From positions 2,773,001 to 2,837,000 of the forward strand of contig NZ_CP124535.1 in assembly GCF_029953595.1 (NCBI RefSeq): a stretch of 64,000 nt of DNA, in the 5' to 3' direction. The translations under genes were made by a program, and so were the position numbers. This DNA is from Fuscovulum ytuae (GTDB lineage Bacteria > Pseudomonadota > Alphaproteobacteria > Rhodobacterales > Rhodobacteraceae). The notes below the pieces were generated by a model that had not been told where the DNA came from, did not search any database, and saw nothing but the letters and a program-made list of their open reading frames with translations. Below are positions 1 through 64,000 of this stretch, piece by piece (within the stretch, counting starts at the first letter, position 1; each line of letters begins with the position of its first letter).

Positions 1-1369
1 CGATGTCGAGCCAGACGGCGACGACGAGGGCGATGCCGATGACGATCCGCTGGTAGGAGCCATCGCCGAAGCCGATCAGAACCATGCCCGTTTGCAGCGA
101 GGTCAGGATCAGCGCGCCGATGATGGCGCCGTAGATGGTGCCCACGCCCCCGGCGAGCGAGGTGCCCCCCACGACGGCGGCGGCGATGACGTAAAGTTCG
201 TCAAGGTTGCCCATCGCGTTCGTGGCCGAGTTCTGGCGGGCCGAGCCGATAACGGCGGCGATCCCGGCCAGCGCCCCCATCAGGGTGAAGATCTTCACTG
301 TCATGGCGCGGGTATTGATACCCGACAGAGCTGCCGCTTCGGGGTTGCCGCCGATGGCAAAGACATAGCGGCCAAAGCGGGTGCGGGTCATCAGGATGGT
401 CATGAAGATGGCGACCACGATCATGATGAGCACGGGGAAGGCATAGCCGTGGCCGAAGCTGGCACAGACATCGGTGTAGATGGTGTCGTTGCTTTGTGCG
501 CAGGCAGGTGCCTCTTGCCCGATGGAGGCGAAGTATTTCTGGATGTTGCCGCGCGGCCAGATGTAGGAGTTGAAAAGCGCGGTGGTGCCCAGGATGGCCC
601 CGATTATGATGCCGCCGACGAACCATTCCGCCCAGATCGGGCGCAAGGGGAAGTCGTGCAGTTTGCGCGACTTGCGGCCGTTCAGGATCGCCCAGACGAC
701 GAAGAGGCTGGCGATAATGCCGAATATCCAGCTGCCGGTCTGGCCGAGGGCACCGAAGGAGCCGCCACCAATCAGCGCGAAGGTTTCATCCAGCGGCGCG
801 ATGGTCTTGCCACCTGCCACGAGGAAGGCCGCGCCGCGCCAGACGAGCAGGCCGCCGAGGGTGACGATGAAGGAGGGAATGCCAAGATAGGCGATCATCC
901 CGCCTTGCAGGGCACCGATGATGGCGCCCATCAGGATGCCGAAGATCACGGTGATGATCCAGATCGCAGGATGGCCCAGACCCAGCGCCGGGGTCAGCCA
1001 TTCGACCTGCAAAAGGCCCATATACATGCCAACCATGCCCATGATCGACCCCACGGAGAGGTCGATGTTACGGGTGATGATGACCAGCACCATGCCGGTG
1101 GCCATGATGCCGATATAGGCGGTCTGGACCGAAAGGTTCCAAAGGTTGCGCGGGGTGAGGAAGCCGTTTGCGTCGACCTGCGCCGCGCCCAGAAGCATGG
1201 AGGGACGGTCAAGGATGATGACCGAATAGGCCTCGAAGGCGAACCAGATCAGCAGCAGCGCACCGATCATGCCCAGAAGGCGGGGATCGATTTCTGTCGC
1301 GCGCAGGAAACGGCCAAAGCCGCCCTCCTGACGGGTCTGCGAGGTCGGAGTTTGCGATGTATCGGTCAT
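1..1369 (-). CDS. xylH: Xylose ABC transporter permease XylH (3' end cut by window edge)
   Basis: This is the inner-membrane permease of a sugar ABC importer of the BPD_transp_2 class. The visible 456 codons encode a polytopic protein with repeated hydrophobic segments. They include the permease-family stretch NIDLSVGSIMG and a C-terminal AAAVVGGTSLAGGVGTIYGA segment typical of XylH/RbsC permeases. A long cytoplasmic-side insert around residues 190-260, containing RKSRKLHDFPLRP, is characteristic of XylH rather than RbsC. The chosen ATG has GAGGAC a few bases upstream. The gene lies downstream of the xylose-binding protein, separated from it by a strong hairpin, and the ATPase gene xylG is expected beyond the left edge. 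The xylose assignment comes from family resemblance and from the neighbouring binding protein and ROK regulator. Confidence 0.9.
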   Translation of the reverse strand, partial: MTDTSQTPTSQTRQEGGFGRFLRATEIDPRLLGMIGALLLIWFAFEAYSVIILDRPSMLLGAAQVDANGFLTPRNLWNLSVQTAYIGIMATGMVLVIITRNIDLSVGSIMGMVGMYMGLLQVEWLTPALGLGHPAIWIITVIFGILMGAIIGALQGGMIAYLGIPSFIVTLGGLLVWRGAAFLVAGGKTIAPLDETFALIGGGSFGALGQTGSWIFGIIASLFVVWAILNGRKSRKLHDFPLRPIWAEWFVGGIIIGAILGTTALFNSYIWPRGNIQKYFASIGQEAPACAQSNDTIYTDVCASFGHGYAFPVLIMIVVAIFMTILMTRTRFGRYVFAIGGNPEAAALSGINTRAMTVKIFTLMGALAGIAAVIGSARQNSATNAMGNLDELYVIAAAVVGGTSLAGGVGTIYGAIIGALILTSLQTGMVLIGFGDGSYQRIVIGIALVVAVWLDI

Positions 1370-1475
1370 GTCCTCATCCAGCCTGAGAGGGATCGGGCAA
1401 AGGACCGGCCGCAGCCCGACGGGGATGCGTGCAGGGTCGTTTGGTGGCCGTTGGCCATATGCCCGGAAAGAGGTT

Positions 1476-1503
1476 CGGCGCCGCCCGGATCAGGGCGGCG
1501 CCG
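1476..1503 (-). terminator. Hairpin between xylF and xylH
   Basis: An 11-bp perfect inverted repeat (CGGCGCCGCCC with its complement, 6-nt loop) sits between the stop of xylF and the start of xylH. There is no clear U tract, so it is more likely an mRNA-stabilising or partial-termination hairpin that keeps the binding protein in excess of the membrane subunits than a full terminator. Confidence 0.6.
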
Positions 1504-1518
1504 AGGGGTAGGATCAGA

Positions 1519-2544
1519 TCACTGGCAAGCAGCGACGTCGGGCATTGCGCCCTCGCAGGCCTGCTCTTTCGAGATGTGGCCAGCGTCGATCGCGATGTTC
1601 AGCGTGTCCTTGGTGATCGGCGTCGGGTCCAGAAGGATGGCGTTCATTTCAACGCCCTTCTCGCCGCCCGAGAACTTGGTCGCGCCAGCGATCGAGTCCA
1701 GAGCCGCCCCATCGGCCAGAGCCGAGGCGATTTCACCAGCGGCCTTGCCGAGGTCACGTGCGTTCTTCCAAACCGAAACGGTCTGGGTGCCGCGCGCAAC
1801 GCGGTTGATCGCGGCGAGGTCGCCGTCCTGACCACCCAGCGGAACGTTCAGGCCCTGCGCCGCAAGAGCAGCAGCTGCACCACCGGCCATACCGTCGTTC
1901 TGCGCGAGAACGGCGTCGATGGCGTTGTTGTTGGCGGTCAGGATCTGTTCCATGTTCTTCTGGGCGTTCTCGGGCTTCCAGCCGTCCGAGTTCGCTTCGC
2001 CGACGATGGTGATATCGCCTGCAGCCACGGCAGCGCCGATCACTTCTTCCATGCCCTGACGCAGGAAGCCGACGTTCGGGTCACCCGGGTCGCCCTTGAT
2101 GATGGCGTAGTTGCCCTTCGGCACCTGAGCAAAGACCGACTCGGCGATGATACGGCCGACGCCGACGTTGTCGAAGGTCAGGTAGAAGGTGCGCGCGTCT
2201 TCGATCAGACGGTCATAGCCAACGACCGGGATGCCTTCGGCAGCGGCTTTTTCGATGGCCGGCCCGATGGCGTCCTTGTCCCACGCGTTGATGACGAGGG
2301 CGTCGACGCCCTGTGCGATCAGCGCGTCGATGTCGGACAGCTGCTTTTCGGCGGACGACTGGGCGTCAGCCGAGACGTATTCGTTGCCAGCAGCTTCGAT
2401 GGCGGCTTTCATTGCGGCTTCGTCGATCTTCCAACGCTCTTCCTGGAACTGGGCCCAGGACACGCCGATCTTTTTGCCTTCTGCCAGCGCGGCCGAAGAG
2501 AAGCCGACCGTCGCCATGACGGCGACGAGGATTGCGTTACGCAT
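1519..2544 (-). CDS. xylF: D-xylose ABC transporter periplasmic binding protein XylF
   Basis: This is the periplasmic sugar-binding component that delivers D-xylose to the XylH permease. The 341-residue protein begins with a Sec signal peptide (MRNAILVAVMATVGFSSAALA, cleavage near residue 21-22). It continues as a type I periplasmic-binding fold of the Peripla_BP_4 family. XylF-like segments include IGVSWAQFQEERWKIDE near the N-terminus, DALVINAWDKDAIGPAI, and VVGYDRLIEDARTFYLTFDN, where Asp and Arg residues line the sugar pocket in the family. Length and start agree with the family. It is the first gene of the xyl operon, transcribed away from the ROK regulator. Its promoter should lie in the AT-rich region directly upstream. 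Confidence 0.93.
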   Translation of the reverse strand: MRNAILVAVMATVGFSSAALAEGKKIGVSWAQFQEERWKIDEAAMKAAIEAAGNEYVSADAQSSAEKQLSDIDALIAQGVDALVINAWDKDAIGPAIEKAAAEGIPVVGYDRLIEDARTFYLTFDNVGVGRIIAESVFAQVPKGNYAIIKGDPGDPNVGFLRQGMEEVIGAAVAAGDITIVGEANSDGWKPENAQKNMEQILTANNNAIDAVLAQNDGMAGGAAAALAAQGLNVPLGGQDGDLAAINRVARGTQTVSVWKNARDLGKAAGEIASALADGAALDSIAGATKFSGGEKGVEMNAILLDPTPITKDTLNIAIDAGHISKEQACEGAMPDVAACQ

Positions 2545-2620
2545 AAGTATCCTCCCTATGGATGCGGCCAGCGTATGGCCGGTCCGACGGATTCGTCGGT
2601 ACGGGCGGGAAATTGGCCCG

Positions 2621-2646
2621 AATAAATTCAGTTGTCAAAATAAATT
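2621..2646. promoter_or_regulatory. Probable operator: two AATAAATT direct repeats in the xylF-ROK intergenic region
   Basis: The octamer AATAAATT occurs at 2621-2628 and again at 2639-2646, 18 bp apart, in the only AT-rich stretch of the divergent promoter region. Between them, on the minus strand, TTGACA (2633-2638) would serve as a -35 element for xylF. On the plus strand TTGTCA (2632-2637) with GAAATA 17 bp downstream could be a promoter for the ROK gene. A ROK repressor bound here could block both directions. This is inference from position and sequence only. Confidence 0.45.
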
Positions 2647-2780
2647 TGCTGAGTGAAATATGAACTGCCCACGGAAGCGGCAAGTTCATGCGGCGTTGCA
2701 GCAAAGTTCGGTCCGCTTACGAATGCTTTACCGGGTTCAGGGCAGAGTTTCTGCCACTTTTTTATTCGGGGACCAAAGAA

Positions 2781-4058
2781 ATGCTGCCGAAAGGGCCGAT
2801 GGAAGAGATGGGGGAGGGGCGTCGGGGCTGTGGGCCGCTGATCCCGCCGCTGTCGGATTCGCTGCGGCCGCTCAGGCAGCAGGTGTTCGAGAGGGTGCGG
2901 GCGGCGGGGCTGATTCCGCGGGTGCAGGTGGCGAAGGATCTGGGGGTGAGCCCGGCTTCGGTCACCACGATCACGCAGGAATTGATCGAGGTCGGGCTGA
3001 TCGAAGAGGTTTCGGCGCTGCGTGAGGGCGATCAGGGGCGGGGCCGTCCTGCGGTGCTGTTGGGCGTCAAGGCGGGTGCGCATCGCGTCGCGGGGATGAA
3101 ACTGTCGGACCGCGAACATACGGCGGTGATCGTGGATTTCGCCGGTAATCTGATAGCCGATGACGTGATTCCACGGCGACCGGGGCCGATGACGATCCCC
3201 GAGATGCTGGCCGCGATTGAAACGCTGCTGGATCGCGTCTGCGCGAAGGCGGGGCTGCGGCGGGAAGAGCTTTCGTCGGTTGGGATCGGGGTGCCGGGCT
3301 TTGTGGATTCGGTCGCGGGGCTGGTGATGTGGTCATCGGTTCTGACAGATCGGGCGGTGCCATTGGCGGCGGCGGCGCAGGGCCGGTTGGGCATCCCGGT
3401 GGTGATCGACAATGACGCGAACCTTGTGACGCTGGCCGAGCTCTGGTTCGGCGCTGGGCGGCGGTTGGCGGATTTCGCGGTGGTGACGATCGAACATGGC
3501 GTCGGCATGGGCTATGTCATCAACCACAGGATTTACCGGGGAACCCAAGGGCTTGGGATGGAATTGGGCCATACCAAGGTGCAACTGGATGGTGCCCTGT
3601 GTCGGTGTGGGCAGCGGGGGTGTCTTGAGGCCTATATCGCCGACTATGCTTTGGCGCGCGAAGCGACGACGGCGCTGAACTGGACGCATCGCGAGGGCCA
3701 GTCGATCAGCGTGTTGCTGGAAAGCCTTTATGACCATGCCAAGGCGGGCAACACGGCGGCGCGGTCGATCTTTCGCAGGGCCGGGCGCTATTTGGCGGTG
3801 GGTCTGTCGAATGTGATCAACCTGTTTGACCCCGCGCTGATCATCCTGTCGGGTGAGCGGATGCGCTATGACTATCTGTATGCGCAAGAGACGCTGGCCG
3901 AGATGGATGCCTTGGCGATCCAGACGGGGCGGCCAAGGCCACCGATCGAGATTCATGCGTGGGGCGATCTGCTTTGGGCGCATGGGGCGGCGGCGCTGGC
4001 GCTTTCCTATGTAAGCGAGGGGATACTGGTTCCCGCGCGGGAAATGGCGGCGCAATAG
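2781..4058 (+). CDS. ROK-family transcriptional repressor (XylR/NagC type)
   Basis: This probable xylose-responsive repressor controls the divergent xylFH operon. The 425-residue protein carries an N-terminal winged helix-turn-helix (around VAKDLGVSPASVTTITQEL) followed by a ROK sugar-kinase-like domain. The ROK zinc motif CRCGQRGCLEAY is present, as is the family stretch EHGVGMGYV before it. The ATG used is the first one consistent with a normal N-terminus. Other in-frame ATGs 6 and 9 codons later are possible, and upstream in-frame sequence looks non-coding. The last codons (SEGILVPAREMAAQ) lie inside a repeat that recurs 88 bp downstream, so the natural C-terminus may have been altered by a duplication. 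The xylose effector is inferred from the neighbourhood. Confidence 0.85.
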   Translation: MLPKGPMEEMGEGRRGCGPLIPPLSDSLRPLRQQVFERVRAAGLIPRVQVAKDLGVSPASVTTITQELIEVGLIEEVSALREGDQGRGRPAVLLGVKAGAHRVAGMKLSDREHTAVIVDFAGNLIADDVIPRRPGPMTIPEMLAAIETLLDRVCAKAGLRREELSSVGIGVPGFVDSVAGLVMWSSVLTDRAVPLAAAAQGRLGIPVVIDNDANLVTLAELWFGAGRRLADFAVVTIEHGVGMGYVINHRIYRGTQGLGMELGHTKVQLDGALCRCGQRGCLEAYIADYALAREATTALNWTHREGQSISVLLESLYDHAKAGNTAARSIFRRAGRYLAVGLSNVINLFDPALIILSGERMRYDYLYAQETLAEMDALAIQTGRPRPPIEIHAWGDLLWAHGAAALALSYVSEGILVPAREMAAQ

Positions 4059-4142
4059 AGCCGGGGTGGTGGGGTTGAACCACACCCTGCGGATTGGCCG
4101 AAGCGAGGGGATACTGGTCCCCGCGCGCGAAATGGCGGTGCA
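4013..4142. repeat. Direct repeat: 42-bp unit covering the ROK gene terminus and again 88 bp downstream
   Basis: Copies at 4013-4054 and 4101-4142 match at 39 of 42 positions. The first copy encodes the last residues of the ROK protein and contains the perfect 14-bp palindrome TTCCCGCGCGGGAA (4030-4043), which is damaged by substitutions in the second copy. The second copy is non-coding, although its frame could still read SEGILVPAREMAVQ. Together with the 37-bp dispersed motif nearby, it marks 4059-4533 as a repeat-rich spacer without a recognisable gene. Confidence 0.8.
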
Positions 4143-4156
4143 GGAGGGGCAGGCGT

Positions 4157-4175
4157 GGCGGGGGAGAACCCCGCC
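4157..4175 (+). terminator. GC hairpin downstream of the ROK gene
   Basis: GGCGGGG pairs with CCCCGCC across a 5-nt loop. There is no T tract, so it is at best a weak terminator for the ROK gene. A similar GGCGGGGT/ACCCCGCC hairpin occurs at 10843-10860. Confidence 0.4.
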
Positions 4176-4270
4176 CAACGGTTTGGCCCGTGCCGTTTGG
4201 TTCCCAGTCTTGAGGCGGTGCCTTGCCGTCGGCTTTGCCCCCAACCCGTCGCAACGGTTGTGCCCTGTTT

Positions 4271-4307
4271 TGTGCCGTATTCTGTGCAGCAAACTGTGGG
4301 CACGCAG
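4271..4307 (+). repeat. Dispersed 37-bp intergenic repeat, copy 1
   Basis: This motif begins TGTGCCGTATTCTGTGCAGC and continues with AAACTGTGGGCACGCAG. It recurs with one mismatch on the minus strand at 55155-55191 and in degenerate form at 33225-33261. All three copies lie between genes, beside gene ends or promoters. Confidence 0.75.
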
Positions 4308-4533
4308 TGGGCGGTGAGGTCGGAGTGCGTTAAGGTTCACGGATGGTGAGGGGACAGCGCCGGATGAGTGGTTAAGGATGATGGCATTGCAGGCCGAGAA
4401 ACGGCTTGCGCGGTGCTTCGGTGTGAAGGGTTTGTCCAAGCGCGGAACGGCGAAATTCGGCAAGTTTACCGGACGGCGATTGCGCCTTGGTGGGCGAGTT
4501 GCGATAGTCTTAACAGCGCGCCCGGAGGATTCA

Positions 4534-6354
4534 TTGCCTGCCCCTTTCCCCCTTTTGCCGCCCTGTCGTGGATTTGCGGCGGTGGTGGCCTTGATGGCCG
4601 GTCTGGCCGGGCCGGGGATGGCGCTGGAACGGCTGGAGTTCACGGCACCGGGGGCGGATGAGGCGCTGCTGGATAGCCTGCGCGCGGCGTCCGTTCTGCT
4701 GGCCGAGGAGCGGGACGATCAGCAGGACGCACAGGATCTTTTTGCGGCGGCGCGGGCGGAATATGGGCGGCTGCTGGGCGCGCTTTATGGGGCGGGGCAT
4801 TATTCGGCCGTGATCTCTGTCCGGGTGGATGGACGCGAGGCGGCAGGGATCGCGCCTTTGGATGCGCCTGATCGGATCGATGTGATCGAGGTGCGGGTAG
4901 AGCCGGGGCCTGCCTTCCGCCTGTCAGAGGCGCGGATTGGGCCGCTGGCATCGGGGACGGTGTTGCCCAAGGGCTTTGCCGTGGGTCAGCCTGCGCCATC
5001 GGGCATCTTGCGTGAGGCAGCGACGGCAGGGGTGAATGGCTGGCGTGACCAAGGCCATGCCAAGGCGGCTGTGGCGGGGCAGGATGTGGTGGCCGATCAC
5101 GCCGCCGCGACGCTTGCTGCGCGGATCTTGCTGGAGCCGGGGCCGCGCCTGCGCTTTGGCCAATTGTCGGTGGCGGGGGCCGAGCGGATGGAGGTGCGGC
5201 GGATCGTGAAGATCGCCGGGCTGCCGGAGGGAGAGGTCTATTCGCCTGCCGAGGTGAACCGGGCGGCACAGCGGTTGCGTCGGACGGGGGTATTCAAGTC
5301 GGTGACGCTGAGCGAGGGCGATGTAGCCGCCCCGGACCTGTTGCCAATGCTGGCAACGGTGGTGGAGGAAAAGCCGCGCCGATACAGTTTCGGCGCCGAG
5401 GTCGCGACGGAAGAGGGCCTGTCGCTGAGCGGGTTCTGGCTGCATCGCAACCTTTTGGGCGGGGCGGAGCGGCTGCGGATCGAGGGGTCGGTCACCAATA
5501 TCGGGGCGCAGAATTCGGGCGTGGATTACAAGCTGGGCGTGACGCTTGACCGTCCTGCCACGCTGACCGCCGATACGACGGTGGGGATTGAGGCCGAGAT
5601 CGGGCATCTGGACGAAGAGGATTACTTTGCCGATGTGGCAATGGCGGGCGTGAAGGCCACGCATTACTTTTCTGAGACGCTGACCGGGCGGGTCGGGCTG
5701 CGCTATGAATATGCAAAGGGGCGGGATGGGTTTGACGCATTCCTGTTCCGCAATGTCGGCATCCCCGTTGGCGTGACGTGGGATCGGCGTGACAATCCGC
5801 TGAACCCAGCGAATGGGTTTTATGTGGATGCCGAGGTGAAGCCCTTCTTCGGCCTTGGCACCACGGGCAGCGGCACGCGCAGCACGCTGGATGCGCGGGG
5901 CTACCTTGGCCTTGGGGCCGAGGATGGCGTGGTGCTGGCAGGGCGGTTGCAATTGGGGATGATCGACGGGTCGGCCCTGTTGGAAACGCCGCGGGATGAT
6001 CTGTTCTATTCTGGCGGTGGTGGGACGGTGCGGGGGCAACCTTACCAATCGCTCGGGGTGACTGTGGCGCGAGGGCTTTTGTCGGGCAAGATCGGGGGCA
6101 CGCATTTCATCGGCACGCAGCTTGAGGCGCGGGCCAAGGTGGCCGATCGGATCGGGGTCGTTGGGTTCTTTGATACGGGCCGGATCGATGTGGGTGGGTT
6201 CTTTGGCACGGCGGGGGATTGGCATTCGGGGGCCGGGATCGGGCTGCGCTATGATACCGGGTTCGGGCCGATCCGTTTGGACGTGGCCGCGCCTGTGGGC
6301 GGGACGACGGGGGAAGGCGTGCAGATCTATGTCGGATTGGGGCAGGCCTTTTGA
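4534..6354 (+). CDS. tamA: Translocation and assembly module outer-membrane protein TamA (Omp85 family)
   Basis: TamA is an Omp85-family outer-membrane barrel that works with TamB in outer-membrane protein insertion and lipid homeostasis. The 606-residue product has a signal peptide (hydrophobic FAAVVALMAGLAG, cleavage after MALE or just before it). POTRA-like domains follow to about residue 260, for example RLRFGQLSVAGAERMEVRRI and RAAQRLRRTGVFKSVTLSEG. A C-terminal surface-antigen barrel then ends in a terminal Phe (GLGQAF), the usual barrel signature. A TTG start is chosen because GGAGG lies 5 nt upstream and gives a clean signal peptide; the upstream in-frame ATG would add 52 basic, unrelated residues. 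The stop overlaps the start of tamB by one base. Confidence 0.9.
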   Translation: MPAPFPLLPPCRGFAAVVALMAGLAGPGMALERLEFTAPGADEALLDSLRAASVLLAEERDDQQDAQDLFAAARAEYGRLLGALYGAGHYSAVISVRVDGREAAGIAPLDAPDRIDVIEVRVEPGPAFRLSEARIGPLASGTVLPKGFAVGQPAPSGILREAATAGVNGWRDQGHAKAAVAGQDVVADHAAATLAARILLEPGPRLRFGQLSVAGAERMEVRRIVKIAGLPEGEVYSPAEVNRAAQRLRRTGVFKSVTLSEGDVAAPDLLPMLATVVEEKPRRYSFGAEVATEEGLSLSGFWLHRNLLGGAERLRIEGSVTNIGAQNSGVDYKLGVTLDRPATLTADTTVGIEAEIGHLDEEDYFADVAMAGVKATHYFSETLTGRVGLRYEYAKGRDGFDAFLFRNVGIPVGVTWDRRDNPLNPANGFYVDAEVKPFFGLGTTGSGTRSTLDARGYLGLGAEDGVVLAGRLQLGMIDGSALLETPRDDLFYSGGGGTVRGQPYQSLGVTVARGLLSGKIGGTHFIGTQLEARAKVADRIGVVGFFDTGRIDVGGFFGTAGDWHSGAGIGLRYDTGFGPIRLDVAAPVGGTTGEGVQIYVGLGQAF

Positions 6355-9300
6355 TGTGGGGGGCGCGTTCATTCCTTGGCGTTCTGGCGTTCTGTCTGCT
6401 GCCGATGGGGGCCGTGGCGCAGGAGGATGACCGCGATTTCCTGACGGCTTTCCTTGAAGACAATCTTTCCGGGGCCGGGCGGCAGGTGACGATCACCGGC
6501 TTTGCTGGGGCGCTTTCGTCTCGGGCAACGATCGATCGGCTGACGATTGCCGATGATGCGGGGGTGTGGCTGTCGCTGGATGGGGTGGTGCTGGATTGGA
6601 GCCGGTCTGCCCTTTTGCGCGGCGAGGTGAATGTGGCCGAACTTTCGGCGCGGGAGATCGTGCTGGAACGGGTGCCAGAGGGGGAGGAGGCCCCACCTTC
6701 GCCCGAGGCGGGGACATTCGCGCTGCCGGAACTGCCGGTGTCGATTTCCATCGGGCGGCTGGCGGCGGAACGGATCGTTCTGGGTGAGGCAGTGCTGGGC
6801 GAGGCGATCACGGGGCGGTTGGAGGCATCGGCCAGCCTTGCCGGGGGCGAGGGGCGGACGGAACTGCTGCTGGAGCGGGTGGATGACGGGCCGGATGGGC
6901 GGCTGGACCTGACGGCAGCCTATGGAAATGAAAGCGGGCTGCTGACGCTGGACCTGCTGGCCGAAGAGGCGGCGGGCGGCATCGCGGTGACAAAGCTGGG
7001 CATTCCGGGGGCGCCTTCGGCGCGGCTGTCGGTGCAGGGTGAGGGGCCGGTTTCCGATTTCGTGGCGACGGTCGGTCTGGTGACGGATGGGCAGGAGCGG
7101 CTGGCGGGGACGGTTGAACTGCTGGGGGCCGAGGATGGTGGGCAGGGGTTCAAGGTCGATCTGGCAGGCGACCTCGCGCCCTTGTGGATGCCGGATTATG
7201 CGGCGTTCTTCGGGGAACGGATCGCGCTTCGGGCCGAGGGGGAGCGGTCGGCGCTGGGTGTGTTGCGCCTGCGGGAGTTGGATCTGGCGGCGCAGGCGAT
7301 AACGCTGCGTGGTGCGGCGGTGATCGGGGCGGATGGGGTGCCTGCGTCCTTTGATCTGCGGGGACGGATCGCGCTTGCCGACGGGTCGCCCGTCCTTTTG
7401 CCCGTATCGGGCGAGGTGCGGGTGCGGTCTGTCGATCTGGATGTGGGCTATGACAGAGCGGCGGGCGAGGGGTGGACCGCCGATCTGGTGATCGCGGGGC
7501 TGGATCAGCCGGGGCTTGTGGCCGAGCGGTTGGCGCTGGATGGCGCGGGGCGGCTGTGGCGGCGGGATGGCGCGGTACATCTGGGTGCCGTCTTGGACTT
7601 CGCAGGCAGAGGGGTCGTGCCAGAGGATGCGGCGCTGGCCACGGCGCTGGGGTCTGAGGTGGATGGGTCGGTCGTTCTGTCATGGCGGGACGGGGGCGAT
7701 GGGCTGCGCCTGCCGAAGATCGCGCTGAACGGTCAGGGTTATGGGATGGAGGGCCGCGCGGTGATCGCGGGGCTGGATGAGGCGCTGGAGGTCTCGGGGC
7801 GGGCCGAGGCGCGGGTTGATGATCTGGCCCGGCTGTCCGGGCTGGTGGGGCGGCCTTTGGGCGGCGCGGCGCGAGTGGTTGTGGAGGGCGCGGCAAGCCC
7901 GTTGACCGGGGCCTTTGATGGCGAGGTGATGGTCGAGGGGACCGATGTCGCCCTCGGTCAGGCGCAGGTGGATGCCTTGTTGCGAGGGCTGGCGCGGATC
8001 GGGGTTTCGGCGAAGCGGGATGAGACGGGGACAGAGCTGCGGTCGCTGTCGGTGGCGGCGGGGAGTTTGGATGCCACGGCGCAAGGTCGGGTGACGAGCG
8101 GTGATCTGGACCTGACAGCGCGGGTGGATTTCCGCGATTTGGCGGCGCTGGGCGGCGGGTTCCGGGGCAGTCTGGTGGGTGATCTGCGGGTGACGGGTGC
8201 GCCCGATGGGGCGCGGTTGGTGTTGCAGGGGCGGGGGCGTGACCTTGCCGTGGGGCAGACCGAGGCGGACCGCCTGCTGCAAGGTGAGACGGTGCTGGCG
8301 CTGGATCTGGAGACGGGCGCGGCGCTGACGCTGAACCGGGTGGAGGTGAGCAATCCGCAGGTCATGTTGCGCGCGGCGTCCAAGGGCGAGGCGCTGGATC
8401 TGACGGCGCGGATTGCGAATCTTGCGCTGCTGTTGCCGGAATTTCCGGGGCCTTTGACAGTGACGGGGACGGCGGCACAAGAGGGTGGGCTGAGGTTGGA
8501 TCTGCGCGGGCTGGGGCCGGGCGGGATTGATGCGCGGGTGGCGGGGCTGTTGCGCGACGATGGGACGGCGGACCTGACCATCGCGGGGCAGGCGCAGGCG
8601 GGGCTGGCCAATGCCTTTCTGGCCGGACAGCTGGTTTCTGGCCCCGTGCGGTTTGATCTGCGGATGAACGGGCCTGCGGCGGTATCATCGCTTTCGGGTC
8701 AAGTGGCGCTCAGCGGGGGGCGGATTTCTGATCCGTCTGTTTTCTTTGCGCTTCAGGATGTGGGGGTGACGGCCAATCTGGGCCAAGGCCGCGCGCAACT
8801 TTTGGGTGGGGCCGCGCTGACGAGCGGGGGTCGTATTGATCTGGGGGGCACGGTTGGGATGGTCGCACCCTTCGCGGCTGATTTGCGGGTGGGCATCCTT
8901 GGCGCGGTTCTGCGCGACCCGGAACTGTTCCAGACAACGGCGAATGGCGAAGTTACCCTGCGCGGTCCGCTGACCGGGGGCGCGGCTGTGGGCGGGCAGA
9001 TCGTGCTGAGTGGGACAGAGGTGCAGATTCCGTCCACCGGATTGGGTGGCGCGGCGGATATCCCGGACCTGCGGCACGTGAATGAACCGGGGGCCGTGCG
9101 CGAGACGCGGGCGCGGGCGGGTCTTTTGGCGGATGGGCCAGCGGGCGGCGGCGGGGGGCGGCCTTTTGCGCTGGACCTGACCATATCGGCACCGTCGCAG
9201 ATTTATATCCGCGGGCGCGGTTTGGATGCGGAACTGGGGGGCGAATTGCGGCTGGGCGGCACGACGGCGGCTGTTGTGCCTTCGGGGGCCTTTGACCTGA

Positions 9301-9857
9301 TCCGGGGGCGGTTGGATATCTTGGGCAAGCGGCTGGACCTGACGCAGGCATCCCTCACGCTGGAAGGGGATTTCGTGCCGATGCTGGCGGTGGCGGCATC
9401 GAACCAGAGCGATGGGATCACCAGTTTCGTGCGCATCGACGGGCCTGCGACCGAGCCGGAGGTGAGTTTCACATCCACCCCGGAATTGCCGGAGGAAGAG
9501 GTTCTGTCGCGGCTTTTGTTCGGGCGGGGGATCAATTCTCTTTCGGCCCTGCAAGCGGCGCAATTGGCCAGCGCGGTGGCGACCTTGGCGGGGCGCGGTG
9601 GGATCGGGATTGTCGGGCGGTTGCGCGAAGGGTTCGGGTTGGATGATCTGGATGTGCAGACCGGGGCGGAAGGCGGGGCCACGGTACGGGCGGGGAAATA
9701 CCTGTCCGAGAATGTCTATTCGCAGGTGGAGGTGGATGCCAAAGGGCAAAGCCAGATCAACCTGAACCTTGATGTGACCGACAGCATCACCCTGCGGGGC
9801 AGTGCGGGGTCGGCCGGGGGCACCGGGGTTGGGATCTTTTTCGAAAAGGATTACTGA
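6354..9857 (+). CDS. tamB: Translocation and assembly module inner-membrane protein TamB (DUF490)
   Basis: TamB is the periplasm-spanning partner of TamA, anchored in the inner membrane and forming a long beta-taco groove. The 1167-residue protein starts with a hydrophobic segment (RSFLGVLAFCLLPMGAVAQ). It then consists almost entirely of repetitive beta-strand sequence rich in Gly, Leu and Asp with recurring DLTAR/LTLD-type strands, as expected for AsmA/TamB proteins. The C-terminal 350 residues are the conserved DUF490 domain. Typical segments there include FDLIRGRLDILGKRLDLTQA, PELPEEEVLSRLLFGRG and a terminal NLDVTDSITLRGS...GIFFEKDY. Its ATG shares one base with the tamA stop, indicating translational coupling. 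The 3' end overlaps the converging BrkB gene by 7 bp. Confidence 0.93.
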   Translation: MWGARSFLGVLAFCLLPMGAVAQEDDRDFLTAFLEDNLSGAGRQVTITGFAGALSSRATIDRLTIADDAGVWLSLDGVVLDWSRSALLRGEVNVAELSAREIVLERVPEGEEAPPSPEAGTFALPELPVSISIGRLAAERIVLGEAVLGEAITGRLEASASLAGGEGRTELLLERVDDGPDGRLDLTAAYGNESGLLTLDLLAEEAAGGIAVTKLGIPGAPSARLSVQGEGPVSDFVATVGLVTDGQERLAGTVELLGAEDGGQGFKVDLAGDLAPLWMPDYAAFFGERIALRAEGERSALGVLRLRELDLAAQAITLRGAAVIGADGVPASFDLRGRIALADGSPVLLPVSGEVRVRSVDLDVGYDRAAGEGWTADLVIAGLDQPGLVAERLALDGAGRLWRRDGAVHLGAVLDFAGRGVVPEDAALATALGSEVDGSVVLSWRDGGDGLRLPKIALNGQGYGMEGRAVIAGLDEALEVSGRAEARVDDLARLSGLVGRPLGGAARVVVEGAASPLTGAFDGEVMVEGTDVALGQAQVDALLRGLARIGVSAKRDETGTELRSLSVAAGSLDATAQGRVTSGDLDLTARVDFRDLAALGGGFRGSLVGDLRVTGAPDGARLVLQGRGRDLAVGQTEADRLLQGETVLALDLETGAALTLNRVEVSNPQVMLRAASKGEALDLTARIANLALLLPEFPGPLTVTGTAAQEGGLRLDLRGLGPGGIDARVAGLLRDDGTADLTIAGQAQAGLANAFLAGQLVSGPVRFDLRMNGPAAVSSLSGQVALSGGRISDPSVFFALQDVGVTANLGQGRAQLLGGAALTSGGRIDLGGTVGMVAPFAADLRVGILGAVLRDPELFQTTANGEVTLRGPLTGGAAVGGQIVLSGTEVQIPSTGLGGAADIPDLRHVNEPGAVRETRARAGLLADGPAGGGGGRPFALDLTISAPSQIYIRGRGLDAELGGELRLGGTTAAVVPSGAFDLIRGRLDILGKRLDLTQASLTLEGDFVPMLAVAASNQSDGITSFVRIDGPATEPEVSFTSTPELPEEEVLSRLLFGRGINSLSALQAAQLASAVATLAGRGGIGIVGRLREGFGLDDLDVQTGAEGGATVRAGKYLSENVYSQVEVDAKGQSQINLNLDVTDSITLRGSAGSAGGTGVGIFFEKDY

Positions 9858-10675
9858 TCGGTGGCGCGGCGCGCGCGGGCGGCATCGACGGCGGCCCCCA
9901 GAAGGATCGCGTAGCCCGACAGGTACAGCCAGACGAGCAGCGCCGCGACTGCGCCGATCGAGCCGTAGATGCGGTTATAGGTGTCGAAATTGGCCAGATA
10001 GAGCACCAGCCCTCGCGAGGCTGCGATCCAGATGAGGACGGCCACAAGGATGCCGCGCGTGAAGAGCGGGTGGCTGATCTGGCGATTGAGGCCAAGTCGG
10101 TAGATCAGCGCCACGCCGATGATCACGATCATCAGGCTGATGAGGAGCTGGACGCCTTCCAGGGCCAATGTGGCAAAGGCCCCCAATGGCAGGAAGTTGA
10201 GGATAAGCGGCCCAATCACCGCCGCCATCAGGGCGGCGATGGCAAGGCCCACCATAACGAGGGTCAAGAGCAGCGCGCGCAACTGGTGCCAGTGGCCCGC
10301 GCGGTTGGGCAGGCCGTGGATGGCGTTCAGCCCGCGCATCAGCGCCGCGACCGAGGCGCGCGCTGTCCAGAGGGCGAGGAGGATGGAGATGACGGTGGCA
10401 AGGCCAAGGCCGGATTGCACGGCAAGCAACGCCTCGATCTGATCAGAGATCAGGGTCCAAGCATCGGGGGGGAGGTAGTCGCGGGCAAGTTCAAGTTCCT
10501 GCCGGATCAGGGTGGCATCGGCGAAACTGCCCCAGATGGCGATGACGGCGGCGGCGGCGGGGAAGAGGGCGAGAAAGCCGTAGAAGGCGATGCCTGCGGC
10601 GATGAGGTCCAGCTCTCGTTCATCCGAGAGGTGCCAGAGGTCGCGGAGGATGAGGGGGATGTTGGGCAGCCGCAT
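9851..10675 (-). CDS. YihY/BrkB family inner-membrane protein
   Basis: This is a polytopic inner-membrane protein of the YihY/BrkB family (formerly mis-called ribonuclease BN). Its function is not established, although some members are suspected transporters. The 274-residue product has six or so hydrophobic segments. The family motif region DLIAAGIAFYGFLALFPAAA lies near the N-terminus and YGSIGAVAALLVWLYLSGYA near the C-terminus. The ATG giving MRLPNIPLILRDLWHL is preferred over an in-frame start 30 codons upstream, whose extension is proline/glycine-rich and unlike the family. The gene converges on tamB with a 7-bp overlap, so the two transcripts are antisense at their ends. Confidence 0.85.
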   Translation of the reverse strand: MRLPNIPLILRDLWHLSDERELDLIAAGIAFYGFLALFPAAAAVIAIWGSFADATLIRQELELARDYLPPDAWTLISDQIEALLAVQSGLGLATVISILLALWTARASVAALMRGLNAIHGLPNRAGHWHQLRALLLTLVMVGLAIAALMAAVIGPLILNFLPLGAFATLALEGVQLLISLMIVIIGVALIYRLGLNRQISHPLFTRGILVAVLIWIAASRGLVLYLANFDTYNRIYGSIGAVAALLVWLYLSGYAILLGAAVDAARARRATDQ

Positions 10676-10727
10676 GGGGTGGAGTGTAAGGGGGGATGGG
10701 ATGCGGGGGAAGTGGGGGATAGGAGAG

Positions 10728-10815
10728 ACCCCGCGCCCCGGGGCCTGACCCGAGGCACCGGCCAAAGCTTTAATCAGGATTTGCCGGAGGTCCGGGGTCA
10801 GGCCCGGGACGGGGT
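10728..10815. repeat. Long imperfect inverted repeat upstream of the BrkB gene
   Basis: Arms at 10728-10751 and 10795-10815 share CGGGCCTGACCC and its complement plus flanking CCCCG, around a 43-nt loop. The structure sits between the BrkB gene and the MarR gene. It could be a read-through-limiting hairpin or a degenerate mobile repeat. No coding sequence is seen in the 185-bp gap. Confidence 0.5.
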
Positions 10816-10842
10816 TTTCTGGCGACGGGTGATAGGCCGGAT

Positions 10843-10860
10843 GGCGGGGTGAACCCCGCC
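10843..10860 (-). terminator. Hairpin immediately after the MarR gene
   Basis: GGCGGGGT and ACCCCGCC form a perfect 8-bp stem around a 2-nt loop directly at the stop codon of the MarR-family gene. A T-rich tract is lacking, so termination strength is uncertain. Confidence 0.4.
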
Positions 10861-11322
10861 CTACTCGCCTTCCAGACGTGTCCGCATTTCGCGCAAAACG
10901 GGGAGGACGGCGCGGACGCGGTCGGCGCCTAGGGCCTGCACCACTTCGCCGATCAGGGGGGCGACGGCTTGCACGGCGGCGTCACGGGCGGCCCTTCCCG
11001 CCGGGCTGATGGCCACGAATTTGCGGCGGGCATCATCCCAATCGGGACGGATATGGATGTGGCCCGCCCATTCCAGGCGGGTCAGCGTGTTTGTCATCGC
11101 CCCACGCGTGACGTGGAAGGCGCGGGCAAGCTGCGCGGGGGTGCGTTCGTCATTCACCCGCGCGAGGTGGTTCAGCACGCCGAAATGCGACAGTTCCATC
11201 CCCTTGGGCAGCACCTTGGAGATGCGGTTGCGGGCGAGTTGGTCGGCCATGAACAACTCGCCAAACAGGGCGACGGCGATGTCTTCGGTTTTTTCGACCG
11301 GCTGTTTTTCGGGGGGCTTCAT
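10861..11322 (-). CDS. MarR-family transcriptional regulator
   Basis: This is a 153-residue winged-helix DNA-binding protein of the MarR family, predicted to act as a dimeric, ligand- or redox-responsive regulator. The recognition-helix region TPAQLARAFHVTRGAMTNTL and the wing segment HIHIRPDWDDARRKFVAISP are both visible. The start overlaps the stop of the upstream amidase gene by 4 bp (ATGA), so it is the last gene of the grxC-amidase-marR operon. Because it is cotranscribed with a glutaredoxin and an amidase, a stress- or redox-linked role is possible, but the target is unknown. Confidence 0.88.
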   Translation of the reverse strand: MKPPEKQPVEKTEDIAVALFGELFMADQLARNRISKVLPKGMELSHFGVLNHLARVNDERTPAQLARAFHVTRGAMTNTLTRLEWAGHIHIRPDWDDARRKFVAISPAGRAARDAAVQAVAPLIGEVVQALGADRVRAVLPVLREMRTRLEGE

Positions 11323-12155
11323 GAGCCGGGCCCCGTGAAATCGCGGTCGTGAGACAGGGAGGGGATGCGGGCGCGGGCCTTTGCCACCTCGGCCAGATCA
11401 AGATCGACGAAGGTGACGCCGGGTTCGGTGCCTGCGTCTGACAGAACCTCTCCCCATGGGGCGATGGCGAGGGAATGGCCGTGGGTTCGGCGGCCCTTGC
11501 CATCTTTTTCCGGGTGAAAGCCGGTCTGGGCGGGGGCGAGGATGAAGCAGCCGGTTTCAATCGCGCGGGCACGGAGCAGGGTTTCCCAATGCGCGGCGCC
11601 GGTGATGTGGTTGAAAGCGGCGGGGACGGTGATGATCTGCGCGCCCGATTGCGCAAGGCGGCGGTAAAGATGGGGGAAGCGGACGTCGTAGCAGACGGTC
11701 AGGCCGATCTTGGCAAAGGGCGTTTCGGCCAAGATGGCGCGATTGCCGGGGCGGTAGCCTGCGGATTCGCGGTAAACCTCGGTCTCGGACACGTTCACGT
11801 CGAACATGTGGATCTTGTCGTAGCGGGCGGCGATGCCGCCGTCTGGCGCTATCAGGAAGGAGCGGTTGGCGAAGCGGCCGTCTTCGTCTTGGGTCAGAAG
11901 GCCAAGCGAGCCGATCAGCAGCCAGATGCCGTGCTTGGCAGCCGCGTCGCGCAGCGCGGCGAGGGTGGGATCGGTTTCCTCGGGGTGCAAAAGCGTCCGC
12001 AGGCGGGCGCGGTTGGACGACAGGGCGTTGGTGCATTCCGGTGTCAGCACGAAGCCCGCGCCGCCAGAAGCGGCGGCGGCGATGTGCGACAGGGTGATCG
12101 GCAGATTTTCCGCCGGATCATCCGTTACGGTAAGTTGCACCAAGCCCGCGCGCAT
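11319..12155 (-). CDS. Carbon-nitrogen hydrolase (nitrilase superfamily, Nit2/omega-amidase-like)
   Basis: The 278-residue protein has the nitrilase-superfamily Glu-Lys-Cys triad: Glu in FVLTPECTNAL, Lys in YDKIHMFDV and the nucleophile Cys in GLTVCYDVRFPHLYR. The sequence pattern resembles the Nit1/Nit2 branch, whose members hydrolyse deaminated glutathione or alpha-ketoglutaramate and related omega-amides in the cytoplasm. Its start codon overlaps the stop of grxC, and its own stop overlaps the marR start, so three genes are translationally coupled. Association with a glutaredoxin fits a deaminated-glutathione repair role (inference). Exact substrate cannot be read from sequence. Confidence 0.88.
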   Translation of the reverse strand: MRAGLVQLTVTDDPAENLPITLSHIAAAASGGAGFVLTPECTNALSSNRARLRTLLHPEETDPTLAALRDAAAKHGIWLLIGSLGLLTQDEDGRFANRSFLIAPDGGIAARYDKIHMFDVNVSETEVYRESAGYRPGNRAILAETPFAKIGLTVCYDVRFPHLYRRLAQSGAQIITVPAAFNHITGAAHWETLLRARAIETGCFILAPAQTGFHPEKDGKGRRTHGHSLAIAPWGEVLSDAGTEPGVTFVDLDLAEVAKARARIPSLSHDRDFTGPGS

Positions 12156-12418
12156 CAGGCCAGCATCGGGTCGAGTTTTCCATCCGCCTCCAATGCGTGG
12201 AGGTCGTCGCAGCCACCGACATGGGTGCCGCCGATGAAAATCTGCGGGACGGTGCGGCGGCCTTTTGCCCGCGTTGTCATCGTATCGCGCAGCGCGGGGT
12301 CACGACTGACATCGATTTCGGTGAAGGCCACGCCCTTCTTGGTCAGCAGCCGTTTTGCGGCGTGGCAATAGGGGCAGATCGGGGTGGTGTAGATTTCGAC
12401 GGGTTTCACGGGATGCAT
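12155..12418 (-). CDS. grxC: Glutaredoxin 3
   Basis: This small 87-residue glutathione-dependent dithiol oxidoreductase carries the active site CPYC at residues 14-17 (TTPICPYCHAAKRLL). The TVPQIFIGG motif with the cis-proline and the C-terminal GGCDDL glutathione-binding motif are present. It reduces protein disulfides and glutathionylated proteins, and supplies ribonucleotide reductase in related bacteria. It heads the operon with the amidase and MarR regulator, overlapping the amidase start by one base. Length and motif spacing are exactly those of GrxC. Confidence 0.95.
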   Translation of the reverse strand: MHPVKPVEIYTTPICPYCHAAKRLLTKKGVAFTEIDVSRDPALRDTMTTRAKGRRTVPQIFIGGTHVGGCDDLHALEADGKLDPMLA

Positions 12419-12460
12419 CCTTGGCGGCGACGGGGCGGCGTTGGGCCGAACTATAGGGAT

Positions 12461-13174
12461 TTAGGCATCCTTAGCAACGCGGGCCAGCACGGCAATGGAT
12501 ACCCGCCTTGCACCCGCTGCAAGGCAGGCCTCTGTCGCGGCGGCAAGGGTGGCGCCGGAGGTCATCACGTCGTCGATCAGCAGCACCTCTGCCCCCTTCA
12601 GGCGCGGCGCATGGCGGGGATGGGCGCGAATCGCGCCAGTGACGTTACGAAAGCGGGCGTCGCGGTCGCGCCCATCTTGCGTGGGGGTGCGGCGGGGGCG
12701 GATCAAGAGGTCCGGGATATGGGGCAAGTCTGCGGCCTTGGCGAGCGCTGCGGAAAGCAGAGCGGATTGGTTATAGCGGCGGCGAAAGAGCCGAAACCAG
12801 TGCAGTGGGATGGGGGCCACGATCATGCCGGGGCGCAGGATTGGTTGGGCTGCACGATAGAGCCAGCGGGCCGCTGGTTGGGCCAGATCGGTGCGGTCGC
12901 CGTGTTTCAGGGCAAGCGTGAGGTTGCGCGCCCTGTCACGGTAAACCAGCGCGGCGCGGCCCTGATCCCATGGGCGGGCCAGCGTGAGGCAGTCGTCGCA
13001 ATGCACGGTGGCGTCATCCTCGCCGGGAAGGGGGGTGCCGCAGCTGTCGCAGACAAGGCCCGTGATGAAGGGTGTATCGCGCCAGCAATCGGGGCAGAGG
13101 GCGAAGACGCTTTCCACCAGCCCGCCGCAGGACAGGCATTGCGGCGGATAGAGAAGATGGAGAGCCGCTTGCAT
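12461..13174 (-). CDS. ComF-family phosphoribosyltransferase-like protein
   Basis: The 237-residue protein has an N-terminal zinc-ribbon-like region with CxxC pairs (CLSCGG, CPDCW, CDSCG, CDDCL). A type I phosphoribosyltransferase domain follows with the PRPP loop VLLIDDVMTSGATLAAA. In naturally competent bacteria ComF takes part in DNA uptake; in Rhodobacterales a homologue is usually present without proven function. The ATG used (MQAALHLLYPPQCLSC) has AGGGA upstream, and in-frame codons further upstream would run into the divergent methyltransferase promoter. Only 31 bp separate it from that gene, so the two share a promoter region. Confidence 0.88.
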   Translation of the reverse strand: MQAALHLLYPPQCLSCGGLVESVFALCPDCWRDTPFITGLVCDSCGTPLPGEDDATVHCDDCLTLARPWDQGRAALVYRDRARNLTLALKHGDRTDLAQPAARWLYRAAQPILRPGMIVAPIPLHWFRLFRRRYNQSALLSAALAKAADLPHIPDLLIRPRRTPTQDGRDRDARFRNVTGAIRAHPRHAPRLKGAEVLLIDDVMTSGATLAAATEACLAAGARRVSIAVLARVAKDA

Positions 13175-13205
13175 TCTGTTTCCCTTTCTGGCGAAGGTCC
13201 GCGTC

Positions 13206-14033
13206 ATGCAAACGCCACCCCTGATGACCGACCGCCCTGCCCTGCTGCGCAACCGCGCCCGTACCGAAGAGGGCGCGCTGTTTCTGCATGATGAAGTGCG
13301 TGCTGAGGTGGAGGAGAGACTCGCAGAGGTTAACAGACGGTTTACGTCGCCTGCCGTGGTGACGGGTTTCCCGCAGGTTTGGGCTCTGCCGGGGGCGGTG
13401 GTGGTGCCGGATGAGGATGTGCTGCCTTTGGGGGTGCAAGGTCACGATCTGGTGATCCATGCTTTGGCCTTGCATTGGGCGAATGATCCGGTCGGGCAGT
13501 TGGTGCAGTGCCGCCGCGCGCTGCGTTCGGATGGGCTGTTTCTGGGGTTTCTGTTCGGGGGGCAGACGCTGGCCGAGTTGCGGGCCTGTCTTGCGCAGGC
13601 CGAGGCCGAGGTGACAGGGGGGCTGTCGCCGCGCGTGCTGCCGATGGGGGAAATCCGCGATCTGGGCGCGCTGTTGCAGCGGGCGGGATTTGCCCTTCCT
13701 GTGGCCGACAGTTTCACGAAAACCGTGACTTACGCGGATGCCTTTGCCTTGATGCGCGATCTGCGGGCCATGGGTGAGGGGAATGCGTTGATGGCGCGGT
13801 TGCGCAGGCCCACGCAGCGGGCGGTGATGGCGCGGGCGGCGGCGCTCTATCAGGCGCATCATGCCGGGGCGGATGGGCGCATAAGCGCCACGTTCGAGAT
13901 CATTTGCCTGACGGGATGGGCGCCGGATGACAGCCAGCAAAAGCCGCTGCGCCCCGGTTCGGCTGCCCAAAGATTGGCCGATGCGCTGGGAACAGACGAG
14001 CTGCGACTGCCTGACAGGGCCGGGGACGGTTGA
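13206..14033 (+). CDS. NDUFAF5-like class I SAM-dependent methyltransferase
   Basis: The 275-residue protein resembles the BioC/NDUFAF5 branch of class I methyltransferases. The sequence DLVIHALALHWANDPVGQLV corresponds to motif post-II, and the C-terminal LRPGSAAQRLADALG is characteristic of NDUFAF5, an assembly factor for respiratory complex I in mitochondria. NDUFAF5 hydroxylates an arginine of the NDUFS7 subunit rather than methylating. A bacterial homologue in an alphaproteobacterium could do the same for NuoB (inference). The canonical glycine-rich motif I is not obvious in the region around VVTGFPQVWALPGA. An alternative start six codons downstream (MTDRPALL) is possible. It precedes hemH with a 57-bp gap. 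Confidence 0.8.
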   Translation: MQTPPLMTDRPALLRNRARTEEGALFLHDEVRAEVEERLAEVNRRFTSPAVVTGFPQVWALPGAVVVPDEDVLPLGVQGHDLVIHALALHWANDPVGQLVQCRRALRSDGLFLGFLFGGQTLAELRACLAQAEAEVTGGLSPRVLPMGEIRDLGALLQRAGFALPVADSFTKTVTYADAFALMRDLRAMGEGNALMARLRRPTQRAVMARAAALYQAHHAGADGRISATFEIICLTGWAPDDSQQKPLRPGSAAQRLADALGTDELRLPDRAGDG

Positions 14034-14090
14034 CCCCGGCCAATAAGCCTATATGTCCCGCGCAATATTCGGGAATCTGAAGGAAACGTG

Positions 14091-15200
14091 ATGCTGGATG
14101 CCAAGCCTTCGACGCAGGGTGCCGTGATGGGCCATGACGCGGGCATGATCCATCCTGGGAAGGGGCGTCTTGCCCATGCCGGGCCGGACCATCCGCCCGT
14201 CCGCCGGGCGAAGATCGGGGTGCTGCTGGCCAATCTTGGGACGCCGGACAATTACGACTATTGGTCGATGCGGCGCTATTTGAACGAGTTTCTGTCGGAC
14301 AAGCGGGTGGTCGATTATTCGGCATGGATATGGCAGCCGCTGTTGCAGCTGGTGATCCTGTCCAAGCGGCCGTTTTCGTCAGGCGCGAATTACAAGCTGA
14401 TTTGGAACCATGACCTGAACGAAAGCCCCCTGCTGACAATCACCAAGGACCAGACCCGTAAGATCGGCGAAGCGATCGCCGGGCGGTATGGCGATGAGAT
14501 CATGGTGGATTTCTGCATGCGCTATGGCAATCCTTCGACGGAATCGAAGGTAAGGGCGATGGTCGAGGCGGGCTGCGAGAAGATCCTCTTCTTCCCGCTT
14601 TATCCGCATTATGCGGGCGCGACCTCGGCCACGGCGAATGACCAATTCTTTCGCGCGTTGATGAAGGAAAAGCGCCAGCCTGCGGTGCGGACGGTGCCGG
14701 AATATTTCGACCATCCGCTGTATATCGAGGCTTTGGCGCAATCGGTTGAGAAGGCTTATGCCGCGCTGGATCACAAGCCCGATGTGCTGGTTGCGTCCTA
14801 TCATGGGATGCCGAAGCGGTATCTGATGTCGGGTGACCCCTATCATTGCCAATGTGCCAAAACCTCGCGCCTGTTGCGGGAGCGGCTTGGGTGGGAGAAG
14901 GGGTCGATCGACACGACCTTCCAATCCGTCTTTGGCCCCGAAGAATGGCTGCGCCCCTATACGGTGGAGCATGTGGCCGAATTGGCCAAGCAGGGGAAGA
15001 AGAAGATCGCGGTGATTGCGCCGGCGTTTTCAGCGGATTGCATCGAAACGCTGGAAGAGATCAACGGCGAGATCCGCGAGGCGTTCGAGCATGAGGGGGG
15101 TGAGGTGTTCACCTATATCCCCTGCCTGAACGATGACGAGCCGCATATCGAGGCGCTTGTCGCGGTGATCGAGGAAAATCTTACGGGCTGGCTGCGCTAA
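14091..15200 (+). CDS. hemH: Ferrochelatase
   Basis: HemH inserts ferrous iron into protoporphyrin IX in the last step of protoheme synthesis. The 369-residue protein shows the family motifs KIGVLLANLGTPDNYDYW, FFPLYPHYAGATSA (with the conserved active-site His) and VLVASYHGMPKRYLMSGDPY. The FQSVFGPEEWLRPYT segment and the conserved Glu-rich C-terminal helix (CIETLEEINGEIREAF) follow. The Cys pair in HCQCAK and the later Cys residues are seen in alphaproteobacterial enzymes, some of which bind a [2Fe-2S] cluster. ATG is preceded by AAGGAAAC; a GTG one codon earlier is an alternative. A strong bidirectional hairpin follows the gene. Confidence 0.96.
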   Translation: MLDAKPSTQGAVMGHDAGMIHPGKGRLAHAGPDHPPVRRAKIGVLLANLGTPDNYDYWSMRRYLNEFLSDKRVVDYSAWIWQPLLQLVILSKRPFSSGANYKLIWNHDLNESPLLTITKDQTRKIGEAIAGRYGDEIMVDFCMRYGNPSTESKVRAMVEAGCEKILFFPLYPHYAGATSATANDQFFRALMKEKRQPAVRTVPEYFDHPLYIEALAQSVEKAYAALDHKPDVLVASYHGMPKRYLMSGDPYHCQCAKTSRLLRERLGWEKGSIDTTFQSVFGPEEWLRPYTVEHVAELAKQGKKKIAVIAPAFSADCIETLEEINGEIREAFEHEGGEVFTYIPCLNDDEPHIEALVAVIEENLTGWLR

Positions 15201-15228
15201 AGCGCAGCCGACCTTGGGGATCGGCAAA

Positions 15229-15267
15229 AGGAAAAGGGTCGACGAATTGCTTCGTCGACCCTTTCCT
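15229..15267. terminator. Bidirectional rho-independent-like terminator after hemH
   Basis: A 17-bp stem (AGGAAAAGGGTCGACGAA with one bulged A, 4-nt TTGC loop, then its complement) lies between the convergent hemH and small-protein genes. A-rich and T-rich flanks on the two arms allow function in both directions. Confidence 0.8.
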
Positions 15268-15284
15268 GTACGCGATCCGACAGA

Positions 15285-15464
15285 TCAGTTCGAGGCAGCA
15301 GCCGCGATGACCAGCAGGAGCAGCAGCGGAACGATGATGCCGCCAGCCGAGGACGACGTGTTCGCTTCGACAACTTCCGGTTCCATGACCGGTTCAGCCA
15401 TGCCGCCGGCGAAGGCGGTCGAGGCGGCGACCGTCAGAGCGGCAGCGAGCGCGAGTTTCTTCAT
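15285..15464 (-). CDS. Small secreted/membrane protein of 59 residues, function unknown
   Basis: The product starts MKKLALAAALTVAASTAFAGG, a textbook Sec signal peptide. An acidic, proline-containing linker (MAEPVMEPEVVEANTSSSAG) follows, and then a single hydrophobic helix GGIIVPLLLLLVIAAAASN at the C-terminus. GGAGG stands 5 nt before the ATG. Codon bias matches the neighbours, supporting real translation. The architecture (signal peptide, short periplasmic linker, C-terminal membrane anchor) suggests a tiny tail-anchored periplasmic protein. I recall similar short proteins in Rhodobacterales but cannot name a function. It shares a terminator with the convergent hemH. Confidence 0.75.
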   Translation of the reverse strand: MKKLALAAALTVAASTAFAGGMAEPVMEPEVVEANTSSSAGGIIVPLLLLLVIAAAASN

Positions 15465-15609
15465 GTTAACCTCCAGTTATTGCATGACGACGAATGTTGC
15501 AGAGGCGACGCCATGCACCCAAGATATACCTCGTGGCCCCTGTTAAGCAGCAACCTAGGCGGAATGCAACTTGCTGCTTGCGTGACGCGCGCCGTTCCGC
15601 CGCTTTTCG

Positions 15610-16212
15610 TCAAATTAGCAACACTTGCGTACCGACTTGCGCGAAGGCGAACAATTCTTGAATGTGCTCGTTGTAGAGGCCCACGCAACCGTTCGATGAA
15701 CGACGCCCGATCTTGCGCGTGTCATGGGTACCGTGGATGCGATAGTAGGTCCATGACAGGTAGAGCGCATGGGTGCCAAGCGGGTTGTCTGGAGACCCGC
15801 CTTCCACCACTTCGGGCCATTCGGGGTTGCGTTCGCGCATCGCGGGTGTGGGCCGCCACGTGGGCGCGACGACCTTTTGCACCACCTCGGTCCGGCCACG
15901 ACGGGTGAGGTCTTCGGACAGGGGGACAGAGGTCGGGTAAAGGCGGTAGATCGACTGATCCTCGGACCAGAAATGCAGGGCGCGCGAGGTCAGATCGACA
16001 AGGATCGCGCCTTTGCGGGTGTTGTCGAAATAGCTTTGCCAATCCAGCATGCGGAAGCTGGAGGCGTTGTTGCGCACCGAACTGGAGGCACCGGGAAGAA
16101 TTTCGGTGGAGCCTTCCATCGCGGCGGCAGGAAGGGCGGCGGCGGCCCCGATGGCGGCGGCCCCGGCAATGAAGTGGCGGCGGCCCATGGGCGGCCTGCG
16201 GTCGGCAGTCAT
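15610..16212 (-). CDS. L,D-transpeptidase (YkuD domain) with Tat signal
   Basis: The 200-residue periplasmic enzyme is predicted to form 3-3 peptidoglycan cross-links or attach proteins to the wall. A twin-arginine signal (GRRHFIAGAAAIGAAAALPA) leads into a YkuD domain with the catalytic motif HGTHDTRKIGRRSSNGCVGL, holding the conserved His and the nucleophilic Cys. The protein ends soon after (VGTQVLLI), the normal end for this family. It is divergent from the CAP-domain lipoprotein gene, beyond which lies a second L,D-transpeptidase, giving a small cell-wall cluster. An alternative start at the second Met (MGRRHF) would place the Tat motif closer to the N-terminus. Confidence 0.9.
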   Translation of the reverse strand: MTADRRPPMGRRHFIAGAAAIGAAAALPAAAMEGSTEILPGASSSVRNNASSFRMLDWQSYFDNTRKGAILVDLTSRALHFWSEDQSIYRLYPTSVPLSEDLTRRGRTEVVQKVVAPTWRPTPAMRERNPEWPEVVEGGSPDNPLGTHALYLSWTYYRIHGTHDTRKIGRRSSNGCVGLYNEHIQELFAFAQVGTQVLLI

Positions 16213-16411
16213 CTGCTTGCCTCGTTTCTTGGTTGTGGCTTTGCGGGCGTGATAGCGATTTTGCCCAGTTTCGGCAAATCAAACGCGCGTCAGTCGGCAA
16301 AGGGCCGCAGGAAACCCCTGTCACGGAGAGTTGGGTTTGAACTGCAACCGCGCTTTCGATAAAGAGCGGCACAAAGAACCGGCGCTGCGGCGCATGAGGG
16401 GCGGGCAGGAC

Positions 16412-16975
16412 ATGAACAGACGGACGATGCTGATGCTGGGCGGTGCTGCGGCGGCGCTGGCGGCCTGTAGCCCCACAATGGGTGCAGGCCCGAAGCTGGG
16501 ACCGGATGGCAAACCCCTGCCGCAGGTCTATCCTACGGCGGCGCAGGGGGCGGGGACGATCGAATATCGGCTGCTGGATTCCGTCAATGCCTTGCGGCAG
16601 GCGCGGGGTCTGGGTCAACTGACGCTGAACGCGCAGTTGAATGCGGCGGCGGCGACTCATGCGCGCGACATGTCGGTGCAGAACCGGCCTTGGCATTTCG
16701 GGTCTGACGGGTCGTCGCCTTTGGTGCGGGTGCAGCGCGTGGGGTATACCGGCAAGCTGCTGGGTGAGTTGATTTCAGAAACCTACGAGACGGAGTTGGA
16801 GACGCTGGCCACGTGGATGGAAAGCCCCGACATGCGCAACGTGATCCTTGATCCGGCGGCGACGGAATTGGGCTTTGCATGGTTTCAGGAACCCAATGGC
16901 AAGATCTGGTGGACCCTCGTTACCGGGACGAGCGGGGGCTTTGGCGGGTTCCAGAGCGCGGCATTTAACGGCTAG
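16412..16975 (+). CDS. CAP-domain (SCP/PR1-like) lipoprotein
   Basis: The 187-residue protein has a lipoprotein signal ending in the lipobox LAAC (MNRRTMLMLGGAAAALAAC), so it should be anchored to a membrane facing the periplasm. The rest is a CAP domain: LLDSVNALRQARGLGQLTLN, then AAATHARDMSVQNRPWHFGS, where the His residues typical of the CAP cavity appear, and TLATWMESPDMRNVILDP. CAP proteins of bacteria are poorly characterised; roles in cell-wall or metal binding have been suggested. It lies between two L,D-transpeptidase genes. The chosen ATG gives the signal peptide directly; in-frame ATGs upstream add non-signal residues. Confidence 0.88.
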   Translation: MNRRTMLMLGGAAAALAACSPTMGAGPKLGPDGKPLPQVYPTAAQGAGTIEYRLLDSVNALRQARGLGQLTLNAQLNAAAATHARDMSVQNRPWHFGSDGSSPLVRVQRVGYTGKLLGELISETYETELETLATWMESPDMRNVILDPAATELGFAWFQEPNGKIWWTLVTGTSGGFGGFQSAAFNG

Positions 16976-16995
16976 GGCCGTGCAGCCTGCCCCGA

Positions 16996-17496
16996 TCAGG
17001 GCAGGATGTGGATGACGGTGCCGGGTTTGACCATGGCGTAGATCACCTCCATCTCTTTGTCGGTGACGGCGATGCAGCCTTCGGTCCAGTCGCGGCGCGA
17101 GATGGGGCGGCGCGGGCCGCCATGGATGAAGATATCGCCACCGGGGGATTTGCCTGCCTCTTCGGCGAAGGCACGATCCGCCGTGTTGGGGTAAGAGATG
17201 CCCAAGGACAGGTGGAAGGCCGAGTTGGGGTTGCGATGGGTGATGTAATAGGCGCCTTCGGGGGTCTTGCCATCGCCTTCGAACTGCTTGTGGCCTTCGG
17301 GGGCGAACCCCAGCGCGATATCGTAGGATTCCAGCACCCGGCCATTGTGCAGCAGATACATTTTGCGTGCGGCCTTGTGGACCTGAACCGAGGTCACCTC
17401 TGGCCCGTTATACTTGCGGAACTTGCCGCTGCCGCCGCAGGCCGACAGGCCCAGCGCGAGGGCGAGAACGAGGAAAACCTTCAGAAACCACCGCAT
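16996..17496 (-). CDS. L,D-transpeptidase family lipoprotein (YafK-like)
   Basis: The 166-residue protein begins with a lipoprotein signal peptide (VFLVLALALGLSACGG). It carries a YkuD/YafK-type catalytic domain: VHKAARKMYLLHNGRVLESY, the KTPEGAYYITHRNPNSAFHL segment, and the catalytic stretch DIFIHGGPRRPISRRDW followed by TEGCIAVTD with the nucleophile Cys. YafK/DpaA enzymes of E. coli cleave the lipoprotein-peptidoglycan bond, so a wall-remodelling role is plausible. The 3' end faces the CAP lipoprotein gene with only 20 bp between stops. Together with the Tat-dependent enzyme upstream this forms a compact wall-maintenance cluster. Confidence 0.9.
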   Translation of the reverse strand: MRWFLKVFLVLALALGLSACGGSGKFRKYNGPEVTSVQVHKAARKMYLLHNGRVLESYDIALGFAPEGHKQFEGDGKTPEGAYYITHRNPNSAFHLSLGISYPNTADRAFAEEAGKSPGGDIFIHGGPRRPISRRDWTEGCIAVTDKEMEVIYAMVKPGTVIHILP

Positions 17497-17603
17497 GACA
17501 CTGCCCGCCTTGCCGATTATCGTTTTTTCAGCCGCATAGCCGAAATTCGCGGGTCTGGCTAGGAGACCTTTCGGAGGGGCCGCTCACGGATTCGTCAGCG
17601 GGA

Positions 17604-18827
17604 TTATCGGCGCGAGAAGCGGGCGGCGAGTTCGACATGCGCGGACCAGCGGAACTGGTCGATCACCTGCACCCAGTCGAGGGCGAAACCTGCGGCGATC
17701 AGGAGGCGGGCGTCGCGGGCAAAGGTAACGGGATTGCAGGAAACAGCCGCGATAACGGGGACTTGGCTGCGGGCCAGCGTGGTGAATTGCGCCTCGGCCC
17801 CTGCCCTTGGCGGGTCGATCACCACGGCATCGAAAGATCGGAGTTCATCGGGTTCCAGCGGGCGGCGGAAAAGGTCACGCGTTTCGGTGGTAAGTTTCTT
17901 GAGGCCGGGGGTGGCCCGCCAGCCCTTTTCCAAGGCGGCGGTCATGGCGGTTTCGCCTTCGACGGCGTGAAGTTCGGCGCGTTCCGAAAGGGGCAGGGCG
18001 AAGGTGCCGCAGCCTGCGAAAAGGTCGGCGATGCGCCGCGCGCCCCCGACGGCATCGGTGACGGCAGCGAGAAGGGCCGCTTCGCCCTGCGGGGTGGCCT
18101 GAAGGAAGGCACCGGGGGGCGGGGCGACAAGGGCCTTGCCGAAACGCTGCATCGGCGCGGTGCGGAGGGTGACGGTTTCGCCATCCCAAGTGAGGCGGGC
18201 AAGGCCGTGGGTTTCGGCGATGCGGGCAAGGTCCATGCGCAGGGGACCGTCAAGTTCCTTGCCGCCTGACACGGCGACGTCGGGGCCGGACAGGCTGCGC
18301 GTGACGGTGAGGGCGAGTTCGGTGGAGCGTGACCCGCCCGCGCGGGTCAGTGCCTCTAACGCCGGAAGGGTGGCGAGGAGGTCCGGGTGCAAGAGGTTGC
18401 AGTTCGGCACGGGGATGATGAGGTCGGACCCGCGAGCGTGAAAGCCGATCAGCGCGCCGCCCTTTGTCTTGCGTGCGGCCAGCGTGGCGCGGCGGCGGCT
18501 GTTTGGGGGGGAGGTATGGGTGGCGCGGAAGGGGGCATCAAGGCCTTGGCCCGCAAGGGCGCCTTGAACGATCGCTTCTTTCCATGCCGTCACGAAAGGA
18601 TCGGCCGCGTGCTGCATCAGGCAACCGCCACAGCTGCGGGCATGCGGGCAAGGCGGTTTCTTGCGGTCGGCTGAGGGGGTGACGATGCGGGGATCAAGCA
18701 GACGGTCGCCGTGCAGGGTGCCCTCCACCTCTTCGCCCGGGAGAAGGCCAGGGATGTAGACGGGGCCATCGGGGCCTTTGGCGATACCGTCGCCCAGATG
18801 ACCCAATCGGTCGATGGTCAGGATCAC
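17604..18827 (-). CDS. Class I SAM-dependent RNA m5U methyltransferase (RlmD/RumA family)
   Basis: This enzyme is predicted to methylate C5 of a uridine in rRNA (or tRNA). The 407-residue protein has an N-terminal TRAM-like domain (LTIDRLGHLGDGIAKGPDG). An iron-sulfur cysteine cluster follows (CPHARSCGGC plus the Cys in VPNCNLLHPD). The catalytic domain contains the SAM motif DLFAGCGTFALPL, the VIDPPRAG motif and the nucleophile segment VAAVSCNPVTFARDARLL. RlmD, RlmCD and TrmA-like relatives cannot be separated by eye. The start overlaps the stop of the upstream ABC exporter gene by 4 bp (ATGA). Confidence 0.88.
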   Translation of the reverse strand: MILTIDRLGHLGDGIAKGPDGPVYIPGLLPGEEVEGTLHGDRLLDPRIVTPSADRKKPPCPHARSCGGCLMQHAADPFVTAWKEAIVQGALAGQGLDAPFRATHTSPPNSRRRATLAARKTKGGALIGFHARGSDLIIPVPNCNLLHPDLLATLPALEALTRAGGSRSTELALTVTRSLSGPDVAVSGGKELDGPLRMDLARIAETHGLARLTWDGETVTLRTAPMQRFGKALVAPPPGAFLQATPQGEAALLAAVTDAVGGARRIADLFAGCGTFALPLSERAELHAVEGETAMTAALEKGWRATPGLKKLTTETRDLFRRPLEPDELRSFDAVVIDPPRAGAEAQFTTLARSQVPVIAAVSCNPVTFARDARLLIAAGFALDWVQVIDQFRWSAHVELAARFSRR

Positions 18828-20674
18828 TCTGCCGCTTCCTTTTCGTCGGTGCCGATGAAGCCGCCCGACTGGCGGTTCCAGTAGCGGGCGTAGAGGCCGC
18901 CCTTGGCGAGGAGCGTCTCATGCGTGCCTTCCTCGACGATCCGGCCATCGTCAAGCACAACGATGCGGTCCATCGCCGAGATGGTGGAAAGGCGGTGCGC
19001 GATGGCCAGCACGGTCTTGCCTTCCATGACGCGGGAAAGGGCGTCTTGGATATTCGCCTCCACCTCGGAATCCAGTGCCGAGGTTGCCTCATCCAGCACG
19101 AGGATGGGCGCATCCTTGAGGAAGGCACGGGCGAGGGCGATGCGCTGACGCTGACCACCTGACAGTTTCACGCCGCGTTCGCCAAGGTAGGCGTCGTATC
19201 CCTTGCGCCCGTTGTGATCGATCATCTGGCTGATGAATTCATGCGCCTCGGCGGCGCGGGCAGCGGCGATGATTTCGTCATCCGTGGCCCCCGGCTTGCC
19301 ATAGGCGATGTTGTCACGGGCGGAGCGATTGAACATCGCGGTTTCCTGCGTGACCATGCCGATCTGGCGGCGCAGGGATTCCTGCGTGACGGTGCGAACG
19401 TCGTGGCCATCGACCCTAACATCGCCGGATTCGGTGTCATAGAGCCGGAGGAGGAGGGAGACGAGCGAGGATTTCCCGGCGCCAGAGGCCCCCACGATCC
19501 CCAGTTTTTCGCCCGCGCGGATGGTGAGGTCGATGTCGCGGACGCCGCCCCGTTTGCGGCCATAGGCGAAGGAGGCGTGATCGAAGCGCACCTCGCCCTT
19601 GATGGGGGGGAGTTCGTGGGCGTCGGGCGCATCGGCAAGGGCGTGGGGGACGGCAAGGGTTTTCATCCCATCCTCCACTTCGCCCACTGAGGTGTAGATG
19701 GACATGAGGGTGAAGCTGACCCAGCCTGACATCTGGGCAATGCGCATGGCGATGGCCCCTGCGGCTGCGATGTCGCCTGCGGTGGAGGCCCCCTGCATCC
19801 ACAAAAGCACCGCGCCGCCGATCAGGAGGACGGGCAGGACGCCCGCCAAGGTCATCAAGGACAGGCGGAAGAAGGTGGAAATGACGCCGAATTCGAGGGA
19901 TTTTTCGCGAAACACCTCCATCGACTTCAGGGCGACGCGGTCTTCGAATGCGGCATGGGCAAAAAGCTTCACCGTTTTGATATTGGTGATCGTGTCGACG
20001 ACCTGACCCGAAACCATCGCGCGGGATGAGGCGCGGGCGGCGGAGTTGACGCGCACGCGGGGCATGAAGAAGCGGATCAGCAGGATATAGGCCACCAGCC
20101 AGACCGCGAGCGCCAGCGCGATGCGGTTGTCGATGGCGATCAGGAAGATGACCGATCCGATGACAGAGGCCAGCGCGAAGCAGACGGTGTTGATGACTTC
20201 GGTCGCGACATCGGTGACGGCGCGGGCGGCCTGCATCTGCTTTGTCGCGATGCGGCCTGCGAAATCATTGTCGAAGAAGGTGACGGCCTGACCCAGCGTC
20301 CAGCGGTGCAGGCGGGATAGGACAAGCGGCAGAACATTGGGGCCGACGACGATGGAGTTGGACGCCGAAGAGATGCCAAAGGCCAGCGGACGCAGGACCA
20401 TGTAGAAGATCAGGAAGGAAGCGATCAGCAGGCCATGATCGGCGAAGAAGCGGTCGGGGCCAGAGGCTAGGGCCGCGTCGATCACCCAGCCGAGGATGAG
20501 GGCTGAGACGACCTCTGTCACCCCGGCAAGGGACGAGAGGATGCCCGCCACGGTGAGGGCGGGCCATGACCCCTTCAGCGACCAGCGGAAGAACTTGCCC
20601 AAGGATTGCGGCGGGGGGCCGTCAGCGGGGCGGAAGGCATCGATGGCGTTGCCGAGTGTGCGGGAAAGGGTCAT
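18824..20674 (-). CDS. ABC exporter, fused permease-ATPase (second of pair)
   Basis: The 616-residue half-transporter has an N-terminal six-helix type IV exporter membrane domain and a C-terminal nucleotide-binding domain. The Walker A is GASGAGKSS, the signature VKLSGGQRQRIALARAF and Walker B ILVLDEATSALDSE with intact catalytic Glu; the H-loop His is in AIAHRLSTI. It most resembles MsbA/heterodimeric multidrug exporters. Its start overlaps the stop of the preceding ABC gene by 4 bp and its stop overlaps the start of the RNA methyltransferase gene. The two ABC proteins are similar enough to be an old duplication, and probably form a heterodimer. Substrate is unknown. Confidence 0.9.
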   Translation of the reverse strand: MTLSRTLGNAIDAFRPADGPPPQSLGKFFRWSLKGSWPALTVAGILSSLAGVTEVVSALILGWVIDAALASGPDRFFADHGLLIASFLIFYMVLRPLAFGISSASNSIVVGPNVLPLVLSRLHRWTLGQAVTFFDNDFAGRIATKQMQAARAVTDVATEVINTVCFALASVIGSVIFLIAIDNRIALALAVWLVAYILLIRFFMPRVRVNSAARASSRAMVSGQVVDTITNIKTVKLFAHAAFEDRVALKSMEVFREKSLEFGVISTFFRLSLMTLAGVLPVLLIGGAVLLWMQGASTAGDIAAAGAIAMRIAQMSGWVSFTLMSIYTSVGEVEDGMKTLAVPHALADAPDAHELPPIKGEVRFDHASFAYGRKRGGVRDIDLTIRAGEKLGIVGASGAGKSSLVSLLLRLYDTESGDVRVDGHDVRTVTQESLRRQIGMVTQETAMFNRSARDNIAYGKPGATDDEIIAAARAAEAHEFISQMIDHNGRKGYDAYLGERGVKLSGGQRQRIALARAFLKDAPILVLDEATSALDSEVEANIQDALSRVMEGKTVLAIAHRLSTISAMDRIVVLDDGRIVEEGTHETLLAKGGLYARYWNRQSGGFIGTDEKEAAE

Positions 20675-22518
20675 TCGGCGGCCTCTTCTTCCAAGCCGAT
20701 GAAGCCCCCCGATTGCCGGGCCCAGAAGCGGGCATAAAGCCCGCCCTGCACCAGAAGGTCGGCATGGGTGCCCTGTTCGGCAATGCGTCCATCTTCCAGA
20801 ACGATGATGCGGTCCATCGCGGCGATGGTAGACAGGCGGTGCGCGATGGCGATGACGGTCTTGCCCTGCATCACGCCATAAAGTGCGTCTTGGATGGCGG
20901 CCTCGGCCTCTGAATCCAGCGCGGAGGTCGCCTCGTCCAAGATCAGGATTGGCGCATCCTTCAGGATGACGCGGGCAAGGGCGACGCGCTGACGCTGACC
21001 ACCCGAGAGTTTCACGCCGCGCTCGCCGACATGGGCGTCATAGCCGCGCCTGCCCTGTGGGTCTTCCAGCGTCAGGATGAAGTCATGGGCATCGGCCCGC
21101 TTGGCGGCGGTGATCATGTCTTCCTCGGTCGCGTCGGGGCGGCCGTAGAGGATATTGTCGCGGACGGAACGGTGAAGGAGAGAGCTGTCCTGCTGCACCA
21201 TGCCGATGCGGCTGCGCAGGCTGTTCTGGGTGACCTGTGCGATATCCTGCCCGTCGATCAGGATGCGGCCTGCTTCGCAATCGTAAAAGCGCAGCATGAG
21301 CTTCACCAAGGTGGACTTGCCCGCGCCAGAGCGGCCCACCACCCCGATCTTTTCACCGGGGTTGATCGTGAGGGAAATGCCCTGCAGCCCGCCTGAGCCG
21401 CGCCCGTAATGGTGACGGATATTGTCCAGTTCGATCCTGCCTTCGCGGAAGGCCAGAGGCTTGGCATTCGGCGCATCGACAAGGGTGATGGGGTGGGTGA
21501 TCGTTTCCATCCCTTCCTGCACCACGCCCAAGGCCTGCACCAAAGACGAGAAGGCCCACATGATCCAATAAGTCATGTTGTTCAGCCGCAGGACAAGGGC
21601 GGTGGCGGCGGCGACGGTGCCGATGGTGGCAGCGGATTGATACCACAGAAGGATCGCCCAACCCGTGATGGCAACGATAAGAAAGCCGTTCAGCACGGTC
21701 AGCGCGAGGTCCATCTTGGTGATGATGCGCATCTCTTGCTTGAACGTCTCGCGCGCGTGTTCGATCGATTCCTTGGCGTAGTCGAGTTCGCGGGCGTCAT
21801 GGGCGAACAGCTTGACGGAATGGATGTTGGTATAGGCATCCACCACGCGGCCCGTGACGGCGGAACGGGCGTCGGAACTGGCCTTGGATGCCGGGCCAGC
21901 GTGCCGGATCGTCCAGCGCACAAGGGCGCCGTAGAGGATGAACCACAGGACCAGCGGCAACAGGAGCCGGGGGTCAGCATCGGCCAGCATGATGGCTGCG
22001 CCGACGACGGTGACCGAGGCGAAGGCCACGGCATCGAAGGTCTGAAACACGGCATCGCCTGCCGCGGGGGGCGTTTGCATGATGCGGTTGGCGATGCGGC
22101 CCGCGAAATCGGATTCGAACCAGCCGACGGGTTGGCGGATGACATGGGCATGGGCCCGCCAGCGGATCATCGTGCCGAAATTGGGCAGGATGGTGTTGTG
22201 GAGGAGCGCGACATTGGCGACGAGGAGGAGGGGGCGCAGGATCAGGACGGCCAGCGCGACGGCGATCATCTCGGTGCCGTTGAGCGCCCATGCCTGCTGG
22301 GGGCCGTTCTGCGCCAGAAGGTCTACAAGCCGCCCGACATACCAGATCAGCGCGACATCGGCGAAAGCGGTGATGACCGACAGGATGGCCGTGATGGCAA
22401 AGACCCCTCGGAAGGGGCGGATGTAATCCTTCAGAAAGGGCCAGAGCCGCCGGGGCGGCGTATCGGTTTGCTCGTAGGGACCGTAGGGGTCAACGAGGCC
22501 TTCGAAAAAACGAAACAC
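20671..22518 (-). CDS. ABC exporter, fused permease-ATPase (first of pair)
   Basis: The 615-residue product is organised like its downstream partner. A membrane domain starts after MFRFFEGLVDPYGPYEQTDT; the nucleotide-binding domain has Walker A GRSGAGKST, signature VKLSGGQRQRVALARVI, Walker B ILILDEATSALDSE and H-loop AIAHRLSTI. Both ATP sites of a heterodimer would be canonical, unlike exporters such as TM287/288 that keep one degenerate site. A 60-bp gap separates it from the cca gene upstream, so it may still belong to the long hslO-to-RNA-methyltransferase transcription unit. Multidrug or lipid export are the usual roles; the sequence does not decide. Confidence 0.9.
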   Translation of the reverse strand: MFRFFEGLVDPYGPYEQTDTPPRRLWPFLKDYIRPFRGVFAITAILSVITAFADVALIWYVGRLVDLLAQNGPQQAWALNGTEMIAVALAVLILRPLLLVANVALLHNTILPNFGTMIRWRAHAHVIRQPVGWFESDFAGRIANRIMQTPPAAGDAVFQTFDAVAFASVTVVGAAIMLADADPRLLLPLVLWFILYGALVRWTIRHAGPASKASSDARSAVTGRVVDAYTNIHSVKLFAHDARELDYAKESIEHARETFKQEMRIITKMDLALTVLNGFLIVAITGWAILLWYQSAATIGTVAAATALVLRLNNMTYWIMWAFSSLVQALGVVQEGMETITHPITLVDAPNAKPLAFREGRIELDNIRHHYGRGSGGLQGISLTINPGEKIGVVGRSGAGKSTLVKLMLRFYDCEAGRILIDGQDIAQVTQNSLRSRIGMVQQDSSLLHRSVRDNILYGRPDATEEDMITAAKRADAHDFILTLEDPQGRRGYDAHVGERGVKLSGGQRQRVALARVILKDAPILILDEATSALDSEAEAAIQDALYGVMQGKTVIAIAHRLSTIAAMDRIIVLEDGRIAEQGTHADLLVQGGLYARFWARQSGGFIGLEEEAAE

Positions 22519-22578
22519 GGGGAGAAGCCTCTATGTCAGACCCCACGATATAGCCCCCTTCTTGGCGAAGGGAAACGG

Positions 22579-23718
22579 TCAGCCAAGCAGTTGTGAGCGT
22601 GTCAGCCGCAGGTCAGAGGAAAGCCAGAGGTTTTTCAGCCGTTTGAGTTCCTGCCCAAGTGCAGGGCCGGACAGGGCGGGCAGGTCGGCGGCGGTGACGG
22701 GGAAAGGGGTAGCCGCGCCGCGCGCCACGTCGTCTTTTGCAGTGGGGGGGAGGGGCTGTTCGAAAAGGGCGGCCCGCAGAAGCAAGGCATCCATGGCAAG
22801 GGCCGGGCCAAGGCTGTGGCCAAGAACGGCAGGCGTCTGGGTGCCTTCGAGCGCGGCGCGGAGATGGGCCAAATCGCGCGAGTCGCTGCGCGAGAGGCGC
22901 AGCGCATCGGTCGGGTCCGGCCCACCCAGCGCCGCCATGCGGCGCAGCCAGCGGATGGGTTCGCCCTGTTCCAGATGGATCAGAGGGGCAAGCAAGCGCG
23001 GATCGGCGCCGGGCAGCAGGGCGGCAAGGATGCCTGCCTGCGCCATGCTGCCCACGGCGGGGGCGGGATCGGGGGCGGAAAGAAGCTTGCGCATCTCGGC
23101 CCCGACGCGCTCCTTGGACAGGGCATGCAGGCCGTCGATGCCCGCTGCGCAGGCGGCAAGGCCGTCGGCATCCATGCCTTGGGCGGGATCGCCATACCAA
23201 GCGGTGAAGCGGAAGAAGCGCAGGATGCGAAGGTAATCTTCGCGGATGCGGCTATCCGGGTCGCCGACAAAGCGGACACGGCGTGCGTGCAGGTCGGGCA
23301 GGCCTTGGAGTGGATCAACCAGCGTGCCATCGGGGCGTGCATAGAGGGCGTTCATCGTGAAGTCGCGGCGGGCGGCGTCTTCTTCGATGCGGTCAGAAAA
23401 GGCCACAACGGCGCGGCGGCCATCGGTAGCCACATCGCGGCGAAAAGTGGTGACTTCGTGTGGTTTGCCATCCGCGACAAGGGTGACGGTGCCGTGGTCG
23501 ATCCCTGTCGGCACGGATTTCAGCCCTGCCGCCTTGGCCAGCGCAATGACACGGTCGGGCGTGGCGTCGGTGGCGATGTCGATATCGCCCACGGGCATGT
23601 TCAAGAGGCCATTGCGGACGCAGCCGCCAACAAAGAGCGCCTGATGCCCGCCCGCGAGGATCGCCGCGCAGACGGATTGCGCAGCCGGGTCGGTTAGCCA
23701 GTCACCCGTCAACCTCAT
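22579..23718 (-). CDS. cca: CCA tRNA nucleotidyltransferase / poly(A) polymerase family
   Basis: This class II nucleotidyltransferase is predicted to add or repair the 3' CCA end of tRNAs. The 379-residue protein carries the head motif FVGGCVRNGLLNMPVGDIDI with the catalytic Asp pair, followed by TDATPDRVIALAKAAGLKSV. It then has the family segments DFTMNALYARPDGTLVDPLQ and IREDYLRILRFFRF. Absence of an HD domain motif agrees with the alphaproteobacterial short form. It begins 3 bp after the stop of the CoA-pyrophosphatase-like Nudix gene, so the two are cotranscribed. The alternative annotation is poly(A) polymerase, which shares the same head domain. Confidence 0.92.
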   Translation of the reverse strand: MRLTGDWLTDPAAQSVCAAILAGGHQALFVGGCVRNGLLNMPVGDIDIATDATPDRVIALAKAAGLKSVPTGIDHGTVTLVADGKPHEVTTFRRDVATDGRRAVVAFSDRIEEDAARRDFTMNALYARPDGTLVDPLQGLPDLHARRVRFVGDPDSRIREDYLRILRFFRFTAWYGDPAQGMDADGLAACAAGIDGLHALSKERVGAEMRKLLSAPDPAPAVGSMAQAGILAALLPGADPRLLAPLIHLEQGEPIRWLRRMAALGGPDPTDALRLSRSDSRDLAHLRAALEGTQTPAVLGHSLGPALAMDALLLRAALFEQPLPPTAKDDVARGAATPFPVTAADLPALSGPALGQELKRLKNLWLSSDLRLTRSQLLG

Positions 23719-23721
23719 GCC

Positions 23722-24318
23722 TTACCCCTGCACCCTATCGGCCAGACTGCGCAGGATGCGCGCCGTGGCCCCCCAGATGTAATAGGGACCATAGGGCACG
23801 GCATAGTACCTGCGCCATTCATTGCGCCAGCGGCGGCGTTCGATGGCGTAGTTGCCGGGTGTCAGGACGTGAGAGAGGGGGAGGGTGAAGACTTCTTCCA
23901 CCTCGCCCGCCTCGGGGATGGGAGTGAAGCTGTCGCGGATGAAGCCGAGGATGGGGGTGACAGAGAACCCGGTGACGGTTTCATGGTCGGGCAGGGTTCC
24001 AGCGATTTCGACAAGGGCGGGGGGAAGCCCCACCTCTTCGCGGCTTTCACGCAGGGCGGCGCCGATGGCGCCATCATCGCCCGCATCCACCTTGCCGCCC
24101 GGAAAGGCGATCTGGCCGGGGTGGTGTTTCAGATGCGATGACCGTTTCGTCAGGATCAGCCGCGCGCCATCGGGGTGCAGCCAGACGGGAACCAGCACCG
24201 CGGCGGGCCGAAGGCTGCGGCCCGGCGGCAGGGTAATGCCGGGGTTCAGGTCGAAATCCGAAGACGGCCGCGCGGGGCGGGCAAGGGCCTCGCGCAGCCG
24301 GGACTCCGCGTCATGCAT
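23722..24318 (-). CDS. Nudix hydrolase, CoA pyrophosphatase-like
   Basis: The 198-residue protein has a Nudix box in GGKVDAGDDGAIGAALRESR followed by EEVGL, with Asp instead of the first Glu. The upstream family segment SSHLKHHPGQIAFPGGK matches the CoA-pyrophosphatase signature (UPF0035, NudL/YeaB). These enzymes hydrolyse CoA and acyl-CoA to phosphopantetheine and 3',5'-ADP. The start (MHDAESRLREALARP) overlaps the end of hslO by 8 bp, and an in-frame extension upstream would overlap hslO much more and is rejected. It is followed 3 bp later by cca. Confidence 0.88.
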   Translation of the reverse strand: MHDAESRLREALARPARPSSDFDLNPGITLPPGRSLRPAAVLVPVWLHPDGARLILTKRSSHLKHHPGQIAFPGGKVDAGDDGAIGAALRESREEVGLPPALVEIAGTLPDHETVTGFSVTPILGFIRDSFTPIPEAGEVEEVFTLPLSHVLTPGNYAIERRRWRNEWRRYYAVPYGPYYIWGATARILRSLADRVQG

Positions 24319-25306
24319 CGGGGGCCTTTTCCGCCTCAAACCCCACGGTTTTCGGGTCCAATTCGTAATGCGCGCCACAGAACTGGCAATCGGCGGTGAC
24401 GATGCCTTCATCCGTTGTCATGTGGGCGATGTCCTTGGCCGAATAGATGGACAGCGAATTGCGGACCTTTTCTTCGGAGCAAGAGCAGCCAAAGCGCACA
24501 GGTTGGGCGTCGAAGACGCGCGGTTCCTCTTCGTGGAAGAGGCGGACCAAAAGGTCGGTCGGTTGCACCGAGGGGCCGATCAGCTCCATCTCTTCGACTG
24601 TGTCGAGGAGGAGGTTGGCGCGGTTCCAGTTTTCGCCCTCATCCCCCGACAGGATATCGGAATGGGTGAGAAGCCCACCTTCGCCCGTGCCTTCGCCATT
24701 GGCGACAAAGGGCGATGCCTTGGGCATGTGTTGCAGCATCACGCCGCCTGCGCGCCAATGGGGGGCGGCCCCCGGCTGCTGGCTGCGGCCATAGGTGACG
24801 GCAAAGCGGGTGGGCAGCTGTTCGGATTGCGCGAAATAGGTTTCCGCGCAAGACGCGAGGGAACCGCCCGCGATGGGGGTGATGCCCTGATAGGGCACCA
24901 TCCCCTGCCCCTGATCGATCAGGATGGCGAAATAGCCTTCGCCGATCTGGCTGAACGGGGTGGCGGCGGGGTCGAGCCTGTCGCGATCAAAGCTGGCATA
25001 GGCGCGGATACGGGCGGATTGCCCATCTTCGGAGGGGCCATAGTAATCCGTCGCGATCAGCCGCGCGGGGCCGTTGCCGCGAATCTGCAAGGACAGTTTC
25101 CAGCGCAGCTTGATCGTCTGACCGATCAGCGCGGTCAGAAGCGCGGCCTCGGCCACCAGTGCCTCGATCTGCGGGGGGTAGGCGTGCTGTTTCAGCACCT
25201 GATCCAGCACGCCATCGAGACGCGCGACACGGCCGCGGATATCCGAGCGGTCAAGCTGAAACGGCAGGACGGTATCGTCCCAGGCGAGTTGAGAGCCGAT
25301 GGTCAT
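24311..25306 (-). CDS. hslO: Redox-regulated chaperone Hsp33
   Basis: Hsp33 is a cytoplasmic holdase activated by oxidation of its zinc-binding cysteines. The 331-residue protein begins MTIGSQLAWDDTVLPFQLDR and contains the family segment GEGYFAILIDQGQGMVPYQG. SLASCAETYFAQSEQLPTRF follows. The C-terminal zinc centre RFGCSCSEEKVRNSL is paired with DCQFCGAHY, giving CxC and CxxC. The long frame upstream of this start runs across the divergent Nudix gene and does not resemble Hsp33. It is the first gene of an operon with the Nudix hydrolase and cca, and divergent from another Nudix gene with a 45-bp promoter gap. Confidence 0.95.
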   Translation of the reverse strand: MTIGSQLAWDDTVLPFQLDRSDIRGRVARLDGVLDQVLKQHAYPPQIEALVAEAALLTALIGQTIKLRWKLSLQIRGNGPARLIATDYYGPSEDGQSARIRAYASFDRDRLDPAATPFSQIGEGYFAILIDQGQGMVPYQGITPIAGGSLASCAETYFAQSEQLPTRFAVTYGRSQQPGAAPHWRAGGVMLQHMPKASPFVANGEGTGEGGLLTHSDILSGDEGENWNRANLLLDTVEEMELIGPSVQPTDLLVRLFHEEEPRVFDAQPVRFGCSCSEEKVRNSLSIYSAKDIAHMTTDEGIVTADCQFCGAHYELDPKTVGFEAEKAPDA

Positions 25307-25351
25307 TGGGTTTCCCGATTGTGCCAGCCCCTGATACCGCGCCAATATGGC

Positions 25352-25822
25352 ATGCGTAAACATGGGGCCGAAGAGATGATCCGTCGATATGGGGAACAAG
25401 TGAAGCAAGGTCAACGCTACAGGCGGCGGCCGGGGGTCTATGCGATCCTCTTGGACGGGGGTGAGTTGCTGGCGACGCATCAGGCGGAACCCGTGCCAGA
25501 GTATCAGTTGCCGGGCGGAGGGATTGATCCCGGCGAACATCCGGTGGCGGCGCTGCACCGTGAGGTTTTCGAGGAAACGGGGTGGAAGATCGCCGTGACA
25601 CGGCGGCTGGGGGCGTTCCGGCGGTTCACCTATATGCCGGAATATGACCTTTGGGCCGAAAAGCTGTGTTCCATCTATCTGGCCCATCCGGTGCGGCGTC
25701 TTGGCCCGCCGTCCGAGGCGGGGCATCGCGCGGTGTGGATGCCCGCGCAGGCGGGGTTGGACCTTTTGGGCAATGACGGGGATCGCGCGATGCTGGCGCG
25801 GGCGCTGGGTCAATTGCGCTAG
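25352..25822 (+). CDS. Nudix hydrolase
   Basis: The 156-residue protein has a good Nudix box: LPGGGIDPGEHPVAALHREV then FEETGWKI, with the conserved Glu residues. Surrounding sequence (RPGVYAILLDGGELLATHQA) is like ADP-ribose/NTP-type hydrolases, but the substrate is not determined. ATG choice: MRKHGAEEMIRRYG; a second ATG eight codons later is equally possible. It diverges from hslO and converges on the REC-phosphatase gene with a 4-bp overlap. A much longer in-frame extension upstream is an antisense shadow of hslO and is not part of this gene. Confidence 0.88.
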   Translation: MRKHGAEEMIRRYGEQVKQGQRYRRRPGVYAILLDGGELLATHQAEPVPEYQLPGGGIDPGEHPVAALHREVFEETGWKIAVTRRLGAFRRFTYMPEYDLWAEKLCSIYLAHPVRRLGPPSEAGHRAVWMPAQAGLDLLGNDGDRAMLARALGQLR

Positions 25823-27015
25823 GGTGGGCCGTGCCAATCGATGACGATGGCCGAGATGTCATCGGGAAAGTCAGTGGTGCCAGCATGGGTGGCAAGGGCC
25901 GCGATGACGCCATCGGCCAAGGCCCGGCCACGATTGGGGGCCTGATCTGATAGAAGACGGGCAAGCCCGTCATCCCCCAGATCGGACTGCGCCCGATCGG
26001 GGCATTCGATCAGCCCATCCGACCCGATGAACAGCCGATCACCGGGGGAAAGGCGCAAGGTCAGGGCGGTATGGCCGGGGTCGGGCACAAGGCCAACGGG
26101 GAGGCCACCCTCACCCAGTGGCAGGACGCTGCCATCGGTTCTGAGGAGCAAAGGGTGTGGATGACCCGCCTGAACGAAACGCAATTGCCCAGTGGCAAGG
26201 TCAAGTTCTGCGCAAAGAAGGGTCAGGTAGAGGTCCCCCGTCTGATCCGACAGCAGGATACGGTTCAGCCGGGCAACCATGGTTTCCACCGGCAGGGGGT
26301 GACCATTCTGGAAGGCAATGTTCTGGTCGCGCGATCTTGTGGCCAAAAGGGCGGATAGGCGCGCGATCATCAGGGCGGCAGCCACGCCATGGCCCGACAC
26401 ATCTATCGCATAAAGCAGGATGCGCCCTTCGGCGATTGGGAACCAGCCGACGAGATCGCCGCCAAGAAGGCCAGAGGGGCGCAGAAGGAACACCAGATCG
26501 GCGGGGCCAAGCGCGACAACCGGTTCCGGGGCGAGAGAGAGTTGCAAACGACGCGCCTCGGCCAGATCGCGGTGAAGGGCAGCATGGATGCGTTCCAGAT
26601 CGGCATTGCGGCGGCGCAATTCGGCCTGCATGGCAAGGATGCGTTCCCCGGCATGGAGACGTGACAAGAGTTCGGTGGAATCCACCGGTTTTGTCAGGAA
26701 ATCGTCCGCGCCGCTGTCCAGACCGATGGCGATGTCGTCCTTTGCCGACTTCGCGCTGAGCAGGACGAAATAACTATAGGCCCTGTCTGGCAGGGCGCGA
26801 AAGGCGCGGCAGAAATCGGGGCCCGACATGCCGGGCATGACCCAATCGGACAGGACGATGTCGAAATCGGTGCGCCGCGCTATGGCAAGCGCCTCGGCCC
26901 CCGAGGCGGCCTGCGTCACGGCATAGCCCCAGCGGGTGAGTTGCCGCATCAGCATCTGGCGTTGGGCGGCGCTGTCGTCGACGACAAGCACCTGTTGCGG
27001 CGCATCTTGTGACAT
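25819..27015 (-). CDS. Response regulator with PP2C/SpoIIE-type phosphatase output (RbaY-like architecture)
   Basis: The 398-residue protein joins an N-terminal receiver domain to a C-terminal PPM/SpoIIE Ser/Thr phosphatase, via a coiled-coil linker (LRRRNADLERIHAALHRDLA). The receiver has QVLVVDDSAAQRQML, phospho-acceptor Asp in IVLSDWVMPGMSG and Lys in FLTKPVD. The phosphatase contains the metal-binding stretches DLVGWFPIAEGRILLYAIDV, SGHGVAAALMIA and IGSDGLIE. Such proteins dephosphorylate anti-anti-sigma factors in partner-switch pathways; RbaY of Rhodobacter capsulatus has this layout and influences gene-transfer-agent production. No RbaV/RbaW pair is in the window. A single-domain HPt gene is divergent, 149 bp away, and may feed phosphoryl groups to the receiver (inference). 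Confidence 0.88.
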   Translation of the reverse strand: MSQDAPQQVLVVDDSAAQRQMLMRQLTRWGYAVTQAASGAEALAIARRTDFDIVLSDWVMPGMSGPDFCRAFRALPDRAYSYFVLLSAKSAKDDIAIGLDSGADDFLTKPVDSTELLSRLHAGERILAMQAELRRRNADLERIHAALHRDLAEARRLQLSLAPEPVVALGPADLVFLLRPSGLLGGDLVGWFPIAEGRILLYAIDVSGHGVAAALMIARLSALLATRSRDQNIAFQNGHPLPVETMVARLNRILLSDQTGDLYLTLLCAELDLATGQLRFVQAGHPHPLLLRTDGSVLPLGEGGLPVGLVPDPGHTALTLRLSPGDRLFIGSDGLIECPDRAQSDLGDDGLARLLSDQAPNRGRALADGVIAALATHAGTTDFPDDISAIVIDWHGPP

Positions 27016-27164
27016 TCCCGGTGATCCTTTCCCGCATCACTATGAAGCCTTGCCCTTAAACCCCCGTGAATCGCGAAAATTGCATGTTTTTCTGGGGGTT
27101 TGGCTTCACCAGCCATGAAGGATTCGCCGCCAGTCTTTGCCCTGCATGGGAAATGGAGGGTGCG

Positions 27165-27467
27165 ATGCTGGTGAATCCCGCGCGGGTTGAGGCGCTGCGT
27201 CAAGAGATTGGGGAGGACGGTTTCCCCGAAGTGTTGGAGATGTTTCTAAGCGAAAGCGCACAGGTCGTGGCGCGGCTGCAAGAGGCGGATGATCCTGCCG
27301 CTATTTCGGCGGATATGCATTTCCTGAAAGGATCGGCGCTGACCATGGGGCTGGATGATCTGGCCACCTTCTGCCTGACGGCGGAACAGGGGGCGGCGCT
27401 GGATCCGGTGGCCTTGGCCGATCTGTTTGAACGGTCGCGTGCGTCGTTGTTGGCGTTGCGATTCTAG
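27165..27467 (+). CDS. Histidine phosphotransfer (HPt) domain protein
   Basis: This 100-residue protein consists of one HPt domain. The phospho-acceptor motif DMHFLKGSALTMGLDDLATF contains the conserved His-x-x-Lys-Gly arrangement; helices before and after are typical. The ATG is preceded by GGAGGG with 4-nt spacing, which decides against an in-frame start 33 codons upstream. It is divergent from the REC-PP2C gene and converges on ilvA with a 4-bp overlap. The likely role is passing phosphoryl groups to the adjacent receiver or acting as its sink; no histidine kinase is encoded nearby. Confidence 0.85.
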   Translation: MLVNPARVEALRQEIGEDGFPEVLEMFLSESAQVVARLQEADDPAAISADMHFLKGSALTMGLDDLATFCLTAEQGAALDPVALADLFERSRASLLALRF

Positions 27468-28711
27468 ATCAGGAATTCGGCCAGAATCTCGTCATTCGTG
27501 ATGTCGCGATAGGTGAAGGCGGCAGCGTCCAGCTTGGCGAACAGCTCGCGGAAATTTTCGGGTCGCCGGGTTTCGATGCCGATCAGGACAGAGCCGAAGT
27601 TGCGTGCCGATTTCTTGAGGTATTCAAAGCGCGCGATGTCGTCATCCGGGCCAAGCATGCCAAGAAATTCGCGCAGCGCGCCGGGGCGTTGGGGCATGCG
27701 CAGGATGAAATACTTCTTCACGCCCGAATAGCGCTGAGCGCGTTCCTTCACCTCGGGCAGGCGCTCGAAGTCGAAATTCCCGCCGGAGGTTACACAAACC
27801 ACCGTCTTGCCCCGGATTTCATCGGCCAGTTCGGGCAGCACATCGACCGAAAGCGCCCCTGCGGGTTCCAGCACGATGCCTTCGACGTTCAGCATTTCCA
27901 GCATGGTGACGCAGATGCGGTCTTCGGGGGCGAGGAGGACGTTGGTCGCGTCGATCCAATTCAGGTGGCGGAAGGTGATATCGCCCAGCCGAGCCACGGC
28001 GGCACCGTCGACGAAACTGTTGACGCGGGGGAGTTTCGCAGGCTCTCCCGCGCGCAGGGCGGCCATCAGGCTGGCGCCCCCCAGGGGTTCGACAAAGCGG
28101 TAAGCGGTCGTGGGCGCAGCCTGCCGCAAATAGGCGGTGACACCGGATGACAGGCCGCCGCCGCCCACGGGCAGGATCACGAGGTCGGGCGCCTGACCCA
28201 GTTGGTCGAGGATTTCGACGCCGACAGAGGATTGGCCCAAGATCACATCGGGATCATCGAAGGGCGACAGGAAATGTGCCTGCCGTTCGGCGCAGAAGTC
28301 CTGCGCGGCGGCAAGCGTTTGGTCGAAATAGTCGCCCGTCAGAACGATGCGGACATTGTCGCCGCCAAAGGCGCGGGTCTTGTCGATCTTTTGCTGTGGG
28401 GTGGTGACGGGCATGAAGATCGTGCCGTCGACGCCGAAATGGCGGCAAGCGAAGGCAAGGCCTTGCGCGTGGTTCCCAGCGCTGGCGCAGACGAAATGGC
28501 GGCGATCGGGGGTTTCGTCCAGCACGTGGCGCATGGCGGTGAAGGCCCCGCGCAGCTTGTAGCTGCGGACCGGGGTCAGGTCTTCGCGTTTCAGCCAGAT
28601 GTCGGCGTCATAGCGCTGTGACAGGTGTTCGTTGCGTTGCAGGGGCGTCTCGGGAAAGAGCTCCCGAAGAGCGGCGGTGGCGGCGCGGGCCTTTGCAACG
28701 AAATCGGTCAT
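27464..28711 (-). CDS. ilvA: Threonine ammonia-lyase
   Basis: This PLP enzyme converts L-threonine to 2-oxobutanoate, the first committed step of isoleucine synthesis. The 415-residue protein has the PLP-lysine motif DLTPVRSYKLRGAF, substrate loop SAGNHAQG, and the phosphate-binding glycines LVILPVGGGGLSSG. A C-terminal ACT-like regulatory domain (roughly residues 325-415, starting KKYFILRMPQRPGALREFLG) suggests feedback control. The start MTDFVAKARAATAALRELFP matches the family; the open frame upstream is not similar to anything. Length fits the IlvA/TIGR02079 branch with a single ACT-like domain. Confidence 0.93.
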   Translation of the reverse strand: MTDFVAKARAATAALRELFPETPLQRNEHLSQRYDADIWLKREDLTPVRSYKLRGAFTAMRHVLDETPDRRHFVCASAGNHAQGLAFACRHFGVDGTIFMPVTTPQQKIDKTRAFGGDNVRIVLTGDYFDQTLAAAQDFCAERQAHFLSPFDDPDVILGQSSVGVEILDQLGQAPDLVILPVGGGGLSSGVTAYLRQAAPTTAYRFVEPLGGASLMAALRAGEPAKLPRVNSFVDGAAVARLGDITFRHLNWIDATNVLLAPEDRICVTMLEMLNVEGIVLEPAGALSVDVLPELADEIRGKTVVCVTSGGNFDFERLPEVKERAQRYSGVKKYFILRMPQRPGALREFLGMLGPDDDIARFEYLKKSARNFGSVLIGIETRRPENFRELFAKLDAAAFTYRDITNDEILAEFLI

Positions 28712-28838
28712 TCGGCGGAACTCCCCCAGAAAAATATCAGTCCGATTGCGCCGCCCGCAACGTGCCGTATTCTTGCCTTGTTTCTGCCGCTGATCGGCAC
28801 ACAGGCTGTCCACTGCAGTCTTAAGCGAGGAGCGGACC

Positions 28839-29804
28839 ATGTTCCATCCCAAGAAGATCGTGACAGTTCTTGGTATCACGGCGCTTATGTTGGGCCCGGT
28901 TTCCTTGCCATCCTTCGACCTTGGGTCCGGCCCGGCCTATGCCAATAACGGCAAGGGCGGCGGGGGCGGCAATGGTGGCGGCGGTGGAAACGGCGGTGGC
29001 GGCGGCAAGGGTGGTGAGAAATCCGGCGGCAAGTCGAAAGAGCGGGCTGGCGGCAATGGCGGAGGTAACGCTGCCGAGAAATCGGTTGCGCGTGGCGCCC
29101 CTGCGAATGCCAAGCCGAAGGCCGCGACCGCGCCTGTTGAAGAGGGTGAGGTGGTCTTTGCCGCCCGCGATCTGGGCAATATGAACGGCGCGATGAATGC
29201 CAATGTGAATGCGGTTCTGGCGCATATCCGCAATGGCAATTTCAACGGTCCGGTGGGCGCTGTGGCGGGGCTGGTGGCCGCCGATGCAAGGGCTGGTGAT
29301 CTCGATAGCGCCGATGTGCTGGACCGGGCCGACATCTGGCAGGGCTATCGCACCGAGTTGGAAGCCGCGCTTGGGCCGAATTATCAGGAAGTGCTGGGCA
29401 GTTATGCGGAGGATCAGGCGGCCTATGCTGCCTATCAACAGGCATTCGCCGATTGGTCGGCGCGGGATGAGATCTATCAGGCGGCCCTTCTGAACCCTGC
29501 CTTGACCGAGGATGAGGTGGCAGCCCTGAACCCCGGCCCGGCCCCGGAGCCCGTGCTGTTCGAGCCGGACCCGGTGCTGGATGACCTGATCGCGCGGACG
29601 CCCGTGGTTGAGGAACCGTCACCTGATGAGATTGACCTTGTGAATGCGGTTAGCGATGCGGAAGAGGCGGTTCTGGCCCTGTGGAACAAAAATCCCGGGG
29701 ATGCAGATGGGCTTAGCCCTGAGGAAGAGGCTTTGCTGGAACAATTGCGGGCGCGTTTCTCGGATGCCGATCTAGAGGTGATTGCCGCGGCGTCGGGTTC
29801 CTGA
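28839..29804 (+). CDS. Secreted glycine-rich protein of unknown function
   Basis: The 321-residue product has a probable N-terminal signal or anchor (residues 5-25, IVTVLGITALMLGPVSLPSF). A low-complexity Gly/Asn/Lys stretch about residues 37-75 follows, built on GGGGGNGGGGG repeats. The remainder is a predicted helical acidic domain with no recognised fold. In it NMNGAMNANVNAVLAHIRNG resembles a helix-turn packing segment, and the C-terminal part is rich in Glu/Asp. It has a good ribosome site (GAGGAG) and a strong terminator, indicating its own transcription unit. The glycine run may be a flexible tether. A similar protein family may exist in Rhodobacterales, but I cannot name it. Confidence 0.75.
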   Translation: MFHPKKIVTVLGITALMLGPVSLPSFDLGSGPAYANNGKGGGGGNGGGGGNGGGGGKGGEKSGGKSKERAGGNGGGNAAEKSVARGAPANAKPKAATAPVEEGEVVFAARDLGNMNGAMNANVNAVLAHIRNGNFNGPVGAVAGLVAADARAGDLDSADVLDRADIWQGYRTELEAALGPNYQEVLGSYAEDQAAYAAYQQAFADWSARDEIYQAALLNPALTEDEVAALNPGPAPEPVLFEPDPVLDDLIARTPVVEEPSPDEIDLVNAVSDAEEAVLALWNKNPGDADGLSPEEEALLEQLRARFSDADLEVIAAASGS

Positions 29805-29829
29805 GGCGCAGGTGCAGGTCGATGATGGG

Positions 29830-29854
29830 GGGCGGCCGTAGCGGCCGCCCTTTT
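29830..29854 (+). terminator. Rho-independent terminator after the glycine-rich protein gene
   Basis: GGGCGGCCG pairs with CGGCCGCCC across a 3-nt loop, followed by TTTT. It lies 25 bp after the stop codon. Confidence 0.8.
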
Positions 29855-29937
29855 CGCATCCCCGCCGCCCTTGCCCGCAAGGGGATTACCCGATACACCG
29901 CGCCCCGGAAAAACCCCATGAAAAGGGCGCTGCGCCG

Positions 29938-31161
29938 ATGTTGAAGCCGAAGAAAGTCGTCCTCGCCTATTCGGGCGGGCTGGATACCTCGATCATCCTG
30001 AAATGGCTGCAGACGGAATATGGCTGTGAGGTGGTGACCTTCACCGCCGATCTGGGGCAGGGCGAAGAGCTGGAACCGGCGCGGCAGAAGGCCATTTTGC
30101 TGGGGATCAAGCCGGAGAACATCCATATCGTCGATCTGCGCGAGGAATTCGTGCGGGATTTCGTCTTCCCGATGTTCCGGGCGAATGCGCTCTATGAGGG
30201 CCTGTATCTGCTGGGCACGTCCATTGCACGGCCCTTGATTTCCAAGGAACTGGTGCGGATCGCGCAGGACACCGGGGCCGATGCTGTGGCGCATGGCGCG
30301 ACGGGCAAGGGCAATGATCAGGTGCGGTTCGAACTGGGTGTGGCGGCGCTGGACCCGGCGATCAAGGTGATTGCGCCTTGGCGGCTGTGGGATCTGACCT
30401 CGCGCACCAAGTTGCTGGAGTTTGCCGAGGCGAACCAGATCCCGATCGCCAAGGACAAGCGGGGCGAGGCGCCGTTTTCGGTGGATGCGAACCTTCTGCA
30501 TACCTCGTCCGAGGGTAAGGTTCTGGAAAACCCCGCCGAAGAGGCGCCCGAGTTTGTGTATCAGCGCGTGGTGCCTGTTGAGAAGGCGCCGGATACCCCT
30601 GAATTCGTTGAGATTTCCTTCGAACGTGGCGATGCCGTCGCGATCAATGGCGAGCGTCTGTCGCCTGCCACCATCCTGACCCGTTTGAATGAAATGGGCG
30701 GGCGGCATGGCGTGGGGCTGCTGGATCTGGTGGAAAACCGCTTTGTGGGGATGAAGTCGCGGGGGCTTTATGAAACCCCCGGCGGGACGATCCTGCTTGA
30801 GGCGCATCGGGGGATCGAGCAGATCACGCTGGATTCGGGTGCGGGCCACCTGAAGGATTCGATCATGCCGCGCTATGCGGAACTGATCTATAACGGCTTC
30901 TGGTTCAGCCCTGAGCGGGAGGCGTTGCAGGCCCTGATCGACAAGACGCAGGAACATGTGACGGGGACCGTGCGGGTGAAGCTGTATAAGGGTTCTGCGC
31001 GGACGGTGGCGCGGTGGTCGGACCATTCGCTCTATTCCGAAAAGCACGTGACCTTTGAAGAGGATGCCGGGGCCTATGATCAGAAGGATGCCGAAGGGTT
31101 CATCCGGCTGAATGCGCTGCGGTTGAAACTGATTGCCACGCGGAATGCGCGGGTGAAGTGA
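29938..31161 (+). CDS. argG: Argininosuccinate synthase
   Basis: ArgG condenses citrulline and aspartate with ATP to form argininosuccinate in arginine biosynthesis. The 407-residue protein shows the N-type ATP pyrophosphatase P-loop [18 protein letters not shown] near the N-terminus. It also has the family segments [18 protein letters not shown] and [16 protein letters not shown], then [14 protein letters not shown], all very well conserved. The length is normal and the ATG is the only reasonable start. It is flanked by terminators on both sides, so it is a single-gene unit. Confidence 0.98.
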
Positions 31162-31185
31162 TCCTTTGCCTAAGGCATTGAAATC

Positions 31186-31209
31186 GGGCGGGCTTTGGCC
31201 CGCCCTTTT
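31186..31209 (+). terminator. Rho-independent terminator after argG
   Basis: An 8-bp stem GGGCGGGC/GCCCGCCC with a 4-nt loop is followed by TTTTC, directly between argG and the converging phytanoyl-CoA dioxygenase gene. Confidence 0.85.
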
Positions 31210-31213
31210 CGTT

Positions 31214-32407
31214 TCAGGTCTGTTTCTTGGCTGCCTGTTCGTCCAGTGCGGTGCCAAGCTGGTTGGGTTCCCAATCCTGCGCCAACGCCTCGGCCACCAG
31301 TGCGGCCTGCGTCTTGGGGGCCATGCCGCCCAAGGGCGGGTCGCGGTCTAGGTTGGTGGGGAAGCTGTAGCCTTCGGCGGATGCTGCGATGGCATGGGCG
31401 ATCTGGGCAGCAGAGAGGGTGCCGTCGTTTTTCGCTTTGCGCAGAACGGGATACAGCGCCTTTGTCATCCGCGCCCGATCCACCGTTTCCATCGCCCGGC
31501 CATAGGCGGAGGAGATTTGGAAAAGATTAACCATTCGGCGCACATCGGCGCTGCGGTTGGTGCCTGCTGCATGCAGAAGGGCGGGCGAGAAGAACAGCAT
31601 GTCGCCCTTGGCAAGCGGCAATTGCACATGATTTTCAACGAAATAGGCACGAAAATCGGGGCGGTTCATCGCAAGATATCCCGCATCATAGGTTTGCGAG
31701 AAGGGGAGGAGTTGGGTGGGTCCGGTTTCCACCGTGGCATCGACATGGGCGATGGCACCCTGGAGCGTAAGGACCGGCGAGAGGAGTTGCACATGGCGGG
31801 GGTAGCGTTCGATCTGCGCCGCTGACTGGAAGCCAAGGTGGTAGTCGCGATGCGGCGACTGCGCCGCGCCGCCGGGGTTCACCACGTTGAGCTGCGCGGT
31901 GATCTGGTAATGGGGGCCAAGCCATGCCTCGGATATCGCCGCAAGGAAGGGGTTGGCGTAGTAACGGGCGAAGTTGGCAGGGTCCGCAAGGCAATGTTTT
32001 TCCAAGGAATTCCAAATACGGTCATTCGCGCCGGGCTTGGCGAAATGATCGCCGCCGCCAGTGCCTGCGCGGTTTTGTTCCGCGATCAGGTTCCAGAAAA
32101 GGGCGCTTGCCTCATCCAGCATCGCAAGGTCGGGTTCGGCCCCCTTGAGAACCACCACACCGGGACCTGTCAGCAGCGCCTCGGCCCATTCGGCCATCAG
32201 GGCGCGGCGGTCTTCTTCATTCGACAGGGTGGGAAGGAGGGTGGGGCAGTCATAGATCAGGATGTTCTTCTGCACATCCGCCGCAAAGGGGTAATCCGCG
32301 AGGGAAACAGTTTGAGAACAAAGGGTTGCAAGGTCTTCTATACGGCAATCCTCGGCCTTTAGATAGACGCGCGCCGCACGGGCGGCGATGGTGGAGTGGT
32401 TAAGCAT
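31214..32407 (-). CDS. Phytanoyl-CoA dioxygenase family protein (Fe(II)/2-oxoglutarate-dependent oxygenase)
   Basis: The 397-residue protein has the facial-triad elements of the PhyH family: SPHRDYHLGF for the His-x-Asp pair and LLHAAGTNRSADVRRMVNLF for the distal His and the 2-oxoglutarate-binding Arg. The substrate cannot be deduced; PhyH members hydroxylate fatty acyl-CoAs, amino acids, ectoine or secondary metabolites. The ATG giving MLNHSTIAARAARVYLKAED is preceded by GGGGAGGATGCC. It is followed upstream by a sulfotransferase-like gene and a class IV aminotransferase gene, all in the same direction, which suggests a shared small-molecule pathway, not proven. Confidence 0.82.
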   Translation of the reverse strand: MLNHSTIAARAARVYLKAEDCRIEDLATLCSQTVSLADYPFAADVQKNILIYDCPTLLPTLSNEEDRRALMAEWAEALLTGPGVVVLKGAEPDLAMLDEASALFWNLIAEQNRAGTGGGDHFAKPGANDRIWNSLEKHCLADPANFARYYANPFLAAISEAWLGPHYQITAQLNVVNPGGAAQSPHRDYHLGFQSAAQIERYPRHVQLLSPVLTLQGAIAHVDATVETGPTQLLPFSQTYDAGYLAMNRPDFRAYFVENHVQLPLAKGDMLFFSPALLHAAGTNRSADVRRMVNLFQISSAYGRAMETVDRARMTKALYPVLRKAKNDGTLSAAQIAHAIAASAEGYSFPTNLDRDPPLGGMAPKTQAALVAEALAQDWEPNQLGTALDEQAAKKQT

Positions 32408-32486
32408 GGCATCCTCCCCGATGCTGGTTAAGAGGAGTTTGCGACGGCGTGCGGCCTTGGGCAAGCGGGGCGATGATGGAAGATCG

Positions 32487-33203
32487 TCAAAGCTTGAACC
32501 GTGCAAGCCTTTGATAATGCGGGAGGGCCTGTTCCACGAGGGGGGCATAATCGGCGGGAAGGGTGGGAAGGGGGCCCTCCGCCTCGCCGAAACCGGTGGA
32601 GGCGTGGACGGCGTTATACCAATGCGGCGCCCAGACCCCGTCATAGGATTTAGGTCCGGCGGGCCAGTGCAGCATGTTTTCGGTGAAAGGGATGTCCAGG
32701 GCCATGCAGAGTTTTGCCAGCGATTCCCGTGGGTTGGCGCGGATATCTGCGCTGTCGATCACAAGGGGAGCGCGACCCATCCATTGCGCCACCTCGTCAA
32801 AGAGTTCGGCCTGTTGAACGAATCCAATATCGGCGAGGGTTGGGGCTTCGCGTTTCTGGCTATAGCTGGCGACGACGCGGGCGGGGTGGCGGATGAGGAA
32901 GACATTGGTGAGGGCGCGCATGAAGCCGCGGTCGAATTGCGGGATCATGTGGAGGGTCATGTGTTTTTGGTAGTGGATTGATTTTCCATCAGGAATTGGG
33001 CCGAGAATGTCCGCCGCGACATCCATCGGATCTGAGGGTTGCGAACCGATAACCTCCCACCGCATCGGATGGTCGATGCCTGTCGCGGCCAGATAGGCCC
33101 CGTAGAAGGGTTCATCCTCGACCGCGCAATCACCCCGTGCGGCGAAGGAATACATCATTGCCGTCGACAGGTTCCGGGGGCCGGACCACATCGCAATCTT
33201 CAT
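32487..33203 (-). CDS. Sulfotransferase-like protein
   Basis: The 238-residue protein begins with a phosphosulfate-binding-like loop, MKIAMWSGPRNLSTAMMYSF, where the 5'-phosphate of PAPS binds in sulfotransferases. It then has the second half-site region NVFLIRHPARVVASYSQKRE with the 3'-phosphate-contacting Arg/Ser. No kinase or HAD motif is seen. Such short sulfotransferase-like proteins are common beside class IV aminotransferases in Rhodobacterales in my recollection, but a biochemical role is not established. It is separated from the aminotransferase by a 55-bp spacer that contains the dispersed repeat. Confidence 0.75.
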   Translation of the reverse strand: MKIAMWSGPRNLSTAMMYSFAARGDCAVEDEPFYGAYLAATGIDHPMRWEVIGSQPSDPMDVAADILGPIPDGKSIHYQKHMTLHMIPQFDRGFMRALTNVFLIRHPARVVASYSQKREAPTLADIGFVQQAELFDEVAQWMGRAPLVIDSADIRANPRESLAKLCMALDIPFTENMLHWPAGPKSYDGVWAPHWYNAVHASTGFGEAEGPLPTLPADYAPLVEQALPHYQRLARFKL

Positions 33204-33224
33204 CGGTTTTCCCCGTCCGCTTCC

Positions 33225-33261
33225 TGTGCCGTATTTTGTACCGCAAACTGTGCATACGCTA
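33225..33261 (+). repeat. Dispersed 37-bp intergenic repeat, copy 2 (degenerate)
   Basis: It starts TGTGCCGTATTTTGTACCGC and continues AAACTGTGCATACGC. About eight positions differ from copy 1. It fills the gap between the sulfotransferase-like gene and the aminotransferase gene, and its end reaches the aminotransferase stop codon. Confidence 0.55.
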
Positions 33262-34161
33262 CGAACGCGCGATCAACGCCTTGTAAAGCCCGCGCAGCCG
33301 TTCTGTCATGGGGCCCATCTGACCCGTCCCGATCTGACGACCGTCGATCATGCAGACAGGCGTCTGCGCGCCGAAGGTGCCTGTCAGGAAGGCCTCATCC
33401 GCGCCGTAGGTATCGACGAGGCTGAAGTTGCGTTCAAAGACCGGAATGCCATTGTCGCGGCAGAGGTCGATGACCTTTTGCCGCGTGATGCCGTTCATGC
33501 AGTAGTCGCCCGTGCTGGTCCAGACCTGCCCCTTGCGGACGATGAAGAAATTGCAGGCGTTGGTGGTGTTCACGAAGCCATGGACATCGAGCATCAGCGC
33601 CTCATCCGCGCCGGCCTTTTGGGCGGCGATGCAGGCGAGGATGCAGTTCAGTTTGGAATGGCTGTTCAGCTTGGGGTCCTGCGTCATGGGCAGGCCGCGC
33701 AGATGCGGGACGGTGGCAAGCGTGATGGGGCGCGGGATCTTGGGGCGCGAGTGTTCCATGATGATGGCGACGGTCGGCCCCTGTTGCGACAGGCGCGGGT
33801 TCTGGAAGGGGCGGGTCTTTATCCCGCGCGTGACCATCAGGCGGCAATGGGCGTCGGTGACCATTCCATTGGCCTTTTGCGTCTCTAACACGGCGGAAAT
33901 CATCTGATCCGGGGTCATACCGATGTCGAGGTCGATGGCCTTTGCCGCCTCATAAAGCCGATCCATATGTTCGTGGATGAAGGCCCATTTGCCGTCGTAA
34001 AGGCGGATGCCTTCCCAGACGCCATCGCCCAGCATGAAGCCCGAGTCGTAAACCGAGACGAGGGCATCCTTTTTCGGAAGAATGCGGCCATTCACGTAGA
34101 TGAGGATGCTTTCGTTACGGATATCTTCTTCTGCGGCGTGGGTGGAGACGTGGTCGGTCAT
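33259..34161 (-). CDS. Class IV aminotransferase (branched-chain amino acid aminotransferase-like)
   Basis: The 300-residue PLP enzyme contains the family segments SVYDSGFMLGDGVWEGIRLY, LNSHSKLNCILA (with the PLP-lysine) and DEALMLDVHGFVNTTNACNF, then TGTFGAQTPV. D-amino acid transaminase, BCAT and aminodeoxychorismate lyase share this fold, so substrate is uncertain. The in-frame Met at MTDHVSTHAAEEDIRNESI is used as start because GGTCGG-like sequence and protein similarity favour it over a longer proline-rich extension. It heads a likely operon with the sulfotransferase-like and dioxygenase genes. Confidence 0.85.
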   Translation of the reverse strand: MTDHVSTHAAEEDIRNESILIYVNGRILPKKDALVSVYDSGFMLGDGVWEGIRLYDGKWAFIHEHMDRLYEAAKAIDLDIGMTPDQMISAVLETQKANGMVTDAHCRLMVTRGIKTRPFQNPRLSQQGPTVAIIMEHSRPKIPRPITLATVPHLRGLPMTQDPKLNSHSKLNCILACIAAQKAGADEALMLDVHGFVNTTNACNFFIVRKGQVWTSTGDYCMNGITRQKVIDLCRDNGIPVFERNFSLVDTYGADEAFLTGTFGAQTPVCMIDGRQIGTGQMGPMTERLRGLYKALIARS

Positions 34162-34302
34162 GGGGCCCTCTTGTGTTGGCGCGAGGGTAGTGGGGGGGCG
34201 TGGCAAGGGGAAGGGGGGCCGTCACCTATGCGTGAGGTCACGGCAGGGTGAGTTGCGGGATTTGGGCGGTCGGGTGAGGGTTGGGACAAAGGAGTATCGC
34301 CC

Positions 34303-34950
34303 ATGCATCGCCTGTTCACCGTGGCTGCCGTTGTCGTCACCGTCTTTCTTTCCGCCGTGCTGGGGGCGGCGAGCCATGCTGCGACGGGGAAGGCCGTTGT
34401 GGCAGGGGGCTGTTTCTGGTGCGTGGAGGCGGATTTCGAGAAGGTGCCGGGGGTGGTGTCGGTCGTGTCGGGCTATACCGGCGGGACTGTGAAAGACCCA
34501 ACCTATAAGCAGGTGAGTGCAGGCGCGAGCGGGCATTACGAGGCGGTGGAGATCACCTTTGATACCGACCGGATCAGCTATGATCAGGTGTTGCGCCTGT
34601 TCCTGCGATCTGTCGATCCGCTGGATGCGGGCGGGCAGTTTTGCGACCGGGGCGAGAGTTATCGGACGGCCATTTTCGTCTCTAATCCTGCTGAAAAAGC
34701 TGCTGCCGAGGCGGCGGTGGCTGAGGCGTCGCAAGCATTGGGCGCGGCGGTGGTGACGCCTGTTCTGGCGGCGGGGCCGTTTTATGAGGCCGAGGACTAT
34801 CATCAGGATTACTACAAGAGCCGCGACATCGTGCTGACGCGCGCAGGACCGAAGCAGAAGCGGAACGCTTATGCGTTTTACCGCGAGGCCTGTGGGCGGG
34901 ATGCGCGGGTGCGGGCGATTTGGGGCGATCAGGCGGCATTCGCGAAATAG
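34303..34950 (+). CDS. msrA: Peptide-methionine (S)-S-oxide reductase, exported
   Basis: MsrA repairs oxidised methionine (S-form) in proteins. The 215-residue protein has an N-terminal signal peptide (residues 1-26, [20 protein letters not shown]), so it is predicted to work in the periplasm. The catalytic motif [16 protein letters not shown] contains the nucleophilic Cys. Further family segments are [20 protein letters not shown] and [11 protein letters not shown]. The later Cys residue in [14 protein letters not shown] or in FYREACG may serve as recycling Cys. GGAG is 9 nt before the ATG. It precedes mutS. Confidence 0.93.
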
Positions 34951-35011
34951 CGGGCGGGGCCTTTCGCGGGCCCCGGCGCTTTTGTAGGGTTTCCCCGGAA
35001 CAGGGGGACCG

Positions 35012-37657
35012 ATGAGCGACGACAGCGTAACGCCCATGATGGCGCAATATCTGGAGATCAAGGCGCAGAACCCCGGGGCCTTGCTGTTCTACCGGATGGG
35101 CGATTTCTACGAGATGTTCTTCGAGGATGCCGTCGCGGCGGCAGAGGCGCTGGATATCGCGCTGACGAAGCGGGGGTTCCATCTGGGTGAGCCCATTGCA
35201 ATGTGCGGGGTGCCCGTGCATGCCGCCGAGGGCTATTTGCTGACACTGATCCGCAAGGGCTTTCGCGTGGCGATTGCCGAGCAGTTGGAAGACCCGGCCG
35301 AGGCGAAGAAGCGCGGGTCAAAGGCGGTGGTGCGGCGCGATGTGGTGCGGTTGGTCACGCCCGGCACCCTGACCGAGGACGCGTTACTGGAGGCGCGGCG
35401 GCACAACTTCCTGTGCGCCTTTGCCGAAGTGCGGGACGAGGCGGCTTTGGCCTGGGCCGATATTTCCACGGGCGAGTTGCGGGTGATGCCCTGTGCGCCC
35501 GCGCGGCTGGGGCCGGAACTGGCGCGGCTGGCCCCGCGCGAGGTGCTGATTTCCGAGGCGCGAGAGGCGGATTGGGCCGGAATAGTGACGGAATCGGGCG
35601 CGTCGCTGACGCGGCTGGCGCGGGGGTCTTTCGACTCTGTTTCCGCCGAAAAGCGGCTGTGTGCGCTGTTTGATGTGGGGACGCTGGAAGGGTTCGGGCG
35701 GTTTGATCGGGCGGAACTGTCAGCGATGGGGGCGCTGGTTGATTATCTGGACCTGACGCAGCGGGGGAAACTGCCCCTGCTGCGGCCCCCGGTGAAAGAG
35801 GCGGCGGGGGGCGCGATGCAGATCGACGCGGCGACCCGGCGCAATCTGGAACTGACGCAGGCCTTGAGTGGCGGTCGGGATGGGTCGCTGCTGGCGGCGG
35901 TGGATCGGACGGTGACGGCACCGGGGGCGCGGCTGTTGGAGCGGCGGATTTCATCGCCGTCGCGGGACCTTTCGGTGATCCATGCGCGGTCGGAATCGGT
36001 GCGGTTTCTGCTGGAACAGAGCCTTTTGCGCGGGGAATTGCGTGATGCGCTGCGGCGGGTGCCGGATATGGACCGCGCACTGTCGCGGCTGGCGCTGGAT
36101 CGGGGGGGGCCGCGGGATCTGGCGGCGATCCGGGCGGGGCTGACGCAGGCGGTTTCGGTGGCGGCGCGGCTGGAGGGGGCACCTTCGCTGCTGGAGGATG
36201 CCGCGCGGGCGCTGGTGGGGCATGAGGCGCTGGTCGATCTGCTGGATCAGGCGCTGGTGGCGGAGCCGCCCTTGCTGGCGCGGGATGGGGGGTTCATCGC
36301 GCCGGGATATGATGAGGAGCTGGATCAGGCGCGGCGCTTGCGGGATGAGGGGCGCGGGGTGATCGCCACGATGCAGGCGGAATTCATTGCAGCGACCGGC
36401 ATCCAGAGCCTGAAGATCAAGCACAACAATGTGCTGGGCTATTTCATCGAGACGACATCGACCCATGCCGAGAAGATGATGAACCCGCCCTTGTCAGAGA
36501 CTTTCATCCACCGGCAGACGACGGCGGGGCAGGTGCGGTTTACCACCGTTGCATTGTCCGAGATGGAGACGCGCATCCTGAATGCGGGGAACCATGCGCT
36601 TGAGATCGAGAAGCGGCATTTCGAGGCGCTGCGGGCGGCGGTTCTGGCGGCAAGCGGCCCGGTGGGGGCGGCAGCGCGGGCCTTGGCTGAGGTGGATCTG
36701 GCGGCAGCTTGGGCGGACCTTGCGGCGGATGAAGGGTGGTGCGAGCCGCTGGTGGATGAAAGCCGCGCCTTTGTGGTGGAGGGCGGGCGGCATCCGGTGG
36801 TGGAACGGGCGCTGCGGCGGCAGGGGGCGGGGCCGTTTGTTGCCAATGACTGCGCTTTGACCGAAGGGGAAACGCCTGCCATATGGCTGCTGACCGGGCC
36901 GAACATGGCGGGTAAGTCCACGTTTTTGCGGCAGAATGCGCTGATTGCGCTGCTGGCGCAGGCAGGGAGTTTTGTGCCTGCGCGCCGCGCGCATATCGGG
37001 GTTGTCAGCCAACTGTTCAGCCGCGTGGGGGCGGCGGATGATCTGGCGCGGGGGCGATCCACCTTCATGGTGGAGATGGTGGAGACGGCGGCCATCCTGA
37101 ATCAGGCAGATGACCGGGCGCTGGTGATTCTGGATGAGATCGGGCGGGGCACGGCCACCTATGACGGGCTGTCGATTGCCTGGGCCACGATGGAGCATCT
37201 GCACGGGGTGAACCGCTGCCGGGCCCTTTTTGCCACGCATTACCATGAGATGACGGCCTTGGCGGGCAAGTTGGAGGGCGTGGAGAACGCCACGGTGCGG
37301 GTGAAGGAATGGGAGGGCGAGGTCATCTTCCTGCATGAGGTGCGGAAGGGGGCGGCGGATCGGTCCTATGGCGTGCAAGTGGCGCGGTTGGCGGGGTTGC
37401 CTGCGGCGGTGGTGGACCGGGCCAAGGTGGTTCTGGAAGCTTTGGAATCGGGCGAGCGGCAGGGGGGGGCAAGGCCGAAGGCCTTGATCGACGATCTGCC
37501 CTTGTTCAGCGTGGCCCCGGCAGCACCGCCCGCGCCGCGTGTGGTGGCGAAGGAGTCTGTCGTTGAGACGCGGCTGAAAGAGGCGTTGCCGGACGAGATG
37601 ACGCCGATGGAGGCGCTACGGCTGGTCTATGAGTTGAAGGACTTGCTGAAGCCTTAG
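35012..37657 (+). CDS. mutS: DNA mismatch repair protein MutS
   Basis: MutS recognises base mismatches and small loops and recruits MutL. The 881-residue protein has the N-terminal mismatch-binding domain with [20 protein letters not shown], containing the stacking Phe-x-Glu. Connector, lever and clamp regions follow, and then the C-terminal ABC-type ATPase with Walker [16 protein letters not shown]-loop area [14 protein letters not shown] and Walker [16 protein letters not shown]. The final stretch ends [15 protein letters not shown], as in family members. Start ATG and length are normal. Its last bases overlap the converging cysQ stop by 4 bp. Confidence 0.97.
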
Positions 37658-38430
37658 GCGAGGCGCGCGCGGAGCGCGGCATGCAGGCCGGGTGCGGCGG
37701 CGATCAGGCCATCCGAGCGGGGTGTGGGGCGGTTAAAGCGCAGGGGTTCCCCGTGCCTGTCGGTTACGGTGGCACCTGCGCGGGCGGCGATCAGGCTGCC
37801 TGCGGCGATGTCCCATTCCCAGCCTTGGCGGAAGGAGAGCATCCCGTCAAAGCGGCCTTGGCCGACGAGGGCAAGGCGATAGGCGACAGACGTGCGGAAA
37901 CTGCGTTTCACATCCGGCACGCCGCCGGGCCAGAATTCGGGTTTCAGGTTCACGGCGGGGGTGAGGAGGGTTGCGCCCTCGATGGTGGTCTGGGTGCTGG
38001 CTTGGATGGGCTGGCCATTCAACGTCGCGGGGCCGTCTAGGGTGGCGGCGAAGAGGCGATCAAGCGCGGGGAGGTAGACGACACCCGCCGTCACCACCCC
38101 GCCTTTGGCCACGGCGAGGGCGTGGCTGAAGCTGTCTTCGCCTTCGATGAAGGCGCGGGTGCCGTCGATCGGATCAAGGATAAAGACATCGCGGGCGGCA
38201 AGGCGGGCGGGATCGTCGGGGGTTTCTTCGGACAACCAGCCGTAATCGGGGCGGGCGGCGCGCAGATGGTGATGCAGCGCCTCGTTCACGGCATGGTCGG
38301 CCTCTGTCACCGGGCTTTCATCGCCCTTTTGCCAGACCTTGGGATTCCGCTTCCAATAGCGAAGCGCGATGGGGCCCGCGATGCGGGCGGCCTGCACCAG
38401 AAGGGAAAGGTCGTCCTCAGGCCCCGGCAA
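37654..38430 (-). CDS. cysQ: 3'(2'),5'-bisphosphate nucleotidase CysQ / inositol monophosphatase family
   Basis: The 258-residue protein is a Mg-dependent phosphatase with the motif pair [15 protein letters not shown] (metal-binding Asp residues) and [15 protein letters not shown]. The upstream [20 protein letters not shown] then EET is also conserved. CysQ recycles phosphoadenosine phosphate from sulfate assimilation and sulfotransferase reactions; the inositol monophosphatase reading of the same family cannot be excluded. A sulfotransferase-like gene lies about 4 kb away, which would produce PAP as by-product (context only). The start overlaps the end of pmbA by 14 bp. Confidence 0.85.
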
Positions 38431-39760
38431 GCGTCAGACCGTCGATCAGGCAGGAGGGGACGCGCGTGGAAAGATGCGCGCGGGCGTCATTGGCGGGGAT
38501 CAGTCGCAGCAGCATGTCGCGCAGGTTGCCCGCGATGGTGCATTCGTTGACGGGATGAGAGATCACGCCGTTCTGCACCCAGAAGCCAGCCGCGCCGCGG
38601 GAATAATCGCCCGTGGTGGGGTTGATGGTGGAGCCGATCATCGAGGTGACCAGAAGGCCCGTCCCCATGTCGCGGATCAGGTCGTCGCGCGAGCGGGTGC
38701 CGGGGGTCAGGTCGATGTTCGAGGTGCTTGGCGAGGGGGGAGCCGAGGTGCCACGCGCGGCGTTGGCCGTGCTGGGCAGGCCGAGCTTGCGCCCCGTCGC
38801 GAGGTCGAGCGTCCAGCCGGTGAGGATGCCGTTCTCCACGATGGCGCGGCGGCGGGTCGGCAGGCCTTCGCCATCAAAGGGGCGGGATGCGCCGATGCGG
38901 GGGCGGTGCGGGTCTTCGATCACGGACAGGCCTGCGGGGAGGACTTGCTGCCCCAGCGCGTCGCGCAGCCAGCTTGCGCCGCGCGCGATGGCCGCGCCGT
39001 TCACGGCAGAAAGGAGGTGGCCGATCAGGGAGGAGGCGATGCGTTCGTCAAACAGGACGGGATAGGTGCCGGTGACGGGTTTCACTGCGCCCGCGCGGGA
39101 TAGGGCGCGGTCGGCGGCGAGGGTGCCGATGCCTGCGGCATCAGGCAGGTCGGATTGGTATGTGCGGGATTCCCCGGCCCAGTCGCGTTCCATCCCCGTG
39201 CCTTCGCCGGTGAAGGCCACGGCCGAAAGGCTGCGCGAGGTGCGGGAATAGCCGCCGGAAAAGCCATTTGACGCGGCAAGGTGCATGGCGCGGGCGGAAT
39301 AGCCTGCCGATGCCTCGACCTGCGTGATGCCTTTGGCGGCGAGGGCAGCGGATTCGACTGCGCGGCAATCGGATTCCAGCGTGGCGGCATCGGGTTCTGG
39401 GGCGGGATCAGCAAGGTCGAGCGCGGCGAGGTCCCATTCGCGGGCGATGGCGTCGGGGTCGGCCAGACCGGCATAGGGGTCATTCGGAGCCTCGCGCGCC
39501 ATGGCGACGGCGCGTTCGGCAAGGGCCGCGATGGTGCGGTCGGATATGTCCGAGGAGGACACGCAGGCCTGTTTGCCGCCGAAAAGGACACGGAGGCCAA
39601 TTTCCGTGCCCTCGGCCCGTTCGGCCTGTTCCAGCGCCCCACGGCGAACGTCGATGGTGGTGGAGGTGCCGTGGATGGCCAACGCATCCGCCGCCTCGGC
39701 CCCGGCCTTGCGGGCGGCGTCAAGAAGGCGGGCGGTGAGGTCGGGAAGCGATGCGGTCAT
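38417..39760 (-). CDS. pmbA: TldD/PmbA family metalloprotease PmbA
   Basis: This is the PmbA/TldE half of a TldD-TldE protease that matures ribosomally made peptides and degrades CcdA in E. coli. The 447-residue protein shows EIGLRVLFGGKQACVSSSDI in the first half and YPVLFDERIASSLIGHLLSA later. TNIEDPHR-like (LSVIEDPHRPRIGASRPFDG) and TGDYSRGAAGFWVQNG segments near the C-terminus complete the family pattern. PmbA lacks the HExxxH site found in TldD, and none is seen here. The ATG MTASLPDLTARLLDAARKAG is chosen; an upstream extension of 56 codons has no similarity. No tldD is in this window. Confidence 0.92.
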   Translation of the reverse strand: MTASLPDLTARLLDAARKAGAEAADALAIHGTSTTIDVRRGALEQAERAEGTEIGLRVLFGGKQACVSSSDISDRTIAALAERAVAMAREAPNDPYAGLADPDAIAREWDLAALDLADPAPEPDAATLESDCRAVESAALAAKGITQVEASAGYSARAMHLAASNGFSGGYSRTSRSLSAVAFTGEGTGMERDWAGESRTYQSDLPDAAGIGTLAADRALSRAGAVKPVTGTYPVLFDERIASSLIGHLLSAVNGAAIARGASWLRDALGQQVLPAGLSVIEDPHRPRIGASRPFDGEGLPTRRRAIVENGILTGWTLDLATGRKLGLPSTANAARGTSAPPSPSTSNIDLTPGTRSRDDLIRDMGTGLLVTSMIGSTINPTTGDYSRGAAGFWVQNGVISHPVNECTIAGNLRDMLLRLIPANDARAHLSTRVPSCLIDGLTLAGA

Positions 39761-39836
39761 GGCCTGTCCTTTGGCGGGAATGCCTTGCAGGTAGTCCGGC
39801 AGGGGCGGCTGTGCAAGCGGGGACGGCACAGCGAAA

Positions 39837-39860
39837 GGCCCCCGCCAAGGGGCGGGGGCC
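39837..39860 (-). terminator. Terminator after the DUF2125 gene
   Basis: A perfect 10-bp stem GGCCCCCGCC/GGCGGGGGCC with a 4-nt loop, followed on the minus strand by TTTCG, ends the DUF2125 transcript just ahead of pmbA. Confidence 0.75.
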
Positions 39861-39878
39861 TGCGCCGTGGTCAAGGCG

Positions 39879-41426
39879 TTATTGCAACTGCTGGCCGTTG
39901 GCGAAGAAGCCGCCATCCTTGAATTCAAGGACCGAGGTCAGTTCGTCTTCGCCCGTGGCATTGGCGAACATCGACAGCATCATGCGGAAACCCATCGCCT
40001 GATCCTGCGGCAGAAGGCCCATGGCAACCAGCTTGTCCATCAGGGTGTTGCCACCCACGAGTTTCAGGTCGATCTGACCTGTTGGCGCTGGCATGCCGCC
40101 AAAGCTGACCAGATCGGTGTTGTCGAAGGTCAGCGCCCCGGTGCCGGTGAGTTCGGCCCCTGCGATCTTGGCGCGCAGTTCGGTGATGTCGAGGGAATTC
40201 AATTCGCCGGGAGGAGCGTCGCCCAGCGTCGCCATCGCCGCCTCGTCCATCAGGCTGGTGGTCAGCGTGGCGGTTCCCTTGGTGTCGATCACCAGCGTGG
40301 CCGGATCGCGCGGAAGCTGCTGGGTCGGGTCGATGATGGCCCAAATCTCTTCCGAAATGCTGAGATCGGCGATCCGGGTGAGGAAGGCGAAATCGGCAGG
40401 CGCGCCAGACGGCCCGACCGGCATGAGGAAGCTGAAAGCCGCCTCGCCGTAGTTCAGGTTGACCTGTGGGAAGGGGATGGTGGGGGCGGACATCGTCATC
40501 GCCACGCCCTTTGTACCTGCGGAATAGGACAGGCGCGAAGCATCCATGGCAAAGCCGAGGCTGCTGCTTTCGCCCGTCAGGTTGACCTTGGTCAGGCCGG
40601 TGGGATCGGTCACCTCCATGTCATAGGTGGTGGCGCCTGCGTTGACCGTGCCTTCGGTGGCAAAACCTGCTTGAAGCGCGGCGGCCATGTCGGCCATGGC
40701 CTCGGCCGAAAGCAGCGTGCCATTGGTGGTGCCGGTGATATTGGCCACGTTCATGGTCAGCTTCACGGTGGAAGGGCCAGCGCCTTCGCCCTCAGCGGGG
40801 CTGGGATCAAGATCGGTGCCGTTGACCGTAAGGGTCAGGCTGTCGGCGGCAAAGCTGCTGGTGAGGTCGGAGGTTTCGCCTTCACCCGCCGAGAAAAGGT
40901 ATGAGCCGGTAACGTTGGTCAGCACCGCCTCGGCCGTGGTGTCGATCGCCTCGGCGGCGACGCCTTCGATGCTGCCAAGGGCCACGGTCAGGGTGGGGGC
41001 GGTGAAATCATAAGTGGTTTCCGCCGCATCCCCGGACGCGATGATCGTAAGGTCAGGCTGCGTCACATCAATGGTGACAGTGGTGGGTTCGCCATCCGCC
41101 TCATCCGCTGGCGGATCGAAGGTGAGTGAGATCGGATAGTTTTCCGACATGGTCACGGCGACGGTGCCATCGCCCTGATCGGTGAAGACCATCTCTTCGA
41201 TGCTGCCTTCGCCGGTTACGCCTTCTTGTGCGATGCCAAGGGTCAGGCCGGTGACAACAAGCGCATCGCCATCGCGGGCAACGCTTTCGGTGGTGACGGT
41301 CTGGCCATTGCCTTGGATCAGGGCAAGCCAGTTTTCCCAAACCTGTTCGGGGGTCACGTCGGCCATAGCCGGCGCGGCAAGGATCATAACCAAGGCGGTG
41401 CTGCCTGCCAGCTTGCGGATGCGCAT
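39879..41426 (-). CDS. DUF2125 domain-containing exported protein
   Basis: The 515-residue protein begins with a signal peptide (MRIRKLAGSTALVMILAAPA, cleavage before DVTPEQVWENW). It continues with a long beta-rich region of repeated 30-40 residue strands, TVTIDVTQPDLTIIASGDAA and TLTVNGTDLDPSPAEG being examples. This matches the DUF2125 family, which is typical of Alphaproteobacteria and is thought to be periplasmic or outer-membrane associated; function is unknown. The beta-strand-rich repetitive profile is vaguely like AsmA/TamB proteins but much shorter. A clear terminator follows. The 193-bp gap before the gene holds nothing recognisable and is divergent with the odd epimerase gene. Confidence 0.82.
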   Translation of the reverse strand: MRIRKLAGSTALVMILAAPAMADVTPEQVWENWLALIQGNGQTVTTESVARDGDALVVTGLTLGIAQEGVTGEGSIEEMVFTDQGDGTVAVTMSENYPISLTFDPPADEADGEPTTVTIDVTQPDLTIIASGDAAETTYDFTAPTLTVALGSIEGVAAEAIDTTAEAVLTNVTGSYLFSAGEGETSDLTSSFAADSLTLTVNGTDLDPSPAEGEGAGPSTVKLTMNVANITGTTNGTLLSAEAMADMAAALQAGFATEGTVNAGATTYDMEVTDPTGLTKVNLTGESSSLGFAMDASRLSYSAGTKGVAMTMSAPTIPFPQVNLNYGEAAFSFLMPVGPSGAPADFAFLTRIADLSISEEIWAIIDPTQQLPRDPATLVIDTKGTATLTTSLMDEAAMATLGDAPPGELNSLDITELRAKIAGAELTGTGALTFDNTDLVSFGGMPAPTGQIDLKLVGGNTLMDKLVAMGLLPQDQAMGFRMMLSMFANATGEDELTSVLEFKDGGFFANGQQLQ

Positions 41427-41619
41427 AATCAACCTCGTATCGATGCGAAAAATCTCTTGGCGCGGAGCATCCACCCCGGTGATGGCCGGGTCAAGGGTTT
41501 CCAACGCCGCGACGGCATGGCTTATGTCGGTGGCAGAATTGTGAAGGCGGAGGGTATATGCGACGGTTTCGACCGCTTTTGGTGCCTGCGAGGCAGGCAT
41601 TACCTTCAAGGCAAGTGGA

Positions 41620-42465
41620 ATGCATATGCGACTGATGGTTATTGGCGGGACGCGATATTCGGGTCGTACGCTTCTGGAACTTTGCGCCGAGAATTCAGCC
41701 TTTTCCGAGGTGTGTGTGGTCAGTCGTCGCGCCGTGGAAATGAAAGGCGTCACCTCGGTCGTGCTTGACCGTAAGGATGAGAACGCCCTTCGGCAGGCCA
41801 TATTGGCCTTTGCGCCGGACGTCTTGGTCGACATGATCTGCTATGATGGTGCTGATGCCGCAGCCATGGGGCGGATGGACGGCGAGGGGTCGCTTCGTTG
41901 TGTTCAGCACTATGTGGTCATTTCGACATTCTTCCTAAATCAGCACGATGTATCAGCTTTCGGCATATCTGCTGGTTCGGACGCAGCTGAAATTGCACGG
42001 ATCGCCGATGGCTACACACGTCGCAAGGCACAGATGGAATGGCAGCTTGCCCATTCATCACTGCATGAGCGTTCGACGACCCTGCGCTTGCCTTTCATCT
42101 TTTCAAGAGACGACTACACTGATCGGTTCCAGACCTTCTGCCGGTTGGCCAGAACCAGGCCGGTCGAGAGTTTCGGACAGGAGCCTAGGTTTTCGATGAT
42201 CGAGAAGACCGATACTGCAAAAGCGATCATGGCCTTGGCCAGCCAGCCGCCACGAGGGCTTTGCGCTGCGTGCAATCCCGGAAGTGTTTCGGCCAGAGAT
42301 CTTGCAAAGCTCATCGTGGAAGAGGGGAGTGTTGTTTCACAGACTGGTGAGATGGCAGAGGTACCCTATTCTGTGATGAAGAATTTGGAGTTGGCATGTG
42401 CGGAGGGAGTCTCGCTGCGATCTTTGCGCGCCGCAGTGATTGAAGAGGCACGCAATGTCCGGTGA
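41620..42465 (+). CDS. NAD-dependent epimerase/dehydratase family protein, atypical composition
   Basis: The 281-residue protein starts MHMRLMVIGGTRYSGRTLLE, a Rossmann dinucleotide-binding Gly motif (GGTRYSG) of the extended SDR family. VLVDMICYDG and TLRLPFIFSRDDYTDRF segments follow, resembling isoflavone-reductase/epimerase-like proteins. A classic YxxxK active site is not evident; YTRRKAQMEW may be the equivalent. The codon use is visibly less GC-rich than the neighbours, suggesting recent acquisition. It overlaps the start of the downstream enoyl-CoA hydratase gene by 11 bp. No clear Shine-Dalgarno site is seen, and an ATG two codons later is an alternative start. Confidence 0.72.
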   Translation: MHMRLMVIGGTRYSGRTLLELCAENSAFSEVCVVSRRAVEMKGVTSVVLDRKDENALRQAILAFAPDVLVDMICYDGADAAAMGRMDGEGSLRCVQHYVVISTFFLNQHDVSAFGISAGSDAAEIARIADGYTRRKAQMEWQLAHSSLHERSTTLRLPFIFSRDDYTDRFQTFCRLARTRPVESFGQEPRFSMIEKTDTAKAIMALASQPPRGLCAACNPGSVSARDLAKLIVEEGSVVSQTGEMAEVPYSVMKNLELACAEGVSLRSLRAAVIEEARNVR

Positions 42466-43105
42466 CACAAAAGCCCCAGAGCCATTTTCGCAACTGGCGA
42501 TGATCCGGGCCGAAGATCGCGGCGGCGCGCGGGTCATCACGCTGGACCGGGCCGGAAAGGCGAATGCGCTGACAAGGGATATGCTGGCGGCGCTGGACGC
42601 TGCGGTGGCGCAGGCGGCGGCGGAGGGCGTGGCCGTGCTGATCCTGACCGGGGCGGGAAAGGTGTTTTCCGCCGGGGCAGACCTTGAAGGCATGGCGCAA
42701 GGCTTGGGCCATGCCCCGGAATGGGAGGTGCTGTCGGCGCGGATCGCGGCCTTTCCGGGGCTGACATTGGCCGCGCTGAACGGAACGTTGGCGGGGGGTG
42801 CCTTTGGCATGGTGCTGGCCTGCGACCTGCGTGTGGCGGTGCCGGGGGCCGAATTCTTTTATCCAGTGATGAAGCGGGGCTATCTGCCGCAACCTTCCGA
42901 TCCGCGGCGTCTGGCGGCGCTGGTGGGGCCAGCAAGGGCCAAGCAGATCATCCTTGCGGGCCGCCGCATCGGCGCGACCGAGGCGCGGGATTGGGGTCTG
43001 GTCGATCTGGTGGCAGAGGATGCCGTTGAAGCTGCGCTGGGTCTTGCCGCCGATGCGCTGGGCGCGGAAGGGGTGCATGTACGCCGGATGAAGGCGATGT
43101 TCTAA
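42455..43105 (+). CDS. Enoyl-CoA hydratase/isomerase family protein
   Basis: The 216-residue crotonase-fold protein contains AVLILTGAGKVFSAGADLEG, with the oxyanion-hole segment, then LTLAALNGTLAGGAFGMVLA and CDLRVAVPGAEFFYPVMKRG. The classic catalytic Glu pair of hydratases is not both present at the usual places: the second site reads GGAFGMVLACDLRVA rather than GGGxELA. This points to a CoA-ester-binding relative with a different reaction. ATG lies inside the last codons of the preceding gene. It may be cotranscribed with that epimerase. The substrate is unknown. Confidence 0.82.
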   Translation: MSGDTKAPEPFSQLAMIRAEDRGGARVITLDRAGKANALTRDMLAALDAAVAQAAAEGVAVLILTGAGKVFSAGADLEGMAQGLGHAPEWEVLSARIAAFPGLTLAALNGTLAGGAFGMVLACDLRVAVPGAEFFYPVMKRGYLPQPSDPRRLAALVGPARAKQIILAGRRIGATEARDWGLVDLVAEDAVEAALGLAADALGAEGVHVRRMKAMF

Positions 43106-43111
43106 CGGGTA

Positions 43112-43396
43112 TCAGCGCCGCCTTTTCGGCACAGGGGACAGGAATTCGGGCGGCCGCTTGGCGATCCAAGTCAGGAAACCTTCCATCCGTGGATCGGCGC
43201 GGATCGCCTCGGGCGTGTTGAACTGGCGGGCGAGTTCGGATTCGGTGAATCGGGCGTGGATTTCCTTGTGGCAGATGTGATGGACAAGCACCGTCGGCCC
43301 CCCCTTGCCCCCTTTCAGTTTCGGGATCAGGTGGTGCAGGCTTTGCGGCACGTCCTCTGGGATGGGGCGCAGACAGAGGGGGCAGATCGGGTCCAT
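43112..43396 (-). CDS. Small HNH-type nuclease domain protein
   Basis: The 94-residue protein has CPLCLRPIPEDVPQSLHHLI then PKLKGGKGGPTVLVHHICHK and EIHARF, giving the CxxC zinc-site start and the His-Asn/His-type beta-beta-alpha core of an HNH nuclease (the central Asn may be replaced). It is a stand-alone domain without methylase or restriction partner. It converges on the crotonase gene, 6 bp between stops, and lies opposite the flavoprotein gene. Whether it is an active nuclease cannot be read from sequence. Confidence 0.78.
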   Translation of the reverse strand: MDPICPLCLRPIPEDVPQSLHHLIPKLKGGKGGPTVLVHHICHKEIHARFTESELARQFNTPEAIRADPRMEGFLTWIAKRPPEFLSPVPKRRR

Positions 43397-43431
43397 ATGC
43401 GGATGATGGCGCGGAAGGTGCTGGGGGCAAG

Positions 43432-44589
43432 ATGGATGCGCTGGTGATCGGGGCAGGGCCTGCGGGCCTGATGGCGGCAGAGGAACTGGCCCATGCCGGC
43501 CGGCGGGTGGTGATCTGCGAGGCCAAGCCCTCGGCAGGGCGCAAGTTCCTGATGGCCGGGAAATCGGGGTTGAACGTCACGAAGGATGAGGGGGAGGCCG
43601 ATTTCCTTGCGGCCTATGGCGGGGGCTGGCTTTCGCCGGTCTTGCAGGAGTTCGGGCCGCAGGAGGTGATGGCTTGGTGCCGCGCGCTGGGGCAGGAGGT
43701 GTTCACCGGCACGTCAGGGCGGGTGTTTCCGGTGGCGATGAAAGGGTCACCCCTGCTGCGGGCTTGGCTCGCGCGGTTGGGCGCGGCGGGGGTGGCGCTG
43801 CGGCTGCGCTGGCGCTGGACGGGGTTTCAGGGGGACGGTTGGCGGTTCGACACGCCCGATGGGGTGCAGGTGCTGCATCCCCGCGTGGTGGTGCTGGCGC
43901 TGGGCGGGGCAAGCTGGCCAAGGCTGGGGTCAGATGCGGCATGGGTGCCTTGGTTGCAGGAAAAGGGGGTGGAGGTTGCGCCGTTCCGGCCTGCGAACAT
44001 GGGTTTCGTGGTGGATTGGTCCGCGCATATGGCGCGGCATTTCGGCCAGCCGGTAAAAGGCGCGGCGCTGCTGGTGGGCGGCAGGCGGGAGAGAGGGGAA
44101 TTCGTCGTCTCGGCGCGCGGGATCGAAGGGGGCGGGGTCTATGCCGTCTCGGCTGCGTTGCGCGAAGGGGCGAGGCTGGCGCTGGATTTCCTGCCGGATG
44201 TGGCCGAGTCGGAGGTTGCGGCGCGACTGGCGCGGATGAAACCGGGCGAGACGCGGGCCAATCGGCTGCGCAAGCTGGGGCTGTCGCCGGTGGCGGCGGC
44301 GCTGGTCATGGAATTTGGGCGCGACATGCCCATCGAGGCGGCGGCAAAGCGGCTGCCCCTGGCCTTGGCGGGCCCGCGACCGATTGCCGAGGCCATCTCA
44401 AGCGCCGGGGGCATCACGCAGGCTGCACTGACCGAAGGGCTGGAACTTAAGGCGCTGCCGGGGGTCTTTGCCTGCGGCGAGATGCTGGATTGGGAGGCCC
44501 CGACGGGTGGTTATCTGCTGACCGGCTGCTGGGCGACAGGGCGCTGGGCCGGGCGGGCGGCGGCTTTGGTGGGAAGCCAAGAAAGATGA
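43432..44589 (+). CDS. TIGR03862-type flavoprotein (NAD(P)/FAD-dependent oxidoreductase)
   Basis: The 385-residue protein belongs to the HI0933-like/TIGR03862 family. Its FAD-binding motif is VIGAGPAGLMAAEELAHAGR, then VVICEAKPSAGRKFLMAGKS with the family continuation GLNVTK. The C-terminal ends with GVFACGEMLDWEAPTGGYLL, another conserved FAD-contact region. The family has no firm function; relatives are linked to tRNA-modifying or thiol redox chemistry by annotation only. The gene starts 35 bp after the 5' end of the divergent HNH gene. An inverted-repeat terminator begins at its stop. Confidence 0.9.
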   Translation: MDALVIGAGPAGLMAAEELAHAGRRVVICEAKPSAGRKFLMAGKSGLNVTKDEGEADFLAAYGGGWLSPVLQEFGPQEVMAWCRALGQEVFTGTSGRVFPVAMKGSPLLRAWLARLGAAGVALRLRWRWTGFQGDGWRFDTPDGVQVLHPRVVVLALGGASWPRLGSDAAWVPWLQEKGVEVAPFRPANMGFVVDWSAHMARHFGQPVKGAALLVGGRRERGEFVVSARGIEGGGVYAVSAALREGARLALDFLPDVAESEVAARLARMKPGETRANRLRKLGLSPVAAALVMEFGRDMPIEAAAKRLPLALAGPRPIAEAISSAGGITQAALTEGLELKALPGVFACGEMLDWEAPTGGYLLTGCWATGRWAGRAAALVGSQER

Positions 44590-44640
44590 GTATTTGGGCC
44601 AAGATGAAGGGGTTGGGTCTTCATCTTGGCAAAATTACTC
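44588..44640 (+). terminator. Long inverted repeat after the flavoprotein gene
   Basis: Arms 44588-44608 and 44620-44640 pair over about 21 positions with few mismatches, including the perfect 11-bp core GCCAAGATGAA. A run of AAAATTACTC follows. I recall this GCCAAGATGAA hairpin being common at gene ends in Rhodobacterales. Confidence 0.65.
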
Positions 44641-44779
44641 TCAGGGGGTGAATTGGCACGCCGCAGGCGGGACAAGAGGGGGCGGAACGCCCCTTGAACG
44701 CGGAGCCGGACGCGCGGCACGCGCGGGAGGCGACAGGAAAGGCTTGCGCGACCCGCTTGCGGGCCGCGCGCAATGCTGT

Positions 44780-46225
44780 TCAGCCGTGCTTGATCATCAC
44801 ATGACGGACGACGGTGTAGTCTTCCAGCGCATAGGCCGACATGTCCTTGCCATAGCCAGATTGCTTCAACCCGCCATGGGGCATTTCATTGGTCAGCATG
44901 AAATGCGTGTTGATCCAGGTGCAGCCATAGCGCAGGCGGGCCGCTGTCGCCATGGCGCGGCCCACATCCTTGGTCCATACCGAAGAGGCAAGGCCGTAAT
45001 CGCTGTCATTGGCCCATGCCACGGCCGTGTCCACATCCGAGAAGGGGGTGATGGAGACGACGGGACCAAAGACCTCGCGCCTTACAATCTCATCCTCCTG
45101 CTTTGCGCCTGCGATGACGGTGGGGCGGTAGTAATAGCCCTGATCCATCACCTCGCCCCCGGTGGTGATTTCGATATGGTTCACCTCGCGGGCGCGGTTG
45201 ACGAAGCTGGCCACGCGGTCGCGCTGGCGCAGGGAAATGAGGGGGCCAATTTCGTTGGTGCTGTCATCTTCATTCCCCAGCGCGATGGTGGAGACGGCAG
45301 AGGTGAGATCGGCCACCAAACGATCATAGACCTTTTTGCCCGCATAGATGCGGCAGGCTGCGGTGCAGTCTTGGCCTGCGTTGTAATAGCCGAAGGCGCG
45401 CAGGCCATCGACGACCTCGGCCACGTCGGCATCGTCAAAGACGATGACCGGGGCTTTGCCGCCCAGTTCCAGATGGGTGCGTTTCACCGTCTTGGCGGCG
45501 GCGTCGAGCATCTTTTTCCCTGTGGCCACATCACCGGTGAGTGAGATCATGTCCACTTGCGGGTGGTTGATCAGGTAGTTGCCGACCGTCTGGCCGCGGC
45601 CGGCCACGATATTGACCACGCCTTCGGGCAGTTCTTCGGCCAGTATCCGCGCCATCTTGAGCGCGGTGAGCGGTGTTTGTTCCGACGGTTTGAACACCAC
45701 GGTATTTCCCCCACCGATGGCGGGGCCGAGTTTCCATGCCATCATCATCAGCGGATAGTTCCACGGCGCGATGGAGGCGATGACGCCGATGGCGTCGCGC
45801 CGGATCATGGAGGTGTGGCCTGCAAGGTATTCGCCCGCCACTGCGCCATGTTGGCAGCGCACGGCACCGGCGAAGAAGCGGTAGCAATCGACGATGGCAG
45901 GGATTTCGTCGTTGCGCGCGGCGTTGATGGGTTTGCCGCAATTCAGGGCCTCAAGCGCGGCGAAGGAATCCGCCTCGGCCTCGACCCGGTCTGCGATGCG
46001 CAGAAGGGCGGCCGCGCGTTCGGCGGGGGTGGTGCGGGACCATGTGTCGAACGCCTTGCGCGCGGCGGCGACGGCGCGGTCGACTTGGGTGGTCGATGCC
46101 TCTGGCACCTCAAGGATCAGGCCGCCGGTGCGGGGGTTGAGGATCTGTTCCTTGGCTTCTTGCCCGGCCTCGAAGGAGGAGCCGATCAGAAGCTGGGTGT
46201 CGATGGTCATGAGTGCGCTGTCCAT
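44780..46225 (-). CDS. Gamma-aminobutyraldehyde dehydrogenase-like aldehyde dehydrogenase
   Basis: The 481-residue NAD-dependent enzyme is predicted to oxidise 4-aminobutyraldehyde to GABA in putrescine breakdown. It has [20 protein letters not shown], the active-site segment [20 protein letters not shown] with the conserved Glu, [20 protein letters not shown] with the catalytic Cys, and a normal C-terminus. GGGAGG lies 5 nt before the chosen ATG. It is the last gene of a block with a PotFGHI-type importer, all in one direction, which is why putrescine is favoured; betaine aldehyde and other aldehydes are possible substrates. Downstream, 44590-44779 holds only the hairpin. Confidence 0.85.
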
Positions 46226-46241
46226 GTGGACCTCCCTTTGG

Positions 46242-47048
46242 TCATTTGCCCGAACCGGCGGTGTCAGACCCGCCGCGGGTGAGGTAATAGGCGATGAGGA
46301 TGGGGACGAAGGTGGCGAGGAAGACGACGATGGCGACGACGTTCGTCACGGGACGTTGCCGGGGGCGGACCAGTTCCTGAAGCATCCAGATGGGCAGGGT
46401 GCTTTGCTGGCCTGCGGTGAAGGTGGTGACGATCACCTCGTCAAAGGACAGCGCGAAGGCGAGCATGCCGCCTGCAAGCAGGGCCGTGCCGAGGTTCGGC
46501 AGCAGGACATAGCGGAAGGTCTGAAAGCTGTTGGCACCGAGGTCGGCCGAGGCCTCCAAGATACCGCCGGACAGGCGGCGGAAGCGGGCGACGGCGTTGT
46601 TATAGACGATCACGATGCAGAAGGTCGCGTGGCCGAGGATGATGGTCCATGTCGAAAAGGGGATGTCCATGATCGAGAAGGCCGACCGCAGCGACATGCC
46701 GGTGATGACGCCGGGCAGCGCGATGGGCAGGATGATGAGAAGGCTGATCTGTTCGCGTCCGAAAAAGGACGTGCGGGCCATGGCGGCAGAGACGAGGGTA
46801 CCGAGGATCATGGCAAGGAAGGTCGCGATGGTGGCGACCCAGAGCGACAGGTAAAGGGGCGGCCAGATATCGGCACGGTTCCATGCCACGCCGAACCATT
46901 GGGTGGTCAGGCCGGGGGGCGGGAATTGATAGGATTTGTCCTCGGTTGTGAAGGCATAGAGGAAGATCAGCAGGATCGGCAAATGCAGGAACAGTAGCCC
47001 GCCGATGGCTGCGATCTTCAGGCCGAGGGAGGCGCGGTCAGAGTGCAT
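46242..47048 (-). CDS. potI: Spermidine/putrescine ABC transporter permease PotI-like
   Basis: The 268-residue inner-membrane protein has six predicted membrane helices and the binding-protein-dependent permease EAA segment [20 protein letters not shown], which contacts the ATPase. It overlaps the first permease gene by 11 bp. Together with that gene it should form the polyamine permease dimer. The start is ATG and the length is normal for PotC/PotI. It is followed 16 bp later by the aldehyde dehydrogenase gene. Confidence 0.88.
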
Positions 47049-47978
47049 CGAAGGCCCCCTTCCGCTTTGCGATCATCAGGTAGATCAGCATGATCACGAT
47101 CGGGACCACGGCGAAGGCGGCGGCGAGAGGGATGTTCCCGGCGGTGCCCTGCAACTGATAGACCGCCAGCCCGATGAAGCGGGCCGAGGTGCCGACGATC
47201 TGCGGGATGATGTAGTCCCCCATGGTCAGCGAGAAGGTGAAGATCGACCCTGCGATCACCCCCGGCATGGCAAGCGGCAGGATCACGCTGCGGAAGGTTT
47301 GCGCCCGTGACGCGCCAAGGTCGGCGGATGCCTCAAGCATCGAATTGGGCACGCGTTCCAGTGACGCCTGCATGGGCAGGATCATATAGGGCAGCCAGAC
47401 ATAGACGAAGACGATGAAGGTGCCCAATGGGCTGGTGGAGAGACTGTTTCCGCCAATGGCGGGTATGGCGAGGATGGCGTTCAGGATCATCGACAGGCCC
47501 ACGCCTTCGGCGGCCCAGGTGATGATGCCTTCCTTGGCAAGGATCAGTTTCCACGCATAGACCTTGACGAGGTAGGACGACCAGAGGGGCAGCATCACGC
47601 CAAGGTAGAAGACGGCCTTCCATTTGCCGCGCGCGAAGCGGGCGGCGTAATAGGCGATGGGGAAGGCGATCACCGCGCAGCCGATGGTGACGGCGGCAGA
47701 CATCACAAGCGTGCGGATGATGATATCAAGGTTCTGGGCGCGGAAGAGTTCGGCATAGGTCTTGAGGGTGAATTCCTCTTTCACAACGCCGGAGAATTCG
47801 TCGATCGAATAGAAGGATTGCAGCAAGAGCGCCGCGAGAGAGCCGAGGTAGACCGCGCCAAGCCAAAGCAGAGGCGGGGTAAGCAGGACCACCAGCAAGA
47901 GGCGTGGGCGACGCCAGAAAAGCGCGGTCAGCCTGTCGGCAAGCCCGCGTTCGGGCAGGATGGCGGGGGTGGGGGAGG

Positions 47979-47982
<4 letters not shown>
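47038..47982 (-). CDS. potH: Spermidine/putrescine ABC transporter permease PotH-like
   Basis: The 314-residue inner-membrane permease has at least six hydrophobic segments ([20 protein letters not shown] near the N-terminus) and the EAA loop [20 protein letters not shown]. It resembles PotB/PotH. The ATG used overlaps the stop of the ATPase gene (ATGA). An upstream in-frame extension runs through the ATPase gene and is rejected. The overlap of 11 bp with the next permease gene indicates tight coupling in the operon. Confidence 0.88.
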
Positions 47983-48986
<1,004 letters not shown>

Positions 48987-49021
48987 GAAGGGGCAGGCCT
49001 CGACAGGCAAAACAGGACGGG

Positions 49022-49047
49022 AGGGTGCGCGCGGGAACGCGCACCCT
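49022..49047 (-). terminator. Hairpin between binding-protein and ATPase genes of the polyamine operon
   Basis: AGGGTGCGCG pairs with CGCGCACCCT across a 6-nt loop, a perfect 10-bp stem without U tract. It probably stabilises the upstream binding-protein mRNA or gives partial termination. Confidence 0.6.
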
Positions 49048-49070
49048 GTTTGGGTCGGAAAGGGGGCCGG

Positions 49071-50234
49071 TCAGCGGCCGCCGATCACGCCGATATAGTC
49101 AGACACCCAGCGGTAATAGGGCACACAGGTATCTTCGCCCTGCGAGCAGTCGGCGACCGGGGTGGTCCAGAAGCGGATCTTTTCAAAATCGTCCAGACCG
49201 TTGGCGGTGCAGCCTTCTGCCGTCTGCATGCCGCGCCCATCGGTGCAGGCGGCGGGAACCGACGGGTTCGCGCCGAACCAGACCGAGAGGTCGGATTGCA
49301 GGTTCGAGGCAAGCTGATGTTCGAACCACATATAGGCGCAGTTCGGATGTTCGCTGTCGGCATGCAGCATGGTGGTATCGGCCCAGCCAGTGGCACCTTC
49401 CTGCGGGATGACAGAGGCGACAGGCGCGCCACCGGCCTTGAGCAGGTTCACTTGGAATGGCCATGACCCGGAGGCGACCACGCCCTCATTCTTGAAATCG
49501 TCGATCTGGATGAAGGCGTCATGCCAGTAGCGGCTGACCAGTTCACGCTGCCCGCGTAGCAGATCCAGCGCGGCCTTGTATTGATCTTCGTTCAGTTCAT
49601 AGGGCGAGGTGATGCCAAGTTCCGGCTTGTGGAACATCAGGTATTGCGCGGCATCGGCAACGTGGATTGGTCCGTCATAGGCCTGCACGCGGCCCTTGTT
49701 CGATTGGCCATCCGACAGGGTCATTTCTTCAAAGACGACGTTCCAGCTGGTCGGCGGTTCCTTGAACACCTCGGTGTTGTACATCAGGACGTTCGGCCCC
49801 CACATGTACGGCACGCCATAATGCTTGCCGTCCACGGTGTGCCAAGGCGCGTCCTGAAGGCGGGGGTCGATGGTGGACCAAGACGGAATCAGGTCCTTGT
49901 TGATTTCCTGCACACGTCCACCCGCGATCAGGCGGAGCGAGGCGTCGCCCGAGGCGGTGACAAGGTCAAAACCGCCTTCGTTCATCAGGGCAACCATCTC
50001 GTCCGAGGTGTTCGCCGTCTTCACGCTGACTTTGCAGCCAGAGGATTCTTCGAATTTCGTGACCCAGTCGAAGGCCGGGTCGGTTTCGCCGCGTTCGATA
50101 TAGCCCGCCCATGCAACGATGGAGAGTTCGCCTTCGCCGGGGCCGATTTCGGTCATTTGGGCAAGGGCGGGGCTAAGGCCGGTGATCAGGGCGAGGGCTG
50201 TGGTGGCGGCAAGCTTCAGGCTGCGTGTGGTCAT
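49071..50234 (-). CDS. potF: Putrescine/spermidine-binding periplasmic protein PotF-like
   Basis: The 387-residue protein has a signal peptide (residues 1-25, LKLAATTALALITGLSPALA). A type II periplasmic-binding fold of the PotD/PotF family follows: GELSIVAWAGYIERGETDPA near the N-terminus, DLVTASGDASLRLIAGGRVQ, YGVPYMWGPNVLMYNTEVF and a C-terminal region with ANGLDDFEKIRFW. The Trp in AWAGY and the Asp in the ASGDAS segment correspond to polyamine-binding positions in the family (recollection, not aligned). It is the first gene of the operon. The intergenic region upstream is treated separately. Confidence 0.9.
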   Translation of the reverse strand: MTTRSLKLAATTALALITGLSPALAQMTEIGPGEGELSIVAWAGYIERGETDPAFDWVTKFEESSGCKVSVKTANTSDEMVALMNEGGFDLVTASGDASLRLIAGGRVQEINKDLIPSWSTIDPRLQDAPWHTVDGKHYGVPYMWGPNVLMYNTEVFKEPPTSWNVVFEEMTLSDGQSNKGRVQAYDGPIHVADAAQYLMFHKPELGITSPYELNEDQYKAALDLLRGQRELVSRYWHDAFIQIDDFKNEGVVASGSWPFQVNLLKAGGAPVASVIPQEGATGWADTTMLHADSEHPNCAYMWFEHQLASNLQSDLSVWFGANPSVPAACTDGRGMQTAEGCTANGLDDFEKIRFWTTPVADCSQGEDTCVPYYRWVSDYIGVIGGR

Positions 50235-51131
50235 GCTGGTTGATCTCCCGTTGGATGGCGCGCAGGCGCGCGCATGCCGGTTTTCCGGTCATGGAGCATA
50301 AGCGTAGGCAGGGCGCAGCGTTTCGCAATATCAAAACGCTGATGGGTGCATTCGGTTTTTCCGATGGCTGAGCGAGGGCGGCAGGGGTGCGGTTGTGAAA
50401 ACCAGCTTGGTTTGTCCATTTTGGGGTCTGTTGGTCCGTTCGGGCAGGATAAGCATGTTCACTGATCCCTAAGTCATTGAATTTATGTCTGGGCGGTTAC
50501 CCTCCCTCTTCCTGCGATCCTCCCTCCTGCGGATCGACGGAAGAGGATGGTCCCGGTCGAGAAGAGCAGAGAGAAACGCAGCCCCCAGAGGCCGACGGTT
50601 AGCGAAATGACGTTTGACGCTCGCACCCTTTGAACCCAGCGGATTGAGCGTCGGGAGTATCGGGAGACATTTCCCATGATCAGACAGCCTGAAAGAAGCG
50701 CTTCGCTGCCACTTTCCCTCTATCTCGCGGACCACGCAGCGGCGATCCCCAACGCTGCGGATCACCTTGGCGGGCCAGCGCTCGCCAAACGGGTCCGGTT
50801 GGTCATCAATGATGCCCGCCTTGGGCCAGAGCCCCCAAGGCGGTTGATCGCCGCCATTGAACGGCTTTGCACGGAGGTGGACGAGCGGTCGAAAACCCCC
50901 GCCAGGGCTTGCCGCAACACTTGGCAGGCCTCCGTTGAACAGGACTTCGCTGTTCGGGCGGATAGGGCAAACTTGATCCGGTAAGCGCAACGAATGAAAC
51001 GCACCCTCTTTGGCCGTGCCAAGCGATGTCGTCCTGACCCTTGTGTTCCGTTGAGGCGAAAAAGCCTGCTCTGAGCTGTGGGGTTCGGAAGATACCAGCA
51101 CTGTCACCGACACGGCCTTGAAGAAACCGCG
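50235..51131. other. 900-bp gap: promoter of the polyamine operon plus an unexplained block with open frames on both strands
   Basis: The first ~200 bp should hold the potF promoter. The rest carries a minus-strand open frame of 214 codons (50469-51113) and a plus-strand frame of 102 codons (50676-50984), neither with a convincing ribosome site. The composition is less GC-rich than neighbours. The minus frame contains stretches such as LPILPTLNPLGSKGASVKRH that I faintly associate with a repeated Rhodobacterales sequence, but no protein family was recognised. An inverted heptamer GACGCTC/GAGCGTC (about 50609-50645) is present. It may be a degenerate or non-autonomous mobile element or an RNA gene. 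Confidence 0.4.
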
Positions 51132-51893
51132 CTACGCCGCCTCCGCGCCCCCCTTCACGCCCGTGATGTAGGAAACGATATCGTTCCCGTCCGTCTCGTC
51201 CTTTCGCAGTGAAGCCACGATCCGCCCGCGCCGGAAGACCACGATCCGGTCAACCAGATCGAAGACCTGCCGCAAGTTGTGCGAAATCAGGATCAGTGGC
51301 ACGCCCCGGTCCTTGAGCCCGCGGATGATGTTCTCGACCTGCGCAGTCTCTTGAACGCCCAAGGCTGCCGTCGGTTCGTCCATGATCACCAGTTTCGATG
51401 CGAAAGCTGCCGTCCGCGCGATGGACACACATTGCCGCTGACCGCCCGACATATTGCGGATCGGGTTGTCCACGTTCGGGATTTTCACCGCCGTCGTTTT
51501 CAGCGCCTCCAGCGTCCGTTCCCGCATCGCCTTGCGGTCAAGGATGGAGAAGGGCCCCAGACGAAACTTGAACAGTTCCCGCCCAAGGAACAGGTTCGAG
51601 GGCACGTCCAGATCATCGGCTAGGGCCAACGTCTGGAACACCGTCTCGATCCCCGCCTCGCGCGCCTCAAGCGGACCTGTGAAATGCACGGGACGGCCAT
51701 CGAAGAGGATATCCCCGGCCGTCCGCTGTTCAACCGCTGTGACCTGGCGGACGAACGTGGATTTGCCCGCCCCGTTATCGCCCACCACGGCGACATGTTC
51801 GCCCTCATGCAGGACGAAATTCGCATCCTCCAGCGCATGCACGCCACCGTAATGCTTGGTAAGGCCCCGCGTTTCCAGAATGATCTTTGACAT
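51132..51893 (-). CDS. Sugar/cyclitol ABC transporter ATP-binding protein (single-domain, FrcA/MocB-operon type)
   Basis: The 253-residue ATPase has Walker A VVGDNGAGKSTFVRQ, signature NMSGGQRQCVSIARTA, Walker B LVIMDEPTAALGVQETAQ and the H-loop ISHNLRQVFDLVDR. Only one ATPase domain is present, unlike the duplicated RbsA-type; it should work as a homodimer with the permease. The ATG giving MSKIILETRGLTKHYGG is used, 5 bp downstream of the permease stop. It is the last gene of the importer operon. Substrate is inferred from the whole cluster. Confidence 0.88.
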   Translation of the reverse strand: MSKIILETRGLTKHYGGVHALEDANFVLHEGEHVAVVGDNGAGKSTFVRQVTAVEQRTAGDILFDGRPVHFTGPLEAREAGIETVFQTLALADDLDVPSNLFLGRELFKFRLGPFSILDRKAMRERTLEALKTTAVKIPNVDNPIRNMSGGQRQCVSIARTAAFASKLVIMDEPTAALGVQETAQVENIIRGLKDRGVPLILISHNLRQVFDLVDRIVVFRRGRIVASLRKDETDGNDIVSYITGVKGGAEAA

Positions 51894-51898
51894 CCCGC

Positions 51899-53011
51899 TC
51901 ACCCCCGTGCCCTTGCGCGTTGCCGCCACTGGTCCAGAACCACGGCGCCCACGATGATCGCGCCCTTGACCATTTCTTGGTAATAGGCATCCAGCCGGAT
52001 CGACGTGAAGCCCGAGATGATCACCGAAAAGATCGCAGCGCCCAGCACTGTGCCAAGGATGGACCCGCGCCCACCAGCCAGCGACACGCCCCCGATCACC
52101 GCCATGGCGATGGCGTCCAGCTCATACATCACACCCATCCCGGCCTGGGCCGTCAGGTTCTTTGATGTCAGCAGAACCGCCGCCACCGCCGCCAGCATCC
52201 CGGCAATTGCGTAGACCAGAACCTTGTGCTGATCGACATTGATGCCCGACATCCGCGCCGCCGCCTCATTCGACCCGATGGCATAGCTGCGCTTGCCGTA
52301 AAGCGTGTATTTCATGATCAGGTGGAACAGCACGGCAAGGATGACGAAGATCACCGCCGGGTTCTGCCCCTGCCAGCTGAACAGGCCAAAAGTCAGACCT
52401 CCCAGCAAATCGCCATTGGCAAGGTTGCCATAGGTTTCGGTCGGAAAACTTACCGGTTGACCGTTCGACCACCAACGCGCCACGCCGCGCGCCGATACCA
52501 TCATCCCCAGCGTGGCGATGAAGGGCGGGATGCGCGTATAGGCCACCAGCAAACCGTTCACGAGGCCGGCCAGCAACCCGCAAGCAAGTCCGACCGCGAT
52601 CGGCACGATCACCGGGAGGTCCATCGCCCAGTCGCCAAAGATTGCCTTCGGGTTCGGATTGCCATTCACCATCGCCGTTTGCGCAAAGCTCATCACGATC
52701 ATCGCCGTCGCCCCGACGACTGACCCCGATGACAGGTCGATCCCGCCGATGATGATGACCTGCGTCACGCCGATGGCGATGATCCCGATGATGGCCACCT
52801 GCAAGATCATGATATCCAGCCGCTGCTGGTTAAAGATCGCATCCACGTTGTCGCGCATGTTGAACAGGAAGGAACCGCCCTGCATGCGGTTCAAGACCTC
52901 GAAGATCACGACGATCAGGATCAGCGCCCCGAAGACATTCCATTCGGGCGCGCGGGTTCGTTTTGACGGATCGTATTTCAGGCCCCCAAGGCCATGGGTC
53001 GCGTCGGCCAC
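51899..53011 (-). CDS. Sugar/cyclitol ABC transporter permease (RbsC/XylH class)
   Basis: The 370-residue inner-membrane permease has many hydrophobic helices and family segments QVIIIGGIDLSSGSVVGATA and FIATLGMMVSARGVARWWSN, with GKRSYAIGSNEAAARMSGIN and AIAMAVIGGVSLAGGRGSIL. The start ATG gives MADATHGLGGLKYDPSKRTR, with a normal soluble N-terminus. It is separated from the binding-protein gene by a hairpin, as in the xyl operon. The pairing with an inositol-type isomerase favours a cyclitol substrate. Confidence 0.88.
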   Translation of the reverse strand: MADATHGLGGLKYDPSKRTRAPEWNVFGALILIVVIFEVLNRMQGGSFLFNMRDNVDAIFNQQRLDIMILQVAIIGIIAIGVTQVIIIGGIDLSSGSVVGATAMIVMSFAQTAMVNGNPNPKAIFGDWAMDLPVIVPIAVGLACGLLAGLVNGLLVAYTRIPPFIATLGMMVSARGVARWWSNGQPVSFPTETYGNLANGDLLGGLTFGLFSWQGQNPAVIFVILAVLFHLIMKYTLYGKRSYAIGSNEAAARMSGINVDQHKVLVYAIAGMLAAVAAVLLTSKNLTAQAGMGVMYELDAIAMAVIGGVSLAGGRGSILGTVLGAAIFSVIISGFTSIRLDAYYQEMVKGAIIVGAVVLDQWRQRARARG

Positions 53012-53072
53012 GGCGTTCTCCCCCCGTTATGATACCTTTTCATCCTGACATATCCGGCTCAGGAATAAAGGA

Positions 53073-53095
53073 GGGCGGCGGTCGGACCGCCGCCC
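53073..53095 (-). terminator. Hairpin between binding-protein and permease genes
   Basis: GGGCGGCGGT pairs with ACCGCCGCCC over a 3-nt loop, a perfect 10-bp stem. Placed directly after the binding-protein stop, it probably limits read-through or protects the upstream mRNA. Confidence 0.6.
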
Positions 53096-53114
53096 CCATC
53101 TGCCCATAAAGGGA

Positions 53115-54056
53115 TCAGTTCTTGCTCAGATAGTTTGCGATATTGGCCGGGGTGACCAGTTCGAAGGGCACATAGACCTTCTGATCCACCGTCTCACCGG
53201 CCGCCAGCTTCACCGCTGCATCCAGCGCGCCGCCGCCCTGTGCTGCCGCGTTCTGGAACACGGTGATGTCCAACTCGCCCGCCTGCATCGAGGCCAGCGC
53301 ATCCTGCGTCGCGTCCACGCCCGACACGATGACCGACGCCATGTCGATGCCCGCCGCCTTCATCGCCTGGATCGCACCAAGTGCCATCTCGTCGTTGTTG
53401 GCGAGGACGCCGTCAAAGGCGGCACCGGTCGACAGCCAGTTTGTCATCAGGTTCTGCGCCTGATCGCGCGACCAGTTGGCGGTCTGCTGGTCGATCACAT
53501 TGACTTTCACGGCGCATTCGCCCGCTTCCATCACGTCATAGTAGTTCTGGGTGCGCTGCACGGCGGCTTGGTTCGACAGCTCGCCCTGCATGACATAGAC
53601 GCTCACATCGGTCTTGCCCGCAGCGGCCCACTGGTTGCACTGCTCGATAAAGCCCTGACGCGAGGACTCGGATTCGTTCGACGCCACGAAGGCCTGATTG
53701 TCGGGCAGGCTGTCCACGTTGATCGGCTGGCGGTTCACATAGACAAGCGGCACGCCAGCGGCGGCTGCCGCATCGGTCATCGCCTGCGTGGCCGAGGTGT
53801 CGACCGGGTTCACGATGATCGCATCCACGCCATTGGCGATGAAGTTATTGATCTGGTCCAACTGCTTGGCAACGTCGTTCTGTGCGTCTTCAATCTGCAC
53901 GGAAAGGCCCGCCGCATCGGCCTGTGCCTGGATGCCGTTGCGCAGCACGGTCAGGAAGTTGTCGTCAAACAGCGCCATCGACACGCCAATCCCGTCGGCC
54001 ATGGCGGTGCTGCCCATCAGCGAGATGAAGCCCGCGGCGATCAAGGTCTTTTTCAT
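53115..54056 (-). CDS. Sugar/cyclitol-binding periplasmic protein (MocB/RbsB-like)
   Basis: The 313-residue protein has a signal peptide (LIAAGFISLMGSTAMADG) and a type I periplasmic-binding fold. Family segments are IGVSMALFDDNFLTVLRNGI, IANGVDAIIVNPVDTSATQA and SGVDATQDALASMQAGELDI. The last resembles the hinge/loop region of ribose- and inositol-binding proteins such as IbpA and of the rhizopine-binding protein MocB. Substrate identity is not certain. It is the second gene of the operon, downstream of the IolI-like isomerase. Confidence 0.85.
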   Translation of the reverse strand: MKKTLIAAGFISLMGSTAMADGIGVSMALFDDNFLTVLRNGIQAQADAAGLSVQIEDAQNDVAKQLDQINNFIANGVDAIIVNPVDTSATQAMTDAAAAAGVPLVYVNRQPINVDSLPDNQAFVASNESESSRQGFIEQCNQWAAAGKTDVSVYVMQGELSNQAAVQRTQNYYDVMEAGECAVKVNVIDQQTANWSRDQAQNLMTNWLSTGAAFDGVLANNDEMALGAIQAMKAAGIDMASVIVSGVDATQDALASMQAGELDITVFQNAAAQGGGALDAAVKLAAGETVDQKVYVPFELVTPANIANYLSKN

Positions 54057-54139
54057 TGGTTCTCTCCTCCACTGTCGGTGTCCGGCACACCGTTCTCCCT
54101 GCCGGACCGCCCCTGTTTTCCGGGCGGTATTTCGTCCGT

Positions 54140-54946
54140 TCAGGCCTCCACGCCGGAACGGATGAATTTCATCGAGGCCGCCAGCGCGGACCGCGGATTA
54201 TCAAGGTCATGGACCTGTGGTGCAAAGGGTTCATAGCTGATCGGCCCTTCATATCCCGCCCGTCGCAACGCGCGGATTTGCGCCACGTTTCCCAGCACGT
54301 CATCGGCATCGACCAGCACGCGATGCGGATCGCGCATGTCGTCCAGCGGGATCATGTCCTTCACGCCGGAAACATGGACGATCCCCGTCAGATCTGGATA
54401 GATCGGCCCAAAGCCTGCCAGCGCGTGGTGGAAGGTATCATGCACCATGAAATAGGTGCCCACGCCCCCCACGGCATCGATCGCATCGGCCAGAACATCC
54501 TTGTAGCGCAGCGAGCAGACGGCAAAGCCCAAGGGCTCTACCATCGCCTTCAACCCGTGGGCGCGCAGCATTGGCAGGATCTCCCGCAGCGCGGTTTCTG
54601 TCACCTTGCGGCTTTCTCCCCCTTCCGTCGCCACGCCATCGTTCCGCGGGATCAGGCTCACGGCCTCGGCCCCCGCTGCGACCGCAACCTTCATCAGCGC
54701 GTCGGCCTCCGCCGCCTTGGCGTCGGACCAGTCGTTGAACATCTTGACTTCGGCAAGCGCGAGAAAGCGCAAACCCCGCGCCTTCACCGCCGCGCCGACC
54801 TCCGCCGGGTCGGCCCCTCCGAAGAGCGGGCCGGGCAGGTCGTTGCGATATTCGACGCCCACACAGCCAAGCCCTGCGGCAAGATCGGCAAATGCTTCCC
54901 ACCCCAGCTTCGGGGCCGTCATGTGGTTCAGCGCGAAGGGCAGCAT
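54140..54946 (-). CDS. TIM-barrel isomerase, IolI/MocC-like
   Basis: The 268-residue protein is a xylose-isomerase-like TIM barrel of the AP endonuclease 2 family. GWEAFADLAAGLGCVGVEYR near the N-terminus and the metal-site-like segments MVHDTFHHALAGFGPIYPDL (His/Asp) and VHVSGVKDMIPLDDMRDPHR are characteristic of 2-keto-myo-inositol isomerase (IolI) and hydroxypyruvate isomerase relatives. The ATG MLPFALNHMTAPKLGWEAF is chosen; a GTG 15 codons earlier, preceded by GGGAAGACA, is a possible alternative. It is the first gene of the importer operon, and its promoter region carries two inverted repeats. Confidence 0.78.
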   Translation of the reverse strand: MLPFALNHMTAPKLGWEAFADLAAGLGCVGVEYRNDLPGPLFGGADPAEVGAAVKARGLRFLALAEVKMFNDWSDAKAAEADALMKVAVAAGAEAVSLIPRNDGVATEGGESRKVTETALREILPMLRAHGLKAMVEPLGFAVCSLRYKDVLADAIDAVGGVGTYFMVHDTFHHALAGFGPIYPDLTGIVHVSGVKDMIPLDDMRDPHRVLVDADDVLGNVAQIRALRRAGYEGPISYEPFAPQVHDLDNPRSALAASMKFIRSGVEA

Positions 54947-55013
54947 TCCGTGGTTTTCCTCGATCACAGGCAGTGCGCCTAACGGCCTCACTGTCTTCCC
55001 GACCCCAGAATAA

Positions 55014-55108
55014 TGGAATTTTCATTCCACAAAAGAGAATTTTTGACGATCCCGTTCCTTGGGAAAAGATCGCTTGGCATTCTGGCAGAAAATGACGAAT
55101 TTTCGTCA
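55014..55108. promoter_or_regulatory. Promoter/operator region between the isomerase gene and the LacI gene
   Basis: Two perfect inverted repeats occur: TGGAAT/ATTCCA (55014-55029) and TGACGA/TCGTCA (55093-55108, sequence TGACGAATTTTCGTCA). The second shares its half-site with the LacI gene's own upstream region (56286-56319), so it is probably a LacI-family operator. The region is AT-rich relative to surroundings, in keeping with a promoter for the isomerase-importer operon. Confidence 0.6.
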
Positions 55109-55154
55109 AGCCCGCGCATTTTGCATCGCGACCAAGGCTGGACGGGACCGTTCG

Positions 55155-55191
55155 CTGCGTGCCCACAGTTTGCTGCACAGAATGCGGCACA
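55155..55191 (-). repeat. Dispersed 37-bp intergenic repeat, copy 3
   Basis: This is the minus-strand copy of the motif seen at 4271-4307, differing at one of 37 positions. A second, partial unit (TGTGCCGCATTC) follows directly at 55192-55203, giving a short tandem. It lies between the LacI operator and the LacI gene end. Confidence 0.8.
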
Positions 55192-55238
55192 GAATGCGGC
55201 ACAGCCGATTCTGCTCTCATCTCGGCCAGTGTTTGCTT

Positions 55239-56270
55239 TTAGATCGATTCCGCGACGTGCAATTGCATCGGCAGGAACACCTGCCCGGCCCCGACGTTGC
55301 CCCTGTCGCGCACCGCCCGCTGCATCAGGGCCAGCACCTCGCGGCACAGGTCGGGCAGCGGCGTCGCATCGACCATCGTTACCCAGCCTTGCGCCAGTGC
55401 CGCGCGGGACTCGGCGGTCACTTCGTTCACGACCAGCGCCACATCCCCCGGCCGACGGGATTGCTGCAAGGCGGCAATCGCCCCTTCCATACCGCCGCCT
55501 GCAACGAACATTCCGCGCAAATCGGGATGGCGGCTCAACAGGTTGAGCGTTGTCTCATAGGTCAATTGGCGCGTTTCAAGGTTCACGACCGTCTCTAGCA
55601 CCTCTAGGTCAGGGCGCTCCTCGCGCAGATAGGCGCGAAAGCCCGTCTCGCGCAGATCATGCCCATGCCAACGCGCGCCCCCAACGAAAATGGCCACTTT
55701 TCCCGCGCCCTTTGCCGAAAGCGAGATCATCCAAGCCGCCGTCCGGCCGACCTTTAGGTTGTTGAGCCCGACATACCCCGCCCTTACACCTTGCGCGAAA
55801 TCCGACAGGAGCGAAAAAACCGCGACACCTTCGGCCTTAAGGTCTTCTACAGCTGCCGTGATCTCTGGATGGTTCACCGCTGTTGCGGCAATCACATCGC
55901 AGCGCCCCGCCATCCCCCGGATCAAGCCCGCCACTTCGTTCGGCGATTGGCTGGCGGCGAACTCCAGAACAAGTTGCCCCTTCACCCCGGGCAATTGCGC
56001 CACCGCCGCGCGGAACTCGCGTGCCATGTTCTGATAGAACTCCTGCCCCTGCTTGTGCAGCAGCACCCCAAAGCGGATTGTCGTGACCGCCCGCGGCCCA
56101 TCCCCCACCAGCCGCGCCGCCGCCGGATGCCCGATCCGCAATGCCGCCTCAAGCACCGCAGCGCGAGTCGCCGCGGCAACCGCCTCACGACCGTTCAGCA
56201 AACGGTCAACGGTCGCCACTGAAACCCCAGCCGCTGCCGCCAGTGCCGCCATGCCCGGACGCCTTGCCAT
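55239..56270 (-). CDS. LacI-family transcriptional regulator
   Basis: The 343-residue protein has the N-terminal LacI helix-turn-helix MAALAAAAGVSVATVDRLLN and hinge GREAVAAATRAAVLEAALRI. A periplasmic-binding-protein-like effector domain follows from residue 60. The HTH reads VATVDRLLNG rather than the usual VSTVSRVLNG, a variation seen in some inositol/sugar regulators. It is transcribed in the same direction as the importer operon and lies upstream of it. Shared TGACGAAAA half-sites in its own upstream region and in that of the isomerase operon suggest autoregulation plus control of the importer. The effector is probably the transported compound (inference). Confidence 0.88.
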   Translation of the reverse strand: MARRPGMAALAAAAGVSVATVDRLLNGREAVAAATRAAVLEAALRIGHPAAARLVGDGPRAVTTIRFGVLLHKQGQEFYQNMAREFRAAVAQLPGVKGQLVLEFAASQSPNEVAGLIRGMAGRCDVIAATAVNHPEITAAVEDLKAEGVAVFSLLSDFAQGVRAGYVGLNNLKVGRTAAWMISLSAKGAGKVAIFVGGARWHGHDLRETGFRAYLREERPDLEVLETVVNLETRQLTYETTLNLLSRHPDLRGMFVAGGGMEGAIAALQQSRRPGDVALVVNEVTAESRAALAQGWVTMVDATPLPDLCREVLALMQRAVRDRGNVGAGQVFLPMQLHVAESI

Positions 56271-56285
56271 GCTTCACCTGATGTT

Positions 56286-56319
56286 TTTTCGTCAAACGCG
56301 AGCATAACTATGACGAAAA
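56286..56319. promoter_or_regulatory. Probable LacI operator in the lacI-desaturase intergenic region
   Basis: TTTTCGTCA (56286-56294) and TGACGAAAA (56311-56319) form an inverted pair with a 16-nt spacer in the 148-bp region between the LacI gene and the divergent desaturase operon. The same half-site occurs at 55093-55108. This would put the oxygenase operon and the importer operon under one repressor. Confidence 0.6.
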
Positions 56320-56418
56320 TTTTGGAACGTCCAGCTTTCCATCTTTCAACTTTCGGAACGATCATTCTACCTTGGATAAAAGCTCGCAGGCAGTGCGCTC
56401 GTTGCTGGAGGGATGGAA

Positions 56419-57513
56419 ATGGCAAAAAGAGATTACAGCCTTCTTGGCCCGGATGGCGCCCGCGCTGTTGAAACCGGGCTGGCGGCGGCAGAGTGGTACC
56501 ACACGGATATACCCCGCAAGGTAATGAAAGAATTGATGCAGCGGTCGGACGCGCCGGCCATCCGCGACACGATCCTTCTTTACGGCTGCATGGTCGCTTT
56601 CGCGGCGGGTGGCATTGCCCTGTGGGGGACGTGGTGGTGTGTGCCTTTCTGGCTGGCCTATGGGGTGCTTTACGGGTCTGCGTCGGATTCTCGTTGGCAT
56701 GAATGCGGGCATGGCACGGCCTTCCGCACGCCGTGGATGAACAACGCCGTCTATGAAATCGCGTCGTTCATGATCATGCGCAATTCCGCCACATGGCGGT
56801 GGAGCCATGCCCGCCACCACACCGACACCTATATCGTGGGCCGCGACCCGGAAATCGCGATCATGCGCCCGCCCGCCTTCGTCAAGCTGATCGGCAGCTT
56901 CTTTGGCATCCCCGAGGTGATCGATTTCGTCCCCCGGATGATCCGCAACGCCTTTACTGGCCCAACGGCAGAGGAACGCACCTTCGTTCCACAATCCGAA
57001 TGGGGCAAGGTGCAGCGCGTGGCACTGATCTATTGCGCGATCTATGCCGTGACCCTTGGGGTGGCGGTCTGGATGGGCTCCATCCTACCGCTTATGGTGA
57101 TTGGTCTGCCGCGCATTTATGGCGCATGGCACCACGTCATGACGGGCCTGTTGCAACATGGTGGTTTGGCCGACAACGTCATTGATCATCGGTTGAACAG
57201 CCGGACGGTCTATATGAACCCGATCAGCCGCTTCATCTATTGGAACATGAACTACCATGTGGAACACCACATGTTCCCGATGGTTCCCTATCACGCGCTG
57301 CCGCGCCTGCATGAGGTCATCAAGCACGATCTGCCCGCGCCCAACCGATCCATCGCCGAAGCCTTTGCCGAGATGTGGCCTGCCCTGCGGCGGCAGCTGG
57401 CCTATGAGGATTATTTCCTGAAGCGCGATCTTCCCCCCACTGCAAAACCCTATCGCGAGGATTTTCATAGGGCCGCCCTTGGCGACCTGCCCGATGCCCT
57501 GCCTGCCGAGTAA
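56419..57513 (+). CDS. Membrane diiron fatty-acid-desaturase-fold oxygenase (MocD-like)
   Basis: The 364-residue integral membrane protein has the three histidine boxes of membrane diiron enzymes: HECGHGT (about residues 94-100), HARHHT (130-135) and HVEHHM (280-285), with hydrophobic helices between them. The family includes desaturases and hydroxylases; MocD of rhizopine catabolism in Sinorhizobium belongs here. ATG at this position has GGAGG with 7-nt spacing; an ATG two codons earlier would lie too close. It is cotranscribed with a Rieske ferredoxin, the usual electron donor, and opposite a LacI gene. The rhizopine link is inference from its neighbours; other substrates are possible. Confidence 0.85.
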   Translation: MAKRDYSLLGPDGARAVETGLAAAEWYHTDIPRKVMKELMQRSDAPAIRDTILLYGCMVAFAAGGIALWGTWWCVPFWLAYGVLYGSASDSRWHECGHGTAFRTPWMNNAVYEIASFMIMRNSATWRWSHARHHTDTYIVGRDPEIAIMRPPAFVKLIGSFFGIPEVIDFVPRMIRNAFTGPTAEERTFVPQSEWGKVQRVALIYCAIYAVTLGVAVWMGSILPLMVIGLPRIYGAWHHVMTGLLQHGGLADNVIDHRLNSRTVYMNPISRFIYWNMNYHVEHHMFPMVPYHALPRLHEVIKHDLPAPNRSIAEAFAEMWPALRRQLAYEDYFLKRDLPPTAKPYREDFHRAALGDLPDALPAE

Positions 57514-57523
57514 GGAAGACACG

Positions 57524-57838
57524 ATGCCCCAATGGATTCGCGCCTGCGCCACCGATGATGTGGACGAAGAAGACCTGATCCGCTTTGACCATGGTGGCGC
57601 CACCTATGCCATCTACCATTCCCCCGAAGGCGAGTTCTTTGCCACGGCCGGCCTTTGCACGCATGAGAATGTGCATCTCTGCGACGGGCTGGTGATGGGC
57701 CACCTGATCGAATGCCCGAAGCATAACGGCCAGTTCGATTATCGCACAGGCGAAGCGAAGCGCGCGCCCGTCTGCGTCAAGCTTCAAACCTTCCCCGTGA
57801 AGGTCGACGGTTCCGACGTCTATATCGAGGTGCCCTGA
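57524..57838 (+). CDS. Rieske-type 2Fe-2S ferredoxin (MocE family)
   Basis: The 104-residue protein has the Rieske cluster motif CTHENVHLCDGLVMGHLIEC then PKHNG, that is C-x-H and C-x-x-H. It is the predicted electron donor to the neighbouring diiron oxygenase. It lacks any export signal and so is cytoplasmic. The stop overlaps the next start by one base (TGATG), indicating coupling. The reductase (MocF equivalent) that would feed electrons is not in the window. MocE annotation follows family similarity known to me for MocE-type ferredoxins. Confidence 0.9.
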   Translation: MPQWIRACATDDVDEEDLIRFDHGGATYAIYHSPEGEFFATAGLCTHENVHLCDGLVMGHLIECPKHNGQFDYRTGEAKRAPVCVKLQTFPVKVDGSDVYIEVP

Positions 57839-58638
57839 TGGCTGCCCGCCTGACCGTCCGCGACCTTCTGGACCAACGCGGCAAGCACCAATTCGCGATG
57901 CTGCGTGTCGAAACGCTGGAAGAGGCCGAGGCGGCCGAAAAGGCCGGAGTGGAACTTCTCTCGGTCCCGCCTGCCATGATCATGGACCGCCGCTTTCGTG
58001 AGGTGGCACCCACCGCCTTTGCTTTTCCCGGCGACAATTTCTACGAAATCGGGGATACCGGCGATTTCCTGAAATGGGCCTTTCCGCTTTATAAGCATGG
58101 GGCGGACGGCTTCTATTGCTCTGGCTCGCTTCGGACCATCCGCGCGATGGCTGAGCATGGCCTGCCGGTCTGCGGCCATGTGGGGCTCATTCCGTCGAAA
58201 CGCACTTGGACCGGTGGGTTCAAGGCGGTGGGTAAGACACTGGAAACGGCGCAACTTGTCTGGCGACAAATCAGGGCGCTGGAAGAGGCGGGTGCCTTCG
58301 CGGCTGAAATTGAGGTCGTGCCCTTTGCGATCACCAAGGCCATCGCGGAACGGACGAACCTTTTCCTGATCTCGATGGGGGCTGGCCCGGCGGGCCATGC
58401 GCAATATCTGTTCACCGATGATGTTTTGGGCCAGAACCGTGGCCATATCCCGCGCCATGCGAAGGTCTATGCCGATTTCGCAACCGAACAGGACAGGCTT
58501 CAAGCCATGCGCGTCACGGCGATGTCGGCCTTCGCGGCAGATGTCCATGGTGGGGCCTATCCGGGGCCAGAGCATCTGGTCGCCAGTGAGGCAGACGTCG
58601 TCGCCACATTTCGTGATTGGCTGGATCAGGAAGCCTGA
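57838..58638 (+). CDS. PanB-like (ketopantoate hydroxymethyltransferase family) protein with altered metal site
   Basis: The 266-residue TIM-barrel protein matches PanB in the segments GLPVCGHVGLIPSKRTWTGG and the region EIEVVPFAITKAIAERTNLF, which keeps the catalytic-type Glu (residue 159). In PanB Mg is held by Asp in GDSLGMV, Asp in LADLPF and Glu in KIEGG. Here the first reads VPPAMIM, the third YCSGS, and only the second (PGDNF) may be retained. It therefore probably does not make ketopantoate in the normal way. A one-carbon or aldol reaction linked to the adjacent oxygenase is conceivable. Translational overlap with the Rieske gene argues for a common pathway. Confidence 0.75.
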   Translation: MAARLTVRDLLDQRGKHQFAMLRVETLEEAEAAEKAGVELLSVPPAMIMDRRFREVAPTAFAFPGDNFYEIGDTGDFLKWAFPLYKHGADGFYCSGSLRTIRAMAEHGLPVCGHVGLIPSKRTWTGGFKAVGKTLETAQLVWRQIRALEEAGAFAAEIEVVPFAITKAIAERTNLFLISMGAGPAGHAQYLFTDDVLGQNRGHIPRHAKVYADFATEQDRLQAMRVTAMSAFAADVHGGAYPGPEHLVASEADVVATFRDWLDQEA

Positions 58639-59382
58639 TCCCGAAGTGGCAGGAGAGGGGTCACGATCCGTCACCCTTGCCTGATCCAAGGCGCGATGGA
58701 TGGGGCGGTCGGCCAATCGTATCGCACGCCGCCACTTTGACGTCAGCGATCCTGTTGCAATCGGGTGCGGACTGGCCCGTTGCCCGGATCAATGAACATG
58801 ATTTCCAACCCAAGCTGGTCGTGACGGCAAGGGCCGTTCCTATGTCGTGGATCATCGAATCGGTGCCATCCAAAGGGTGTCGGCGCGAGAGTCTTTGCGT
58901 CTGACTGGGTGTCTGGTTGGTTTGATCGGCAAAACGAAAGTTTCAGACGTCTGTCGGAAACCTTTCCAGAAACGCGATGCAATCGGTCCAATCCTGGGGC
59001 CATTTCTGGCGGTGGAACACCCAAATACATTCAAAAATACGCAGATATTGGGGGATATGCCCCAAATAGGCGGGCGGGTTGGGCGAACCGGGTGAAATTA
59101 CCCTGATGGTTGACCTTGCAAGACTGACTTTCGTGGCAAGCCGTGCGTCAGACCTTGGTCTGATCGAAGTCGGACCTTTTCCCCTCTGATGCCGCGACCA
59201 TCGCAGATACGGCCAGAACAATCCCTGCGGTAGCCTTGCATTGTTGACGGATTGTCGTCCTGTGCCCCGCTTCAGGCCCGGCCTCTTCGCTGACCCGCCA
59301 CGCAAACGTCCGGTGCAAGAAATTGCTCCGGCCCGAATGTTGTGCTGCCGCCGCGAGGCGGTGCGAGACGCGAGGACTTGTG
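58639..59382. promoter_or_regulatory. 744-bp gap before the RTX gene: no gene, two inverted repeats
   Basis: No coding region is credible. A palindrome TCAGACC-TT-GGTCTGA lies at 59148-59163 and a TTGGGG/CCCCAA hairpin at 59048-59065, in an AT-rich part. These may be an operator or hairpins in a long leader of the RTX gene. No good Shine-Dalgarno was seen directly at the RTX start. Confidence 0.45.
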
Positions 59383-62300
59383 ATGACTGTTCTTTGGGGC
59401 CTTGACGGCACAGAGCCGACCCTCGTCGAAACCGGATTGAATGCGCCCACGGGTGGAGCGCTTTTTGCGGCGGCGGATAGTGGCGGGGCCGAGGTGGCCG
59501 TGGCCTATGTGAAAGACGGGCTGTTGACCGTCGAGTTCCTTGATGAGCAGGCGCAGGCATCGGCGGCGCGGCCACGCACGGTGCTTACCCCGGAAGGTTT
59601 GACGCTGAGCGAGGTAGAGGCTGCGGCATCTGGTGTGGTTGGTTTCGCAGTGGGCTGGGCGGATGCGTCCGGCGGCGATGCGATGAACGCCTCGCTCTCG
59701 GCGCAATATTTCGGGCTGTCCGGTCCATATGGCACAACGATTTCGATCGGCACGGGCCATGATCTGGAGATTGCCGGATATGAGTTGCTGGATACCGCAG
59801 GCAAGAAGCCGGTGGCTGATGGTTTCGAAGCGGCATGGATCGATGGCGGTGTGGTGAAGTTTCAGCGCTATGCCGTCTGGCTGGACCTGAAGAAGGACCC
59901 ATTGGGTGCTGTTGAGCCGGTGGGCCGGGATGGCGTGTCCGGCACGCCGCGCCCCGTGTCGGACCCGAAATCTACACCGCCTGCGAACACCGACGCTGCG
60001 GCAGAGACGATCTTTTCGGCGGGTGGAGTGGCGACAGATGTGTCGCTGACCGTGACACATGATGGCGAAAGCGCGCTGGCTTGGGTCGAAACGTCGGGGC
60101 TGGGTGAGACCTCGGTCAGGTTGATGGTCCTGAACCGGGATGGATCGGCAAACGCGTCGATCCATGGCGCGGGTGGCGCGCCGGTGACGGTAGATGCGAC
60201 GGATATCCCGGAGGGGGCGCATGTCGAAACGGCATGGCTTGCGGCGGGTGGTTTTGTCGTCGCGTGGTCGCAGGGCAGCGAGGTGCATGCGCGGGTCTAT
60301 AGTGCCACGGGCGGGACACCCGGCACGGCGGCAACTTTTGCCGCCGGACCGGAGGTCACCTTGGTGGATGCGGGCGGAGCATTCGATGGCGCGTTCAGCC
60401 TGACCACGATGCTGGAGGATATTGGCGGGTTCACCCTTTCCTTCACCCAAGGCGCAGATGTGAAGGCGATGTCCTTCAATGCGGCGGCAGGGCCGATGGA
60501 TGCGGCCCCCGTCACAATCGCCACAGCAGCGGATGGTTCCGCTATTGCGACCGCCAGCCTTGCCGGCGAACGCGTTCTGGTTCTGTCAGAGGCGGGCGGC
60601 GGCATCCAATCGGCCATCATCGATCCGCGCGGTGCGGCGGGGGTTGTGCTGAATGGGGCCGATGCGCCCGGCAAGCCCATAGCGGATATCCTTGTCGGCA
60701 CGGTTGGTGCCGATACGATCGACGGCGGGGCGAGCGACGATATCCTTGACGGTGGGATGGGGGATGACCTGATCCTTGCCGGAGAGGGCAATGACGTGAT
60801 CGATGGCGGTGGCGGTATCGATACGGTGGTCCTGTCAGGTAACCGGGCGGATTATGAACTGACTGATCTGGGGACCGGTCTGTTTCGGATCGTAGACGGG
60901 CGCGGGATTGACGGTGATGATCTGCTGCGTCGGGTCGAGGTGCTGCAATTCGCGGATGACGTCGTCGATCTTGGCGGGGCTGTGGGCGAGGGCCCCTATG
61001 TCACCCCGACAGCGTGGGGCCTGACCGATGCGGATGCCGATCTTCTGCCCGCGACAGAACGGACGCCCGATGTCGATGGCTTCATCGTCAACAGCGATGC
61101 TGCGGCGGATCGAGCGGGATTGCAGTCTGCCCCGGTGGTGTCGGACAACGTGGGTGAGTTCGTCGCCATCCTATGGGAGACGGAGACCGCCGAAGGGTCG
61201 CGCATCCGGGCAAGTTTCTACAATGTGCTAGGTGAACCCGATACAGAGACCCCGTTGCCGGATACGATTTATCTGACAGATGGTCTTGGGGTCGAACGCA
61301 AGCCTGTTGTCGCGGGCGGAGGTGGGGCTTCGGGATGGGGATTTGTCTTTTCCGAAGTGCAGCCGGAAGGGCATGAAATCCTGAAGACCAATTTCCTTGG
61401 GATTGGACTGACGGGGACGGAACAAGCTGTCGATCCCGAGACAGGGATGCATTTCCATGATGCATCGGTTTTCGGGTCTTTCCTTGATCGGCGGCTGGTC
61501 GATGGCGTTGTGGTTGATGCACGACCTGCCGCCATGAATGACGGCTATAATGTCGCCTATCTTGCCAGCGCCATCGCGCCGGATGGCAGTTTCGATCCGG
61601 TCTATGGCGAGGTTCGCCTTCAGCGTTTCGAAGTGCCGCTAAGCCCTGCGGGAGAGCCGGGAACGCCTGTTGCAGGCGGCATCGACGGCATGGCGGGTAT
61701 CCGCGATGGCAGCGTGATCGATGCCTCTGACGATGCGCCCTACGTTTTGGCTGCCAGTGGGCGCAGCCCGTCTGTCACCGCGCTGCATACGTTCGAGACG
61801 GTCGTCGTCTGGATCGAAAGCGTGGAGGGTGTGGAACGTGTCGCGGGCACGGCGATTGACGACATGGGCGGGATCATCCCGGTCGATATGTCCAATATCT
61901 CGGCGGGGGATGCGCTTGTGGCTGAGGCGGGGGTCACCGTCGTCTCGGCTGGGGCTGTGAATGCGGCCGTCGTCTGGGTGGCGATGGTGGACGGCCAACC
62001 CTTGCTGCGTGCGACCATGTATTCGTCGCCCGGCACAGGTTTTGACGGGCAGGGCTTTGACCTTGGGGCTCCGGGTGTCCCCTTCACGCTTATGGACCTT
62101 CCCGCGGGTATCGATCTGGCATCGATCCGGGTGACGGGCATCAGCGGCGAAGATAGCAATGATATCGTTGTGCAGTGGGAAACCGGGACGGGCGATGGGC
62201 GGGATATTTTTGCCCGCCATTTCCAAGTCACGCTTGACCCGGCGACGGGCGTGGCGCTGGCCATGCGGCCCGACGGGGATTCGGTGCAGGTCCATGCCCT

Positions 62301-64000
62301 GCAGGAGGGTGAGCAAGGGCAGGGCAGCGTGGCGGGCCTTCTGGGCGACCGTTTCATCTCGGTCTGGACAGAGAAGAACCCGGCAATCGCCGAAGGCGGG
62401 GCTGATATTGTCGCGCGCATCTTCGATACACGGTCCCCGGGGCAAGAGATCACCGGCGACCTGATCGCCGGGGATGGCCAGCCCAAGGCGCGGCGCGACA
62501 TTCTTGTGGGCACCATCGGCGACGACACGATCCGTGGCGATATCTCGGACGCTGACGGGCTGGTTGACCAGTTGTTCGGCGGAATGGGTGACGATGTTCT
62601 GATCGGCGGGCCGGGGATCAAAGGGGCGGCAGGGTCGCCCGAACTGATCGATGGCGGCTTGGGTCGGGATACGGCGGTCTATTCCGGCAATCTGGCGGAT
62701 TACACGATCACCGCGATCTTTGATCCTTCGGCTGGAGCGGGATTTGAGATCCGCGACAATCGGCCAGAGCAGGACGCGAATGGCGATCCGGTCCAGAATG
62801 ACGGGATCGACAATGTCTTTGGCGTCGAGGTGCTGCAATTCGCCGATGTCACTTTGGAAGTGGCCGAGGATGTTTATGCGCCTCAGGCACCGGAACCGCT
62901 GGCAGGGTGGGATGGCACGCCGACGCCTTGGTCACTGACCGATGAGGGGGTGTCGAAGACCATCGATCTTGGCACCCCGGCTGTTGAAAGCGGGATCGTG
63001 GTGACGAACCTTCAGGACGACGCAGCGATGCTGTGGGTGGCCGATGGCACCCGCCTGATGGCCGTGCGGCAGGATATCACCGGGGTGGTCGATCCGCTTT
63101 GGTCGCTGCCCGGTGGGCCTGCGGGTGCGATCGAGATGACGGATGGCCGTTTCGCCGGAAATGCTGTGTCGCAGGCGGCCGTTGGCATGGCCGGCGGGCT
63201 TGGCTTGATTGGAGCGTGGACCTCGACCGATGTAGGGGGGGAAAGCGCCATCCACCTGCGCTATGGCAGCACGGCGACCGACACGCCCTTTAACAACGGC
63301 GCTGCGGGCTATCCCGCCTATGGTTTTGCCGGAGGCGAGATTGTGGTGATTGGATCGGAAGGCGGCAGCAACGCCTCGGTCAAGGGATACGAAATCGTGG
63401 ATGCCAACAATTCCACGGTCGAAATTGGTTTCCATGTGGCTTTCGTTGTGGGTGGAGAGATCCGCCTCGCGCGGTATGAAATCCCGGTCTATGACGTCGA
63501 CCCGGTAACGGGGGCACGGATTGCTGCATCGACCTCTGATAGTTTCGGCAGGGGTGCCGAGACGGAGCCGCGCCTTCTGAACGTGGATGGCACGCGCGCC
63601 TTTGATGACCTTGGCGCGCAGGTGGATGCCGGGGCGGATGCGGTGCGGGTGATGGGTGTGGGCGCGCAGCCGACACTGGCCACGCTGCATGATGGCGAAT
63701 TGGTGCTGGCGCATGTCGATGCGACCGGCCAGTTGGCGGTTCAGGTGATCGAGCTTGTCACGGATGCCGGAGCAGATCGCGGTGGCGCGGCGGGAAGCGT
63801 GACGACCTATGATTATGCTGGGGCCGAGAGCTTTGCCTTCGGAGCTGGGGTCGGACAGGGCATGGTCGTGGCGCAGCAGAACGGCAGCTTTGCCGTGTTC
63901 TGGACGGAAGGCGCAGGCGAGCAGGTGGTGAAGGCCGTGATCTTCACCGGGGCTGTCCCGTCGGCGGAACTGGTTCTTGGCAGCATCCCAGCGGGGGCCA
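59383..64000 (+). CDS. Giant RTX-type calcium-binding secreted protein (3' end cut)
   Basis: The frame is open from this ATG to the right edge (1539 codons) and continues beyond it. There is no N-terminal signal peptide, as expected for type I secretion. RTX nonapeptides are seen at about residues 440-490 (GADTIDGGASDDILDGGMGD, then EGNDVIDGGGGIDT) and again at about 1043-1110 (GDDTIRGD, then GGMGDDVLIGG). Each is followed by a VEVLQFADD/VEVLQFADV closing segment. The modules between them are beta-rich, with repeated WVADG/AWVETSG-like strands. Expected partners are a type I ABC/MFP pair, not seen here. Possible roles are adhesin, biofilm matrix protein or S-layer-like protein; the sequence alone does not decide. 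Confidence 0.88.
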   Translation, partial: MTVLWGLDGTEPTLVETGLNAPTGGALFAAADSGGAEVAVAYVKDGLLTVEFLDEQAQASAARPRTVLTPEGLTLSEVEAAASGVVGFAVGWADASGGDAMNASLSAQYFGLSGPYGTTISIGTGHDLEIAGYELLDTAGKKPVADGFEAAWIDGGVVKFQRYAVWLDLKKDPLGAVEPVGRDGVSGTPRPVSDPKSTPPANTDAAAETIFSAGGVATDVSLTVTHDGESALAWVETSGLGETSVRLMVLNRDGSANASIHGAGGAPVTVDATDIPEGAHVETAWLAAGGFVVAWSQGSEVHARVYSATGGTPGTAATFAAGPEVTLVDAGGAFDGAFSLTTMLEDIGGFTLSFTQGADVKAMSFNAAAGPMDAAPVTIATAADGSAIATASLAGERVLVLSEAGGGIQSAIIDPRGAAGVVLNGADAPGKPIADILVGTVGADTIDGGASDDILDGGMGDDLILAGEGNDVIDGGGGIDTVVLSGNRADYELTDLGTGLFRIVDGRGIDGDDLLRRVEVLQFADDVVDLGGAVGEGPYVTPTAWGLTDADADLLPATERTPDVDGFIVNSDAAADRAGLQSAPVVSDNVGEFVAILWETETAEGSRIRASFYNVLGEPDTETPLPDTIYLTDGLGVERKPVVAGGGGASGWGFVFSEVQPEGHEILKTNFLGIGLTGTEQAVDPETGMHFHDASVFGSFLDRRLVDGVVVDARPAAMNDGYNVAYLASAIAPDGSFDPVYGEVRLQRFEVPLSPAGEPGTPVAGGIDGMAGIRDGSVIDASDDAPYVLAASGRSPSVTALHTFETVVVWIESVEGVERVAGTAIDDMGGIIPVDMSNISAGDALVAEAGVTVVSAGAVNAAVVWVAMVDGQPLLRATMYSSPGTGFDGQGFDLGAPGVPFTLMDLPAGIDLASIRVTGISGEDSNDIVVQWETGTGDGRDIFARHFQVTLDPATGVALAMRPDGDSVQVHALQEGEQGQGSVAGLLGDRFISVWTEKNPAIAEGGADIVARIFDTRSPGQEITGDLIAGDGQPKARRDILVGTIGDDTIRGDISDADGLVDQLFGGMGDDVLIGGPGIKGAAGSPELIDGGLGRDTAVYSGNLADYTITAIFDPSAGAGFEIRDNRPEQDANGDPVQNDGIDNVFGVEVLQFADVTLEVAEDVYAPQAPEPLAGWDGTPTPWSLTDEGVSKTIDLGTPAVESGIVVTNLQDDAAMLWVADGTRLMAVRQDITGVVDPLWSLPGGPAGAIEMTDGRFAGNAVSQAAVGMAGGLGLIGAWTSTDVGGESAIHLRYGSTATDTPFNNGAAGYPAYGFAGGEIVVIGSEGGSNASVKGYEIVDANNSTVEIGFHVAFVVGGEIRLARYEIPVYDVDPVTGARIAASTSDSFGRGAETEPRLLNVDGTRAFDDLGAQVDAGADAVRVMGVGAQPTLATLHDGELVLAHVDATGQLAVQVIELVTDAGADRGGAAGSVTTYDYAGAESFAFGAGVGQGMVVAQQNGSFAVFWTEGAGEQVVKAVIFTGAVPSAELVLGSIPAGA

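Follow-up and report, generated by a model that had tools for sequence, protein, structure and literature searches.

Gene content and layout of the locus

The window, a stretch of 64,000 nucleotides of the Fuscovulum ytuae genome, contains a locus of eight genes, each of which was recovered at the coordinates given below as a match to one Pfam family (ABC_tran, BPD_transp_2, Peripla_BP_4, AP_endonuc_2, LacI, FA_desaturase, Rieske and Pantoate_transf). These matches bear out the MocB/RbsB-like importer, LacI regulator, di-iron enzyme, Rieske ferredoxin and PanB homologue named in a preliminary description of this DNA.

The minus-strand arm encodes a complete CUT2 importer in one gene run. The RbsA-like ABC ATPase (51132..51929; ABC_tran, 95 bits) is a single-domain protein of 265 residues, as opposed to the tandem form of about 500 residues, and its top NCBIfam models are monosaccharide ATPases, below their cut-off. 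It is followed on the map by the RbsC-like permease (51899..53011; BPD_transp_2, 155 bits) and a MocB-like periplasmic binding protein (53115..54056; Peripla_BP_4, 162 bits). The latter is 56% identical over 314 residues to the protein that, judged by the gene order mocCABRDEF, occupies the MocB position in a Sinorhizobium meliloti moc locus. The NCBI rhizopine binding-protein model gave 39 against a cut-off of 420 for the window protein and no match at E 1e-15 to the S. meliloti protein. By sequence, the closest solved relative is 4yo7 (E 1.9e-52), a structure that we take to contain myo-inositol.

The next minus-strand gene (54140..54991; AP_endonuc_2, 67 bits) encodes a xylose-isomerase-like TIM barrel with the solved relatives 2q02 and 4hgx and a weak match to IolI (1i60, E 0.0064), which makes it a candidate IolI-type inosose isomerase. 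It had been described as IolI/MocC-like; the IolI part held, and the MocC part did not, as the protein in the MocC position of a moc locus is an IolE (TIGR04379, 395 versus a cut-off of 290), unlike the barrel of the window. The LacI-family regulator (55239..56270, minus strand, starting at 56270 or 56219; Pfam LacI and Peripla_BP_4) is 50% identical to the regulator of a N. galegae locus (L151). Upstream of the isomerase-importer genes, the palindrome TGACGAATTTTCGTCA (55093..55108) is a weak candidate for a LacI operator, and a degenerate copy with three mismatches, TGATGTTTTTTCGTCA (56279..56294), lies in the divergent promoter region between lacI and mocD. Four matches with up to three mismatches were found in the window versus 0.37 expected, a count that tallies the 55093 site on both strands and includes one match (59245) outside the locus. 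A common operator across the locus family was rejected, since the palindromes of 53 LacI/MocD loci are heterogeneous and many regions contain none.

The plus-strand arm starts with a MocD-like membrane di-iron oxygenase (56413..57513; FA_desaturase, 130 bits; His boxes at residues 96, 132 and 282), 70 to 72% identical to MocD of two moc loci. The Rieske ferredoxin (57524..57838), 60 to 62% identical to moc-locus MocE, exceeds the NCBI MocE-family cut-off (TIGR02377, 164.1 versus 136.15 bits); its start, assigned by eye, is probably the ATG after the desaturase stop codon at 57524, not 57479. The arm ends with a PanB-like protein, PanBL (57838..58638; half-length Pantoate_transf match, 114 bits). 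As in the preliminary description, no MocF-type reductase was found in the window (tblastn); a MocF homologue with 44% identity lies 0.6 Mb from the locus in the same genome.

The divergent order LacI-importer // MocD-MocE-PanBL recurs in many Rhodobacteraceae, named ones among them, and in rhizobia, there usually with an added reductase gene. Such recurrence argues that the arrangement exceeds chance. The sequence itself shows which genes are present, how they are arranged and that they are related to moc and iol genes.

PanBL and its genomic neighbors

PanBL is 57 to 58% identical to its moc-locus counterparts. It scored far below the curated PanB cut-offs (104.6 versus 272 and 88.3 versus 207.55 bits) and above the looser Pfam Pantoate_transf cut-off (114 versus 28.7). 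An AlphaFold2 model (pLDDT 90.5) predicts the PanB TIM-barrel fold, as its 28 top Foldseek matches are all PanB proteins (best, 1.1e-16), with a more distant resemblance to the methylisocitrate-lyase group. Forty-six members of the family were compared, and three sequences with bad start calls were left out before alignment. Counterparts of PanB D84, K112 and E114 are missing in all 46, and the residues aligned with H136 and E181 are invariant and, in the model, located at the ends of strands. Alignment is poor around D45, a stretch in which the window protein lacks any acidic residue and near which 30 of the 46 members have one. We take D45, D84, K112 and E114 (E. coli numbering) to be the residues of PanB that serve Mg2+ and keto-acid binding. 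The genome encodes a true PanB elsewhere (356 bits), which, together with the missing key residues, led us to reject a role of PanBL in pantothenate biosynthesis. The lost residues could also signal a different chemistry.

Of 88 dereplicated PanBL copies, 75 have an oxygenase gene of one of three classes no more than 5 kb away in the same orientation. These 88 are the set kept for a tree after 46 of 134 copies had been left out as near-duplicates or short; some loci (L037 and L086, with the same identities) possibly represent one genome reached twice. Sixteen of the 134 copies have no such oxygenase, seven of them within about 2 kb of the end of the available DNA; those away from an end include L056, L071, L072, L073 and L075. 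One PanBL locus (L065) adjoins an alpha-amylase gene, and class II aldolase genes adjoin some divergent copies. In the tree, a quick one built with no bootstrap and with long-branch warnings, the PF04116 label was no more clustered than after random shuffling (70 of 500 shuffles scored as low). The program counted six changes of this label, a number inflated by labels missing at contig ends, and by eye the label occupies about four parts of the tree. A DUF4432 gene, presumably mutarotase-like, is part of Mesorhizobium-type PanBL operons (26 of 124 loci), together with a gene for a Gfo/Idh dehydrogenase with a weak match to IolG. Conversely, among 149 genomes of the window's family, 16 of 48 MocE genes have no PanBL within 5 kb, in a comparison from which 8 of 59 places were dropped as true PanB because their matches started at query residue 69 or beyond. 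Among eight loci from these 16 places, one (L180) adjoins formate dehydrogenase genes, and no other one-carbon enzyme was recognized as a substitute among ten neighbors scanned.

Folate genes are found next to PanBL in part of the loci. PurU is encoded within 170 bases after PanBL in 12 of 134 copies, two of which (L147 and L159; 41% and 37%) are truncated where the contig ends; L041 was left out of these counts (29%, other strand). All six PurU neighbors that were scanned exceed the PurU cut-off. FolD follows PanBL in P. zundukense (477 versus a cut-off of 396), and locus L069 has the order PanBL-FolD-PurU-IolG (FolD, 459 versus 396). In contrast, no PurU was found in the window's genome at E 1e-60, and only 1 of 50 PurU genes in the window's family is near a PanBL gene. 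PurU adjacency thus fails as a family-wide rule, and the argument for folate comes mainly from rhizobial loci. The window's genome does encode formate dehydrogenase and formate-THF ligase.

PanBL is also a companion of classical rhizopine genes. All 14 plasmid records with a close MocR (at least 80% identity) have PanBL 2.9 to 3.0 kb downstream of it in the same orientation; in three of these records the PanBL match is in two pieces and the gene may be broken. Three moc loci that we examined closely have PanBL after mocDEF and before purU, and their MocR proteins exceed the curated rhizopine_MocR cut-off (757, 765 and 751 versus 650). A literature search found no joint mention of rhizopine and formyltetrahydrofolate deformylase, and its match for rhizopine with hydroxymethyltransferase concerns serine hydroxymethyltransferase only.

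A proposed route for O-methyl-inositols

From this evidence we infer the reactions, regulation and substrate of the locus. The preliminary description had suggested that a bacterium which is probably not a rhizobium takes up a methylated inositol-like compound and demethylates it oxidatively. Comparison of sequences favors this idea because of the MocB-, MocD- and MocE-type proteins, the inositol dehydrogenase genes of some sister loci, and the presence of the trio MocD-MocE-PanBL in rhizopine loci. In 11 of 27 sister loci (L083 to L109), the last gene of the importer operon, beyond the ATPase gene, encodes an inositol 2-dehydrogenase (IolG homologue), and the three homologues scanned (L091, L095 and L109) all exceed the cut-off; neither the window locus nor its closest relatives (L083 to L090) have IolG. 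Elsewhere in the window's genome, iolB, C, D and E lie in one group (L173), and another iolD cluster is found some 12 kb from a paralogous PanBL locus.

We therefore propose, with a probability of roughly 0.58, that the products of the locus take up an O-methyl-inositol and demethylate it, and that PanBL takes over the one-carbon unit. The binding protein and CUT2 transporter would take up the substrate, and MocD would hydroxylate the O-CH3 carbon with electrons supplied via MocE and a reductase encoded elsewhere. The resulting O-CH2OH hemiacetal, or released formaldehyde, would pass to PanBL, most likely with tetrahydrofolate as the acceptor and 5,10-methylene-THF as the product, a reversal of the PanB one-carbon reaction without the keto acid. 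FolD and PurU would finish the one-carbon unit; in the window's genome, a reversed formate-THF ligase and formate dehydrogenase may replace PurU. An IolG dehydrogenase would then channel the freed inositol into the iol pathway, assisted by the IolI-type isomerase if the ring is chiro, and LacI would govern both arms. D-pinitol (3-O-methyl-D-chiro-inositol) fits best as the substrate.

We advance more tentatively, and at somewhat less than even odds, a general role for PanBL: it might move the oxidized-methyl carbon, as O-CH2OH or formaldehyde, onto tetrahydrofolate as the missing fourth partner of MocDEF-type demethylases, serving membrane di-iron oxygenases of two families, perhaps a Rieske oxygenase as well, and present in classical rhizopine loci. 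The joining of formaldehyde and THF in bacteria is usually regarded as spontaneous, so an enzyme for this step would be of general interest.

The same substrate class could instead be handled by a PanBL that is an aldolase or lyase of the PanB-PEP mutase superfamily, cleaving the oxidized ring or joining formaldehyde to some acceptor that is not THF. The fold, including its distant similarity to the methylisocitrate-lyase group, the invariant H136 and E181 counterparts, the aldolase genes beside divergent copies, and the acidic residue that most members, not the window protein, have near the first metal-binding Asp stretch would all suit such an enzyme. We nevertheless consider it unlikely, as the D84, K112 and E114 counterparts are missing throughout and the PurU and FolD neighbors suggest folate. 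Moreover, PanBL is retained alongside changing sets of oxygenases, transporters and other enzymes, a pattern more easily reconciled with a small product common to all of them than with a single ring compound.

Rhizopine itself, or another amino-cyclitol, seems less likely than an O-methyl-inositol, and we regard a rhizopine-type catabolic unit outside the rhizobia as rather improbable despite the kinship of the binding protein, MocD and MocE to their moc-locus counterparts. S. meliloti MocR, IolE/MocC and both Gfo/Idh proteins had no match in the window at E 1e-3 (tblastn), a LacI regulator and an IolI-type barrel being found instead, and the layout is shared by many Rhodobacteraceae. A rhizopine biosensor is reported to respond to scyllo-inosamine and L-3-O-MSI, with myo-inositol, ononitol and pinitol among the compounds tried (PMC6668481), so the rhizopine set seems specialized.

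A methylated aldose or sugar acid as the substrate would account for the DUF4432 and weakly IolG-like Gfo/Idh genes of the Mesorhizobium-type operons; it is very improbable here, as the binding protein of window-type loci is of the MocB type and some of these loci encode IolG-class dehydrogenases. Lipid desaturation or a chance neighborhood, to which the Pfam name of MocD and its weak Delta(10) desaturase match (44.5 versus 500 bits) could point, is rejected as highly improbable in view of the 70 to 72% identity to moc MocD and of a layout that both Rhodobacteraceae and rhizobia repeat; a constant association of the trio with clearly different pathways such as this one, named beforehand as what would speak against a cyclitol, was not what the comparison revealed.

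Pinitol, ononitol and other O-methyl inositols are described as widespread in legumes (PMC8730688). In Rhizobium mesoamericanum exposed to Mimosa root exudate, of which pinitol was the most concentrated component listed, mocDEF (LacI- or MocR-type) was up 1.5- to 2.1-fold, a mocB homologue was up 4- to 4.7-fold, and iol genes were up, a response that suits the proposed route and was read by its authors as rhizopine catabolism (PMC5789663). No paper naming a bacterial gene for O-methyl inositol demethylation was recognized among the literature matches listed. If true, our proposal would provide candidate demethylation genes for these compounds in Rhodobacteraceae and rhizobia, account for "mocDEF" genes outside rhizopine loci, and point to a candidate enzyme family for capture of the released one-carbon unit.

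Relation to known systems

PanBL shares with PanB, the ketopantoate hydroxymethyltransferase, the TIM-barrel fold and residues matching E. coli H136 and E181. It differs by the loss of the D84, K112 and E114 counterparts, apparently also of D45, and by scores far below those of PanB. The likeness to iol catabolism with IolG and IolI lies in such a dehydrogenase and isomerase in part of the locus family, with iolB, C, D and E elsewhere; the iol pathway is not known to include a demethylating front end.

In rhizopine catabolism, the role ascribed to mocDEF is demethylation. Like mocCABRDEF of S. meliloti L5-30 and R. leguminosarum, the window locus has MocB-, MocD- and MocE-type proteins and PanBL downstream of the oxygenase genes. 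Unlike it, the locus has a LacI-family regulator where moc loci have MocR (NF052281), an IolI-type barrel, and its own CUT2 permease and ATPase, and MocA, MocF, PurU and FolD were not found in it. With MocR, MocF, MocA and MocC not found, we regard it as moc-like rather than as a moc locus proper.

A literature search returned no match for the desaturase-Rieske-PanB-like trio, as far as the sources were accessible; synteny figure S1 of PMC10107442 may show a PanB-like gene. Rhizobial clusters of the type fixV/LacI - sugar epimerase - mocDEF are described in PMC3538637, with LacI divergent from mocD and an AP_endonuc_2 gene next in many cases, and are probably the same locus type as the window's. 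The strings "panB" and "hydroxymethyltransferase" occur nowhere in the main text of that paper. To this picture, our analysis adds the link with PanBL and the Rhodobacteraceae versions of the cluster.

Gene content and conserved layout of the locus

ORF listing and family profiles bore out the eight genes of the preliminary description (51132-58638), with families as named, in a 4.19-Mb genome whose contig C1 supplies the window (2773001-2837000). The LacI regulator, IolI-type TIM barrel, binding protein, permease and single-domain ATPase genes lie on the minus strand. Divergent from this LacI/importer arm, the plus strand carries the genes of the MocD-like di-iron protein, the MocE ferredoxin, which scores above the TIGR02377 cut-off, and the PanB-like protein (PanBL). 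The minus-strand genes at 44780-50234, for a binding protein, a TOBE-domain ATPase, two permeases and an aldehyde dehydrogenase, look like a polyamine-type importer with oxidation, outside the locus described here. On the plus strand, 59383-64000 is occupied by an ORF of at least 1539 residues with RTX calcium-binding repeats.

PanBL was found in 32 of 149 Rhodobacteraceae genomes, after 8 of the 59 places detected had been dropped as true PanB, and in 18 of 398 genomes of a phylum sample, every one in the class of the window. When the best 80 of at least 401 relatives in named bacterial genomes were kept, the closest loci among the matches listed were those of Rhodobacteraceae, e.g., Rhodobacter amnigenus and R. 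kunshanensis (86-87%). The desaturase-Rieske-PanB-like trio recurs in both Rhodobacteraceae and rhizobia. Within 5 kb on either strand of the 28 PanBL copies of loci L083-L109, MocD occurs in 26, MocE in 27, a MocB-type protein in 21 and an IolI-type protein in 23; for the 53 copies of L110-L162, mostly rhizobial, the counts are 50 for MocD, 48 for MocE and 25 for a MocF-type ferredoxin reductase, which usually sits between MocE and PanBL (position -1 in 26/27). Companions of all 134 copies include MocE (110), MocF (32), IolI (44) and MocB (36). A same-strand oxygenase lies within 5 kb in 118 of them, or 75 of 88 after dereplication; 7 of the 16 copies with none at that distance are within about 2 kb of a sequence end. 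The layout of a LacI-importer arm divergent from MocD-MocE-PanBL is thus conserved. At the level of comparative genomics, the evidence as a whole supports the proposed uptake and oxidative demethylation of a methylated inositol-like compound.

Several survey loci depart from this layout. L180 (G080:C35, 3055-10490) has MocD-MocE without PanBL, adjoining formate dehydrogenase genes (Fdh-alpha, 928 versus 666 bits). In L182 (G065:C9, 3558-10109), genes for IolG, an importer, IolI and LacI are divergent from MocE, beside which neither MocD nor PanBL was found. PanBL follows a soluble Rieske ring-hydroxylating oxygenase gene, with a class II aldolase nearby, in L079 (profile scan) and L080 (tblastn).

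Inositol genes and the likely substrate

Eleven of the 27 loci L083-L109 have an IolG homologue past the ATPase gene, in the same orientation and 66-100% identical to its L095 counterpart; it is absent from the window locus and its closest relatives, L083-L090. All three homologues scanned scored above 355 bits, the cut-off for inositol 2-dehydrogenase (L091, 417; L095, 427; L109, 416), as did the IolG proteins of L035, L069, L134 and L182. Homologues at 49% identity or more occur in 22 of the 131 sequences searched.

The genome of the window has adjoining iolB, C, D and E genes, each above its cut-off (L173), and a second iolD with IolG (412 versus 355 bits) and IolE (383 versus 290 bits) at L172. 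About 12 kb from that iolD lies a paralogous PanBL locus, L035, its PanBL 18 kb away, which encodes LacI, a PF04116 fatty-acid-hydroxylase-type di-iron protein, an importer, MocE, a TIM barrel, PanBL and IolG. Contig C2 carries one more MocE locus, the genome's third (L176, G000:C2:7000-26900, 4385-12134), with a LacI-like regulator, a PF04116-type oxygenase, an importer, MocE, a Gfo/Idh C-terminal part and a TIM barrel, without PanBL.

Bacillus subtilis IolI interconverts myo- and chiro-series inososes, and the presence of an IolI-type protein with a predicted demethylase points to D-pinitol as a candidate substrate. Many legumes contain pinitol and ononitol (PMC8730688), and pinitol is the most concentrated component listed for Mimosa root exudate (145 µM), in which Rhizobium mesoamericanum mocDEF was up 1.5- to 2.1-fold, together with a mocB homologue and iol genes; those authors suggested rhizopine for the induction (PMC5789663). 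The compounds tried on a rhizopine biosensor included ononitol and pinitol; it was reported to be activated by the two rhizopines (PMC6668481), which would fit a separate LacI-type system for the non-amino compounds.

PanBL and its proposed one-carbon chemistry

The structural model of PanBL has the PanB fold (pLDDT 90.5), and its 28 best Foldseek matches are all PanB. We aligned 46 members of the PanBL family to the true PanB that this genome also encodes. In all 46, Gly, Ala or Ser takes the position of the second metal-binding Asp, Tyr, Phe, Met or Ile that of the Lys, and Ser, Ala, Pro, Leu, Gly or Asn that of the Glu. The counterparts of PanB H136 and E181 are invariant; PanBL has new invariants, E157 and H207, and near-invariant R54, D90, R225 (45/46) and Y93 (40/46). 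The first-Asp stretch is poorly aligned; the window PanBL has no acidic residue there, and 30 of 46 members have one nearby. PanBL is therefore related to PanB but probably does not bind the keto acid of PanB in the known way. We know of no activity for it.

We propose a one-carbon role, because the oxygenase partner changes while PanBL stays. Among the 88 dereplicated copies the partner is MocD alone in 65, PF04116 alone in 7, a Rieske oxygenase with PF04116 in 2 and MocD with PF04116 in 1; on a quick PanBL tree the PF04116 label changes 6 times by program and falls by eye into about four separate parts. The proposal is also suggested by the adjoining genes: PurU lies at most 170 bases 3′ of PanBL in 12 of 134 copies, L069 has MocE, a TIM barrel, MocF, PanBL, FolD, PurU and IolG in a single run, and a GcvT-type gene follows MocE in L081. 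Six PurU proteins compared fell into two types sharing 52-55% identity; the importer operon of L151 and of L156 instead has PurU as its last gene. Two results count against a one-carbon role: PurU was not found in the genome of the window (E limit, 1e-60), and 1 of 50 PurU genes in Rhodobacteraceae is near PanBL. As this genome has formate-THF ligase, formate dehydrogenase and a MocF homologue, we infer that a one-carbon route would be available there without PurU.

PanBL in rhizopine loci

PanBL matches occur on 270 plasmid records, mostly rhizobial, rhizopine loci among them. MocR of Sinorhizobium meliloti RCAM1115 (757 bits), R. leguminosarum A1 (751) and Phyllobacterium zundukense (765) exceeds the 650-bit cut-off of the curated rhizopine model, and the order 3′ of it is MocD, MocE, FAD reductase, PanBL and PurU in all three; RCAM1115 MocD, absent from the annotation, was recovered by tblastn. 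The three PanBL proteins are annotated as 3-methyl-2-oxobutanoate hydroxymethyltransferase, and all three PurU proteins score above their cut-off (330-331 versus 286 bits). An intact FolD comes next after PurU in P. zundukense (477 versus 396 bits); FolD is broken in A1, and none was recognized in the RCAM1115 moc locus.

A search of plasmids for MocR homologues (E limit, 1e-120) gave 24, 14 at 80% identity or more and 10 below 60%; 22 of the 24 were typed as conjugative. In all 14 of the former group, to which this count is restricted, MocR is followed on the same strand by PanBL, 2.9-3.0 kb past the MocR end, and in 3 the PanBL match is split in two pieces. Over 314 residues, the window binding protein shares 56% identity with the S. 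meliloti protein in the MocB position.

PMC10107442 describes mocDEF as a unit inducible by rhizopine; the terms panB, purU, hydroxymethyl, formaldehyde and formate do not appear in its main text. What is new here is PanBL, which often accompanies these oxygenases and is also found in rhizopine loci.
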